From Sphaerolaimus hirsutus (lineage: Eukaryota; Nematoda; Chromadorea; Monhysterida; Sphaerolaimidae): 64,000 nucleotides of DNA. Made by a program: the position numbers and the translations under genes. The stretch spans positions 1,302,001 through 1,366,000 of the forward strand of contig OZ038453.1 of NCBI GenBank assembly GCA_964036195.1, given 5' to 3'. Positions 1 to 64,000 of the stretch are shown here, piece by piece. The first letter of the stretch is position 1. Each line of letters begins with the position of its first letter. Under the pieces are notes generated by a model, which saw only the letters and a list, made by a program, of their open reading frames with translations, was not told the origin of the DNA and searched no databases.

Positions 1-326
1 TAGAGAACGTAAATGACAAAGGCTGCGGTTTGTCATCTGGGTAATGCAAAACACACGTTAAAAACGATGACTCTGTTATGTGAGAACAGTGATTATACGT
101 CTACACACTTATACAAGTCTTTAGAGTCTTATAACTGGCGATTTTTGTTGCATTTTTGACGTCTGCGTACGTTTCAGACGACAATTTAGTACTTGGTTTT
201 CAAAAAATTTCTGGCGAAATAATAAACCCCCCCCTCGAAATACCCCCCCCCCCTCGTTTAACCCCCCCTCAAAATTCTCACTCTGAAACAATAAACCCCC
301 CGGGGGTATTTCGAGGAAATACGGTA
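1..326. mobile_element. Poly-C non-autonomous element, copy A (left-truncated by window)
   Basis: Right part of an element ending in GAGGAAATACGGTA, with long runs of C separated by CTCGAAATA and CTCGTTTAA motifs. The internal sequence (AACGTAAATGACAAAGGCTG at about 7) is shared with the copies at 4689-5131, 41250-42058 and 56586-57015. It has no coding capacity; the 60-codon frame at 156-338 is just the C-run repeat. Its left end lies outside the window. Confidence 0.75.
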
Positions 327-350
327 TGTGAGCACTGAGGTTGTTGGTTG

Positions 351-1159
351 CAGAGTTGCGAAAGCGTATTTACGCTTACCCGAAATACCCGGGTAAATGG
401 GTATTTATATTTACGCTTACGCTTACGCTTTCATTAAATACCTGTACGCTTTATTATGCTTTCCCGGTCGAAATACCCGGGTACCGAAAGCGTAAAAAAC
501 TATTCACATAGCCAATTTTAATGCTTTTGAAAAAGCATAAAACTACAAAACAGAAAGTTAAGTAGAACGTGTAGAGATAAAAAGTAACTGAGTGTGTGTA
601 GAAACGCTCTGAAAATAGCGTCACATGTACAAATCCTGTGAAAATATGAGCACAATGTACCTACTGGCTAAATATAGAGTCTAGAAATTTTGCGGCTTCT
701 GAATTCGCAATTTTGGTGCCATAATTCATTCTGACGACGATGTTGTCACCATTGACAGCACTAAGTCTCAGTTAGAAGATAACGCAGATCAGAGTGCCGC
801 TGCCTTTGAAATGCCATAACATCCTAGAGCAGACTACCAAGTGGGTGTCCTACTAGACCCCTGGTGTTGAACAATGTTTATTTGTTACGTTGATCGTGAT
901 CTTTTATTGTGTTGATAAAAAAATGTGAAAATGAATGGAAACAACGTATGAACTTATCTAAAAGTGAACGCATAGGTGTTTTTTGATCCTCAACAGCAAG
1001 ATCACTTTCTAAGAAAAAATTTACGCTTACACTTTATTTTACGCTTTCCTAGGTATTTTAAAAATACCTTACGCTTTTAGTATCCATACTCAAAATTTGG
1101 AAAGTGTATTTACGCTTACGCTTACGCTTTCCAAAAATACCGGTATTTTAACAACTCTG
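351..1159. mobile_element. hAT-like non-autonomous element, CAGAGTTG ends, 8-bp target duplication
   Basis: The left end reads CAGAGTTG and the right end CAACTCTG. The flanking octamers at 343-350 (GTTGGTTG) and 1160-1167 (GTTCGTTG) match at 7 of 8 positions. Both subterminal zones are packed with TTACGCTTACGCTTTCC-type direct repeats. No transposase frame is visible. Related ends occur at 21975-22000, 35063-35146, 41011-42253 and 56200-56382. Confidence 0.75.
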
Positions 1160-1225
1160 GTTCGTTGAAAAGATTCACTATATGTCATATTCATAAGTGG
1201 CTGTTATAGTTTCCACTACTTCAGT

Positions 1226-1568
1226 CAGTGACGAAAAATGTGGCGGTGACACAGTGATTGTCACCGCCTAGATTCCGGGTGTCACCGCGACAAAATGCGG
1301 TGACAATCACTGCCATATAAATTGATTGAAGGTAGAAAGCGGAAAAATAGGGAAAAATAGGTATTTAAGCACGTATATAGCTGAAAATAGTGATTTCGAA
1401 TGTGAAAATTGGCAAAATAGAGCAAAGATAAGCCATTTTGAGTGAAACTTGTGGAAAAATCGCTCAAAATGCCTGCAGTAGTCAAGTTATAGTATAAAGG
1501 TGTCACCGCCTCTAAAATAGCTGTCACTCACTGTCACCGCCATAAATTTTGACCATTTTTTGTCTATG
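1226..1568. mobile_element. hAT-like MITE with GCGGTGAC repeats
   Basis: A perfect 8-bp duplication ACTTCAGT lies at 1218-1225 and 1569-1576. Imperfect terminal inverted repeats (CAGTGACGAAAAATG against the complement of the right end) are followed inward by several GGCGGTGACA / TGTCACCGCC motifs. The AT-rich core holds AAAATAGG-type repeats that also occur near 21690-21760. The minus-strand 81-codon frame at 1282-1527 is incidental. Confidence 0.8.
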
Positions 1569-1869
1569 ACTTCAGTCCTATGTGATCTATATTTCTACTT
1601 AATATTGTCTGTATTTGACACACCCCAGGTGAACATGTTTGTAACAATTTGCCAGGCTGACTTGAGTTGACAGTGGTGGTTGACAAGTAATGAATGAGTT
1701 GAAAGAAAACTGTGCTTACTCTCTACCTCTTACATGTGAAAAGCCTAAAATGCAACCAAAAAAGTAGAGGTGTAATGGTGCCACAGTAGTGGTGCCAGAA
1801 AATGTTGCAACATGCACAATCTCTGGCCATGTGGTCGCTTGCTGGAAATGAACATATGAAGGGTGCAGG

Positions 1870-2165
1870 CTGTCTGCGCCGGAAACGCGTAGTGTTTCCA
1901 GCGCGTTTATCGCTGCGCGCTCGCCAAAACCACAAGCGCTTTAACGGCTGCGCACTAAAGTGTTTGCAGGGGGGAAACCCTTTAGCGCGCGTGGTTCCCG
2001 GGCGGCAGTCGCGTAGTGCATGTGCCACCTGCGCGCTTGCCGGGGGGAGACGCTTTAAGCGCACGTGTCTCCCGTCTTGGAATCGCGTGCGCATAAAATT
2101 GGCTGCGTGTTTGCAGCTGGGAATCGCTTTAACGATCAATGGCAATTTGTTATTGATCGTTCGAG
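1870..2165. repeat. GC-rich island made of serial short hairpins (island 1)
   Basis: A compositional island in AT-rich DNA. It consists of consecutive imperfect palindromes, for example GGAAAC...GTTTCC at about 1880, GGGGAAACC...GGTTCCC at about 1970 and GGGAGAC...GTCTCCC at about 2044, most containing CTTTA or CGCTTTAA. Open frames on both strands here (to 140 codons) follow from the high GC content and show no protein-family signature. A second island of the same design is at 5500-5765. Confidence 0.6.
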
Positions 2166-2314
2166 TTTTTTTTGCATGTTTTTATTTTTTGCGTGCCACA
2201 CACACTTGATGTCAATAGGATTTAGTGTCAATTCGATTTGTAGAAAAGGATCAACATTTCAATTTGGGAATGGTTTCGCTAAATCAACAAAAATTTGAAT
2301 TACGGCCAGGGGGA

Positions 2315-2493
2315 ACTCCCAGACCCTGTAAAAAGCTCTGTAAAATGTCAAATGTCATGCAAAGTGTCAAAAGTCATGGAAAATACCCTGCAAAATGGCA
2401 ACCGAGTTGCCATTTTGCAGGGCATTTTTCATGACTTTTGACACTTTGCATGACATTAGACATTTTACAGGGCTTTTTACAGGGTCTGGGAGT
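2315..2493. repeat. Near-perfect palindrome (fold-back element), arms about 88 bp
   Basis: The left arm starts ACTCCCAGACCCTGTAAAAA and the right arm ends with its complement (TTACAGGGTCTGGGAGT). The centre is near 2404. The arms carry TGTCAAAAGTCATG and CCCTGCAAAATGGCAAC units. A partial relative (TTTGACACTTTGCATGACAT) is at about 23945-24010. No coding potential. Confidence 0.85.
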
Positions 2494-2519
2494 GGCACCA
2501 GTTGGCCCAGTTGACATCC

Positions 2520-3640
2520 AATAAAACTTGTACTGGTGCTTTTACTTTCCGCAGAATCGTAAGAAAATGATGCAAACTGAATGTGAAAAATAAGCGCTGA
2601 GTGACCAAACACTAAAAAAACACATTTTGGCGCTCACGAAAACGATAGAAAAGCAACCTCCAAAAGAACGACATGTATAAATTACATTCGAAAAGTGGCA
2701 AAAGAAATTGAATGCTGCATGGTTTCATTGTTGTTAAAACGTATTTACATTCACTCAATAAATACATATAACTACTCGACTAAGCAATGGAGTCATAGAG
2801 TGCGTTATTTCCTAGCCTATGTAGATACTCCGCGCTGCGCGTGCTGCGAAATGCGATACTCTGCGATCAATGAATTTCGTTCCAATTGCCGCGTTAATGC
2901 ACAATTGATTTGTACTCCTTGAAATACCCCCCTCGTTTATCGACATCGCAATTACTTTATCAAATTCAGTTGACATGTGGCCTGTGTGGCACCAATGTAC
3001 TCCAATCAAAAAATTGGATGTAGCCCTATAGATTGGTATACCTACTATCATTGGTGGAAAATTTGGTGTTTACGTCAATGGGATAATTATATAAAGTTTT
3101 TTTCTGCTCTTTTCATCGATTTTTTTGCATTGCCATTGGAATTTATTGTTACAAAGATTACAAGATAAGATAATAATGTAAATTTTTATCAATACATTGA
3201 TATCTGTCCATGTGTGACATAATTGTCAAATTTTGCAGTGATATTTTCAAATTTGATATTAGAGATGCAATAAGTGTTAGCTTCCTCGCCACTGCTACTA
3301 AATATTAGGTGTTTTGTGGTGTGAACAAATAATATTTAGTATGCACTGAGCCCTTGACCGCTTTGTGAATTGCAGTGAGCATACAGTGTGTTTCATGAAA
3401 AATTTTATCGAGTTGTGTCGACTTTGACACAATTTTTATAATAGCACATGAAAATAGACTAAGTAACAAAAGTAAGAATGATAAAATTGAATATGTAAAT
3501 AACATTGGTACAGATTACCCATTCACTGTTAAATCATTTCCTCTGGGAGAATTTCTTTATTTTTGCAAAGATGCCATTCCATTGCTTTGGCAATTTCAAT
3601 GTTAGTCACACCCCATCGGTACTTCTTTCATGAAATGACA
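2520..3640. other. Unassigned AT-rich interval
   Basis: I see no gene, inverted-repeat element or structured RNA that I can support here. The open frames are short and lack family signatures. Confidence 0.5.
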
Positions 3641-3644
3641 CTGT

Positions 3645-3881
3645 ATTGTGCCAGCGCCATGCCAAAGGAGAAAGCGCCATGGCTCTTCTGGCGCTTGGCA
3701 CTATTTTACTCTGGCGCCATTGGCACTTGGCGCTAGTGGTCGGAAAAGCGCCATTTCGGCGCCATTCAGAAAGTGGGCGCCAGGCGCCAAGGGCGCTACA
3801 CAAAAAGGGCGCCAAGCGCCAATGGCGCCATGGCGCAGCGCCCTCAAATAGCGCCAGCGCCATGGCGCCATTCCATCACTA
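3645..3881. mobile_element. GCGCC-array element, truncated copy
   Basis: An array of GGCGCCA/TGGCGCC units ending in GGCGCCATTCCATCACTA, the same right end as the complete copy at 22273-23178. The matching left end is missing, so this copy is truncated or rearranged. Overlapping open frames on both strands are artefacts of the palindromic hexamer. Confidence 0.7.
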
Positions 3882-4688
3882 CTAGGCGGTACACACTACT
3901 CTTCAACTAATGTTTTGAAAAATAGTTTATCAGATTTGAAGGCATTCGAGTTTTAGAAATTTCAATTATTTATAGATATTGTTTTTTTCTGATTTCAATG
4001 GGTAAACTCGGCAGACATGAAACGAGTCAGCGATTCGGTTTTTGAGTCTGCATCAAAATCTTTATAAAAATTTTCCACCAAAAATTAGGAAAACAAATTT
4101 GAAAATTCAAAAACGTTTTCAAATTCTTCTGGTAAAAAAATCGATTTTTGAGTGTTTTTTTCGGCAGGTTAAATAAAAAATTTGAAAAGTCCAAAAAAAT
4201 TTGAAAATTTGAAAACATTTCCGGATACTCAATTTTTTGACATCGTTGGTGTGCAGACACTTGAACACCCATAATGTGACAGCCCAAAAGTGACCATACA
4301 GGGTGTCTCATAACAAACTACATCATGTATTTTATAGCAAATGCATTAGAAAAATGGCACGTTAATGTATACTCAAACGTTTGTTCACGCTGAAGTGTGC
4401 CATGCGCAGTCAATTAATTAATTAATTTGAGCCACCCTGTATTCCCTATGCTGAATGTGTATGGTTAATCACTGTGGAAAAATACTTGTTCAGGTATACT
4501 CAGTGGTCTGCAAAGTATGTGCAGAACCCTACCATAATTTACTGAATAGAATCTTGTGATAAATTTCGTAATTTATCATTCCATAGTCAAAAAAACGAAA
4601 TATTATGATGATGAACTGCAAAAATGTTGGTTCATTATTCAGATGGATTATGGTAGGTTTCGATACTAAGTCTGATGTCGGCCTAGTA
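3882..4688. other. Unassigned AT-rich interval
   Basis: Contains A/T-run-rich sequence with AAAATCGATTTTT-like motifs (about 4060-4220), similar in flavour to 21280-21430. No gene is supported. Confidence 0.45.
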
Positions 4689-5131
4689 TACCATATTTCC
4701 TCGAAATACCCCCCCCCCTTCGAAATACCCCCCTCGAAATACCCCCCCCCTCAAAATGGACACTATGAACTTATAAACCCCCCCCCCCTCAAAATACCCC
4801 CCCCCCCAAATTTAGTGTATAGAGAACGTAAATGACAAAGGCTGCGGTTTGTCATCCGGGCAATGCAGAACACACGTGAAAAATGACTCAGTTATGTGAG
4901 AACAGTGATTATACGTCTACACACTAATACAAGTCTTTATTTAGAGTCTTATAAATGGCGATTTTTGTTGCATCTTTCGACGTCTGTGCACGTTTCAGAC
5001 GATAATTTAGTACTGGGATTTCAAAAAATTTCTGGCGAAATAATAACCCCCCCCCTCGTTTAACCCCCCCCCCCTCAAAATTCTCACTCTGAAAAAATAA
5101 ACCCCCGGGGGTATTTTGAGGAAATACGGTA
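4689..5131. mobile_element. Poly-C non-autonomous element, copy B (complete)
   Basis: The left end TACCATATTTCCTCGAAATA and right end GAGGAAATACGGTA form terminal inverted repeats. Inside each end are runs of 5-9 C broken by CTCGAAATA. The unique core matches copy A. It is non-coding; the 76-codon frame at 4605-4835 reads through the C runs. Confidence 0.8.
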
Positions 5132-5499
5132 ATTTGTTTTCACTTACGAAATCCAGAGCTATTTTCATTGATTTAGGGGAAAATCAATTAAACATGTGTT
5201 TTCATTTCACGTCACCTTTAGCGTGAAGGTTGCAATGTTTGCCTGGATTAATGAGGGCTTTTGTGGCGCGGGAAAGTGCCGAAAATGATGCAAACAGAAT
5301 AAGAGAAATAAGAGAAATGAAATACCAATTTCAAATGCCATGGGAACTTGAATTTGAATATTTGTCATCATAATTATTTGGTAATAATCTGAATTTATAC
5401 TGATCGAACCGCATGCTTTGCATTATTATGACATCTTACAATGGAATCGCAGGTATTGGCATATTTGTGCCATCACAAAATGAACAAACGGGACCGTCC

Positions 5500-5765
5500 A
5501 ATTCACATAACGCGCTTCCCAGCGCGTTTATATTTTCTTAAAGCGCTTGCGCTCATGGAAACTCTTTAACAGAGGGCTTCCAGAGTGCAAACACTTTAGC
5601 GTGCGCGCGCCTGCGCGTCGATAATTTGGGAGTCGCTTTAGCGACGTGTTTATGCGCGCTTGCATTTGTGCGCATGCATGAGCCCAGCGCGCTTGCATGT
5701 TGGGAAACCCTTTAAAGCAACGCGTAACGCGTTTATGCCTTAAAGGGTTTCCGTCGCGGCCAGCC
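5500..5765. repeat. GC-rich island made of serial short hairpins (island 2)
   Basis: Same design as 1870-2165, with consecutive palindromes such as GTCGCTTTAGCGAC (about 5630) and a longer one, GGGAAACCCTTTAAAG...CTTAAAGGGTTTCC (about 5702-5750). It abuts the left end of the 30-bp-TIR element at 5768. No protein family is recognisable. Confidence 0.6.
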
Positions 5766-5767
5766 TG

Positions 5768-5907
5768 GAAGGGTGTGCTTCTAAAAGTACCGATCTACAT
5801 AAAATCGATTTTGAGATAATCGCAATTGAAAGTTTGGAGTTTGCAATACCCATACATGGGTATTGGGTATGGGAATTTTGGGTATGAGTATTTCAGCCAT
5901 ATTGTTG
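5768..5907. mobile_element. Left segment of 30-bp-TIR element (interrupted copy)
   Basis: Begins GAAGGGTGTGCTTCTAAAAG and matches the first 140 bp of the complete copies at 52387-53068 and 53570-54251. The match stops at the CATATTGTTG motif, where the LINE begins. It resumes at 12523, so the element was split by the insertion. Confidence 0.85.
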
Positions 5908-6424
5908 TTTATTTTATTTATTTAACATGCATACCACGGCTGGCTCTACAAGTCACGGGCTTTATAATAACAATAAGAAAAATAAACGCGAAATTACAGC
6001 ATGACAGTGTCGACAGTTGAGATTATTAATCGGCTTTACCTGTTACCCAACAGTAAAATAAGCAAATACTTCATACACGTTACATGGAACAGGATATAAT
6101 AACGGTATATAAAACAGAACCAAAATGTTTGACAGGTAAGCTATATATGAGACTGGGGTGTGTTCTTGTGCATACTCAATACACATGACACTGCTGACCA
6201 TATACATGTGGAAGTTAAAATCCCATGATATGTCATGATGCAATGATCAATATGACGTGTATCGTGACCACTTTAAGTAAATCGTTGCACTTATATGACA
6301 CCCCGCGACTCAGAATGATAATCCATAAAAAAGAAGGGTAGACTGAAACACTGTAAATACCTGCACACTAGTTGTATTATTTCATTTGCAGTAGAGCATG
6401 ATAAAACAACTACACAATACAGTA

Positions 6425-9400
6425 TTATTCAAGGCCGTATAGATAGGTATCTAGTGCTGTAATATGTGTGGATATCAACCTTCTTGACTTGTTGCAGCTA
6501 CATTTTGCAAGGTGCGCCAGCTGTTCAATAGGTTCCCCGATACCCAACATATGACAGCACTTTTCCTCACAGCAGTCAGTTCTTAACTCCCTAAGGAATT
6601 TATTGCGCCAGTATATTATGGCCACATCCTGACAACCGTACAAGTAGTGCGATAATGTTGGCCAGAAGACGTGACCATACTTTACGCACGGCTTACACCT
6701 AGACCATTTTTTCCCCTTACTACTCAGCGCAAATTGTATTGTCTTTTGAAATAGTCCATGTCTTGCAATTACCCATGGCATTTCATCCGAGTAAATTTTG
6801 TATGTATTTAGGGGCTCTAGGTTGGATTCCCGGTAGCGCTCCATACGGGTACGTGACAGATACACTTTGCCTAGTGAGCTATCACCCCACGCATTTTGCT
6901 TAGCAATCTGTTTGATGCTCTTTAAACCCAATGATGGGTCAATACTAGCATCACATAATAGCGCTGCCGCCCGCCCAGAAGGGCTTTGGCGCCGTGGTAG
7001 GTTTAATTTTGTCCTACCCCACAGATTAAACGCCTGTTTCGTCGTTATGCTAACATGATTGCTTTCTAAGTAGCGGCAGTGACCTACAATGATTTGTGTA
7101 TACCAAGCTTTCATTGTTGTCACATCTCCATCTATAGCAAGACATCTGCTTGATAGATGCACGGGGGTACGGCATACCTTTCTATATACAGACATTTGTA
7201 TGCCAACTAGCTTTGCCAAGGTTTGCTTTGGCAGGCCAAAGATTTCCACACCGTAGAAAACTTTTGTCATTGCATAAAGTGTCCACAGTCTGTTGACTGC
7301 CCAAAACAGACGCAACAACATTAACGCTAAGTCTCCAACCATAATAGCAGCAGTTTGTGCTCGCTGGAGAAGTAGCTGACGTTGCTTACCAAACATATCG
7401 TTAGCTGACGTAAGCGTTAAGCCTAAATATTTTATCTCATCAACTTCCGAAATGGACTGGAGATCCCTGTGTTTATCCCTACCCAATGTCCAAAGGCGTG
7501 TTGGGTTGGATTTACAATGGAAATGCAATATTTTGCTTTTATCAGGATGTATTGCAACCCCCCACCTCCAGGACCACTCTGTAAATTTATCCATTATGGC
7601 CTGGAGATCATGTGATGTATTCGCTAATAGAGCGATATCATCAACAAAGAACACCGCTGGCACTTTGGATAAACCAAGTTGTGCCCCTATCTTCAAGCTC
7701 TCCAGATCAGTACGTAAGTCCGCTAAGTATAGGACGTACAGACTTGGGGAAAGACAGCACCCCTGCCGTACACCTAGCGTATAAGTGAACTTGTCACTGT
7801 ATGTCGAGCCGTACTGTATTACACAGAGCAGATCGTCATACGTACTAGATATAGAGCTGACAAATTTTGAAGTGTACCCGTAATCTAGCAGCTTACGCCA
7901 CAGCTTATCACGGGGAACCCTATCGAAGGCCTTAACAGCATCTACAAAACACGCGGAAGCACCGTGTCTTCCGCTCAGACAGCCTTGTATAATAACATGG
8001 TTATCTGTTGTGCGACGCTTTTTTCGAAAGCCACCCTGCATACTTCCAAAACCTTCCACACTTTCGAAGGCTGATAGCAGCCTATTATTCAAAACGGAGC
8101 AGTATAGTTTTAGAATGTTGCATTGTAAACCTATTGATAGATAATTATCGACGTAAGATTTAGACCCCTTTTTATGCAGAAGGGATAGCTTACAAGTTTT
8201 TGCTGTATGTGGGATTGAATTTCCATCAAACCACGCATTGAACAGCAATGTAAGAACCCTAATTAACTGAATACCACTGCCGCGTAGCATTTCATGATAC
8301 ACACCAGTGGTACCCGGCGATTTACCCAGTTTTAACCTCTTAATGGCTTGTTTTATTTCAGTTGAGGTTATCCTCTCCTCGAGGCTACACCTAAGTGTAC
8401 CGGATATAATCCCTGACAAACTTGTTTTACAGGAATCTGGATATAAGCTCATTGGATTTGCCATTTGAACTTTGTTCCAGAATCCTTCTAGCACTTTTGA
8501 TATCTTATCTTTTGTATCCGCCAAGCCTGACTCTGATCTTAGCATTGGATACAGTATGCCACCCTCTTTATACCGGTGGGCCATACTATAGAAATCTGTT
8601 TTAGTGCTACTTGATTGCAACTCAACATCAAGTCGTTTGCGCTTGATGTCCAGCTCATAGTCATGCTCACACATACTTATTTTGTTACGTAGAGCTGTGA
8701 CAAGTGCTTTGTACTCTGAGTACATAATTACATTAAAGTGAAGTTTTAGCCATAATTTTTGTATCTCAGCTTTTAGACGACGTATGCGTACTGCCACGCA
8801 CGTTGTCTGACTCTTCATTACCTTTATAGGGTACCGCCTAGAGGCCACACATTGAAGATGTTCTAGAATGTTTTCGTACGTGCATTCATCATCGACAAGT
8901 GTAGTTAAAGATTCTTCTAGCCATTTTGAAAACGGTTTGATAACATCTTCTCCCTTCACAACCCATCTATGTGTATACTTATCATCTGAGGTTGCTACGA
9001 GTTGTATGTTATTGGCAACTACCTTTAAGTGTAGAGAGCAGTGGTCAGAACCGATTGACATATCACTTGTCGGACTGAAATGTGAAATTTCACTAGTCCA
9101 TTCAGCGGTGGTGTCAAACAGAGCTAGATCTAACAGTGAACGTGTTATACCAGCTTCGTAAGACCACCATATGTCAGTGACAGAGGTGCCAACGTATAAG
9201 TCGTTTACTCTAATAAATGAGTTCACTAGCCTACCTGTGTCATTTATCATGTGACTATTCCGATGAAGTCCCGGGTGATAATTACCTATATGACCGTTGA
9301 AGTCACCTATTAATAGGGATGGGTTACCGTTCGCTGTATTGTCTGATACTTGTTTGGACAAATTGGACAAGATAGTTTCATTTTGCTGCATGTAGTCTCT

Positions 9401-10225
9401 ATTTTGTGCTACTTTCCCAGCATCAAATAGATAAACTACAGCAAGCATTATGAAAGTGGATGATTTGTGACATCGTAAGGTGAGCCACAAAACATTTTCA
9501 CAACTTTCCCAATAGTCCCCTCCCAAGACAGAACATTCAATGGTACTTTATGTGTATACAGCTATTCCACCATTGCCATTAACCGGCTTCATGATGGCAT
9601 TTAGTGTATACCCAGGAATGTCAGGCAAGTGCACCTTGTGTACCGCATTGGTCTCACACAAGGCAATACAATCATACCCCTTAGACCCAATATTTTGGAG
9701 CTGTGCATGTTTGTGCCTGATTGAGTTTACATTTTGATAAAATACTGTAAATTCAGTACCAGACCTTATATTAGATTCCCTACCGGGCCGGATATTTGAT
9801 GGAGTACCCGTTATAGGGCTACCATTTTGTGTCATATCGGTTTGTAGAGTATCGGCATGTGACACATAATTGCGCTGCAAAATGCCAGATGCACCCAACT
9901 TCTTGTTATCTCTAACCATGTCAGTGCACTCATTATATACTGGCCTCTTTATATAATACTTGTATTTAAAGATAGCCAAAAGTCGGCCTACAGCGGCCAC
10001 AAGCGCAAGGCAACGCAAGTCATAAAACACGTTAAAAGGCAGGAGATCTCGAATTGGGATGAATGTATGGCAAAACATATGAAACCTGTGTCCTATAATT
10101 ATAAAGTGATATATTCTACCAAACCGGCAGTAAACTAAAAAGCACCGCAAATGTCTGAAAGATCTGGCAAAATGTTTTAATCTATATATTATGGCCATTT
10201 CCCCTTTCATTTCGGCTCTTCTCAA
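6425..10225 (-). pseudogene. LINE ORF2: AP-type endonuclease + reverse transcriptase, one nonsense codon
   Basis: Reads as one frame from 10225 to 6425 except for a single TAA at 9548-9550. The endonuclease begins with FYQNVNSIRHK and continues after the stop with GDFNGHIGN (about 9281-9310) and a catalytic SDH motif (about 9040-9053). The RT domain shows FVDAVKAFDRV (motif A, about 7925-7955), GVRQGCCLSPSLY (motif B) and FVDDIALLA (motif C, about 7640). A C-terminal Cys/His cluster (CKPC, HYLYGC) lies near 6620-6700. At about 1266 codons including the stop it has normal LINE ORF2 length. The product would nick target DNA and prime reverse transcription. The stop is one substitution from a sense codon, so this looks like a recently silenced copy. 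Confidence 0.9.
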
Positions 10226-10240
10226 TAGACGCCAATGCCG

Positions 10241-12001
10241 TCACGTTAACCAAGCACACAGTGCCAGATACGTCAAACACAGACGTACAGCACTGTATGG
10301 TGTAACCTCACACAGATAGGCATTAATCAATATATTATATATTATTACCATAATACCCGTTCTCACTGCAGGTTCATGACATCTCGCCAATTCCCCCTGT
10401 GAGGTCACGCCATAGTTAAATTTGGAGGAAATTAAACAAAAAATAATCACCACGCCGCAGCCAGAACAAAAAAGGTGAAGCAGTTCGCACCTTCTGAAAC
10501 AGAGGTGCATCTGCCTACCCGCCCTAAGCAACAGATCACCTAACGGCTGCACTACTTGCCCCCTTTTTATTCGCGGGATGGATTGTGGTACCAACACACA
10601 ACATATACTACTAAATGTGTAAAACACAATCAACTCCACCACACCAAGCCCACCTGGACCGGTTATTCTGCTGCAGGCTTCCTCGGCACTCGGATCCACT
10701 TCCAACTGAGCTATTTCGGCTGCCGCCGGCGCCACGAATTTGCGCCGCACCGCCAGCTCTGCGCCCGTATGGGAGTCCACGAGCACCGCGTCCACGTTTT
10801 TTCGAACTTCCTGTAAAAGTACATATTCATCAGTGGACACATCACCAGATGTTTTGCTACCATTACACGTCATCAAAATGACAGACCTCCCTTGCCCTGT
10901 TGAACAGGTCCGCCAGCAGCCTTTGCCCCTCTTTGCAGAGGTCGGGATCGGTTGACCCGCACATCTGGCGCCACCTGAGGTGAGGATGGTAATGTTGAAC
11001 CAATCAAAGTAACATATGTATGACCTGCAACATCTACCACTTATGTTAATGAGTGCTGTACCCTGTTTCGCCCACCTGGCTAGCGTTGGAGCGCTGTAAC
11101 CTTCCAGCGCCAGTACGCAATCCCGGGCCAATAGGCGCCCCAAAAACGTCTCCCCGTACTTGCTCAGATGGATGCCGTCCGTGCCTACAATCCCTTCATA
11201 TAGGCGCATTGTGTCCACACCCACTAGGTGCGGAATAATTGCGGATTTTTTGTTGCGCAGCATGTAGTTCAGAGGTTGGGTGATGGTTACACCAGGTATA
11301 TTGGCGCAGACCCGTGACAATGCTGATTCAATGTCTCTGCCCAACCTCCAAAGCACAGCCTCTGCGTACGCGTTGTGCGCGACACCCTCTTGCGCCGGAA
11401 AAAATGGCTGGGTTACGCAGCACACAATCGGAATGTGCGGCAAGCTTTGATTGAACAGAATGTAACGCAGTTGTAACAGCGCCATGTAAACATTCCACAC
11501 GAATTTGCAAATGCCTTCCAATTCCCCCGATTTAGCTAAGCAAAACGCGGTGTCAATGAAGTCCAGAATTGATTTCCAGACCACAATTTTCACCTCGCTA
11601 AAATCTGCCAGGGCACACGCACCTTTCATAGTCGCCATTCTACACCCTGTGTAGCAAGTGGCGATGGTTGACACAGACACCGTATTGGGCAAGTGCGATG
11701 CCTCCGTGTGGACTACACTTTTACGTAGACAGTCCAGGAGCGGCACTCTCACTGATTTAGCAGTGCTGTCGCCCAGCAACCACACGCGCAACGGTATGAA
11801 ATCGACCGACACGCCTAACCACCCATCACGCGTTCCCGTATGGTCTTGGCCATACTTGTCATCGCGCGAGAACTTATCAGAAGAGAAGTTCGTGGGCAGC
11901 GGCGTTAAAGACCATACAGGCGATTGCCAGGTCACCGGACGCTTCACATCACGTTGCAGGTATGGCTGCCATTTGCACGGGTCATGGTCAAATGAACGCA
12001 A
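10241..12001 (-). CDS. LINE ORF1 with SGNH/GDSL-esterase-like domain
   Basis: An open frame of 586 codons; the true start is uncertain because the frame runs into the MITE at 12013. Counting from 12001, WLLGDST at residues 74-80 gives the nucleophile Ser79, and GTDGIHLSKYG at 273-283 gives the Asp275/His278 pair typical of block V of SGNH hydrolases. The stretch between them (IPIVCCVTQPFF) fits the central strand. A clear block III GxND was not found. Established: CR1-like LINEs carry an esterase domain in ORF1. The C-terminal third has no recognisable domain. It sits just upstream of ORF2 in the same frame, so ORF2 is probably translated by re-initiation. A possible N-terminal part lies beyond the MITE at 12422-12499 (minus strand). 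Confidence 0.7.
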   Translation of the reverse strand: MRSFDHDPCKWQPYLQRDVKRPVTWQSPVWSLTPLPTNFSSDKFSRDDKYGQDHTGTRDGWLGVSVDFIPLRVWLLGDSTAKSVRVPLLDCLRKSVVHTEASHLPNTVSVSTIATCYTGCRMATMKGACALADFSEVKIVVWKSILDFIDTAFCLAKSGELEGICKFVWNVYMALLQLRYILFNQSLPHIPIVCCVTQPFFPAQEGVAHNAYAEAVLWRLGRDIESALSRVCANIPGVTITQPLNYMLRNKKSAIIPHLVGVDTMRLYEGIVGTDGIHLSKYGETFLGRLLARDCVLALEGYSAPTLARWAKQGTALINISGRCCRSYICYFDWFNITILTSGGARCAGQPIPTSAKRGKGCWRTCSTGQGRSVILMTCNGSKTSGDVSTDEYVLLQEVRKNVDAVLVDSHTGAELAVRRKFVAPAAAEIAQLEVDPSAEEACSRITGPGGLGVVELIVFYTFSSICCVLVPQSIPRIKRGQVVQPLGDLLLRAGRQMHLCFRRCELLHLFCSGCGVVIIFCLISSKFNYGVTSQGELARCHEPAVRTGIMVIIYNILINAYLCEVTPYSAVRLCLTYLALCAWLT

Positions 12002-12012
12002 AAGGTCCCTTA

Positions 12013-12414
12013 GGCGGTGTTTACACGGATTCTTTGTGACGACAAAAATTGTGATTTTGTCAACTATGTTTTTGGGTGAAAACCAATAAGTAGATAGATC
12101 AGACGCCTCAATTGATCATTACTTGATCGACCCCATTACATGGAACAATAATTAATTTTAATAGATTACGCAGTAAGCTAGCGAGACCGCGTAGAACAAA
12201 CCCTCCGACAAAGCTACGACAACATGCAAAAAGTGTGATCTAGTGTGCGTGATTAGGGAAATTATGGAATTTGATGTTTGCCCCAGGCAGTGAAGCTGGC
12301 GCAATCAGGATCAATTGAGGTATCACACATGTAATATATTTCACATTGATTCCACAAGAACAGTTTTAAAAATTGCATTTTTTGTTGTCACAGCAAATCC
12401 GTGTAAACGCCGCC
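12013..12414. mobile_element. 402-bp MITE inside LINE ORF1 5' region
   Basis: Ends GGCGGTGTTTACACGG and CCGTGTAAACGCCGCC are inverted repeats of about 40 bp including the adjoining TTGTGACGACAAAAA zone. TA dinucleotides flank both ends, consistent with a Tc1/mariner-type TA duplication. Non-coding. Confidence 0.8.
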
Positions 12415-12522
12415 TAATGGTAAACCATCCGCAACCAGAAACAAATACTTTATCTTCCCAGTTGACAGTCCCGCCCATGGCGTCTGTAGTGACCACCATT
12501 TTAGCAGCACTGATGGCCGCCT

Positions 12523-13440
12523 GTATCCACATGCATGGGTATAATCATTCACAGCAAAAAATGGATCCGTGATGCGTGTGGAAGCGGGCTGGATGCGCGT
12601 GAAGCGGCGCGCTTCCACACGCTTACACACGCTTCCACCAACATCACGAGATTCTGGGTGAAGTGTCTTCCACACGCTTCACCTATCTTCACCACGCGCT
12701 TCACGCGCATCCAAACATATGGAAGACACTTCACGCCGCTGGCGCTTCCACACACTTCCCCCGCGTATACAATGCGTGGGAGCGCCATATTATTAGGCGT
12801 GACGTGCCTTCAGATTTTTGTGATGTGTGTGGAAGCGCTGGCAGCTTGGTGAAGCGTTCAGGAAGTGTTGGCGTGAAGACACTTCCCGACGCTTCACCGC
12901 GCATCCACACACCCATTTTTTTGCTGTGATTGTTTATGCACATCACATTAGCTATATAAAATTTAATGAATTGTATTTTTTGTAGTACAGTACATTTCAA
13001 AGGAGCAAATTGGTAATAGCATGTAGATCGGTACCTTTAAAAGCACAAAATCAGATAGATGTAGATCGGTACTTTTACCCATAGTAAAAAAGCATAAATT
13101 GAGTTTTTGCCGCTCACGATGCCGATCTGACATTGGTACTTTTAGAAGCACCAAAAATAAAGTGCAGATCGGTACCCTTAGAAGTACAATTTTGAAAAAT
13201 GTGTGTAGATTGGTACAAAGATACAAAAGCTGAAAAAGCTTGTAGATCGGTTCTTTAAAAATTTCAGAAACTATTTTGCGATTTTTTTTGCATTTTTAAC
13301 CCCCCATATCTCAAAATTGAATTTCACACCACCCACATATTAGATATTTTTTTGAAGCGCATTTTTATGGGGACACCAAAAATAGTCCTAACTCAAATTT
13401 GAAAAATTTGTAGATCGGTACTTTTAGAAGCACACCCTTC
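12523..13440. mobile_element. Right segment of 30-bp-TIR element (interrupted copy)
   Basis: Resumes the element split at 5907 (GTATCCACATGCATGGG...) and ends TAGAAGCACACCCTTC, the inverted complement of its left end. Internally it has repeated GTAGATCGGTACTTTTA motifs. A second element (12550-12928) is inserted in it. Counting only host-element sequence, its length matches the 682-bp copies. Confidence 0.85.
12550..12928. mobile_element. CTTCAC/GTGAAG-rich MITE, 3-bp target duplication
   Basis: Termini CACAGCAAAAAATGG and CCATTTTTTTGCTGTG are inverted repeats flanked by ATT (12547-12549 and 12929-12931). The interior is a dense array of CTTCCACACGCTTCAC-type motifs in both orientations. Relatives are at 32674-32903 and 40640-40912. 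The overlapping frames of 79-105 codons on both strands are repeat artefacts. Confidence 0.75.
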
Positions 13441-13594
13441 ATATGATGACTGAGAATATGAGAAGAGTGTGTTGAGTGAAACTTCGGGTCCTTTTCCCCT
13501 CTTACATCTTCACCAATTGTTATGATTCCAGTCCTGATTCAAATGCCAAATTCATTTCATTTAGTGAAAAAGGTTCAAATAGAACAGCCTAGGA
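13441..13594. other. Unassigned spacer
   Basis: AT-rich sequence between the nested element and the start of the duplicated block. I see nothing supportable in it. Confidence 0.4.
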
Positions 13595-14035
13595 ATTAAT
13601 TAGTATATTTAGCTACTTAGTGAGCTACATAATGAACCTAACTGCATGGTAAAATAATACTCCAAGAACAGTCTGCACAAAGTGAGATGCACTCACCAAT
13701 GCATGTGCCAAAGTTTGAATTGTGTGAAGGGCATGTGAGAAAAATAATGCATTAGGTGAAAAGTCTTAATGGATAACATGTGTCCTGAAAAAGAGGGTGG
13801 CATAGGGTGTCATGCCATGTGCCATTGGCTTGTGGCACCTTCCTATGGTGCTTTTGGCATCTAGTTTTTTATAAGTCTAGTTTCATATAAATATAGAGAT
13901 ATTCATATTTTCTCACATTTTTGACCCATCCCTTGAGAGATGTTCTGGATGATTTAATGATATTTTCCAAAATCCCCAAAGAGATTAATTTTTTTATTTT
14001 GAGATCTCTCTGAGATTATATTTTTAGAATGTTTT

Positions 14036-14680
14036 TCCCATTTTTGTACTTGTTCAGTGCACTTATTTACTTTTCATTTTAATCATATCAGATGACCAAA
14101 AACAAAAACTATTTGACTTGTGCAGATGGTTAGCAAAGCATGCCATCCATTTTTGTATTGCATTGCACTCAAACAGAAATGAAATGGAATTGAATCTTTC
14201 ACCAAATGTTCATTTTCAAATGATTCAAAGTTTTCAACATCAAAAATGATGTTATTCCCATTTTTGTATTTGTTCAGTGCACTTATTTACTTTTCATTTT
14301 AATCATATCAGATGACCAAAAACAAAAACTATTTGACCTGTGCAGATAGTTAGCATGCCATCCATTTTTGTATGCATTGCACTCAAACAGAATTGAAATG
14401 GAATTGAATGTTTCACCAAATGTTCATTTTCAAATGATTCAAAGTTTTCAACATCAAAAATGATGTTATTCCCATTTTTGTATTTGTTCAGTGCACTTAT
14501 TTACTTTTCATTTTAATCATATCAGATGACCAAAAACAAAAACTATTTGACCTGTGCAGATAGTTAGCATGCCATCCATTTTTGTATGCATTGCACTCAA
14601 ACAGAATTGAAATGGAATTGAATGTTTCACCAAATGTTCATTTTCAAATGATTCAAGTTTTCAACATCAAAAATGAAGTT
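14036..14680. repeat. Three tandem copies of a roughly 215-bp unit
   Basis: Each unit starts near TTCCCATTTTTGTA and includes TTTTAATCATATCAGATGAC and GATTCAAAGTTTTCAACATC. The paralogous block has a single unit (about 42430-42830, split by a MITE), so the triplication happened after the blocks separated or was lost in the other. Confidence 0.85.
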
Positions 14681-14844
14681 GTCCCCACTGGCATCGTTCC
14701 AACTGATACTCTCCCCATCTGTGACATGCCTGGGCATCTTCGGCCTGCAGCCAGACCCCACTCCCTGGGCGGTCACACCAAAAAGATTGCTCTCTGGCCT
14801 GTGCTTGCTGCTCGTGTGCGCGGGTCAGTTTTTAAGGTTGTAAC

Positions 14845-15566
14845 TAGGGATGGCAAGCGCTTTTTTTCAAGCGCTTTTTTTAAAAAAAAAGCGCAAGGGT
14901 CCCAGCGCGTGGCATAGCTCCTATTCCTGCATGGCACAGGTGGCGCAAGGTCCCAATTTGTGCTTGTGACATTCACAATTGCATTGGCCAAAATTTGACC
15001 TTGTGGCACATTATACTAGGTAAACTGGGTATTTCTGCTTGTGACACCGACAATTCTGCTTGTGACATTCACAAGCGCACAAGCACTTACGCCGCCTATG
15101 CTGCATGGTATTATGTAATAATAAGTTGAGGAGATATGTCAGGAGATATGTCAATATCCAGCCAATGTGCTTCCACTTTTCTACAGTGTGAAACATCACT
15201 GTCATGTATTAGCCATCTTTTATAGCCAAATTTAAGCACTATTCCATGCCTAACTTCACTTGCAGTCAAGAAACATTCAAAAACGGCGATATACATAATT
15301 ATTCAACAAAATTGGAATTTTTTTGGCAGAAATCAGCACTTATAATGCTATCAGATGATTACATAGCCATTGTATGGTTATATATCATCACAAGTACTGT
15401 CACTTGTCTGATATACCTGTATATATTGACTCAGGACCATATTTGGGAGCTTTTTAGGTAACGTCTTGACAATTTTTGAAAAAAAGTGAAAAAAGCGCGT
15501 TTTTAAAAAAAAAGCACTTTTTTAAAAAAAGTGGGGCTGTTAAAAAAAGCACTTTTTCCATCCCTA
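14845..15566. mobile_element. hAT-like non-autonomous element, perfect 8-bp duplication
   Basis: Termini TAGGGATGGCAAGCGCTTTT and AAAGCACTTTTTCCATCCCTA are flanked by GTTGTAAC at 14837-14844 and 15567-15574. The paralogous block near 42970 lacks it. Inside is a copy of the GGCGGCG-ended MITE (about 14940-15097, ending TTACGCCGCCTATG) and AT-rich sequence without coding signatures. Confidence 0.9.
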
Positions 15567-15574
15567 GTTGTAAC

Positions 15575-16860
15575 CATAAAATTTGTGATTCATCTGATAC
15601 TGTCAAATAAGTGTTTTATGATGATTTCCTGATTCATAATGAAATTGAGTTCAAATTGAATGCAACATCCATGATAATAGCAGCCTTTTGGAGTCATGAA
15701 AAAAAATATTTTTAGAAAAAAAACATTTTCTGGTAAAAGTTTAGATGGCAAGGGTGCAGCTGAAGGTATGAACTCAGTCCTTTAGATTTAGATCCTTTAG
15801 ATCAAATCACACCAGCAGCATATTTTGACAAGGGCCTGCAACTGGTCCCACAAACTGTAAACTGTTACACATTTGTTAAAATATGAAATGAAAAGCTGGC
15901 AAGGCAATATGGTCAAACAGGCCCATACATTGGAATGCAAATCTCTTCCCTGCAAGCAGAAGCAGCTTGCTGTGGCTGCTAAAAATAGTCAAATTATTCA
16001 GAAAAAAGTGATCATCTGCCATGATTTAAAATTGCTGGTTTGGCATGATGTGGTGCTCATACTTGTATTAACATGACAGTGGCTGATGGCATTAGTTTGT
16101 CGACCAAAAACATGCCAACCACAAATGACATTCAAAAGCAGTTGATCAAGCACTGCAAATTTTCGGACCAGTCAACACTGGTGATCTTTTTCAACATCGG
16201 CCAATGCCATTTGCAGCCATTTTTGCCATTTTCCAGCCAATGTCATTTGCAAATGCATGCTCCCAAGTCCCAATGTGTTTCAGCACAAAAGCATGCAAGT
16301 GCCCAGGAAACACACCAGGGGAACACTTGCAAAATGAAAAAGTCTGAAGAATTCTGCTAGTTTTATTGTCATCCTTGTCCTTGCCAGTCACTTCCAGTAT
16401 TCGCAATCAAGACCTTTTGTAAAAGTTTAGTGCTGAGCTGGGTCTTAAATGTCACTTAAACCTTTACAGGCAGTGGTATATTCACATTTCTATTTGCTGA
16501 TGCAGCAATTGCAAATATAAACCAACCTGGTGTGAAATTCAATTGTCTGTAACATTTTTTTTGCAATGCAGCTCAGTTCATTCGTGTTTTAGTGTGAATC
16601 AAATGTAACTCTGCCAAAAAATTCCCAATACTTTCACAACCAAATCAGTAAAACAAAATTGTAGGTAATGTGAAAACACACAATTGAATTCAATTCTATG
16701 ATATTTCTGTCATTTTGCCATCATTATCAGCCATTCAAAATGCACTTTTATCTCAGGCTGCCCAAAAAAAACTTGTGTTGACAATTTAATTTTTTCCCTG
16801 GGGGATTCACACAATGGAAGCTCCAGTATGTTCTGTACATAGTCAACTTCCTAAAGTACT
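15575..16860. other. Non-coding part of duplicated block upstream of membrane ORF
   Basis: Shared, with indels, with 42990-44340 and partly with 61010-61770. Includes a conserved stretch around 16140-16330 (CAACATCGGCCAATGCCATT). Open frames at 15873-16406 are not preserved as frames between copies, so I do not call them genes. Earlier exons of the membrane gene could lie here, but I cannot place them. Confidence 0.5.
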
Positions 16861-16874
16861 ACATTTTCATACTC

Positions 16875-17603
16875 ATGTTAATCTCAGTCAGGAAGTTAAT
16901 AGCACAGAAGGATATTTTTTTCAAATTAACATCAATGATTCCAAAGTGCAAGTATTTCACATTTAATGTGGTTGTATATTGGCTTGGCCAAATTTTTCCA
17001 GCAATCCTGGCTATTTTAATACCAATATCTATGTTTATTGTTGGGTGGTGGTTTGTAGATGTTGTCAAGACTGTTTCTGAGATGGATCTCACAGAAAATG
17101 ATACAGAAAAAGTTATTTTTCTTGACAACAACAACTATGTAGAGACACACTTTTGGAATAGCATTTATCTATACATGGGATTAAACAGCTTTTATTGTGT
17201 AAATATCTATGTTGTCCTCATGCACCTGAGTTTGATTTTTGGCATTCTTTTGTGCACTCTGAATGCAGTGAAAAACTTCAACAAAAAAGTGAGTTCACTG
17301 ACAACTGTGGATTGTGGCAGCCGTGGATTTGACAAAGTGTTTCAGTCATTTTGCACTGATCACATAAATCTGTGTGTCATCGCTGAAACTGTTAATCACA
17401 TCACTGGTCTATCATTCTTGTACATTTTATGTTTTGATCTACCTATAACAATTCTAGCACTTTACATGATAATAATTGTTGGTGGACCTACCCCTGCACA
17501 ACTTTATTACACTGAAGTTGTTGGCATTTTTCTGGTAGCAGAAGTTCCTATTGTCATCAGTGCAGCATTGCTAAATGAAGAGGTTATTTTTTCTAAAGAC
17601 TGA
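16875..17603 (+). CDS. Multi-span membrane protein exon, copy 1 (gustatory-receptor-like 7TM candidate)
   Basis: An open frame of 242 codons, probably one exon of a larger gene. A plausible acceptor (CTCAGTCAG) puts the exon start at 16892, and a GAG|GT donor-like site its end at 17582. Hydrophobic segments lie at about residues 30-57, 96-130, 170-200 and 212-233. Residues 150-200 (CTDHINLCVIAETVNHITG, then FLYILCFDLPITILALYMI) resemble the TM5-TM6 region of the insect gustatory receptor / GRL (7tm_7) superfamily, whose TM7 is commonly on a separate last exon. That resemblance is from memory of the family pattern, not a search. Three other copies keep most of the frame. The ligand and function are unknown, and it could be another small multi-pass family. 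Confidence 0.5.
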   Translation: MLISVRKLIAQKDIFFKLTSMIPKCKYFTFNVVVYWLGQIFPAILAILIPISMFIVGWWFVDVVKTVSEMDLTENDTEKVIFLDNNNYVETHFWNSIYLYMGLNSFYCVNIYVVLMHLSLIFGILLCTLNAVKNFNKKVSSLTTVDCGSRGFDKVFQSFCTDHINLCVIAETVNHITGLSFLYILCFDLPITILALYMIIIVGGPTPAQLYYTEVVGIFLVAEVPIVISAALLNEEVIFSKD

Positions 17604-18121
17604 TAGATGCTACCTCATCTAAAAGCAATTATGATGTCATTTTACAACAACATCATAATTGTAGAATGCAAATTGTGATGGCACATGCACCCGAACTAAA
17701 GACAGACTAGACAACTTTCATGGTGCTTTTAATACAATTCTCTGTGGTAACATGGTGAACAGTCAATTGGTATACCAACTGCCATTAAAAAATTTGACCA
17801 TTTGACCACTGTCATAAGAATCACATTCTGCTGTGACACTCAATGTGTATGTCATTAAACTTATATCACAATTTGCGTAGCATCCACAATTCGAATCAGT
17901 AGTTCAGTTCAACTCAAGGAAATTTTCTCCCTCCATACAGCTGTCATTTTTCCTGTTCCACATGGCACAAGTGCTGCCAGTGAGTGAATCAAATGATAAA
18001 ATTGATGCAATTTTCAATGGTCACTTTAATAAATTTTCACTGGGCTGTTGGCAGGTGACATGCTGCAACTTCTTCACAATCACCAGATCTCTCATTTTCA
18101 CAGTGAGTGACTGGATGTATT
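17604..18121. other. Downstream flank of membrane ORF, shared with paralogous block
   Basis: Conserved with 45075-45590 at high identity (GATGCTACCTCATCTAAAAG onward). No additional gene is apparent; a TM7 exon was not recognised here. Confidence 0.5.
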
Positions 18122-18529
18122 TACCGTAAATCCTTGAATACGTCCTCCCCCTGGAATAACTCCCCCCTCGAATAACTCCCCCCTGTTAGCCAACTGAGGA
18201 AAAAATAACTCCCCCCCTCGATTAATTCCCCCTTCTCTTTGAGTGGGAAAGTCGTGTATGTATAAAACTGCTGTAAATATGTATTTGTACATAAAAAGTA
18301 TGTATTCTTTTGCAAATGATGTTTACTAGCATTGATTTCATTGCATTAAATACAGATACATGTATGAATTTAAACCAATTTATACAGTATATTGATAATG
18401 CATTTTAATAAATATTCTGACGAAAAAATAACTCCTCCCCTTGAATAACTCCCCCCTCGAATAAGCCCCCCTCAAAAAATTCTGACAAAAAAATAACTCC
18501 CCCAGGGACTTATTTGAGGATTTACGGTA
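18122..18529. mobile_element. Poly-C variant element (TACCGTAAATCC ends)
   Basis: Termini TACCGTAAATCCTTGAATA and TATTTGAGGATTTACGGTA are inverted repeats with CCCCCCTCGAATAACT repeats inside. The element is absent from the paralogous block near 45590 (TGGATGTTTTTAATTTTGG), which gives an empty site. It is related in design to the TACCGTATTTCCTCG family. Confidence 0.85.
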
Positions 18530-18724
18530 ATTTTGGTTTTTAACTAAAGTGCTGCCATCAATTTTTCAATGCTTGTTGTTGTGCTAATGTTCCATTGCTA
18601 GTTTTATGCTGGTTTTGTGAATGTGGATATGAAAATATCCTTTGTATTCAGTTGAGGTGCAAAACTGGAAACTAAATTAATAATACATTTTAATCTGTAA
18701 TTAAAAAATATGATACAAAAAATA

Positions 18725-19068
18725 TAATAGTTTTATTTTATAGCTGTTCTCAATGATCTTCACATATCTCACACTGCTGTTGCAATTCAACATTTGAGAT
18801 GTCCAGTGGGATGGAATTATGAGCTCCCTGATCATGTACATAAATACATAGGTGGAACTGATCATTTTGTGTTACCTTAAATTTCAATGAATGAGAATCT
18901 AGATATTCCTTTTTAAAACCCAAAGTAATTTTTATTAACTTTACTGATGTTTTCATTTTTGTAGTTCTATATGATCTTCACATATCCAATTTCACATTTT
19001 TAATGTCCAATGGGATGTAATTATTAGCTCTTTGATCATGTATAAATATATATATATATATATATATA
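18725..19068. repeat. Dispersed repeat segment ending in TA microsatellite
   Basis: The segment with CTCACACTGCTGTTGCAATT recurs at 34400-34640 and 45780-46114. The 34-kb copy lies outside the two large blocks, so this part is independently dispersed. The TA run at about 19038-19068 is also a breakpoint for the neighbouring Harbinger copy. Confidence 0.7.
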
Positions 19069-21178
19069 CAGGAGTGAAAATAATTATTTATATTACTTTA
19101 TATTACAGATCATGTTCTGTCAATTTTATTGTGGGGTATCTGGACTATTGATAAAGCTTCATAAAGTACTTTTTATCAACTATACTGAATGTTTTACTTT
19201 ATTTTTTTACATAATTATGGACAAGCTGTAAGCGGCATGTGATGCAGAAAATTATGCTTGATTTTTGGGACTGTATTGTATATTTTTAGTGTGATACATT
19301 TAAAAAAAATTAATTCATTTTCTAGCTATAAATATTTTAAAAAATTTGGTTTTATGTTGTAGATGATATCCGTATCAGATATATTATCTTATATATGTAT
19401 AGTATTTGTTTTCTTTCATTTGATCCCATGTTTTGCAAAAGAAGTTCAAAGAGGATGGAGAAATTGTGGTTATGCTCAAAACATTAAATAATTTTTTTAA
19501 ATTACATCCATGTATCTGTAATTATAGCATTGACACATGAAAAAGCCCATATTTTTGTGCACCAAAAAAAATCAGTTCAAGCACATGTCCGCAAAACAAA
19601 CAATGATATTTTTAAACAATCATCTTTATCATTTTTTAAAAATCACAAGTGCAATTCAGACCGCCAATTTTGTATGTAAATGAAAGGCCAAAAAAATGAA
19701 CAACAAGTGAACACTCACTGCAACCATTTCACATTCAATANNNNNNNNNNNNNNNNNNNNNNNNNNNNNNNNNNNNNNNNNNNNNNNNNNNNNNNNNNNN
19801 NNNNNNNNNNNNNNNNNNNNNNNNNNNNNNNNNNNNNNNNNNNNNNNNNNNNNNNNNNNNNNNNNNNNNNNNNNNNNNNNNNNNNNNNNNNNNNNNNNNN
19901 NNNNNNNNNNNNNNNNNNNNNNNNNNNNNNNNNNNNNNNNCACTAGCACAAAAAAATAAAAACCATTTTATTGTATTGTTTTCAAACATGTTTTCATTTC
20001 ATACTAAAATGTGTCATGAAATGTAACATAAATGTGAATTTTTTTGAAAAATCAAAAGTTATCCGGATTTATCCATGGAAGTCTATCATGAGCAGATCTA
20101 AACCAGTCTTTGAGTTTCTCTCTCATTCCCCGGGCATCTTGCATTTCATCCCTGTGATTTGTGTCTGAAAGTTCATCTAGCCTGTCGTACGCCGTGCACC
20201 AATCTAACTGTGTGTAAAAATAACATTCAGAAATATTTATAAATTAATGAAATCAACACCTATATATATATATATATATTTTCTAACCGTTTGGCTGCGT
20301 GGACTTTCTTCTTCGACAGCGCACACAGGTGGCATTTCATTTCCTTTCTCATCAGAGTGGTCGGATACATTTTGTGCTGCGCAATTCTTTGATAAAATTG
20401 TGCAAATAACACGCGGCCATCACCAGTTTGCTGACCCTGTGCAGTTCCATTGAAATTGTTGTGAGCAGGATGCGCCAACGAGCAGCCAAAATCCAAAAAA
20501 TTCATTCTACACAGTGGCGTGCATGCAACAATGCAAGATCATTCACAATCATTGCATGGTCCACACAAATTTCATGAAGAGAAATTTAACTGGTAGTTGT
20601 GCTTTTGAACCCTTCATAACAGTAGTACCAAGTCCCAGATTCTGTGTTGTTGATAAATGCATGAATTTTTTCATTTTATAAATACTTTTCAAAATTGTTA
20701 ATAAGTGATGGAAACAGGTGACATATGCAGTTGTCGCCTGAAACGTAGCCACAGTGACATAATTTAAAAAAATTTTTATTTTATTTTATATAAATCCCAA
20801 GTTTTCTACGACCCTATCATTAGATGCAGCAAAAAATACTCCATGTTCACTTTTCAAAAAATGTTTTATACATTTGAAAACTAGAATGTACATTTTTGAA
20901 AACTACATTATTCAATTTTAAGTTTTGAAAATTGTCATCTAGTATTGTTGGAGACGCGTCGCCGCTACAGAGGCGACGCGTCGCCCCACAGTTTTCAAAA
21001 ATGTTCTGTAAATGTGAACGTTGAATGGCAAATGTGACTTGCCAAAACCAATATTCACATATGCTGTCACTTTTTGAAAAATAAAAGTGCAAATTGCACA
21101 CTTTTGAATTCCGTACAGCGACGCGTCCCCTAGGAGAGTTTTCAAAAAGGAACATTGAAAACCAGCTTGTGTGGCCAC
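19069..21178 (-). mobile_element. Decayed PIF/Harbinger-type DNA transposon, minus-oriented copy
   Basis: Collinear in inverse orientation with 57729-59890. The end at 21178 (CCAGCTTGTGTGGCCAC) equals the left terminus of that copy; the other end is lost at the TA microsatellite. Residual transposase sequence lies around 20260-20520 on the minus strand but is broken in all frames. A 200-N gap interrupts it. A CpG-rich palindrome GGCGACGCGTCGCC sits at about 20971-20984. Confidence 0.7.
19741..19940. other. Assembly gap (200 N)
   Basis: Exactly 200 undetermined bases. Frames running into it have no meaning. From the inverse copy, the sequences flanking the gap are adjacent near 59180-59210, so little real sequence may be missing. 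Confidence 0.98.
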
Positions 21179-22200
21179 AATAGAGATAAACCGATTGTAC
21201 TCAAATTTGAGTGACTTCAAAATAATTTTTATTTGTTTTATTTTATGTTTGTTAAGATATTGGGTGAAGGGTAACGATGGCAAAAAAAAGTTCGAAAATT
21301 TGAAAACATTTTTGAATTTTCGAATTTTTTCATAGTTTTCGAACTTTTATTTTACCCATGAAAGAAACAGTGAAAAATCGATTTTTTTCTTCAAAAAATC
21401 GAAAATAATTTTCGAATTTTTCAGGGACCTCAAGGTCACAAAACGTGTTCTTAAGTTAAATGTGATAAATCAATCCGCAATTGATATTGAGTGTGTCTGA
21501 ATAAGTGTGAAGTATTGGAAAAAACCCGTCAAAAACGTTGAAATGGCATTCGTGGTGGACCACGACACATCCATTTCTGAATGCACCAGGCAACCAGATC
21601 TATTGCAAGTACGATGCTCTACTACTGCGACTATTGAACTACTGAACCCCTGGTTGAGCCTGGTGCTAGCTCCAAAGCAAAAGCGCCATAACGCCAGCAA
21701 AAAATAGGAAAAAATAGTCAAAAACAGCTGAAAATAGACAAATAACACATGAACTAGTGAATTTGAATGTTAAAATGATCAAAAAGGTATGAAAATAAGA
21801 GATTGTTAGTGAAAGTGTGGGCAAAATTTCTAAAAAGTACTCCCTTTTACGTTTTCTGGGGGAAAAGTATCTTACTCATGTCTACTCATGAGTAAAAGTA
21901 TAAAAAAATTACTTAACATTTGCTGTACTCAGGGGGTGAGTAAAAGACAAATACTTTACATTTACGTATACTTTGGAAAACGTTTGGTACTTTTAACAAC
22001 TCTGTATGCCCCCATCCCTCAAAGGACCCAACCCAAAGTGGCATCTTAACTCAAACTGCATTTTTTTCATCCAAATAACACTTGAGTCCCAGTTACCCAG
22101 CATTGAGTCTCTCGCAGCAGCTAGTTACAAAAATGAAAATGCTGTCATCAGTTTCAGTTAGGATGCCACTTGGGGTTGGGTTCTTTGAGGGGTCGTTGGG
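21179..22200. other. AT-rich interval with fragments of hAT-like repeats
   Basis: Holds A/T-run motifs with repeated TTCGAA (21270-21420), an AAAATAGG-rich stretch like the core of 1226-1568 (21690-21760), and a right end of the CAGAGTTG family (TTTTAACAACTCTG at about 21988-22001). No gene is supported; the 92-codon minus frame at 21470-21748 has no family signature. Confidence 0.45.
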
Positions 22201-22272
22201 TAGGGTTCGGAATTTCAAAATTTGCAGTTCTGGTGCTCGGTACCCGGTTCGGTTCTTTGGTTCTATAAATGT

Positions 22273-23178
22273 TAGTGATGGAAAAGCGCCAGAAAATATG
22301 GCGCCAGGCGCCAAGGGCGCCATGGCGCCATTCGGAAAGTGGGCGCCAAGCGCCAAGGGCGCCACAGAAAAAGGGCGCCAGGCGCCAAGGGCGCCATGGC
22401 GCCATTCAGAAAGTGGGCGCCAGGCGCCAGGGGCGCCACGGAAAGAGGGCGCCAAGCGCCAAGGGCGCCATGGCGCCATTTGGAAAATAGGGCGCCAGGC
22501 GCCAAGGGCGCCAGGATAAAAAGTGCCTACAACACCATGCATGTGCTAAATATGTTTCTACAGCACCATTGTACGCGCATTCACTTCTTAATTCGCGTTC
22601 TCCAGGATGTAATGAACAAAAACAAGGCTAGCAACAAAAATTTTTTGAATAAAATCCACATGACGAATTCAAACGCAATGGAAATTGTCATTTGACAACA
22701 ATCCATTTATTACAAATAGACCTTTCCAAACAATGTTTCCTGATTGCAACGATTTAAATCCTGTTTATTTATGATTTTGCAAGTTAGACGGTCCATCATT
22801 CTTGTCTTCTGATCCGTCAGACAGATCTGATGAACCGTTGGACGAAAGATTTCCACCCACTCACACCACTCCGTCCATTTTTCTGGCGAATTTAGATCAT
22901 CCACGGATGCGTTTTTCATATTTTTTTCGTTTACACAGCACTCACCGTGAAACCCTGCTGGCGCCTTTTTGGCGCCCTTCTAAAGCAGGGCGCCAGGCGC
23001 CAAGGGCGCCACGGAAAAAGGGCGCCAAGCGCCAAGGGCGCCATGGCGCCTTTCAGAATGTGGGCGCCAGGCGCCAAGGGCGCCACAGAAAAAGGGCGCC
23101 AAGCGCCAATGGCGCCATGGCGCGGCGCCCTTTGGCGCCCTCAAATGGCGCCAGCGCCATGGCGCCATTCCATCACTA
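22273..23178. mobile_element. GCGCC-array hAT-like element, complete, perfect 8-bp duplication
   Basis: Termini TAGTGATGGAAAAGCGCC and GGCGCCATTCCATCACTA are flanked by ATAAATGT at 22265-22272 and 23179-23186. Both subterminal zones (22290-22515, 22960-23165) are arrays of GGCGCCAAG-type units. The middle (22516-22959) is non-repetitive. Confidence 0.88.
22710..22919 (-). CDS. Short open frame in core of GCGCC element, unknown
   Basis: A 69-codon minus-strand frame (starts MKNASVDDLNSPEKWTEWC) in the only non-repetitive part of the element. Its composition is protein-like (acidic, Trp-rich start), and it could be a leftover exon of the autonomous parent or of a captured host gene. I recognise no domain, so the call is weak. 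Confidence 0.2.
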   Translation of the reverse strand: MKNASVDDLNSPEKWTEWCEWVEIFRPTVHQICLTDQKTRMMDRLTCKIINKQDLNRCNQETLFGKVYL

Positions 23179-23784
23179 ATAAATGTTAAAAATTTCGGTT
23201 CTGGGTAATAAAATAACAGGGTTTTAAGTGGTAATTTCCATACAAAGGATACATTTTTATGTCAACTCAACATGTATATCACCATTTGTCGGATGTTTTT
23301 GACTTAAAGTGTAGTTGGGCAAGGAGTACTTAGATAATGTTATAAAAGAACGTTGATACTTTGGGAGTGATGTACCATTGAGTGAATGTATGTGGAAGCA
23401 CATTACCTGGATATTTCATACAGCAGTAACATATCAGAGCTTATTGTTTAATGGTAGCGTGCAGAAATAGAAGCTTTGGCATTAAAACCGCCACAAAACC
23501 AAGTAAAACTACCACCGGTATCAATGTGTGTGTGAAATTGTGCACTTGCGCAACAAAATTTTGCAATACACAGTGAACAAGTACTAAGATCATTAGGTGC
23601 TGTTTAAAAAAACCTGTTTTGATGCTGGCATAAAAAAAACAGTTTTAAAAAAAACTGGGCATTAAACAAAGTTTTTGGTTCTTTTTGGGTACTTAGTTTG
23701 GTTGCGGGTATAAGTGCCAGTTCTCGGTTCCAGTTCAGTTCTCAGTTCTTGGTTCCAAGGTTCTCAGTTTGGTTCCCAACCCTA

Positions 23785-24197
23785 GTGGAGGGTCATGAAA
23801 AGTTGGGGGTGTATATGTACTGTGTATCCAAATATTATGGTTTTGTATCCAAATCATTTTGTGTATTGACTTCTGATGTTCATTGCTTGACAATTGACCA
23901 TTGAATTCATATTTGTCATGACAATTGACACTGACATTTGTGGTGACAATTTTGACACTTTGCATGACATTTTACATGAAATTTGAGACTTTGCAGGGCT
24001 TGGGACTGGCCACAGTTCCGCAAGTAGGAACCCAAGCAACAAACTAAAAAATTTACATAAAAATGAATTTTCATACAATTTTACAAAAATATGAATTTTT
24101 GTACAATTTGACAAAAAAATTACAAAAATTTCAATTTTTATACAGTTTTTATCTTGACATTTTCCATTTTTTTTGTATTTTATTATTAAATTTTCCA
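23785..24197. other. Unassigned interval with partial palindrome relative
   Basis: Contains a partial copy of the 2315-2493 palindrome unit (about 23945-24010) and A/T-rich TACAAAAATATGAATTTT repeats. No gene is supported. Confidence 0.45.
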
Positions 24198-25047
24198 TTT
24201 TCGATATTTTTAGCATTTGCTGGTGGGCGAGCTTTTATCTCCTGGTCATTGATCCTACACATGAAAAAAGGTAACAGAGTTTTGTGGTTGAGTTCTCGCT
24301 GGCCAGCACCTCGCGCCGGAATTAGCATTTACCAGCTAATTTTACCAAGATGATTATGTGTGTATCCTAAACTTGCGTATCACAAAGAAGAAAAATCAAG
24401 ATGGTTTATTCACAGCGAATAATCAAGTGTCAAAAGAAGGAATGGCACAATTCTCTTATGACCAGTGAGCCACTGGCTCAAATTTACCTCTACGCCATTG
24501 GCGTATCTCTTGAACTTCTTCTGTGCAGGTTCGTCGCCGTTGGCGTGCGCCTGCTGACTGCCGGTGCCGTTCGGTTGCTGCTGTTTCGGGCCGGCGCCGT
24601 TCAAACGTTTTGGAGGTGCCATGATCGGAAATGAGCTAAGTTTCGATGAGATGAAGTCCGTATGAGTGTGTCTGCTGTGACCGCTCTATATTTATACCCT
24701 GGAGCGTAGATGCGTATAATCGTTTTTTTTTTTTTTTGCGCAGTTCAGTGGAAGGCGGTTGCCTTTGATCTACGGAAAATCCTGATATCGACGGATGGAT
24801 CTACATCGCGTTGCTAGCCGTCTTTTGCAGCATTCTTTATCGTGTGAGTTGTGTGTGGTTAGATTTGTATCGGCTTAGTCGCTTTGTTGAGTTGATTTTC
24901 AGATTATTTTTGTTTTATCGATAATAGATAGATTTGATAGGGCAGTACCGGAATATGTTGGAAATAGTGGGATATTTTGTTGAAACATTTTCGGGGAAAT
25001 GTTTTTGGGAATGATTTGGGTTGGGTGGGGTTGTGTTGTATGTGGCC
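24198..25047 (-). repeat. PLE terminal repeat (pLTR), downstream copy
   Basis: About 850 bp directly repeated at 30854-31723 and flanking the PLE body, the arrangement described as pseudo-LTRs of Penelope-like elements. It carries ORF1 exon 1, intron 1 and the first codons of exon 2, so it is the 5' end of a tandemly placed second unit, or the shared terminal region. Confidence 0.85.
24488..24622 (-). CDS. PLE ORF1 exon 1, downstream pLTR copy
   Basis: ATG at 24622-24620 opens exactly 45 codons (MAPPKRLNGAGPK..., Gln/Asn/Lys-rich, ending FKRYANGVE), followed by the donor GAG|GTAAAT, phase 0. A polar, basic N-terminus would suit a nucleic-acid-binding ORF1 product, but no domain is recognised. 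Past the donor, the frame reads through the intron for 25 more codons and stops. Confidence 0.6.
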
Positions 25048-25058
25048 ACTTTCCGGCA

Positions 25059-26939
25059 CTAGCAGGGTTGGGTTTGTGAAGTGATCGATTTCATTATCGA
25101 ATAGATCCATTTCATTATGTCGACGTGTGTGCACAAGTTGTGTTTGGTGGTGAGGTGTGGGTAGTTGATAATTAGTTTTGTAAGCGTAGAATTCATTGGT
25201 TCTATGGGGTATTCCATTTTATGCAAATTTTTCATTAGATCTAGTATGCGTTTCGATCCATCTGACAGATCACTGCAAATTTCTAGGTAACGCTTTGCTT
25301 GGGCATATAAGGTGTTATATCCCAGCTGTCTTTGCACATTGCTTGAGACGTGAGTGTTTTTTACAATGTTAAATTTATAGTTGTCTGTTTTATTCCACAG
25401 GTTGAATTTTGGGCGGTTGGCAACAATGCTGATGTCAAGATCGAGGAAGTGGACCCTCGTCCCGGTTTCAGAGGTGTCTGGTTCGAGTGATAGGTCAGTG
25501 CCATAGATGTCGGTACACATGGCACCAAAGTTTTTCTTGTTGATGACCAGTATGTCATCGACATATCTTTTTGTTTGGTGTAGCATTCTGGCACATATGT
25601 TGTTACATTTGTTGCCTAGGTATCGGTATTCCATGCCAGCTAGGGTCAAGTTTGCAATGTCGCTGGAAGCGCTGCCACCCATTGGTATGCCCAGTGTCTG
25701 TTGGTATATTGTGCCACAGAATTTGATGTATGTGTTCCCCAGAACTGTTTCTAAAAGTTCTGATGTTTTTTGGACAGATAGAATTTTTCCGGGGTTGTTT
25801 GTAGTGTTTTGGGTGGCTTTGTTTTTGTAGATTCTGAAGCAGTTGTTTCGTATAACTAGATCTAGCAGAAAGTCAATATGTGTTTTAATTAGGTGATGGG
25901 GTAGTGTTGTGAACATGTTTGCGAAGTCGTGTGTGTGAATTGAATGTATTTTTTGTTGCTGCTGTAGGCTCTGTGCAACTTCGGTGCTGTTTTTACATAG
26001 CCAATACCTGTTTGTCCCATTTCTTTTCGTGATTATTTTACAGTATGTTTCTAGTCTTTGTGACAGGTATTGTAGGATTTTGTGTAGATCCCATGCTAGG
26101 CTGTTGATGTTTGAGGTTTTACTTCCTGCTATGTATCTGAATTTTATTGGGTTTTTGTGGAATTTCGGCGTTGCGTAGATGACTGGGAATGTTTTGTTGT
26201 ATCAATCCATTTCCCCTTTGTATTCTTCAGTTTTTTCTTTAAGGTATTTGTTGATTTCTGGGGCGATGGATGTTTCTTCACCAATTTGTTTGTATGTGAT
26301 GTTTCCACTTTTTGCAAAGTCACTATTGTATATGCCGAGTTCCTTGGCAATCACCTCTAGGTAATATTTTTTGCATATGAAAGCGTATGTAGCTGCGGCT
26401 TTGTCGATGGGTGTGATCACATATTTTTTGTGCAGTGTAGCTAACAGGTTTTTTATTGTCGTCATGTCGTAGAGCTTTTTTACCATTTTTGGGGCATTTT
26501 TTACTCTTTTCTCCACCAGTGTGATGGATTTTTCGTACCATCCGTTTATTTCTGTTTTATTGTTGGCGTGTTTCTTTAGGAGATGAGTCTTGATTTCTGT
26601 CAGTGTTTCTATTGATTTTTTTATTGTGTTTTGTTTGTGTGGTTTCATTGGTATCTGGTAGTTAGCTCCAAAGCTCAGTATTTCCGCGAGGTCTGTATTT
26701 TTGCATATTTTTAGGTCTCCGGTGATCACATGTCCGTGATGAACGTCTTTGTATTCACTATTTTTGCATTCACAGTCAGAATTTTGTATTTCTATTAACC
26801 CTGTGTGTGTAAGTTTTTTTAGTAGTTTGTTGTAGTTGAACACTGTGACGCCGAAAGGTTGATCGTATTTGCATGTTACCATGACGTCATTCAAGCTTTG
26901 TTTTACTGTTTGATCGAGATGCAATGTTGTTTTTTGCAT
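25059..26939 (-). pseudogene. PLE reverse transcriptase region with in-frame UGA
   Basis: One frame from 26939 to 25059 with a single stop, TGA at 26204-26202; the frame stays open and meaningful on both sides. Upstream: ADxAAATYAF-like (PIDKAAATYAFICKK). Downstream: TPKFHKNPIKFRYIA, motif A DFANMFTTLP (about 25925), motif B LGIPMGGSASSDIANL and motif C YVDD (25553-25564). Catalytic aspartates are present. Aligned by eye to the plus-strand PLE, the UGA falls within one residue of a cysteine. It shares frame with the GIY-YIG frame upstream. This is either a decayed copy or UGA recoding; see findings. Confidence 0.85.
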
Positions 26940-27002
26940 TTGATACTTTTTTGCAGCCCGTTGTGGTTGTCTAGGGGGTTGTCATGGTGGTATGTGAACA
27001 TT

Positions 27003-28235
27003 TTAGGGTTGGCACATTTGATTTTTTGTTCGGCGTGTTTCTGTCTTTTTGCTGTGAGTAGTGCCATGTACTTGTTGTACGTTTCCCATTGGACCTGTTT
27101 GTTTTCCAGTTATGTTTTGTATCTCTGTATGTTTTGTTTTCTGGTGTAGGCATTTTTGTAGGATAGTGTAGTTGCTGTCAGAGTCCATTGGTTCCAGTGT
27201 TTTGTATTGTCTAGTCTTTTTTGTTGTACGTTCTATGCGTCTGCCTATTCTCGGTAGCGATAAGTTGAGAAATGGCAGACGCTTTTTTTTGCTGTTTAGG
27301 TCAATATCGGTGATGTTACCGATACCTTTGATGATGCTGTTTCCACCTAGTGGATATGCTGTTGACATGGCATTGATATAGCTAGCTTCAGTGTCCGTGA
27401 ATTTTTGTGGCTTATTCTTGCCAATTTCAGTAGTGTCGATCTGTTCCAAGATGTCTAGCTTGATCTGATTGGGGTCGCAATTGTTTGTTTTGAAGTGATT
27501 GTAGAAGTAAGTTTCTGTTTTTTTGTCACCATTTAGTGATTTCTTTATCATCCCCATGTGTTGGTAAAACCGTGTTTTCACTTTCTGTTTTGTTTCCCCC
27601 ACATATTGCATTTGGCAGCTTTGGCATGTAAGCATATATATCACATTTGCTGTGTTACACCCCAAGTTTTGGTTGTGTATAAAGTGATTTTTTGTGTTGT
27701 GGGAGGTGTAGTAATGGCTGGTACTGATGTGTGTGCATGACAGGCATTGTTTTGCCATGCACTTAGTGTGTGTGGCACCTCTGTTTATATCGACATTTTT
27801 GACTAGAAGTTCCGGGTATACCGTCAACTTCCAAGCTTGCTCATGGGACCGGGTAGCCCTTAGTAGGGCTGTTGGGTTGGTTCCTTGGATTGTGGGCACG
27901 TATGTAACGTTTGCTAGGCATCTGTGGGCATCGGTTACCCCGGATGCGGTAGCATTGGGCGTGTTACTGTATGTGTGTGAATCCATGTTGGGTGTGTGAA
28001 AACTGAGTTTCAAGAAGAGATGTTTTCTGTAGAAAACTTTTGTGTGTTTGTTAAGTGGCATCAATGTTTCTATCTTACGATGCCGTAAGATCAAGGTGCC
28101 GTAGTTTGTTTTGAGCCCCTGGTCAGTGGGGAATGGTATCGATAGTCGATGTGTGTTGTAAATAAGCCGTGTGAAAAAAATGCAAAAAGCGTTGGTTTGA
28201 GGGCTGGCTCTATCAGGGAACGAACCCTGGACCAT
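27003..28235 (-). CDS. PLE GIY-YIG endonuclease, N-terminal part of ORF2
   Basis: 410 codons from an ATG at 28235. A Cys-rich knuckle (C159, C164, C167) precedes the GIY-YIG core at residues 198-213 (VIYMLTCQSCQMQYVGET), with the conserved Arg/His helix after it (RFYQHMGM). A basic region follows at 280-330. Established role in PLEs: target-DNA nicking. The frame ends in TAA (27005-27003) and a TGA follows at 26984-26982 before the RT frame opens in the same frame, so endonuclease and RT were probably one polypeptide. The first 80 residues look less constrained, and the real start may be MDSHTYSNTP. Confidence 0.8.
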   Translation of the reverse strand: MVQGSFPDRASPQTNAFCIFFTRLIYNTHRLSIPFPTDQGLKTNYGTLILRHRKIETLMPLNKHTKVFYRKHLFLKLSFHTPNMDSHTYSNTPNATASGVTDAHRCLANVTYVPTIQGTNPTALLRATRSHEQAWKLTVYPELLVKNVDINRGATHTKCMAKQCLSCTHISTSHYYTSHNTKNHFIHNQNLGCNTANVIYMLTCQSCQMQYVGETKQKVKTRFYQHMGMIKKSLNGDKKTETYFYNHFKTNNCDPNQIKLDILEQIDTTEIGKNKPQKFTDTEASYINAMSTAYPLGGNSIIKGIGNITDIDLNSKKKRLPFLNLSLPRIGRRIERTTKKTRQYKTLEPMDSDSNYTILQKCLHQKTKHTEIQNITGKQTGPMGNVQQVHGTTHSKKTETRRTKNQMCQP

Positions 28236-29190
28236 TTGTATTACGTGGGTTACGGTACATGGTGACAGTCTTATCTGTTTAGATTTTCGATAGTCGTGAC
28301 TGACTGCCTTTCCGCGGTATATTTGATGTTAGACATGTTGTGTGTAAGACATCTGTAGTGTTTGTATGGGAAAAAATCAGCTCAGCCAAATGTTTAAATC
28401 ACATGTGGTTCAAAAAACCCCTTGCTCAGATGAGCTTGACAATATTTGAGTGGTCATCATCGCCGACTATGATTAGAGGAGCACCCCCTACGCAGCTATT
28501 GCGTTACCGCCTGCGCCATAGCTCCTACAGTGGTTTGGCGTTGGTATTTGAGATAAGCCTTATTCTAATTTTGGTGTGAAGTATCGAGTCTGAATTTTTT
28601 CGGTGGTTGCGGAAGTGTAGATTTGAGTCGTTTTAATTGTGGTAAAAAAAATAGGGCCGAAAAGATATAGTTGTTTTTTAATTTGCGGTAAATTTGTCAA
28701 GAGATAGAAATGTTCATTTCGTTGCGCCACTGTGTGATTTTAGCTGATTTATTGAGCTACCGTGTGAAAATTGGGCGCGCAGCTGATAACGCCCGCAGTG
28801 CGTTGTGACTCTTTGTTTTGTTTATGTTATCGTTTTGATTGTGACATAGTTTTTTTGTAAGAGAAGAGCTGTGCTAGATTAGTGGTGCATCTTCAAGTCG
28901 CTTGTACTTCTATTGTCAAGCGAACAAAGGGTCGCCATAACTAGAAAATGGTTGATTTTTTGAGGAAGCGAGCGGAATTTGAAGTTGCGTGTTTTTTGGT
29001 GTCGAATCTGATGGTGTGTTTTTAGTCCTAAGTTGCTGTAGTGAGACCAATTTACCAAGGGTTTTTGTACGTTCCATATTTACGAGTCAGAGAGTGCAAA
29101 TATGTATAGAGTAGTAGAATAGGCGAGGCGAAAATTACGTTCAGAAAACTTTTGCGGAGTTGTGAAAGGGTGCTAGGAGATGACACTGTA
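28236..29190. other. Spacer between PLE ORF1 and ORF2, with a structured motif
   Basis: No coding frame of note. A 48-nt segment at 28478-28525 can form nested stems and, on the minus strand, includes an A-box-like TGGCGCAGGCGG. A B-box-like GGTTCGTTCCC (minus strand) is at about 28217-28228. The spacing is wrong for a tRNA. The other PLE has a spacer of similar length. Confidence 0.45.
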
Positions 29191-29419
29191 TCAGTACAGA
29201 TCACTTTTGCTCTTTGTAGTGCCCCACGCGTGGCGTGTCTGGAGCCGCATTGGCCCGCCGCTTGCTTTTGTTGCGCCCGCGAACCGTTTGCCAGTTGTTG
29301 CCGTTGCCGCCGGAAGCGGTGGGAGTGCCGGCGCTTGTAGAGGGGCCAGGGGTGTCTGTGCCCGGGGGTTTGAGGTTGAGGGGTGGTGTGTGGAGGGTTG
29401 TATGGTAATGTGAGACACC

Positions 29420-30014
29420 TTAAATTTAGCCCAAAATTGAAAAGCAGCGCTCGCCAAGTCACCTGACTGCTGGCTGGTGCCGCTTCTCGGGTCTCGGGTG
29501 CTGATTGGTTGGGGCGCGGGTATTTGAGGGGGCGTGCACTGCTGGCGCAGCAGCACCTGTTTTTTCTGCATCGCTTTTGGGTCTTTCTGAGGGAGGGGGG
29601 GATCAGTGTATTCTATGATGATTTGTACGTCTGGTAAATTTATTATGTCAAGCATTTTTTTGACAAGGTTGTCCCTATTATGACGTACCTTTGCCAAAGC
29701 TTGACCCTCGCTGATCAACACCTCGTGTTTGATCTCGAAATCGCCCGCATAGAGGACTTCAAGGGGTTTCGTGTCTCTAGGAGCCCTGATCGGTGCACTA
29801 CCGATCTTGGGCCCCTTGAGCATGAATTAGCGGTGCATGTCCAAGGCTAAAGTAGCAAAGAAGTCCAGGCTCTTGCAACTAGACTCCTCCTGGAGCTCAG
29901 TCCTGGATTTGTCTTTTTGCAAGTGGATCCTGCCGTCCCATACACCCTTCAACCTGGACGCGTTGGAGAGCAGCAGTTCGGCCGCCGTCCATGTGACGAA
30001 TTTTGTCTGCGCAA
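29420..30014 (-). pseudogene. PLE ORF1, 3' exon(s)
   Basis: The minus-strand reading opens after a good acceptor (TTGCGCAG|ACAAAATT near 30014) with TKFVTWTAAELLLSNASRL and reaches a TAA after LDMHR near 29829. It then continues in the same frame with MLKGPKIGSAPIRAPRDTKP and a charged segment EVLISEGQALAKVRHNRDN, then a Pro/Gln-rich tail. A donor-like AAG|GTGTCT near 29420 may end the exon. Base composition is richer in GC than the flanks. No domain is recognised; by position it is the protein upstream of the PLE endonuclease. Confidence 0.5.
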
Positions 30015-30287
30015 GTGGGGCGTGAGAGAAATGTAATATGTGTTTGCAAAAATGTGTTTGTGTAGGAGAAAGGAGTGTGGGTTTATTTACTGATCGAAAA
30101 TGTCAAGTTTTTTGATGTAGAATGAGTGTGAGAAGTGGTGTGAAGGGATGAAAAAAGTGGGGGGTCTTTTTGACATGTTGTGAAAGGGATGGGACACATG
30201 TTGTAGATGCGATGTGTGTCACATTGGAGAAGGTTGTGTTCATAGAACTAGATACTGCATAAAACCAATTACTATACCCCGTTACTC

Positions 30288-30897
30288 ACAACCATGACTC
30301 CGCCCCGGAAGTCCACCGAGTCAAGCTCGCGAACACATTTGTGATCGCTGCCCAACCCCATGCTGCCTGCCATCAAGTTGCAAACAAAGCGTTTCAGGTT
30401 GTGGGCGCTGTGCGAGCGAGGCTTGATGCCGTGACCTTTCCAGATGACGTTGTACCAACTGAGCGTGCTGAAGATGTGCTTGATAGCCGCCGCGTTAGTC
30501 TCCGTGGTGGGTGCCTCGGGCTGTGAGGTGGGGGGTGGTATTTTTGTTGTGTGTGTAGGAGAAAGTTGTGCATTTCCGGTGTATGTAACCTTACTGTTAA
30601 GCACTTTACCAAGGGCCTGATGCTTAACAGGGGTTGCATACTGACAGTTTGTCTATCATTTGCTAGCTTCATTAATAAACCCTGACGGCGAATATTAATG
30701 TCCTTAGCGGTGTACCTGATAGGCATAAATAGATTCTGATGCTACTCATGCTTCTCAGGATTTTTTTGTGAGTACATATTTGTTTTTCTGGTGATACTCG
30801 CTGTATGTGCATTGCCAAAATGCACAAGCAATTGCACAGGGACAACGGAATCATTTTCGATTTTTTTAGCATTTGCTGGTGGGCGAGCTTTTATCGC
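30288..30897 (-). pseudogene. PLE ORF1, middle exon(s)
   Basis: Opens at acceptor CAATGACCAG|GCG (30897), phase 0, in register with exon 1. It reads AIKARPPANAKKIEN..., meets a TAG at 30744-30742, continues as MPIRYTAKDINIRRQGLLM, then shifts frame near 30640 to a reading with HIFSTLSWYNVIWKGHG and ends at a GTGAGT donor near 30288. One nonsense codon and one frameshift show this copy is dead. No domain is recognised. The exon structure is inferred from splice signals and continuity of protein-like sequence. Confidence 0.5.
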
Positions 30898-31723
30898 CTG
30901 GTCATTGATCATACACATGAAAAAAGGTAACAGAGTTTTGTGGTTGAGTTCTTGCTGACCAGCACCTCGCACCGGAATTAGCGTTTACCAGCTAATTTTA
31001 CCAAGATGATTTCGTGTGTATCCTAAACTTGCGTATCACAAAAAAGAAAAATCAAGATGGTTTATTCACAGCGAATAATCGAGTGTCAAAAGAAGGAATG
31101 GCACAATTCTCTTATGACCGGTGAGCCACTGGCTCAAATTTACCTCTACGCCATTGGTGTATCTCTTGAACTTCTTCTGTGCAGGTTCGTCGCTGTTGGC
31201 GTGCGCCTGCTGACTGCCGGTGCCGTTCGGTCGCTGCTGTTTCAGGCCGGCGCTGTTCAAACGTTTTGGAGGAAATGAAGTTTCGATCGGAGAGGCGCCA
31301 TGATCGGAAATGAGCTAAGTTTCGATGAGATGAAGTCCGTATGAGTGTGTCTGCTGTGACCGCTCTATATTTATACCCTGGCGCGTAGCTCCGTATAATC
31401 GTTTTTTGTTTTTTGCGCAGTACAGCGGAAGGCGGTTGCCTTTGATCTACGGATAATCCTGATATCGACGGATGGATCTACATCGCGTTGCTAGCCGTCT
31501 GTTGCAGCATTCTTTATCATGTGAGTTGTGTGTGGTTAGATTTGTATCGGCTTAGTCACTTTGTTGAGTCGATTTTCAGATTATTTTTGTTTTATTGATA
31601 ATAGATAGATTTGATAGGGCAGTACTGGAACATGTTGGAAATAGTGGGGATATTTTGTTGAAACATATCCGGGAAATGTTTTTGGGAATGATTTGGGTTG
31701 GGTGGGGTTGTGTTGTATGTGGC
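30854..31723 (-). repeat. PLE terminal repeat (pLTR), upstream copy
   Basis: Direct repeat of 24198-25047. Relative to that copy it has a 23-nt insertion (about 31271-31293) just inside ORF1 exon 1. The repeat ends at the TGTATGTGGC motif near 31723, beyond which the copies diverge. Confidence 0.85.
31144..31301 (-). pseudogene. PLE ORF1 exon 1, upstream copy, frameshifted
   Basis: ATG at 31301-31299 corresponds to that at 24622 in the other pLTR, but the 23-nt insertion shifts the frame and brings a TGA after about 14 codons. The remainder still matches exon 1 to the same GAG|GTAAAT donor. It is the exon that would be used by the full element, so this PLE cannot make normal ORF1 protein from this ATG. 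Confidence 0.65.
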
Positions 31724-32042
31724 TCCACTTTATTTTCTTTTCTGATATTTTGCCAACTGTTCCCAATTTATCCTATTTGTTTAGTTTTTTAGTGGTTAAA
31801 TGTAAAAGTATACTCTTTACAATGAATTTCATGAAAATTTCTGACGAAATATTAACCCCCACTCTTTGAATAAGCCCTCCCCCAAATACCCCCCTCAAAA
31901 TATCTGGCACAATTTTTGGAAAATTTATTCCTAATTTTTGCTAAAAATTGCTCATTTTCAGAGCAATTTTCAAGCCCATGGTGATTTTACCTACAAAATC
32001 ACTAGCCTGTTGCTTATTGTTGGCTTATTTTTATATGAAACA
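31724..32042. other. AT-rich interval with poly-C element fragment
   Basis: A short remnant of the poly-C family lies at about 31848-31912 (CCCCCACTCTTTGAATAAGCC). Otherwise unassigned. Confidence 0.5.
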
Positions 32043-32214
32043 TAGGGTGTCAACTTTCCATTTTCCATTTCTGCTTACCACAGGCAAATTTTTTTCTGTT
32101 TCCATTCATGTTTTCCAGCTGCTAAATTTACTTCTGGTTCCATTTTCATTTTTCCGGCAAGTGCAAAAAAATTCCGTTTCCGTTTTCTGCCAAAAAGTTT
32201 TTGCTGACACCCTA
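32043..32214. mobile_element. hAT-like MITE, TAGGGTGTCA ends (short copy)
   Basis: TAGGGTGTCAACTTTCC and GCTGACACCCTA termini. Flanking octamers ATGAAACA and ATGAAATG match at 6 of 8. The interior consists of TTTCCGTTTTC-type repeats (complement GAAAACGGAAA), as in the longer copy at 43093-43637. Confidence 0.75.
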
Positions 32215-32351
32215 ATGAAATGCTGACACATAACAATTGCGGGTTTGGTGACACCCACCTTACCTCTACAAATGCCTTCTTTGCCATTTTTCACTTATAT
32301 TAAGCAATTTTTGACCCATATTTCACGATTTTTTTAACCTATTTTTAGTGA

Positions 32352-32551
32352 NNNNNNNNNNNNNNNNNNNNNNNNNNNNNNNNNNNNNNNNNNNNNNNNN
32401 NNNNNNNNNNNNNNNNNNNNNNNNNNNNNNNNNNNNNNNNNNNNNNNNNNNNNNNNNNNNNNNNNNNNNNNNNNNNNNNNNNNNNNNNNNNNNNNNNNNN
32501 NNNNNNNNNNNNNNNNNNNNNNNNNNNNNNNNNNNNNNNNNNNNNNNNNNN
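32352..32551. other. Assembly gap (200 N)
   Basis: Exactly 200 undetermined bases. It lies in AT-rich repeat DNA before a CTTCAC-type MITE. The unit AAATCTAAATTTTGAT-like sequence recurs on the right side. Confidence 0.98.
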
Positions 32552-32673
32552 TGCAGATAAATTTTTATACATGCAAATCAGAATTTTGATGATAAAATTA
32601 TTTGCAAATAAATTTATTTTTAAACGTGCAAAAATAAATTTTGATTGCCAAAAAAATCAATGTCTACATGTCT

Positions 32674-32903
32674 ACAGCAAAAAATGGGTGTGTGATGCGC
32701 GGTGAAGTGTCCTGAAGTGACTTCACGCAGATGCGCAATGTCGGCATGAAGACACTTCACTGCATTCTAGATGCTTCATGGCACTTTACGAACCATGCAA
32801 AGTATGCTGCAAAGGTTCATGAAGTGCACTTCACAAATTTCGGTCTTCGTCAAGCTAGGTGAAGTGAGTGGAAGACACTTCACGAATCTATTTTTTGCTG
32901 TGT
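32674..32903. mobile_element. CTTCAC/GTGAAG-rich MITE, second copy
   Basis: Ends ACAGCAAAAAATGGGTGTG and ATCTATTTTTTGCTGT match the ends of 12550-12928. The interior is again GAAGTG/CACTTC in alternating orientation, including short palindromes. Non-coding. Confidence 0.7.
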
Positions 32904-33038
32904 GTGCAAATCTAAATTTCGATTTGCAAAAAAAATTATTTTTAAACATGCAAATCGAGATTTCAATTTGCAAAAGTACATTTTTATGCATTTTTATGTT
33001 TTTAAAAATTCATATTTGTCATTTTTTCATTTTTTGTA

Positions 33039-33081
33039 TTTGTCGGTTTGGGTCTTGTTCACGAGACCCGAACCGACAAAT
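33039..33081. repeat. Perfect-arm hairpin
   Basis: 17-bp arms (TTTGTCGGTTTGGGTCT against its complement, one mismatch) around an 8-nt loop. It is not followed by a T run that would suggest termination. Function unknown. Confidence 0.7.
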
Positions 33082-33139
33082 TGAGCAAAAACTATGGTGG
33101 TTGGATCGATCATGCAACTGTTTGTCGTCACGTTGCTGT

Positions 33140-34399
33140 CACAAGCTGTGAACGGTTATTCTGTGACGACAACAGTCAGGAGTAAAACATTCCGACCCAA
33201 CCAACAAACACGGATAATGAGGCTTTTTTGTTGGCACATGCAAAATTTTTGAAAAAATTGTGCGTTGTTGTGACAAAATGTCCGTTGCCGACAGAAAAAA
33301 TTTGTTGGCACAGCTCAGTGTGAACGCCACTTAAACGTATTTACGGCGTACTTGCATACGCGTATTTTTCGTGTAAACGTATGTACCTTTTAACAACTCT
33401 GCACCAGTCATGGCCACCAGGTTTTGTAAAAACTCAAGTTTTTTTGATAAAAACACAAGTTTTTTATATAATAAACTCAAGTTTTTTTTTGCAAAAAGTT
33501 GCTTTCTAGAGCATTTTATTGTGGAAACAGTGGTTTTCTTATCAAATATTGGTATATTTTTTCATGTATTGGAAAAAATTTTTCATTAGTTCACTGGTGG
33601 TAGTTACAAATGGGTGACCAAGAGACACCTTTTACAGTTTGGGAGGTGAGGAACCCTACAGCTTCACAGTGAGCTAGCAGATGCTGGTGGACATTCCTCA
33701 ACACTTCGATCACAGTCCTTATCATTGTCAAAACCACCCGGAGATGCGTACACAATCTTTTATTTTTTTTGGATACTTATTTCATCATTGAACTTGGCCA
33801 CTTAATGAATATATTTACACACTATACATACAAATGCATATACCCACATTCTTTAGGTAAAATCATGTGCCTCCAAGTACTTGGATAAAAAACTCAAAAA
33901 CATTTTTGTATTTTCTGTGTTTCTGTGTTTCCGTGTTCTCCAAAAAAGAACTCATTTGAGTCTCCGTGTTGTTCAAAATTGTTGAGTTTCTGTGTTTCTG
34001 TGTTAAACTCAATGAGTCTCCATATTTAATATGTGTGTTTTTGCCATCGTTGATCATGGCACTTGTACAGTGCACCAGGCTCAGCAGAGCTAAATATATC
34101 ACACACCAAAAAGTGGCATGTGTTATTTTGCTCTGGGTTCATTTCAAATTTCAAATTCAAATACTCTGTCAGTCATCATAAATGACAGTTTGCCTTGAAA
34201 ACATTGGCCCCCCATGCTAGAGGTAGGACAAAATACCTAAGTCCTAAATACACTGAATAAATAAGTTGCAAAAGCATATTAAAGCTCACCCAAAGTACAC
34301 TTTTACATGGTACGCTTCTGCGTTAACGCATTTCCACTACAGCTAGCCTTTTTCCAACATAATAGTAATTTGTGAATTCTGCCTTTAAAAAAATACCTA
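33140..34399. other. Unassigned AT-rich interval
   Basis: Includes a CAGAGTTG-family right end at about 33388-33402 (CCTTTTAACAACTCTG) and simple ACTCAAGTTTTTT and TTTCTGTGTTTCTGTG repeats (33430-34030). No gene is supported. Confidence 0.45.
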
Positions 34400-34640
34400 T
34401 ATTTTATAGCTGTTCTCAATGATCTTCACATATTTCACACTGCTGTTGCAATTCAACATTTGAGATGTCCAGTGGGATGGAATTATGAGCTCCTTGATCA
34501 TGTAAATATTTACATGTGTGAAAACAATCATTTGTATTCGTATTTTGTTTGTGTTGTATCATTTTAGTGTGGGGAATCTGAACTTTTCCTTTTAAAAACA
34601 GCTTTTTATCAACTATACTCAATTTTTCACATTGTTGTTA
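34400..34640. repeat. Dispersed repeat, isolated copy
   Basis: Matches 18725-18960 and 45780-45990 (TATAGCTGTTCTCAATGATC and CAGTGGGATGGAATTATGAG). It lies outside the duplicated blocks. A weak 68-codon minus frame is partly shared by the other copies, but it is not preserved to a common end. Confidence 0.7.
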
Positions 34641-35062
34641 GATAATTCTCAAAATTATCTGGAATTGTAAATAAATCTGTTTAATAGATTGTCTTTTTTT
34701 GCATTGATGTCAATGCAGTAACAAGTTACTTATATTTACTCAAGTGACCAATAAGCCATTACTATGCATTTTGGATTGTTTGATACAATACAAATTATTT
34801 TGTCTGAAATTTCAATTCCATTGATCCCATTAATTTCATAGTTATCCACTTAATCTATGAAAATAAATTTTAACTACTCTACTTGACTTTGGTTGAGTGA
34901 CCTATTTATGTTGCTTTTTAAACTTCACAGTACCAAGCATAAAATGGTTACCACTGCCGAGGATCGAGTTCCCCAGTGGTAATTATGCATAAATAGTATT
35001 GTAAATTCAGTGAACTTTATGGAATACAACAGTCTACCTAAATGATGTTCGTACCAGTGCCA
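34641..35062. other. Unassigned interval
   Basis: AT-rich, nothing supportable seen. Confidence 0.4.
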
Positions 35063-35235
35063 GACCAGAGTTGTTAAAATACCGGTATTTTTGGAAAGCG
35101 TAAGCGTAAGCGTAAATACGCTTTCCAAATTTTCAGTATGGATTAGGGTGTCAAAAGATTTTTTTTACAGAAAACGGAAACGGAAAAATATTTTCAGCGG
35201 CCAGAAAACGGAACGGAAAACGGAAATGTGGCCAT
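35063..35235. mobile_element. Fragments of CAGAGTTG- and TAGGGTGTCA-type elements
   Basis: 35063-35146 is a left end of the CAGAGTTG family (CCAGAGTTGTTAAAATACCG, with GCGTAAGCGTAAGCGTAAAT repeats). From 35147, TAGGGTGTCAAAAG begins a TAGGGTGTCA-type element with GAAAACGGAAACGG repeats that lacks its right end. The PLE sequence that follows may have truncated it. Confidence 0.6.
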
Positions 35236-35331
35236 TTTTTATAAATATATCTACTTGATAGACAGCTACAGCCCTTACCTGTCCCAAAATATGCATTACT
35301 TGCCAAATGGTATACTCCCCATTTTTTATAG

Positions 35332-35535
35332 GGAGGGGGAAAAAACGGCGGCCTGAATCACGTGCTTCTGGTCCGTCTGACGGCCGATATCGATTTGAAA
35401 ATGATTTTTTCCAAAAAGGGGCAGCCGGCGTTCAAATCTTACAAAATGGGCAGCGACAAGCCCGTTTCCATCAACCGCCAATTTTCGGCAGACGATAGAT
35501 GGGATCAGGTCTTTTCAAATTTTGGGAATATTTGA
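35332..35535 (+). CDS. Candidate ORF1 exon of plus-strand PLE (a)
   Basis: A plus frame of 67 codons after a TAG at 35329: GGGKNGGLNHVLLVRLTADI onward to SINRQFSADDRWDQV. It is followed by CAG|GTCTTT, a weak donor. The protein-like composition and raised GC set it apart from its surroundings. It has no initiator near its start, so it would be an internal exon. No domain is recognised. I assign it to the PLE by position and by analogy with the other PLE. Confidence 0.4.
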   Translation, partial: GGGKNGGLNHVLLVRLTADIDLKMIFSKKGQPAFKSYKMGSDKPVSINRQFSADDRWDQVFSNFGNI

Positions 35536-35756
35536 GCGTCCTCATGATCTGGATGGATACTACTGACATTATAATTTACTTTGAAATAAAATTATTTATA
35601 CACTATATAAAAATTTAATTATATTGGATATATTTATACAGTTTCGGCACTTCAATTAAATCACCTATCCCAAGCTGTAACAAAAACCTTTCAACCTAAA
35701 ACTGCTCCAAACCCAGCTCTGTATTTATACAATAAATATATTTAACACCCCTGTGT

Positions 35757-36017
35757 ATGCCTCAGATTCGATGCCGCGAGGTGGCGCTCGCGCTGTGCAG
35801 GAAAAAGGGCTGGGACATGCGCAACGCGATCAAACTCATGGGTAACCGTTTCAAGGCTAATGGGCAGGTGAAATTGTACAGTGACTGGATTAAGGACGAA
35901 AATTTGATAATTGACCCGGCGAAAATGGGTACTGGGTGGACCCCTCCCCCAGGGACCATTTTAGCCCATTCCAGTGATAGCCTTACCACCCCGGGTCCGA
36001 GTACAAGTGCCAATTAA
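35757..36017 (+). CDS. Candidate ORF1 exon of plus-strand PLE (b)
   Basis: A plus frame of 86 codons with its own ATG and stop. It is basic and hydrophilic in its first half (REVALALCRKKGWDMRNAIK) and ends in a Pro/Ser/Thr tail. An acceptor-like CCTCAG near 35764 could make it the last ORF1 exon. It precedes ORF2 by 887 bp. No domain is recognised. Confidence 0.45.
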   Translation: MPQIRCREVALALCRKKGWDMRNAIKLMGNRFKANGQVKLYSDWIKDENLIIDPAKMGTGWTPPPGTILAHSSDSLTTPGPSTSAN

Positions 36018-36789
36018 CAAGGTACATTAAACACTAAATTACTTCTAGCATTTCGAAAAATTATAGCCTGTTCAAATCTAGAAATAATCCTTTAAATTTG
36101 CTTTATACATTAAATTGTCAATTGGCACTGCGTCTTGACATTTACGTACCTTTCGGTCACATGAAAAACTTGTGTTTCCTTACTGAAATTTTGGTGATGG
36201 TGATAACATATGATACTTTCATTTGTTATACTCCGCGTACATGATACTCTGCCCTCGCACTCATTTATGTCTCATGTTGGAAATGTGCCAATGATAAAAC
36301 ATGCCTTTTTGTTTACTCTGAAAAATGCCTTTTTTTAAAATTGTCGGCACATTCCCAGCGTGAACCAGGCGTACAGGGTGGTAAGTGTGTGGAGTATACG
36401 TGGTATTTATCTAATAATTTTACTACCTTTTTATCTAATGTTGAATTTCTACATATTTCGGCATCTCGATACGTTCTCGGGTGAAATTTGTCTATTTTTA
36501 AGGCAGTTACAAAAAATTTTTTAACTATTCAGAATTAGAATTTGAAATTTAGTCGGTGAACTATATTTACATGCACGAAGTTAGTTTAATAAATTTGATG
36601 AGTGGTACATAGTTATAGCTGAGTCAACTGGACTGGAATATGATTAAGCAACAACGCTCTGCGGGGCGTCCCGTTTTCATGCAATTAAATATGATTCGAT
36701 TTTCAACTTTTTCTTTCAGTCCAACTTTCTCCAGTTACAGTGTCTTATGCATTTTTATTTTTGGCATGAACAAGCGATAATAGGGGTGA
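36018..36789. other. Spacer between PLE ORF1 and ORF2
   Basis: AT-rich and without coding signature. It corresponds in position and length to 28236-29190 of the other PLE. Confidence 0.5.
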
Positions 36790-36903
36790 ATGGGATCGGC
36801 TTCTAAGGGTTCCCCGGGGCCAGTCGGGGACCCTGGCATGCCCATTTCACTTCTCATATTGGTGGGAGCCCTATTTAGGGTCACCGGCCCGCCATAAAAA
36901 GCC

Positions 36904-39774
36904 ATGCGGCTCGAAAGTACTGGCACTTCTTACCCTGCCCCTGGTTTAGGCCAGCCAGGTGGCAGCTTCCGGCCTGCTTCTAACCTTCCACTCGCTTCAA
37001 CCTACCACTTTGCGACAAGGAAATGCACTGTTGTCAATGATGGCTCAGCCGTCAGTGTTATTCCAAGTCAAAATTCCAGTCGTAAACTCACCACTACGCC
37101 CTGCGGTAACTGCTCGTTTTGCCAGTTCATAAACACCGATGAATTTTGCAGTAAGACAAGTGCTGGTTTTCAATACTGCTTGGAACAGAACGAGACAGTT
37201 TCGTGTGACACCAAAAATGTTGTTTACCTGATTTCGTGTGACAATTGTGGTATTCATTATGTTGGAGAGACTAGTAGAAAATTCAAACTTCGCATTGGCG
37301 AACATTTGAGAAGTTTCGTGAAGGGTACACTACAAACAGAACTTGTAAAACATTTTTATCAGAACGGACACAATCCAGTCTTTAAAATTCTAGGAGTTTA
37401 TGAACAGTGTAATTTACTTGAAATGGAAAAGGAATGGATTTTGATATTGAACAGTGCTTTTCCTTTTGGCCTCAATACAAAAATTCCTGGCTATGGAACA
37501 ATTAAAAGGAACAACATCCCTAAATTTGCCAATAGCCCATATTTCTGCAGACCTGTACCAAGGGATCACAGTAATCGAATAAGGAATAATAAGAAGAAAA
37601 GGAAGCGAATGTCCATTGATGAGATCTGTGAAAAATTGCTTAACATGCCACTAGTAGATAATGATTTTTCTAGCATTTTGAACTTTTTAAGACAATGTAA
37701 ATTACAAGAATTTAAAGAAATGCAGAGGAGAATTTGCCTACTGCACAGAAGACTTTGTGATGGTTCTACAGAATTGGCTATGGCTGTGCTGGGATTTTTG
37801 ACAAGTAAAGGGGATATGCTCAAACAGCAACCAGTAGACATAAGAAAGAAACATTACTTCACTTGTAAATTTCCTGGTGCCTTAATGGACTGCATTAGGC
37901 CAGCAAAATTTATAAATAGCAAAATATTTTGTGATAGAATATATGAGGACTGGCTGAAACACAACAAATTTATAATCTGCTTCACATATGATCGTCCTCT
38001 CTCACATGAACTGTGCAACCACAATAAACTATTCAAAAACATTTCACAAGCAAATTTGGAAAAAATTGTAAATGAAGACTGTACCTGTGCCACATCACCT
38101 TTCTCTGATAAATATCATAAGCACATTATTACTGGGAATCTTAAAGTACTGCAAGATAAGTATATAGAAAATGCATTACGTTTGGGAGCAAAATATAGAT
38201 ACACTTCAGACAATAGTATTGATGGTTGCACCCGCAACATAGAAGAACTTATCCAAAAAATTTGTGTTAAAGTTAACATGACAATGTCAAATGAAATTAA
38301 AAGAGATTTATGTAACTTCATTAAAAAACGAACCAAAAATTGGGTTGATACTCTCCCGGATCAACTTGACATGTCATATATTCGTTCAACTTGCCATAAA
38401 TTACATGAGAAATTTATGATTGCACCAGCCGATAAGGCTACAAGTAATTTAATTGTGGTTTGTCGCAAATTCGCTGCTCAAGCCATGTGCAATGAACTGG
38501 GGATTACCTGGTGCAATGGTATTATGCAATGCAGAGGTAATGCAACCTATGCCCCAGTAGTGGGAACTGAAACAGAAATAATTGACAAACACAACAAAAT
38601 TTTGGAAAATTTGAACATCAAAAGTAGCAGCTGTAAACCTATGTTACCTAGACTTTTCCCAATTCCTAAAATGCACAAAAATCCACCTAAATTTCGTTTT
38701 ATTAGTGGAGGGAGTTCAGCACCAATAAAGCCTGCGGCTACAGTGCTACATAGAATCCTAAGACACTTTAAAGCACATATACAAAACTACAGCTATTCCA
38801 TGTCTGATGGCACTGACACAGGCTGTATTGCATATTGGCCCTGTGAATCTTCACTTGAAGTAGAAAATTTTATAAATAAAATTAGTAAATATGACATTAA
38901 AGTTAGCTGCTATAGTGGAGACTTTTCTACACTGTATCCAAATATGTGCCACACTGAAATTTTAAGATGTATCAACAAATTAACGGAAAAATGTTTTTTC
39001 AATTCGCATAAAAGATATCTCATAATTGGCTACCGTAATCTGTGGTACAGTGACACCAGACACAAACGCCTTCTCTCAATTGACAAAGAAGGAGTGATAA
39101 ACTTGCTAAAAATAGTCCTTTCGGAATCCTACATAAATTTTGCTGGGCAATTATTTCGTCAAAGTTCAGGGTTACCGATGGGATGTGCTTCTGCTCCTAG
39201 TATTGCTTGTGCTAGCCTAATGTGGAGAGAATTTGAATGGGTTACTAAACATAGAGTTCAACAGAATAAAATGTTGAGATGCTTCCGCTACATAGATGAT
39301 CTGTTAATATGTTTTAAAAGTAACTGTGGCATAAATGCAGAAAATATAGTTAAAGAAATTTACCCATCGAACTTACCACTTAATAGAACAGATATAAATG
39401 GGTGTTCAACTGATTTTTTAGACATGTCTCTAGATTTTGAGAATTTCAGCTGGAAGGTCTATGACAAAAGACTAGACTTCAATTTTAAATGTATAGCTGC
39501 CACCAATTTCAGAAGCGCTCAAGCACTTAGTGTTAAAAAAGGAGCATTTTTTGGACACTGGCTTCGAGCGATGAGACTCAGCTCAACCTGGGATAACTTT
39601 GTTAGCAGCATCAAGCCTATCATAGAAAGTCATCTATTCAATGAATATACACCTGAAATACTATATGAGGTGGCGATTAAATGTATTAGTAAATATAGAG
39701 ACTTATTATGGAAGTTTGAACTAGGTATAGACACATACACATTGCATAAAATTAGAAATTTATTTATCCATTAA
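36904..39774 (+). CDS. PLE ORF2: GIY-YIG endonuclease + reverse transcriptase, intact
   Basis: 956 codons without interruption. A Cys knuckle (C67, C70, C73) precedes the GIY-YIG core VVYLISCDNCGIHYVGET at residues 107-123, with R130/H134 in the next helix and a Glu-rich helix LEMEKEWILILN near 172-183. A basic linker (RNNKKKRKRM) follows. RT motifs: APADKATSNLIVVCRK, IPKMHKNPPKFRFIS (about 586-600), motif A SGDFSTLYPN with D673, motif B GLPMGCASAPS, motif C YIDD at 796-799, and a DFLDMSLDF motif after it. The start is set by an upstream in-frame TAA (36895-36897); beyond that stop another 35 codons are open (MGSASKGSPGPV). All catalytic residues are present, so this copy may be active. Domain order marks it as Naiad-type. 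Confidence 0.92.
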   Translation: MRLESTGTSYPAPGLGQPGGSFRPASNLPLASTYHFATRKCTVVNDGSAVSVIPSQNSSRKLTTTPCGNCSFCQFINTDEFCSKTSAGFQYCLEQNETVSCDTKNVVYLISCDNCGIHYVGETSRKFKLRIGEHLRSFVKGTLQTELVKHFYQNGHNPVFKILGVYEQCNLLEMEKEWILILNSAFPFGLNTKIPGYGTIKRNNIPKFANSPYFCRPVPRDHSNRIRNNKKKRKRMSIDEICEKLLNMPLVDNDFSSILNFLRQCKLQEFKEMQRRICLLHRRLCDGSTELAMAVLGFLTSKGDMLKQQPVDIRKKHYFTCKFPGALMDCIRPAKFINSKIFCDRIYEDWLKHNKFIICFTYDRPLSHELCNHNKLFKNISQANLEKIVNEDCTCATSPFSDKYHKHIITGNLKVLQDKYIENALRLGAKYRYTSDNSIDGCTRNIEELIQKICVKVNMTMSNEIKRDLCNFIKKRTKNWVDTLPDQLDMSYIRSTCHKLHEKFMIAPADKATSNLIVVCRKFAAQAMCNELGITWCNGIMQCRGNATYAPVVGTETEIIDKHNKILENLNIKSSSCKPMLPRLFPIPKMHKNPPKFRFISGGSSAPIKPAATVLHRILRHFKAHIQNYSYSMSDGTDTGCIAYWPCESSLEVENFINKISKYDIKVSCYSGDFSTLYPNMCHTEILRCINKLTEKCFFNSHKRYLIIGYRNLWYSDTRHKRLLSIDKEGVINLLKIVLSESYINFAGQLFRQSSGLPMGCASAPSIACASLMWREFEWVTKHRVQQNKMLRCFRYIDDLLICFKSNCGINAENIVKEIYPSNLPLNRTDINGCSTDFLDMSLDFENFSWKVYDKRLDFNFKCIAATNFRSAQALSVKKGAFFGHWLRAMRLSSTWDNFVSSIKPIIESHLFNEYTPEILYEVAIKCISKYRDLLWKFELGIDTYTLHKIRNLFIH

Positions 39775-39914
39775 TATCGATGTTTGGTAAACCGTATCCA
39801 AATATTAACCATCAAAATAACCCTGATCCTCAAGTTGCATTAATGGCGGTAAATTCGAAATTTCGGCGCGCATGTTATAACTGCCGCTTCCAGAACTTTC
39901 CGCTCACTCTAATT

Positions 39915-40013
39915 ATGCCCAAAGCTGGCAGTAAACGACCACAAAATTTTTCACCAGTAGGTAACAACACCACAATGTCCGACGAAACTTCAACGCCGAC
40001 CGCCGCTGCACCA
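39915..40013 (+). CDS. PLE ORF1 exon 1 in terminal region
   Basis: The ATG opens exactly 33 codons (MPKAGSKRPQNFSPVGN...) before a strong donor CCA|GTAAGT, phase 0. A short, polar, basic first exon with a phase-0 donor is just what the other PLE has at 24488-24622. It lies downstream of ORF2, as expected if the terminal region is shared by tandem units. The overlapping 84-codon frame from 39780 includes it but has a weaker start. Confidence 0.6.
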
Positions 40014-40083
40014 GTAAGTTTAGGTTTTCAATAAGAATGTAGGTTTGGTAGGGTAAGTAAGGTATAAGGATTGGTGGTCAGTA

Positions 40084-40151
40084 CTGATGAGACCCTGCCA
40101 CCACTCACTAAAAAATCCCCTGTCTGCTGAAAAGGGTCGAAACAGGGTGTA
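40084..40151 (+). ncRNA. Hammerhead ribozyme motif
   Basis: Core CTGATGA at 40084-40090. Stem II is GACCCT (40091-40096) with AGGGTC (40133-40138), a perfect 6 bp around a 36-nt loop, followed by GAAA at 40139-40142. A tight stem III follows (ACA, loop GGG, TGT) and then A at 40151, giving a GUA cleavage triplet. Order (stem I open, small stem III) fits the type I hammerheads known from PLE terminal regions. Stem I pairing is weak in my reading. It lies in the predicted first intron of ORF1. Confidence 0.75.
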
Positions 40152-40250
40152 GGCTTGGAGGTGCTGAGGGAGTGCACCATGTGACTTTTCCAAGCCTTTT
40201 TGAATTTTGTTTATGTCTTTATTCTTTTTTTCTTCAAAAACATCCAATTG

Positions 40251-40639
40251 GATACAGTCTAAAAATATGATACTAGGTAGCTAGTGGCCAAAACAAGAAA
40301 AGTCCCAACTATTCTGAAACACAAAGAAACTGAGTGAATTTAGTTACTGCACTAAGAGTATATGCACATACAAGCTTGAGGGCTGGTCATTCGGGGCACA
40401 TGTAGCCAACATACAACAGTACCCACCAATGGTATCCAAACATTGTGCACATTCAACATTTTGAAATTTTGGCAATGTTCATCCTGCAGCACACAGTCCC
40501 AACTGTTATGCACGCTAGTGTATAATTGGGTGCCATACCTAGACTTCAGCTACTTCAGTGCTAACTTATCAATATTTGTACCTAATAAATACCCGAGTAC
40601 TTGTCTGTACTCGAGTACACACTTCAGGTGAACATATTT
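40251..40639. other. Unassigned interval
   Basis: AT-rich, with no supportable gene or element boundary. Confidence 0.4.
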
Positions 40640-40912
40640 CGATTAATACATGCATTCGTGAAGTGTCTTCACGGATGGTGCAAGCAGTTTGACGTGCAAT
40701 AACATATAATGCAATTCTGTGGTGAAGGCACTTCACAAAATAAGAAATGCTGCCCTGAAATGGGCGGCGTTTGTGAAGTGCCTTCACAAACAGCGTTCGT
40801 GAAGCGCTCATGAAGTGCATTCCAACGGTGATCAGGCTTGATCAGGGTCTGAAGTGTGATCACGTAAGGCACTTCCAACTGCTTCAGTGCACTTCACGAG
40901 CATTTTATTTAC
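40640..40912. mobile_element. CTTCAC/GTGAAG-rich element, third copy (diverged)
   Basis: Interior of GTGAAGTG / CACTTCAC units in both orientations and a TTTATTTACTGTG right end. The left end is less clear. Related to 12550-12928 and 32674-32903. Confidence 0.55.
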
Positions 40913-41249
40913 TGTGATTTTGCTACCTAGTGAGCTACATAAAGAACCTAACTGCATGGTTAAATACCCATAGAGATGACCCTACTGATGAGCTGCACTC
41001 ACCAATGCATCAGAGTTGTTAGAATTACTGAACTTTTTTAAAAGTATAGTTAAACGTAAAGTATTCATTTTTTACTCACCACAAAGTATCGAAAACGTAA
41101 AATACTTATTTTTTACTCGTACGCACGCGTAAATGTGAGTACAAAATTTTTTCCCATTAAAATGCAAAAGCGAGCACTTTTCTTCATAGAATATGTAGAA
41201 CTGGGTACGTTTTAGAAATACAACCCTCAAAATGGCCCTACGAATTAAA

Positions 41250-42058
41250 TAATCGACCCCCTGTCGAAAGCCCCCCCCCCAAATGGAATGTAAATGGAAC
41301 GTAAATATTAAAACCTTCAGTTTGTGTTCTGTGAAATGCAGAACACATGTTTAAACAATGACCAAGTCACGTTAGAACAGAGTATATACCATCTATATTT
41401 ATATACATACCGTATTACCTCGAAATACCCCCAGGGTGTTTATTATTTCGCCAGCAAAATTTGGGGGGGACAATTCGAGGGGGGGGTTTATTCGAGGGGG
41501 GGGGGTCTATTATTTCGCCAGAAATTTTCGAAAATTCCCCATACACAGACGTAGAAAAATCGAACAATTACGTAGATGTATATGTGTTTATAGGCATATA
41601 TAACTGTATATACATCTAAACCCTTACCTAACGTCACTTAGCCATCACTTTTAATGTGTGTTCTGCATTGTACAAATCACAAACTAAGGTATTTGTCATG
41701 TACGTTCTCTTTACACTCACTTTTAGGGGGGGTATTTCGAGGGGGGGGGGTTTATTATTTCCTCAGCCGAATTTTAGGGGGGGGGGGTATTTCGAGGGGG
41801 GGGGGTTAATTCAAGGGGGGATAATTCGAGGTAATACGGTACATATATATGTAAGTCAATAATAATACTCTTATACATGAAGCTTGTTGTTGCATTTTTC
41901 TACCTCAGCGTATGTTACAAAGAACGAATTAGTGCTGAGAGTTCTGAAAAATTCTGACGAGATATAAAAACCCTTGAAATACCCACCCTTGTTTAACTCC
42001 CCTCAAAATTTTCACTATAAAACAATCACTCCCAGGGGCATTTCGAGGAAATATAGTA
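41250..42058. mobile_element. Poly-C element, copy D (interrupted by an inner copy)
   Basis: The left C-run zone (about 41260-41285) and core (GTAAATATTAAAACCTTCAG) resume at 41842 (ATATATATGTAAGTCAATAA) and end GGCATTTCGAGGAAATATAG at about 42058. The left terminus is degraded. It sits inside the hAT-like element. Confidence 0.6.
41408..41841. mobile_element. Poly-C element, inner copy C
   Basis: Termini TACCGTATTACCTCGAAATA and TTCGAGGTAATACGGTA. G-runs where copy D has C-runs show the opposite orientation. Inserted within copy D, so this family has transposed into itself. The frame at 41324-41554 is repeat sequence. Confidence 0.8.
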
Positions 42059-42576
42059 AATTGCAGCATAGTCACCTTATAAATATGTGCCAAATTGAAT
42101 TCAGAGAAATACATTTTCTTTACGCGTATGCCTCAAAAATGTACGCGTACATGTGAGTACGTTACTTTTTTTAAAAGTATATGTAAACGTATTTACCGCG
42201 TACTCGCGTACGCGTATTTTTCGAGTAAACGTACATACCTTTTAACAACTCTGCAATGCATGTGCCAAAGTTTGAACTGTGTGAAGGGCTTGTGAGAAAA
42301 ATGGATGCAAAGGTACTCGAAAACCGGTACTCGAAAACGGGTACCCAACCACACAAAATTGTGAGGATTACAAGTGAAGATGAACAAATTTTTATTGTGC
42401 CTACACACACTAGTTTTCACAGATTTTTAGAATGTTATTCCCATTTTTGCATTTGTTCAGTGCATTTATTTGCTTTTCATTTTAATCATATCAGATGACC
42501 AAAAACAAAAACTATTTGACATGTGCAGATAGTTAGCATGCCATCCATTTTTGTATTGCATTGCACTCAAACCATA

Positions 42577-42733
42577 GGCGGCGTAAGTGCTTGTGCGCTT
42601 GTGAATGTCACAAGCGGAATTTTCGGTGTCACAAGCAGAAATACCCAGTTTACCTAGTAAAAAGTGCACAAGGTCAAATTTTGGCCAATGTGATTGTGAA
42701 TGTCACAAGCACAAATTGGGACCTTGCGCCGCC
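42577..42733. mobile_element. 157-bp MITE, GGCGGCGTAAG ends
   Basis: Ends GGCGGCGTAAGTGCTTGTG and CCTTGCGCCGCC are inverted repeats flanked by TA at 42575-42576 and 42734-42735. Contains CTTGTGACATTCACAAGC-type palindromes. A sibling lies within 14845-15566. Confidence 0.8.
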
Positions 42734-43092
42734 TATGACTCATACTGAATTGAAATTGAACTGAACATTTTGCCAAATGTTCATTTTCAAATGATTCAAA
42801 GTTTTCAACATCAAAAATAATGTCATCACCACTGGAAACTTTCCACAACATGCTGTCACCATCCATGGCATGTCTAAGCATTTTTGGCCTGCAGCCAGAC
42901 CCAACTCCGTGGGCTGTGACACCAAAGAGATTGCTCTCTGGCCTGTGTTTGCTGCTTGTGTGCTTGGGTTAGTTTTTATGATTACAACAACTAAATTTGT
43001 GATTAATCTGATAGTGTCAAATAAGTGTTTTACAATGATTTAATGATTGATCATAAAATTGTCCTCAAATCGAATGGATATCATGACATGAT

Positions 43093-43637
43093 TAGGGTGT
43101 CATTTTTACGGAACATTTTTTTCAGCGGCCGGAAAACGGAACGGAAAATGGAAAAAAATTGCACTTGGCGGAAAACGGAAACGGAAATGGAAAAAATTTT
43201 CAGTGACTGGAAAAACGGAAACAGAAAAATCTAATTTGCATGGAAATGGAAAAACTTGCTGAAATTTTGCCGGAAAACATAAAATTGGCTGAAATTTTGC
43301 TGGAAGTGGAAAAAATTTGTAGTAATTTTGCTGGAAACAGAAATTTTTTTACATCATTGACAATCTGCATGAATTTTTACCAGTTTGGCTGATCAGAAAA
43401 CAGAAATTTGAGCCAGAAAAAGGTAAAATGAGGCAGAAAAATGGAAAATTGAGGCAGAAAATGAAAAAAGGCAGGAAAACTGGAAATTGAGGTGGAAAAT
43501 GGAAAATGAGCCGGAAAAACGGAAACAGAAAAAAATGTTGCCGGAAAACTGAAAAACATTTCAGCAGCCGGAAAATGGAAAAAATTTGCCTGCGGAAAAT
43601 GGATACAGAAAATGGAAAACAGAAATTTGACACCCTA
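43093..43637. mobile_element. hAT-like element, TAGGGTGTCA ends, perfect 8-bp duplication
   Basis: Ends TAGGGTGTCATTTT and TTTGACACCCTA, with GACATGAT at 43085-43092 and 43638-43645. The interior is almost wholly GGAAAACGGAAACGG-like repeats, rich in AAACGG. Minus-strand frames of 60-158 codons are low-complexity Phe/Pro artefacts. Confidence 0.92.
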
Positions 43638-44345
43638 GACATGATGTTAAAACACCTGGTATTTACATGACTGCAGCTGGTGGCAGTAGTTTGTTGCCAT
43701 AGACCAGAAACATGTCTGTCACAAATGACATTCAAAAGCAGTTGATTGATCAAGCACTGCCAATTATTAGGCCTGTCAGCACTGTTTTTTCCCAACAATG
43801 CAGTCAATGCCATTTGCAAATGCATGCTCCCTAACCCAATGTGTTACAACATAAAAGCATGCAAGTGCCCAGAATTGATATCAGGGGAACATTTGCAAAA
43901 TGACAGAATCTGAAGAATTATGCTAGTTTTATTGCCACCCTTGTCCATGCCAGTTACTATTTGATCAGTATTCTCAATCAAGACCTTCTGAGCTGGTTCT
44001 TAAATGTCACTTAAACCTTTACAGGCAGTGGTACATTCACATTTCTATTTGCTCAAGCAGCAATTGCTAATATAAACCAACCTGGTGAGAAATTAAATTG
44101 TCTGGAACATTTTTTTTTCAATGCAGCCCAGTTCATTTATGTTTCAGAGCAAATAAAATGTAACCTCCCCAAAACTGTTCAGAAATTCCCATAACTTTGC
44201 AAAATAATACTAAGAAATTTTCTCAGGCTGCCCAAAAAATTGTGTTGTGACAATATAATTTCTTGTCCCTGGGGGATTCACTGAATGGAAGCTTCAGTAT
44301 GTTCTGTACATAGTTAACTTCTTTAAGTACTGCATTTGCATTCTC

Positions 44346-45074
44346 ATGTTAATCTCTGCCAGGAAGTTTATAGCACAGAAGGATATTTTTTTCACATTAA
44401 CATCAATGATTCCAAAGTGCAAGTATTTCACATTTAATTTGGTGGTATATTGGCTTGGGCAAATTTTTCCATCTTTCCTGGCAATTTTAATACCAATATC
44501 TATGTTTATTGTTGAGTATTGGTTTGAAGATGTTATCAAGACTGTTTCTGAAATGCCTCTCAAAGAAAATAACACAGCAAATGTTATTTTTGTTGACAAC
44601 AACAACTATGTAGAGACACACTTTTGGAATAGCACTCATGTATACTTGGGATTAGTAAGCTTTTATTGTATAAATATCTATGTTGTCCTCATACATTTGT
44701 GTATGATTTTTGGCATTCTTTTGTGCACTCTGAGTGCTGTGAAAACATTCAACAAGAAAGTGAGCTCACTGACAACTGTGGATTGTGGCAGCAATGGATT
44801 TGACAAAGTATTTCAGCTATTTTGCACTGATCATATGATTCTTTGTGTTATCACTAAAACTGTTAATTACATCACTGGTCTATCATTCTTGTACATTTTA
44901 TGTTTTGATCTACCTATAACAATTCTAGCACTTTACATGATAACAAGTGTTGGTGGACCTACCCCTGCACAACTTTATTACACTGAAGTTATTGGCATTT
45001 TTCTGGTAGCAGAAGTTCCCCTTGTCATCAGTGCAGCATTGCTAAATGAAGAGGTTATTTTTTCTAAAGACTGA
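44346..45074 (+). CDS. Multi-span membrane protein exon, copy 2
   Basis: A 242-codon frame collinear with 16875-17603; acceptor (CTCTGCCAG) gives an exon start at 44363 and the donor-like GAG|GT an end near 45053. Differences from copy 1 are spread out, frame-preserving and often conservative (for example ITKTVNYITG for IAETVNHITG), and all hydrophobic segments persist. As with copy 1, the GRL/7tm_7 assignment is tentative. Flanks on both sides are part of the segmental duplication. Confidence 0.5.
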   Translation: MLISARKFIAQKDIFFTLTSMIPKCKYFTFNLVVYWLGQIFPSFLAILIPISMFIVEYWFEDVIKTVSEMPLKENNTANVIFVDNNNYVETHFWNSTHVYLGLVSFYCINIYVVLIHLCMIFGILLCTLSAVKTFNKKVSSLTTVDCGSNGFDKVFQLFCTDHMILCVITKTVNYITGLSFLYILCFDLPITILALYMITSVGGPTPAQLYYTEVIGIFLVAEVPLVISAALLNEEVIFSKD

Positions 45075-46084
45075 TAGATGCTACCTCATCTAAATGCAAT
45101 TATGATGTCATTTTACAACAACATCATAATTGTATAATGCAAATTGTGATGGCACATGCACCTGAACTAAAGACAGACTAGACAACTTTTGTGGTGCTTT
45201 TAATACAATTCTCTGTGGTAACATGGTGAACAGTCAATTGGTACCAACTGCCATTAACAAATTTGACCATTGGTAGACTGTTATAAGAATCACATTCTGC
45301 TGTGACACTCAATGTGTATGTCATTAAACTTATATCACAATTTGCGTAGCATCCACAATTTGCATCAGTAGTTCAGTTCAACTCAAGGAAATTTTCTCCC
45401 TCCATACAGCTGTCATTTTTCCTGTTCCACATGGCACAAGTGCTGCCAGTGAGTGGGTCAAATGATAAAATTGATGCAATATTCAATGGTCACTTTAACA
45501 AATTTTCACTTGGCTGTTGGCAGGTGACATGCTGCAACTTCTTCACAATCACCAGATCTCTCATTTTCACTGTGAGTGACTGGATGTTTTTAATTTTGGT
45601 TTTTAACTAAAGTGCTGCCATCAATTTTTCAATGCTTGTTGTTGTGCTAATGTTCCATTGCTAGTTTTATGCTGGTTTTGTGAATGTGGATATGAAAATA
45701 TCCTTTGTATTCAGTTGAGGTGCAAAACTGGAAACTAAATTAATTATACATTTCAATCTGTAATTATAAAATATGATACTTTTATTTTATAGCTTTTCTC
45801 AATGATCTTCACATATCTCACACTGCTGTTGCAATTCAACATTTGAGATGTCCAGTGGGATGGAATTATGAGCTCCCTGATCATGTACATAAATACATAG
45901 GTGGAACTGATCATTTTGTGTTACTCTAAATTTCAATGAGAATCTAGATATTCCTTTTTAAAACCCAAAGTAATTTTTATTAACTTTACTGATATTTTCA
46001 TTTTTGTAGTTCTATATTATCTTCACATATCTAATTTCACATTTAAAATGTCCAATGGGATGTAATTATAGCTCTTTGATCATG

Positions 46085-46116
<32 letters not shown>

Positions 46117-46118
46117 AA
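45075..46118. other. 3' flank of membrane ORF copy 2, shared with copy 1
   Basis: Collinear with 17604-19068 minus the poly-C insertion. No other gene is seen. Confidence 0.5.
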
Positions 46119-46814
46119 GAGCCGGCAAATATAAGTGAGAAATCAGACATTTAGTTTTTGAAAACATTTTTCTCGGCACTCAAGTAAAGTTGGGCCGAGC
46201 TACTTTGTTTGTGCGTAGCCCCAACATTTGTCTACATGAAACCCTGGGAAGGGCTCCTGTAGCTGCTACGATGCGGCCACAGGGGCGCCTCCAGAAAAAA
46301 ATGTTAAATTTCTAGTCGGCCCATATAAATTAGAAATTTTATTCGATTTTTTTTGCGCTCTTTACACGCATTGTGTAAAGAGCACAAAAGGGAGCTATGA
46401 GGATATTCGTGTACAGAAATGTACGGGCTTTCTTTATACATGCCCAGCACCGCGTGTATCCAAAAATTTTCAGTCAAAATTTGACTGCGAAAATCGACGT
46501 TTTTTGGTCGGTTTTTGGCGGTTTTGACACCGTTTTGTCGGGCGCCAGCCTGGATCTGCACGGAGGGGAGCGAAAATTGGATGAAATATGCACAAAAACA
46601 TGGCGCATCTTTCTACACGCTCCAAATTCCCCAAAACCCTCCTCAAAAAAAGTTGTATATGAGTCAGTCCACGAGATAGTAGCCAAAAGTTGGACACACC
46701 TAAAAAATTTTCATTTTCTTAAAGTGTTGCCTATATAGCACTGATAAAAAAATCAGTTTTCATTTTTTCTGTATACTCTTATATATAGCATAATCAAGCA
46801 TTTTCACATGTAAT
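46119..46814. other. Unassigned unique sequence
   Basis: Starts AAAGAGCCGGCAAATATAAG after the TA run. It contains a CTCTTTACAC...GTGTAAAGAG palindrome (about 46358-46382) and overlapping 70-113-codon frames on both strands at 46397-46738 with no recognised domain. Confidence 0.35.
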
Positions 46815-47503
46815 AGTGATTGCATAATGATTCACACCTTGACTGTGTCCGGGACAAGGCAGTAGACAGACATGGTTGCAAAGCCAAGAGGGTCCTCTAT
46901 CAGAATCCACAGACTTTTTTGGGTGTTCCCCTCAGGTCACATATACCTAAGAAGGCAAAATGTGCTAGGCACTGTTTTCCGCAGCATTTTGATCATCTGA
47001 CGTCATCACATCACGACTGATGCCGTACCTGAGTATACATATAGGCTTTATTTTATATCATTGCGAAGCCGAGAATGTGCTCTTTCAGAATCCACAGATA
47101 TTTTGGGGGTTTGCTGAAACCAATTTACCCTTGAAGCCAAAATGTGCTGGCAGAGCCAATTCCGGCTGATTTCATCTAGATTCACACATTAACTGTCCAG
47201 GACAAGGCAGTAGACACACATGGTTGCGTAGCCGAGAGGGTCCTCTATCAGAATCCACAGACTTTTTGGGGTATTTCCCCAGGTCACATATACCTAAGAA
47301 GGCAAAATGTGCTAGGCACTGTTTTCCACAGCAAAGTTGCATCATGATTGAGGCGAAACCAGGAAAAACTATTCACTATGATTCATACCACAAGATAGCT
47401 GAGATTGTGCTCTTTCAGAATCCACAGCTTCCCAGAAGGTTCACCATCACGATTTTATACCTAAGAAATCAAAAAGGCATAATTTTGATCATCTGATGTC
47501 ATC
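46815..47503. repeat. Satellite array, left part
   Basis: Diverged units of the satellite continued at 51587-55672. Anchor GACAAGGCAGTAGACA occurs at about 46854 and 47204; spacing is shorter than the full period, so units are deleted here. The array is cut by LINE 2 after GTCATC at 47503. Confidence 0.85.
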
Positions 47504-47719
47504 CCAATTCAATTCAATTCAAATTTATTATTTGGGAATGGATGAGATAAATCAAAATTTTCAGATCATTCCCCGCCCACGGCTTTCCTGGTGTCGACAT
47601 GCCGCTCCCTTGTTCTACTTGACAGATCTTCTCACGCCTGAAAGCAATAAATACTGTGATTTGCGTATTGTAATGCATGGAAATTGCATGTGATAGATGA
47701 AATTTGAAAGGACATAGTT

Positions 47720-48510
47720 TTGAGTGTGTATGTTTTTGTGTGGAGTTTTGTAAATGGTCTTATGTTTTATCAGAAAGTTTGCATTGTAAATGGGTTTAAT
47801 ATGTTTTTTGACGATTTTAAAAATTTGAGAAATGAAGAAGTTGTCGGGAATTTGGGTAGTATCATTTTACAAAGAACGAAAAAATGCCGCAAATATGATG
47901 AGTTTACCCTTGGCAATTGGATGTCCAGTGGTTTGCATTCGGGTGTTCGGTTCATCAAAGATGCGGCACGACACCACCATACTTGACGTCCATCAGCGTA
48001 TCGTGCAGTACAGGTTCAAGCACGAGCTTGAGTTGTCCAGCGGTCTATGCAAGGGTGTTTTCAAGTTAATCAATTGAGAGGATCCTGGAAGGTGGTAACA
48101 AATTTTTTTTTAAATTTCCTAGCTTATCTATTTTAGTAGTCTATTCTATCGGTTTTTACACAGGTTGTTACAATTGCACAAAACCGGCGATGTTTCTGCG
48201 TTGTGCATTTCCATCCATTCATTCATCATCCATCAATTCGGTCCATAACAGGCTGCGAAATGCAGGTTCGGAGGGAAGATGCAGTAAACTTGTCCCTTCT
48301 GACCTCGCATTGGGTAACCCCTTGTGCAGGGACTTCTGCAGCCAACCCCGATGGAGATTGTCCACGCACTGGCCGATGGCGTGACCGAGGCTGCAGCCGT
48401 TGTGCATTTACCGCTGTTCCAACCAAGTATCAGCCAATATGCGGCTGTCGAGTTGTCCTGCGGGTTGGGTGATGCTCTCCTGACAGTCCACTTTTTGCCC
48501 AGCAGCTAGA
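47720..48510 (+). other. Coding-like stretch in 3' region of LINE 2
   Basis: Plus-strand frames at 47720-47986 (YDEFTLGNWMSSGLHSGVRF) and 47832-48077 (TTILDVHQRIVQYRFKHELE) look like one protein broken by a frameshift near 47960. A GC-rich segment, 48190-48510, follows an acceptor-like CATAACAG and encodes MEIVHALADGVTEAAAVV in one frame. No family is recognised. It may be a captured exon or another insert. Confidence 0.3.
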
Positions 48511-48776
48511 TGAACAACAATTCACAGGTTCAGTTACTTATACTATCACTTTCTGCATGTGCATTACTCAAGTGTGTAGCCGGGAGATTTTCCGGCCATT
48601 GATCATCACTTATAGAGCAATGAACATGTGAATTGGTGCAACATCTATAGTTTTTGACACCCATTCAGGTAGCGATAGAAAAAGGAGGAAGAAAAAAAAA
48701 TGTTTTCGTGTGTCTATTGTTAGTCTGAGCTCATAAATTGCTTAATACCGTGCTGTAACATGTCATCAACCATTTT

Positions 48777-51568
48777 TCAATGTTGTGCACATGTTTTATA
48801 TATCAGCCAATCACCTTGCTGGCTACATTGGGATACACACGTTCTGTTTTGTATTTCTTTGCACTTAGAGTCCAACACGGGACAAAGGTATAACACATGA
48901 GTAACTGAGCATGGTATTTTCACATGATTTGAGCTACATAAAGTGCATATTTTTCTACCTTTAGGACCATGTTGTCTTATAGAGTTGTGTCTGGCTGCCA
49001 GCCATGTCAGTTGGTTGTAGTGTAGATGGATTGGGTGTGCTTGTTTGCCCACATCCGACCTAATTGATGCTACATTTTGTTCTTTCATTTTCATAGCTGA
49101 CTGTAGCTGCCTATTTTGGCTGGTTGCCAGTTTAATGTTGGTTTTTGTCAGTAACACAGCATGTTCTATAGGTATATTGATTTCTTTTATGCAATGTAGG
49201 TATCTATTATGAATTGCCAAGTGTGGCGTGAGACGCTTGCTAGTACTTATCTAAGGACTTATCTATTAGTATAGCTCTTTTGACCAGGCGATTTTTGTCT
49301 AGTTTTGTGGCATAATTTGTAAATGTGATTGTCATTTGGTTGTATTTGTCTGAGGGAAGTTCTCCTCCAAGATCTATTAGTACACTAGCAGAGCTTGTTG
49401 AATTGGGCAAGTGAACAGCCCTCTTCATTGTTTGTAAGTAAATTTTATCCATCTTCTTAAGACTATTCTTATCAGCACCAGTAACTTCCAGCCCATACAT
49501 ACTGGCAGGTTCTATGTATGACTTGTAGGTCATTTTTGCATACAACATAGGTTTGGTTGTGTTGTTTGATGAGAGTATAGCCAATAAGCTATGCTTCAGC
49601 ATTTTAGAAACACAATTTTTTATGTGTATCTTAAAGGGACCTTTATTATCACAGATTGTTACCCCAAGGTATTTTGTTTCTGTGCATTCAGCTATTTTTC
49701 TGAATTTTTTGTTTTTGTCATATCCTAGTGACCAGGATCTCCCTAACTGTTTCTTGCCCCACCTAAGTATATGAGATTTATTTTGGTTGATAGTAATATT
49801 CCATTTCCACGACCATTCTGTGAATTTAATCATCAGGTCCTGGAGTTCAGAGGCTGTATTTGTCATGAGTACTATATCATCTGCAGAAAATAATGCAGGT
49901 AATTTTTGTTGCCCTTTTCCTAGTTTAGCACCTTGCCCTGTTGACATTAAGTCCTCTGCCAAATCATGCATGTAGAGTGCATAAAGAGTTGGGCTTAGGG
50001 CACATCCCTGTGCTACTCCTATTGGGTAGCCCAAATCTTCACTTATATAGTCTCCATAAGTCATGTTGACTTTTATATTTGAGTATGCTTGTGATATCAC
50101 AGTTACCAATTTTGAAGGTATACCTATGTCCAGGAGTTTTTTCCATAACTTGTCTCGGTTTACTCTGTCAAATGCTTTTACAGCATCCACAAAACATGTA
50201 AAATAGTCGTAGTTGTAGCATAGTTATAGCATGTATTGAGAATGAGTACATTATCACATGTACGAGTGTTTGGGCGGAATTCCCCTTGTAGTTCAGTGAA
50301 AATATCTTCCTCTTCTGCTAGCCTAATCAGCCTATTGTTTAACATTATCATATAGACCTTTTTTATATTACATGATATTTCTAGTGTTCTATAGTTATCC
50401 ATTCTTGATTTGTCACCCTTTTTTATGTAGTAGTACCATTTTACAGACTTCTGATAGAATTTCAGCCCCGCTTAGCCATTTGTTATACATGTCTAGAAGT
50501 GCTTTTTGGAAACTCAATGGTAGCATTTTAAGTGTCTCATGATGAACACCTGTTGTTCCAGGTGATTTATTATTTTGCAGTGGCTTCAATGCTTTGCTCA
50601 GTTCCTCAAGTGCAAAATCTGCAATCAGCTCATCTTGAGTATCTTGACAAAATTGCCCAGATTCAAGTGCATGATAGGTGGGAGAACCTGGGTTGTTTGT
50701 CATGATATTCCTCCACACTCTTGTCATTTCTTTATTCATTTTTCATCACTTTCTATTATATTTCCATCATTATCTGTCATTTCTGTAATTTGTTTTGTGC
50801 CATGCCAATTCTTGTTTATGTGCTTGTACACCATGTTTAATTCCTTTGGTTTATTGTCATATAACTTTTCAAGTTCTCTATCCTTATATCTTCTATTTAG
50901 CTTTTTTTTTCTTTGTTTAACTTATGCTGATATACCCTAAGTTCTTTCCTTAGAGTTTCAGTTTTCCCATGTATTTGTATTTTTCTTCTCACTTTTGCAA
51001 TGTTTCTATGCAGTTTTGTAATGGATTTTTTGACCATTGGACCTCTATTTACTTTCATGTCTTGCTTATTTATATTTTCCCCTTTAATTTCTTTACAAGT
51101 TTCTTGGATAGTGGATAGAATATCATGATAAGATTTTGGTTCTACTTCATTCAATTTTTGTTTCATTAGATGAAGTTCTGATTTTGTCAGTTTATTACTA
51201 TACTTGAGTTCTAATTTGTTATGAAGTTTTTGATTGCATACAAACCTCACAAAGATGGCATGATGGTCAGAGACCAAGGGACATTGAGTACCAGTACTGT
51301 CTATCCAGCCCGAAACATTTGGTGGTTCTCTATTTAGGAAGCACAGGTCAATTGCAGATTTTGCATTTGACCTCTCATATGTCCACAATTCATCAAAGTT
51401 CCTGTTTAAGAGATAAGTACCATGATTTGCCTGCCAATCTCTAATTAATTTTCCATTTTCATTTACTATTTCAATATTGCCTATTAATCCCAATTCATCA
51501 TTGCCTATATGGCCATTGAAGTCACCTAGGATCAAGGAGGGGTAGCTTTTTTCATCCAAACTGGACAT
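48777..51568 (-). pseudogene. LINE 2 ORF2 remnant (endonuclease, RT)
   Basis: Spread over three frames: endonuclease 51568-50897 (GDFNGHIGN, LVSDHHAIF), linker 50739-50413 (SPGTTGVHHETL), 50402-50178, RT core 50190-49240 (motif A MDAVKAFDRV, motif C ADDIVLM) and C-terminus 49220-48777 (CTLCSSNHVKI, HVLYLCPV). At least three frameshifts separate these pieces. Sequence pattern is the same as LINE 1 ORF2 (FTEWSWKWN against FTEWSWRWG), so the two belong to one LINE group but are well diverged. Confidence 0.88.
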
Positions 51569-52386
51569 TTGTGCAAATCACGAACCCATCACGACTGAGG
51601 CTGTACCTGAGTATACATATAGGCCTTATTTTATATTGTTGCGAAGACGAGAATGTGCTCTTTCAGAATCCACAGATATTTTGGGGGTTTGCTGAAACAA
51701 ATTCACCCTAGAAGCCAAAATGTGCTGGCAGAGCTGATTCCGGCTGATTGCATCGCGATTCACGCCTTGACCGTGTCCAGGACAAGGCAGTAGACAGACA
51801 TGGTTGCGAAGCCGAGAGGGTCCTCTATCAGAATCCACAGACTTTTTCGGGTGTTCCCCTCAGGTCACATATACCTAAGAAGGCAAAATGTGCTAGGCAC
51901 TGTTTTCCGCAGCAAAGTCGCATCGTGATTGAGGCGAAACCAGGAAAAACTATTCACTATGATTCATACCACAAGATAGCTGAGATAGAGCTTTTTCAGA
52001 ATCTACATCCTACCAGAAGGTTCACCGTCACGATTTTTTACCTAAGAAATCAAAAAGGCATACCTTTGATCATCTGACATCATCGCATAACGACAGGCCT
52101 TACCTGAGTATCCATATAGGCTTTATTTTATATCATTGCGAAGCTGAGAATGTGCTCTTTCAGAATCCATAGATATTTCGCGGGTTTGCTGAAACTACTT
52201 TACCTCAGAAGCCAAAATGTGCTGACATAGGCGATTCCGGCTAATTGCATCGCGATTCACGCCTTAACCGTGTCTGGGACAAAGCAGTAAACACACATGG
52301 TTGCGAAGCCGAGAGAATCCTCTATCAGAATCCACAGACTTTGTGGGGTGTTCCCCTCAGGTCACATATACCTAAGAAGACAAAAT

Positions 52387-53068
52387 GAAGGGTGTGCTTC
52401 TAAAAGTACCGATCTACAAAAAATCGATTTTGAGATAATCGCAATTGAAAGTTTGGAGTATGCAATACCCATACATGGGTATTGGGTATGGGAATTTTGG
52501 GTATGGGTATTTCGGCCATATTGTTGGGTATCCACATGCATGGGTATAATCATTGATTATACACATAACACTAGCTATATAAAATTTAATGAATACTATT
52601 TTTGTAGTACAGTACATTTTAAAGGAACAAATTGGTAATAGCATGTAGATCAGTATTTTTTAAAGCACAAAATCAGACAGCTGTAGATCGGTACTTTTAC
52701 CCATAATAAAAAGGCACAAAATGAGTTTTTGCTGAATCGGACGCCAATCTGACATCGGTACTTTTAGAACCACAAAAAATAATGTGCAGATCGGTACATT
52801 TGAAAGAACAATTTTGAAAAAAGTGTGTAGATCGGTACTTTTAAAGACACAAAAGCTGAAAAAGCTTGTAGATCCGTACTTTTAAAATTCCAAAAACCGT
52901 ATTTTGCAATTTTTTCGCTTTTTTTGACCCCTCATATCTCAAAATTGAATTTCGCACCCCCCACATATTATATATTTTTTTGAAGCGCATGTTTATGGGG
53001 ACCCCAAAAATGGTCCTAACTCAAATTTGAAAAATTTGTTGATCGGTACTTTTAGAAGCACACCCTTC
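52387..53068. mobile_element. 30-bp-TIR element, satellite copy 1 (682 bp)
   Basis: Ends GAAGGGTGTGCTTCTAAAAG and CTTTTAGAAGCACACCCTTC, near-perfect 30-bp inverted repeats with GATCGGTACTTTTA motifs repeated inside. It is inserted in a satellite subunit within CAAAATGTGC; AAAT on the right repeats the left flank. Confidence 0.93.
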
Positions 53069-53569
53069 AAATGTGCTAGGCACTGTTTTCCACAGCAAAG
53101 TATCATCGTGATTGAAACAAAACTGGAAAAAACTATTTGCTATGATTCATACCACAAGATAGCTTAGATTGTGCTCTTTCAGAATCCACAGCCACCCAGA
53201 AGGTTCACTGTCATGATTTTATACCTAAGAAATCAAAAAGGCATACCTTTGATCATCTGACGTCATCGCATAACGACAGGCCGTACCTGAGTATACATAT
53301 AGGCTTTATTTTATATCATTGCGAAGCCGAGAATGTGCTCTTTCAGAATCCATAGATATTTCGCGGGTTTGCTGAAACTACTTTACCTCAGAAGCCAAAA
53401 TGTGCTGACAGAGGCGATTCCGGCTAATTGCATCTCGATTCACGCCTTAACTGTGTCTGGGACAAAGCAGTAAACACACATGGTTGCGAAGCCGAGAGAA
53501 TCCTCTATCAGAATCCACAGACTTTGTGGAGTGTTCCCCTAAGGTCACATATACCTAAGAAGACGAAAT

Positions 53570-54251
53570 GAAGGGTGTGCTTCTAAAAGTACCGATCTAC
53601 AAAAAATCGATTTTGAGATAATCGCAATTGAAAGTTTGGAGTATGCAATACCCATACATGGGTATTGGGTATGGGAATTTTGGGTATGGGTATTTCGGCC
53701 ATATTGTTGGGTATCCACATGCATGGGTATAATCATTGATTATACACATAACACTAGCTATATAAAATTTAATGAATACTATTTTTGTAGTACAGTACAT
53801 TTTAAAGGAACAAATTGGTAACAGCATGTAGATCAGTATTTTTTAAATCACAAAATCAGACAGCTGTAGATCGGTACTTTTACCCATAATAAAAAGGCAC
53901 AAAATGAGTTTTTGCTGAATCGGACGCCGATCTGACATCGGTACTTTTAGAACCACAAAAAATAATGTGCAGATCGGTACATTTGAAAGAACAATTTTGA
54001 AAAAAGTGTGTAGATCGGTACTTTTAAAGACACAAAAGCTGAAAAAGCTTGTAGATCCGTACTTTTAAAATTCCAAAAACCGTATTTTGCAATTTTTTCG
54101 CTTTTTTTGACCCCTCATATCTCAAAATTGAATTTCGCACCCCCCACATATTATATATTTTTTTGAAGCGCATGTTTATGGGGACCCCAAAAATGGTCCT
54201 AACTCAAATTTGAAAAATTTGTAGATCGGTACTTTTAGAAGCACACCCTTC
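53570..54251. mobile_element. 30-bp-TIR element, satellite copy 2 (682 bp)
   Basis: Identical length, near-identical sequence and the same insertion point as 52387-53068, one satellite unit later. It therefore arose by amplification of a unit that already held the insertion. Confidence 0.93.
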
Positions 54252-55672
54252 AAATGTGCTACGCACTGTTTTCCACAGCAAAGTCACATCGTGATTGAAA
54301 CATAACTGGGAAAAACTATTTGCTATGATTCATACCACAAGATAGCTTAGATTGTGCTCTTTCAGAATCCACAGCCGCCCAGAAGGTTCACTGTCATGAT
54401 TTTATACCTAAGAAATCAAAAAGGCATAATTTTGATCATCTGATGTCATCGCATCATGACTGAGGCTGTACCTGCATATACATATAGGCTTTATTTTATA
54501 TTGTTGTGAAGCCAAGAATGTGATCTTTCAGAATCCACAGATATTTTGGGGGTTTGCTGAAACAAATTCACCCAAGAAGCCAAAATGTGTTGGCAGAGCT
54601 GATTCCGGCTGATTGCATCGCGATTCACACCTTAACCGTGTCTGAGACAAGGCAGTGGACACACATGGTTGGGAAGCTGAGAGAGTCCTCTATCAGAATC
54701 CACAGACTTTTTGGGGTGTTCCCCTCAGGTCACATATACCTAAGAAGGCAAAATGTGCTAGGCACTGTTTTCCACAGCAAAGTCGCATCATGATTGAGGC
54801 GAAACTGGGAAAAACTATTCACTATGATTCATACCAAAAGATAGCTTAGATTGTGCTCTTTCAGAATCCACAGCCTCCCAGAAGGTTCACTGTCATGATT
54901 TTATACCTAAGAAATCAAAAAGGCATAATTTTGATCATCTGATGTCATCACATCACGACTGAGGCTGTACCTGAGTATACATATATGCTTTATTTTATAT
55001 CGTTGCGAAGCCAAGAATGTGCTCTTTCAGAATCCACAGATATTTTGGGGGTTTGCTGAAACAAATTCACCCTAGAAGCCAAAACGTGCTGGCAGAGCCG
55101 ATTCCGGCTGATTGCATTGCAATTCACACCTTAACCATGTCCGGGACAAGGCAGTAGACACACATGGTTGCGAAGCTGAGAGAGTCCTCTATCAGAATCC
55201 ACAGACTTTTTGGGGTGTTCCCCTCAGGTCACATATACCTGAGAAGGCAAAATGTGCTAGGCACTGTTTTCCGCAGCAAAGTCACATCATGATTGAGGCA
55301 AAACCAGGAAAAACTATTCACTATGATTCATACCACAAGATAGCTGATTTTGTGCTCTTTCAGAATCCACAGCTTCCCAGAAGGTTCACCTTCACAATTT
55401 TATACCTAAGAAATCAAAATCAAAACTGCATTTTTGAATTCTTAGGTATAAAATTGTGACAGTGAACCTTCTGGGAGGCACTGGACTTTTAAAGAGAACA
55501 ATTTCAGCTATCTTGTGGTATAAGTCATAGTGAATAGTTTTTCCTGGTTTCGCCTCAATCACGATGCGACTTTGCTGCGGAAAACAGGGCCTAGCACATT
55601 TTGCCTTCTTAGGTATATGGGAACACCCCAAAAAGTATGTGGTTTCTGATACAGGACTCTCTCGGCTTCACA

Positions 55673-55872
55673 NNNNNNNNNNNNNNNNNNNNNNNNNNNN
55701 NNNNNNNNNNNNNNNNNNNNNNNNNNNNNNNNNNNNNNNNNNNNNNNNNNNNNNNNNNNNNNNNNNNNNNNNNNNNNNNNNNNNNNNNNNNNNNNNNNNN
55801 NNNNNNNNNNNNNNNNNNNNNNNNNNNNNNNNNNNNNNNNNNNNNNNNNNNNNNNNNNNNNNNNNNNNNNNN
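55673..55872. other. Assembly gap (200 N)
   Basis: Exactly 200 undetermined bases, placed right after the satellite inverts. Confidence 0.98.
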
Positions 55873-56199
55873 AACTAGCCTTTGATAACCAACCTTTGAT
55901 CAATACTCATGGTATTCTACAGTTTCATCATACTTTTGTAAAAAGAACAAGATCAATGGAAATTCACTAGCTGGACACAAAGTCAACTGGCATTGACATT
56001 TGCTGCATGTCCATTCTTGAATTTAAACAGTGTGTATTGCATTGCTTAATCAGTAAAATATCAACACTGAAAAAGTGCCATTGTTAGGGAACTTCATACC
56101 ACTACAGTATTTGTTACAGTACTAAATGTTTCATAAAAGGTAGTAAAACGTGAAATAATGCATGAAAATGGCAAATAGATTGATCTAAAGGTGAAAAAA
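55873..56199. other. Unassigned interval
   Basis: AT-rich, with nothing supportable seen apart from similarity of its last part to the interior of 351-1159. Confidence 0.4.
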
Positions 56200-56382
56200 G
56201 TGGTGTTTTCTAAGGCTCAACAGTGAGAGCTCTTTCTTTAAAAAATTTTTTACACTTACACTTTTTTTTACACTTTCCTAGGTATTTTTAAAATACCTTA
56301 CACTTTTAGTATCCATACTCAAAATTTGGAAAGTGTATTTACACTTACACTTTCCAAAAATACCGGTATTTTAACAACACTG
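56200..56382. mobile_element. CAGAGTTG-family right end fragment
   Basis: Matches 990-1159 (AGTATCCACACTCAAAATTTG-like zone, TTTCCAAAAATACCGGTATT, TTTTAACAACACTG), with TTACACTTACAC in place of TTACGCTTACGC. The left end was not found. Confidence 0.65.
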
Positions 56383-56585
56383 CTTTTTACATTCGAGTAT
56401 GAGTTTTACACTGGAAGACATAATAAAAAGATGTTGGTTTTTAGCGATTATTTAGTATTTTCTAGAAAAATGATATGATTTCTTCAAAATTTTCCATTTC
56501 TAGCAACAGAAAATTGTGATGTCAGCAATAAATAATACATTTTCTTTGTACGCGTGTACTTTTAAAATGTATGCATAAAAGTGAC

Positions 56586-57015
56586 TACCGTATTTCCTCG
56601 TAATACCCGCCCCTCGTTTGACCCCCCTCTCGAGACCACTATGAAACAATCACCCCCCCCCTCGAAATACCCCCCCACAAATTGAGTGTAAAGAGAAGGT
56701 ACATGACAAATACTGCAGTTTGTGTTCTGCGTAGTGCAGAACACACGTTAAAACAATGTCGGAATCACGTTAGAACAGTGTTTATACCATCTACGTACTA
56801 ATATTAGTCTACAGGAGTCTGTACATGTCAGTTATTGATGCATTTTTCTACCCCAGCGCACATCACAAACAACGATTTTGTACTAGGATTTCAAAAAAGT
56901 TCTTGCAAAATAATAACCCCCCTCGAAATCCCCCCCCCCCCTCGTTCAACCCCCCCCCCTCTCGGGAGCACTATGAAACAATCACCCCCCGGGGTTATTT
57001 CGAGGAAATACGGTA
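56586..57015. mobile_element. Poly-C non-autonomous element, copy E (complete)
   Basis: Termini TACCGTATTTCCTCGTAATA and GAGGAAATACGGTA, with the C-run zones and core as in copies A and B. Inserted in sequence resembling the arms of the CAGAGTTG family (ACGCGTGTACTTTTAAAA). Confidence 0.82.
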
Positions 57016-57074
57016 CATTACTTTTGTTAAAGTATATGTAAACGTATTTACCACGTATTTTTTGAGTAAATGTA

Positions 57075-57612
57075 CAGGGGTGGGCATCTTCAGTTACTGC
57101 TAGAAAAACGCGATAGCTTGAGCTACGGTTCAGCTATCACAGTGAAATTTTAACACAATAGAGTAGACTCCATAGGACACCTATCCTGAAGTTTGCAACC
57201 CAAACGTCCACATTTTGGGTGAGTTGTGGAACACACAGTTTTTAGTGTAATTTTGTGACTTGGCGTCACCCATAAGATAAATCGAGGATGGTATTTTAGG
57301 GGGGGGGGGGGTCACCGGTATTTGGTGTTGTCCCATTCTGCCGTACATTGGCTGATTTTGATGTCCTTTGAGTATGTTGGGGTTTGGAGTTGGGGTTACA
57401 ACCAAATTCTTTTTTTTTTCTCGAATAGTCCCCCAGTCCTGAGATAACGGGGGGTCAAGTCACAAAATTACACTAAAAACTGTGTGTTCCACAACTCACC
57501 CAAAATTTGGCTGTTGGGGTCTACTCTATTGTGTTAAAATTTCATAGGGATAGCTCAACCTTAGCTCAAGCTATCGCGTTTTTCCAGCGGTAACTGAAGA
57601 TGCCCACCCCTG
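57075..57612. mobile_element. Long fold-back element, CAGGGGTGGGCAT ends
   Basis: Ends CAGGGGTGGGCATCTTCAGT and ACTGAAGATGCCCACCCCTG. Inverted arms extend about 110 bp and a second inverted pair (GTCACAAAATTACACTAAAA and its complement) nearer the centre makes most of the element self-complementary. CAGGGGTGGGCA-type ends are common in hAT elements. The 74-codon minus frame is not a gene. Confidence 0.8.
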
Positions 57613-57728
57613 TACACATTTACATTTGAACAACTGTGGGAAAATGGAACAGATCCAATAGCATACGCTTCCCAAAAGTCTCTCAACACTTCACAGGCGG
57701 TGGCATGTTCACATTTCTGTTCACCAAT

Positions 57729-59890
57729 GTGGCCACACAAGCTGGTTTTCAATGTTCCTTTTTGAAAACTCTTCTAGGCAACGCGTCGCTGTACGGAATT
57801 CAAAATTGTGCAATTTGCACTTTTATTTTTCAATAAGTGACAGCATATGTGAATATTGGTTTCAGCAAGTCACATTTGCTGTTCAAAGTTCACATTTGCA
57901 GAACATTTTTGAAAACTGTAGGGTGACGCGTCGCCTTTGTAGCGGTGATGTGTCGCCGACATAATACTCTGAAGACAATTTTGAAACCATAAAATTAAAT
58001 AATGTAGTTTCCAAAAATGTTCATTCTAGTTTTCAAATGTATAAAACATTTTTAAAAACTGAACATGGAGGGTGATGTACAGCTACGTATGGTGATGTCG
58101 CTGTATGTCGCTGTATGTCGCTGTACATGCCAGTTTTCAATATCTGTGCAACATATGTGAAAATGTGTTGCCTTACACACCAAAAGTAGCAAAATCGTCA
58201 CCCAGCATCACCAGTTTACAAAATTTTGCCAACTTACTCCAAAAATTTTTTAACACCACTTGATGAATGGGTTCATGCAAAATTGACACTGTAGATGCAG
58301 TATTTTTTGCTGCATCTAATGATAGGGTTGTAGAAAACTTGGGATTTATAACAAATAAAAATTTTTTTATTATGTCACTGTGGCTACATTTCAGGCAACA
58401 ACTGCATATGTCACCTGTTTCCATAACTTATTACCAATTTTGAAAAGTATTTATAAAATGAAAGAATTCATGCATTTATCAACAACACAGAATCTGGGAC
58501 TTGGTACTACTGTTATGAAGGGTTTGAAGGCACAACTACCGGTTAAATTTCTCTGTGAAATTTGTGTGGACCATGCAATGATTATGAATGATCTTGCATT
58601 ACAGATTGTCCCATGCACACCACTGTGTAGAATGTGTTTTTGGGATTTTGGCTGCTCGGTGGCGCATCCTGCTAATGAAAATTTCAATGGAACTACACAG
58701 GGTCAGCAAACTGGTTATGGCTGTGTGTTATTTGCACAATTTTATCAAAGAGTTGTGTGGCACAAATGTATTGGATCACTTTGACAAGGGAGAAAATGAA
58801 AAGCCACCTGTGCGCGCTGTTGAAGAACAAAGTCTACACAACCAAACAGTTAGAAATTATATATTTTTTCATTTTAGTTATTGATATAGATTTTTGAAAC
58901 TTTTTATTGCTGAAAATTTCAAAAATGCAGTTAGATTGATGCCAGGCATACGATGACTTAGAGGATGGATTAGAGTCCTAAATCACAACGATGAACCGCA
59001 AGATGCCTGGCAAATGAGAGAGAAACTGTAAAACTGGTTGAAATCTACTCATTATTTGGGTTCCATGGATAGATCCGAATAATGTTTGAGTTTTCAAAAA
59101 TGTTCACTATTATGTCAAATTTTGTGACACATTTTTGAAAACAAAACAATAAAATTGTTTTGATTTTTTTTGTGCTAGTGTATTCAATGTGAAATTGTTG
59201 CAGTCAGTGTTCACTTGTTGTTCATTTTTTTGGCTTTCATTTACATACAAAATCGGCTGTCTGAATTGCATTTGTGATTTTTTTAAAAATTATAAAGTTG
59301 ATTATATAAAAATATCATTATTTGTTTTGCGGAAATGTTATTGAATTCAGTTTTTTTATGTGAAAAAATAAGCACTGTTTACTGTGATAATGTGATAATT
59401 ACAGGTACAGGGATGTAATTTAAAAAAATTATTTAATGTTTTATGCATTACTTCTCTTTCTCCATCGTCTTTGTACTTCTATCGCAAAACATGGTATCAA
59501 ATGAAAGAGAAAAAAAAACTAGACATATATGTGAGACAGATATCATCTACAATTTAAAACAGAATTTTTAAAAATATTTATAGTTAGAAAACGAATTAAT
59601 TTAAAAAAAATGTATCACAGCAATAAAAATATACAATACAGTCCCAAAAATCAAGCATAATTTTCACATGCCACTTACAGCTTGTCCTACAAATGTGTAC
59701 TTATTCCACAAAAAATGTTTTGTCTGCAGCATTTTACCAGAGTTTTCAAATATGTGTTCTACCGGTGGAAAAATATAAAAAAACAAAGATGGCGGCCGTT
59801 TTGCTGATTACACAGAGTGTTTTAATGAATTTGAAAACTAAATAATGGGTTTTCACAGAGGGAACATTGAAAACCAGCTTGTGTGGTGCC
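57729..59890 (+). mobile_element. Decayed PIF/Harbinger-type DNA transposon, plus-oriented copy
   Basis: Ends GTGGCCACACAAGCTGGTTT and CCAGCTTGTGTGGTGCC are inverted repeats of about 30 bp flanked by AAT (57726-57728, 59891-59893), a 3-bp duplication as expected for PIF/Harbinger. Carries a DDE transposase remnant. Collinear with 19069-21178 in inverse orientation. Confidence 0.8.
58588..58884 (+). pseudogene. Harbinger-type DDE transposase, C-terminal remnant
   Basis: 98 codons: HYRLSHAHHCVECVFGILAA, then RWRILLMK and VSKLVMAVCYLHNFIKEL, closely matching the end of DDE_Tnp_4 transposases (pattern YRLSRAR..VE.AFGILA.RWR ... LHNFL). The Glu in VECVFG is the expected third catalytic residue. 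Upstream sequence carrying the two Asp residues is broken in all frames, so no active enzyme can be made. Confidence 0.85.
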
Positions 59891-60380
59891 AATGCAGTAA
59901 TTGAGAATATCACTCAAACTGGTGTGAAGTTTTATTGTCTCACACATTTTTGTCTTGCAGCCAGTCAGTCAAGCCACAGCATGATTTGAGGGTGACACCT
60001 GAAGGATGCAAAGTGAAATGGCAAAAGCGAAATGAATTGAGGAGTCAAATGGCAAATGCAAAGAGAAATTACTTTTTATTGTTATTGATTTGCTTTTGCC
60101 AATTTACTTGCAATTTCATTTCACTATTGCCATTGTACTTTGCTTTTGCCATTTTACTTCTCATTTCTCAATTTGCCTAACTGGCACCCGATTATGCTAT
60201 GTATTCAGTTTAAAAATGTGCCAGTTTTACTTAAAATGAACATTGTACAAATTTAGAGGAAATTCCAAGTAAATACAATACAATTTAAAAAGACAAAAAA
60301 AACAAAAAAGTGTAATACAATATGATAAAAAAGGTTCAAAATTTTCAATAGAAATGTCCTATCTAAATCTAAATCTAAAT
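59891..60380. other. Unassigned interval with AAATGGCAAA palindromic motifs
   Basis: At 59990-60180 a GAAATGGCAAAAGCGAAATG zone is followed by complementary TTTGCTTTTGCCATTTTACT sequence, an imperfect inverted repeat. The 81-codon plus frame there is a by-product. The remainder is AT-rich. Confidence 0.45.
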
Positions 60381-60588
60381 TTTGTGGTGAATTTGCCATC
60401 ATTGGTACATAGCATTATTAGCACAGGCTGCCTGAAAAAGATGTTGTGCCAATTAAATTTCATACCAGGACCAATAACACAATGGAAACTTCAGTACATT
60501 TTGTACATAGCAATACTTTTTAAGTACTACATATGTATTCTCTTTTTAATACTCTTACATTTACATTTGTAATTTTAATCTTAACCAG

Positions 60589-61007
60589 GAAATTAATGCC
60601 ACAAAAGGACATTTTCTCCAAATTAACATTTTTGATTTCAAATTGCAAATATTTCACATTTAGCAGAGCAGTGTTTTGGTTTGGGCAAATTTTTCCATTG
60701 ATCCTGGCAATAAATACTGATACCAATCTCAATGTTTATTGCTGAGTGGTGGTTTACTGGCGATGTTGCGAGTGTTTCTGAAATGGACATCCATGAAAAA
60801 AATACAGAAATAGTTATTTTTGCTGACAACAACAACTATGTAGAGACACACTTTTGGAATAGCATCTATGTATATTTCGCATTAGGCAGCTTTTTCTATA
60901 TTAATATCTTTGTAGTTCTTATGCACTTGTGCACAATATTTGGTATACTTTTGTGCAGTATCAGTGCTGTGAAAAAATTCAACAAAAAGGTGAAATATGT
61001 TTGTTAA
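60589..61007 (+). pseudogene. Membrane protein exon, copy 3 (diverged, truncated)
   Basis: Starts after acceptor TTAACCAG with EINATKGHFLQ-equivalent sequence of the family. The frame breaks near 60715 (extra bases relative to the others) and resumes at 60732 with MFIAEWWFTG to FNKKVKYVC at 61007. The second half is replaced by upstream-type sequence of the next copy, so it is a truncated pseudogene. Its divergence suggests the oldest duplication in the window. Confidence 0.65.
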
Positions 61008-61774
61008 GCAAAAGCAGTTGGTCAAGCACTGCAAATTTTCAGACCAGTCAACACTGGTGATTTTTTTCAACATCGGCCGATGCCATTTGCAGCCATTTTT
61101 GCCATTTTCCAGCCAATGTCATTTGCAAATGCATGCTCCCAAGTCCCAATGTGTTTCAGCACAAAAGCATGCAAGTGCCCAGGAAGCACATCAGGGGACC
61201 ATTTGCAAAATGAAAAAGTTGGAAGTTTTAGTATTATTTTTATTTATTTTAGTTTTATTGTCATCCTTGTGCTTGCCAGTCACTTCCAGTATTCACAATC
61301 AAGACCTTTTGTAAAAGTTTAGTGCTTAGCTGGTTCTTAAATGTCACTTAAACCTTTACAGGCAGTGGTACATTCACATTTCTATTTGCTGGTGCAGCAA
61401 TTGCAAATATAAACCAACCTGGTGTGAAATTCAATTGACTGGAACATTTTTTTGCAATGCAGCCCAGTTCATTCATGTTGTAGTGTGAATCAAATGTAAT
61501 TCTGCCAAAGATGTTCAAAAATTCCCAATACTTTCACAACCAAATCAGTAAAACAAAATTGTAGGTAATGTGAAAACACACAATTGAATAAAATTCTATC
61601 ATATTTCTGTCATTTTGCCATCATTATCAGCCATTCAAAATGCACTATTATCTCAGGCTGCCCAAAAAAAGCTTGTGTTGACAATTTAATTTTTTCTCTG
61701 CGGGATTCACACAATGGAAGCTTCAGTATGTTCTGTACATAGTCAACTTCCTAAAGTACTTCATTTGCATTCTC

Positions 61775-62503
61775 ATGTTAATCTCAGCCAGGAAGTTAAT
61801 AGCACAGAATGACATTTTTTTCAAATTAACATCAATGATTCCAAAGTGCAAGTATTTCACATTTAATGTGGTGGTATATTGGCATGGCCAAATTTTTCCA
61901 GCAATCCTGGCTATTTTAATACCAATATCTATGTTTATTGTTGAGTGGTGGTTTGCAGCTTTTGTTGAGACTGTTTCTGAGATGGATCTCACAGAAAATG
62001 ATACAGAAAAGGTTATGTTTGTTGAAAACAACAACTATGTAGAGACACACTTTTGGAATAGCACTCATCTATACATGGGATTACTCAGCTTTTATTGTGT
62101 AAATATCTATGTTGTCCTCATGCACCTGAGTATGATCTTTGGCATTCTTTTGTGCACTCTGAATGCAGTGAAAAACTTCAACAAAAAAGTGAGTTCACTA
62201 ACAACTGTGGATTGTGGCAGCCATGGATTTTACAAAGTGTTTCAGTCATTTTGCACTGATCACATGAATCTGTGTGTCATCGCCAAAACTGTTAATCACA
62301 TCACTGGTCTATCATTCTTGTACATTTTGTGTTTTGATCTACCTATAACAATTCTAGCACTTTACATGATAATACGTGTTGGTGGACCTATCCCTGCACA
62401 ACTTTATTACATTGGAGTTATTGGCATTTTTCTGGTAGCAGAAGTTCCTATTGTCATCAGTGCAGCATTGCTAAATGAAGAGGTAAATTTTTCTAAAGAC
62501 TGA
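61775..62503 (+). CDS. Multi-span membrane protein exon, copy 4
   Basis: A 242-codon frame, closest to copy 1. Acceptor at CTCAGCCAG gives an exon start at 61792. The end has a better donor than the other copies (GAAGAG|GTAAAT, exon end 62482), supporting the view that coding continues in a further exon, perhaps TM7. Same four hydrophobic blocks and the HINLCVIA-like region (HMNLCVIAKTVNHITG). Assignment as in copy 1. Confidence 0.5.
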   Translation: MLISARKLIAQNDIFFKLTSMIPKCKYFTFNVVVYWHGQIFPAILAILIPISMFIVEWWFAAFVETVSEMDLTENDTEKVMFVENNNYVETHFWNSTHLYMGLLSFYCVNIYVVLMHLSMIFGILLCTLNAVKNFNKKVSSLTTVDCGSHGFYKVFQSFCTDHMNLCVIAKTVNHITGLSFLYILCFDLPITILALYMIIRVGGPIPAQLYYIGVIGIFLVAEVPIVISAALLNEEVNFSKD

Positions 62504-62770
62504 CATGAGCTATTTCATCTAAAGCAATTGAGGAGTTTGCTTCCGAAACTGGATATCTCCATATTTTTGTGTTTTTTTTCAAAATTGCATTTGAAATTTC
62601 AATGTTGGCCCAAGTCGGCAACTTTAAAGTGACAAGTCTTGCCCAAAACTTTTTGAAAAGCCTATGAATTTGTCAACATTTTCCATATTCACAACCCCGC
62701 GGCTACTATAGCTATAGCTTGAGTTATGATGAATTTATTGAGATCACATCAACCCAAAGGCATGAAGATA

Positions 62771-62898
62771 TCCAGTTTCAGGCGCAAACTTTAACCCAAA
62801 TGCCAAGAGTGCATGGAGTTATCAAGTTTCGGGCGCAAACTTTAACCCAAATGCCAAGAGTGCATGGAGTTATCAAGTTTCGGGCGCAAACTTGCACC
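62771..62898. repeat. Two tandem copies of a 60-bp unit
   Basis: GGCGCAAACTTTAACCCAAA ... GAGTTATCAAGTTTC occurs twice, then degenerates. The 123-codon frame across it reads the repeat. Confidence 0.8.
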
Positions 62899-62929
62899 CA
62901 AATTAAATATATGGAATTTAGGTGCACCA

Positions 62930-63460
62930 AAATAGTGCCATTTTTGTGGAATGGCACTAGGGTGCCAAAATGTAGCCATTTTTATGGAAATGCATTAGGG
63001 ATGCCAAAATGGTGCCATTTTTATGGAAATGCATTAGGGATGCCAAAATGGTGCCATTTTTATGGAATCGCATTAGGAGTGCCAAAATAGCACCATTTTT
63101 ATGGAATGGCGTTAGAGGCGCCAAAATAGCGCCATTTTTATGGAATGGCACTATTGACTCCAAAGTAGCGCCATTTCCATGGCGTTGGCACCATTTTTAT
63201 GGAGTGGCACTATCAACTCCAAAGTACTACCATTTCCATGGTGTTGGTGACATTTTTATGGAGTAGCACTATTGACTCCAAAGTAGCGCCATTTCCATGG
63301 CGTCAGAGCCATTTTTATGGAGTGGTGCCATAGACTCACAAATTGCGCAATTTTTGTGGGGTGATGCCATAGACTCTAAAATGGCGCCATTATTATGGAG
63401 TGGTGCCATAGACTACAAAATGGCACCATTTTTATGGAGTGGTGCCATAGACCGGAAACT
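62930..63460. repeat. Minisatellite, GCCATTTTTATGGA units
   Basis: About ten units of 45-60 bp built on GCCATTTTTATGGA plus GGTGCCAAAATGGCGCC-like segments. The motif is itself partly palindromic, so both strands have open frames of repeated peptide. These are not genes. Confidence 0.85.
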
Positions 63461-64000
63461 TTTTTTCAAATTTTTTTATTAATATTTTTTTTTTTAATTT
63501 TTTCAATTTTTTTTTTCTCAAATTTTTTTTCAAATTTTTGTGAAATAAAAAAACTTTCTCTTACTTTTTAAAAATTTTTCAATTTTTTTTTCTATTTTTT
63601 CACTTTAAAATTTTTTTTTTTCAATTTTTTTTCTTCAAATTATATATATATTTTTGATTTTTTTGAATTTTTTTAATATACAGAATTTGAATAAAAAGTG
63701 GAAAAAATGGTAAAAAAAAAAAATTCTTTTAAAATTAAATTTTTTTTTATTGAAACAAATTGAAAAAAATGTGAAAAATTTATATTAAAAAACTTGACTA
63801 AATTGAAAAGAAATACTTTTGAAATAAATAAATACTAATTTTTTTTGAAAAAAACAAAAAAAAAATTTGAAAATAATTTTAAAAAAGTGAAAAAAAATGT
63901 GAAAATTTTTTGAAAAACAAAAAAAATTGAATAAAATTGAATTTGAAAACTCCAGTTTCAGTCACTCCCTAAAAATGGTGCCAGTTTGGAGTCTATTGCA
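63461..64000. repeat. AT-rich low-complexity tract
   Basis: Almost only A and T in short homopolymer runs, with a final GGTGCCAGTTTGGAGTCTAT that resembles the minisatellite unit, so the array may resume beyond the window. Confidence 0.8.

Follow-up and report, generated by a model that had tools for sequence, protein, structure and literature searches.

A 64,000-nt stretch of the Sphaerolaimus hirsutus genome (contig OZ038453.1; hereafter the window) carries two Naiad-like Penelope retroelements (PLEs), with a GIY-YIG endonuclease domain before the reverse transcriptase (RT), one on each strand. For the minus family, comparison among copies shows the predicted ORF1 exons with their splice dinucleotides, protein-level selection, an intron 2 in all E2–E3 pairs found and an element end that falls inside intron 1; for the plus family, it shows a putative ribozyme fold that is present and conserved. 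The minus-family ORF1 is thus supported as a multi-exon protein gene under protein-level selection (pN/pS 0.07–0.33), as judged from aligned sequences. We consider it somewhat more probable than a coin toss that spliced transcripts of these elements serve as ORF1 mRNA whereas unspliced transcripts are the RNA that is copied, with the copying signal located in intron 1.

The class assignment follows from ORF2. In the minus element, ORF2 (25059..27986, −) starts at a conserved ATG (27986–27984) and has an N-terminal GIY-YIG followed by RT, with the frame broken in the window copy; the plus ORF2 (36904..39774, +) has the same domain order. GIY-YIG scored over the Pfam cut-off in both elements; RVT_1, downstream of it, fell short of its own (E 0.0026 in the minus and 4.1e-06 in the plus element). 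A CxC motif between endonuclease (EN) and RT is a feature of Naiad-like PLEs, and the translations read DCEC (minus), DCTC (plus) and KCIC in a separate element, L040, at this place. The minus element is bounded by terminal repeats (pseudo-LTRs, pLTRs), a 5' copy at 30852..31731 (−) and a 3' copy at 24196..25052 (−) whose low-coordinate end is the 3' terminus of the element; the two are joined by a blastn self-match (31731–30852 against 25052–24196, 92.9% identity). Each holds a TATA-like box, TATAAATA, read from the sequence at 31375–31368 (5') and 24696–24689 (3').

Exon 1 of the minus ORF1 lies within this repeat. The initial annotation had described it as 45 codons ending GAG/GTAAAT, which is accurate for the 3' pLTR copy (24488..24622, −; 45 intact codons, then GTAAAT) and fails for the 5' copy (31144..31301, −), the one that would feed ORF1, which is 158 nt long and out of frame owing to a private 23-bp insertion absent from all ten other aligned 5' copies. 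An intact 45-codon exon followed by GT occurs in 26 of 31 copies (loci L009–L028 plus the window; L001–L008 were left out as overlapping loci), and across the 21 distinct intact copies pN/pS is 0.33 in its frame versus 1.12 and 1.61 in the shifted frames. The absence of a conserved frame in many copies had been named beforehand as the observation that would count against the exons; for minus exon 1, the frame is conserved.

Downstream of exon 1, the best model places intron 1 at 30521..31143 (−), with GT..AG in 11/11 aligned copies, pN/pS of 0.84–0.99 in its pLTR part and 0.67–0.86 past the pLTR, and stops in every frame. It spans both the pLTR end (30852) and an earlier possible alternative acceptor (30898). 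Exon 2 (30290..30520, −; 77 codons) opens in phase 0 at the acceptor CTCACAG/CCCGAG (30521/30520) and has a pN/pS of 0.07 over 10 copies; it has at least 34 matches in the same genome, 33 of the 34 listed being free of stops. The acceptor proposed earlier, after CAATGACCAG with exon 2 reading from 30897, is indeed in phase and its CAG is kept in 11/11 copies, but the case for coding there is weak: pN/pS is 0.51 (0.83 and 0.77 in the other frames) over 32 stop-free codons with 96.5% identity, and when the frame is read on, a stop follows after 51 codons in the window, L011, L017 and L018, after 37 in L009 and L010, after 15 in L015 and after 76 in L016, while L013 and L014 are frame-shifted. 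Of the two predicted acceptors, 30521/30520 is therefore the better supported, and 30898/30897 may be an alternative acceptor giving another isoform.

Intron 2 (30007..30289, −) likewise keeps GT..AG in 11/11 copies at a pN/pS of 0.87–0.97. The spacing between E2 and E3 is 197–455 nt in 31 of the 33 pairs found and wider in the other two, with intronless pairs numbering 0/33. The coding block of exons 3 to 4 (29419..30006, −; 196 codons) is interrupted in the window copy by a single in-frame TAA, within exon 3, and has pN/pS values of 0.11 (E3) and 0.30 (E4a) over 10 copies; E3 has at least 36 matches in the same genome, 35 of the 36 listed without a stop. Inside the block lie a possible in-frame GT..AG intron (29688–29587) and an alternative donor (29462), and three copies (L015, L016 and L026) carry a frame shift near the end of this possible third intron. 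The last exon, E5 (29201..29355, −; stop codon 29203–29201), has a pN/pS of 0.31 in frame 2 versus 2.15 and 2.63 in the other frames (10 copies), and the preceding intron 4 has 0.71–1.38. The selected frame of E5 suits donor 29462 and not donor 29418, which leaves the predicted E4–E5 junction ambiguous, as a block reaching to 29419 and the E5 frame are incompatible with one splice. Splice dinucleotides are conserved at all four examined gaps in 11/11 aligned copies.

The ORF1 family had no Pfam match, and a profile search against the PDB returned no family (best E 0.48). Single-sequence AlphaFold models were poor (mean pLDDT 57.5 for E2 and 38.8 for the E3 block). Most likely, ORF1 would be a basic nucleic-acid-binding partner of EN-RT. 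Between ORF1 and ORF2, the minus element also has a conserved non-coding RNA (28207..28529, −) that is probably structured, judging from a consensus fold of 10 sequences in which 2/67 pairs changed on both sides; a tRNA-like appearance of this region was dropped, as an ARAGORN search of the window returned no tRNA.

The end of the minus element falls inside intron 1. Among 17 minus-family pLTR copies without the remainder of intron 1, matching stops no more than 3 nt from 24196 in 16. The 60-nt segment of peak conservation in the minus 5' region (30801..30860, −; 97.5%) is located at the point where copies end, and may be an RT-recognition element.

The plus element is 5'-truncated, and its ORF1 is represented in the window by two exons. 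The last exon (35766..36017, +) has 33 matches in its own genome, 29 of which begin at query residues 1–9; apart from the exon 1 at the 3' end, it is the only ORF1 exon recognized in the window. Exon 1 (39915..40013, +) is located in the 3'-terminal region and comprises exactly 33 codons ending CCA/GTAAGT, in agreement with the initial annotation. It stays in frame in L029–L033, whereas in L034 and L035 a different stretch takes its place. The annotation had further placed exon 1 in a terminal repeat of both elements; this is true of the minus pLTR, whereas for the plus element 39780–40248 matches once per locus, and no repeat partner was seen in the window or in any of the 8 matching loci. 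Its broader claim, a conserved intron-bearing protein ahead of EN-RT, is borne out across many genomic copies of the minus family, while in the plus family exon 1 is kept in frame in those five loci and no intron 1 acceptor was seen. The annotation passed over the conserved RNA features that lie directly past the donors.

Approximately 55–133 nt past the plus exon-1 donor, in what would be intron 1, lies a predicted type-CSG hammerhead-like ribozyme (40069..40147, +). It consists of P0 (40069–40077/40098–40106), stem I (40078–40083/40125–40130; 6/6 pairs), CTGATGA (40084–40090), stem II (40091–40095/40134–40138; 5/5 pairs), stem III (40118–40122/40143–40147; 5/5 pairs) and GAAA (40139–40142), with a predicted cut at 40124/40125 and a conserved hairpin immediately 3' (40152..40196, +). 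The core letters CUGANGA and GAAA and the UH site are all present in the window, L031 and L040, as are G10.1–C11.1 and A15.1–U16.1, in what we take to be the standard numbering. A hammerhead scan that allowed the blocks in any order, run over the window and 37 loci, matched the window itself, L029, L031 and L036 (which is the locus of the window) and nothing else, with 0/20 matches in Markov control windows. C-S-G was the sole block order found, the nested orders CGS, GSC and SCG being absent from the window and the 37 loci, and a canonical type I, II or III hammerhead was rejected on this ground. Searched against Rfam with E values up to 1, the region 24000–42000 returned three matches of chance level and nothing from a hammerhead family, the outcome to be expected of a non-nested fold.

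The block occurs at 185 candidate places, 40 of which were scored, at 88–100%; an exact C block followed by an exact S-G block occurs at 22 places, compared with 0 in reversed-pattern controls. The core is broken in 6 of 14 aligned ribozyme copies, L034 and L035 among them. Covariation within the genome is weak: 1/38 pairs changed on both sides, a level that 444/500 shuffles reach; the overall covariation score (0.039 vs 0.031) was matched by 0/500 shuffles, and only 3/500 shuffles had as high a fraction of cells paired. No block order gave a hammerhead in the minus family at the scan threshold, so the layout can do without a ribozyme. A DNA pattern scan and protein scans of viral contigs gave no match.

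The same motif recurs in L040, whose protein shares 25% identity with the plus ORF2 (BLASTP, E 1e-70). A pattern search of genome contigs matched five, about the yield that we estimate chance alone should give, and the complete C-S-G motif was present in one of the five, L040; the case for L040 hence depends on its stems and PLE context. Its motif (531–609, with a predicted cut at 581/582) passes the thresholds of the any-order scan, differs from that of the plus element in the sequences of P0, stem I and stem III, and pairs throughout (stem I 5/5, stem II 6/6, stem III 3/3 plus a further 7/7), with stem II partly fixed by the search pattern used to find it. The motif follows a candidate ATG exon ending GTAAGT, ~2 kb ahead of ORF2. 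Pfam did not recognize the L040 ORF2, with one chance-level match. The end of the contig overlaps its own start by 119 identical bases, which suggests a single unit from a tandem or circular array. Although L040 is labelled as a Flavobacteriaceae MAG contig, we take it as eukaryotic.

The proposed mechanism would work as follows. The minus terminal repeat holds both the TATA-like box and exon 1 of the multi-exon ORF1, and the predicted intron 1 begins in the repeat and extends beyond the copy-end point, such that a conserved RNA sits inside the intron where reverse transcription would probably begin. The stretch past the plus exon-1 donor would be the same intron 1, carrying the type-CSG hammerhead. 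Spliced RNA would be translated as ORF1 mRNA, and unspliced RNA, cut by the ribozyme in the plus family, would be the template for copying. Copies would then keep their introns because splicing removes the signal needed for copying.

Introns could also persist if a real ORF1 were copied through an antisense RNA template, with splicing having no role in template choice, since such a template likewise preserves introns (PMC3846280). The ribozyme is in sense orientation relative to ORF1 and ORF2, and minus copies share one end point on the sense strand; both observations would be compatible with an antisense template, and we regard this explanation as unlikely yet deserving of some weight. Slightly less credence still goes to the C-S-G motif being a conserved RNA ligand of RT or ORF1 with no self-cleaving activity, its resemblance to hammerheads being secondary. 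This would agree with the broken cores amid a conserved surrounding block and with the equal conservation of the downstream hairpin, but the window has all hammerhead core letters and three stems, the motif recurs in L040 with a different P0, stem I and stem III, and both published C-S-G RNAs, as described in the cited report, cut in vitro (PMC10085705).

The protein itself could be a host gene carried by the element, outside the element's life cycle: PLEs are described as able to mobilize intron-bearing host genes (PMC3846280), and ORF1 has no family match. We nonetheless find this improbable, as ORF1 is flanked by the pLTR and ORF2 in the window copy and 10 other aligned copies, with exon 1 within the pLTR. 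That the upstream frames are products of decay or accident, encoding no ORF1 protein, is scarcely credible; the window copy, with its 5' exon 1 out of frame and a TAA in exon 3, would fit, but protein-level selection across 10 copies and the high proportion of stop-free E2 and E3 matches among those listed speak against it.

Naiad-type PLEs were reportedly described by Craig et al. in 2021 as having an N-terminal GIY-YIG. The present elements resemble them in the GIY-YIG ahead of RT, the intervening CxC stretch and, for the minus element, the pLTRs, but differ in having a multi-exon ORF1 whose start lies in the pLTR, and in the type-CSG hammerhead. Naiads reportedly have no canonical hammerheads, which a non-circular hammerhead form would fit.

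Type-CSG is such a form, described from two metagenomic sequences (Eckert et al. 2023, PMC10085705). The plus motif shares with that description the C, S, G order, all core letters and a helix that connects stems I and II; also shared is a 3-nt link between the stem I and stem II strands, which that paper gives for the sister type SGC. It differs in being sited past a retroelement exon-1 donor, with 22 or more exact copies and further variants. In our literature search, the type-CSG hammerhead appeared only in that paper, where "Penelope" occurs as one reference-list mention. The canonical, hammerhead-bearing PLE PAc of Anolis has, according to its description (PMC11167929), a ribozyme near the pLTR–ORF start, tandem units and internal RT initiation near the pLTR–ORF junction, an initiation site that speaks in favor of the mechanism proposed here, but a C-terminal GIY-YIG, a single reading frame and a canonical hammerhead. 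In Penelope families of A. vaga (PMC3846280), the pLTR includes the first codons of the reading frame and one family has a spliceosomal intron, but no separate ORF1 is described, the term being absent from the main text. A search of the literature on PLE ORF1, introns, hammerheads and Naiads found the present layout in no title or abstract start, with most subscription papers outside its scope.

We tentatively propose, at a little under even confidence, that Naiad-like PLEs are a natural home of type-CSG hammerheads, sited in intron 1 of an upstream spliced gene with exon 1 in the terminal region, so that mRNA splicing and self-cleavage to unit-length genomic RNA would compete for one transcript. 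If so, a rare non-circular hammerhead would acquire a biological setting, a large set of natural sequences to test and a rationale for its existence, and Penelope elements with an N-terminal endonuclease would gain a second protein. Intron retention in PLEs would become testable, as the signal for copying would itself be intronic.

The window, from a host genome of 348 Mb, holds two Penelope-like elements (PLEs), one per strand, both encoding a GIY-YIG domain and then a reverse transcriptase (RT; Pfam), which we take to be the Naiad-like order. The minus-strand element is flanked by pseudo-LTRs (pLTRs) at 31731–30852 and 25052–24196, located by window self-match, and its ORF2 (GIY-YIG plus RT) frame is interrupted in this copy. 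The plus element is 5′-truncated and recognizable from 35766 to ~40248. A repeat family also occurs at 16133–18123, 44217–45592, and 60412–62529 (72–93% mutual identity), one repeat enclosing a 271-aa open frame (44259–45074) that by eye resembles a membrane protein.

Comparison with related loci in the same genome points to an upstream multi-exon gene, ORF1 (exons E1–E5). The initial annotation gave the minus element a first exon of exactly 45 codons; this held for the 3′ pLTR copy but not for the 5′ copy, where 23 extra bases, found in none of the 10 other aligned 5′ copies, break the frame. Across L009–L028 and the window, minus exon 1 is intact and followed by GT in 26 of 31 copies (the five broken ones being the 5′ copies in the window and in L013, the 3′ copy in L016, and the copies from L021 and L024), with pN/pS of 0.33 among 21 distinct intact copies. 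The plus exon 1 was called correctly: phase 0 and the following GTAAGT are kept in L029–L033 (open for 99, 99, 99, 99, and 96 nt), and just its last bases remain in L034 and L035. Its selection signal is weaker than that of minus E1 (pN/pS 0.54, shifted frames 1.51 and 0.98, five copies).

The second minus exon originally proposed, after the CAG at 30898, survived only in part. The CAG is conserved in 11/11 copies and the frame is in phase, but coding evidence is weak: pN/pS is 0.51 in the proposed frame and 0.83 and 0.77 in the others (96.5% identity), and 3/10 other copies (L013, L014, and L015) are shifted or stopped by codon 15. Stops follow at codon 37 in two copies, 51 in three, and 76 in L016, with L012 free of stops across the 100 codons read. 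We read it as conserved RNA that may also provide an alternative acceptor. A 77-codon E2 in the same phase, present in 11/11 aligned copies, starts at 30521/30520, the next acceptor to have a pyrimidine tract.

Third-position changes predominate in E2, E3, 29688–29587, E4 to 29419, and one frame of E5. The stretch 29688–29587 has GT..AG ends, yet its first 75 bases are coding (pN/pS 0.11); L015 and L016 carry a 2-nt shift near its end, where L026 also shifts, and six distant matches end at query residues 108–111, close to the 29688 donor. We treat this stretch either as coding sequence or as an optional intron. Coding sequence extends to 29419, but the selected E5 frame matches the earlier donor 29462 instead; both may reflect alternative splicing. 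Because both potentially spliced-out minus-strand stretches (29688–29587 and 29462–29419) are under protein-level selection, retained or alternative introns in ORF1 are suggested. The genome contains at least 34 E2 and 36 E3 matches (lowest identities 38% and 51%, respectively). Among the matches listed, a stop interrupts a single one of the 34 for E2 and, of the 36 for E3, only the window's own, and E3 lies downstream of E2 in 33 of the 34 E2 matches, at 197–455 nt in 31, 1,608 in one, and 10,909 in one, and is never adjacent.

Seventeen pLTR copies lack the remainder of intron 1 after them, and in 16 of these the match ends no more than 3 nt from a single position, 24196 in the window (30852 in the upstream copy), with differing sequence beyond; the exception, in L022, ends 35 nt earlier. 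The second L017 pLTR copy continues into the next unit. This end point falls within ORF1 intron 1. The 60-nt window 30860–30801 is the most conserved of 37 between 31400 and 29181 (97.5% identity over 10 copies; best exon window 95.6%). By analogy with the internal RT initiation that PMC11167929 describes in PAc, we infer that it may be the copying signal of the minus family. Between ORF1 and ORF2, non-coding 28529–28207 (minus strand) is 73–90% alike in 60-column windows of 14 sequences, most preceding windows being 45–68% alike; lying upstream of the ORF2 ATG (27986), it might act in internal ribosome entry or as another kind of RNA signal.

In the plus family, sequence downstream of the exon-1 donor can fold into a hairpin, P0, with a stem I strand, CTGATGA, and a stem II strand in its loop. 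A second hairpin, stem III, encloses in its loop the cleavage site, then the partner strands of stems I and II, separated by AAA, and finally GAAA; stems I and II pair between the two loops. The hammerhead core blocks are in the non-circular order C-S-G, for which Eckert et al. 2023 (PMC10085705) introduced the name type CSG; they tested two such sequences, both of which cut in vitro, and reported the type from metagenomes only. Scanning the window and 37 loci for any block order returned C-S-G only, in the window, L029, L031, and L036 (the window's own locus), and nothing in 20 Markov control windows. P0 and stem III were seen in nested folds of three RNAs tested (z-scores −2.13, −3.98, and −4.15). 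The named pairs are formed in 94.1% of cells versus ≤44.1% when slid, the core is intact in 8/14 aligned copies, and stem covariation is weak. The exact C block occurs at 32 places and the exact S-G block, unmatched by the window copy with its one G-U pair in stem I, at 27, with both in order at 22.

The ribozyme block has 185 candidate places in the genome (40 scored, 88–100%) versus nine matches for the 341 bases around the ORF2 end and exon 1, as though small pieces had spread. Directly 3′ of the ribozyme, a plus-strand hairpin (40152–40196) keeps 98–100% of its pairs in 13 distinct copies. At ~4350–4650 of L034 and L035, a ribozyme end with mutated core is fused to other sequence, followed by AC repeats.

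An independent case is L040, whose ORF2 shares 25% identity with the plus ORF2 across 927 columns (E 1e-70). Its C-S-G motif (531–609) forms all pairs (P0 8/8, stem I 5/5, stem II 6/6, stem III 3/3 and 7/7) and is preceded by a candidate first exon, ATG...CAC, then GTAAGT (475–490). Joined to this exon, an acceptor at 1006 would yield a 71-codon open frame, a model that is only suggestive because 9 of 47 AG sites tested gave >40 open codons. This Penelope-like unit occupies 1–5336 of a contig titled as a bacterial (Flavobacteriaceae) MAG, the ends overlapping by 119 identical bases.

Searches of Pfam and PDB profiles found no family or solved relative for ORF1. In L012, E1 (pI 10.0), E3–E4 (9.7), and E5 (11.0) are basic and E2 (7.4) is near neutral; by composition only, ORF1 is most likely a nucleic-acid-binding partner. 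Comparison among copies shows the minus anatomy, selection, intron presence, element end position, and plus ribozyme fold; the plus ribozyme would be situated in an intron. We propose that one transcript has two fates. When spliced, it would make ORF1 and be without the copying signal; left unspliced, and in the plus family cut by the ribozyme, it would be the template copied. The any-order hammerhead scan found no ribozyme at its threshold in the minus family, and therefore only the first part of this mechanism would apply there.
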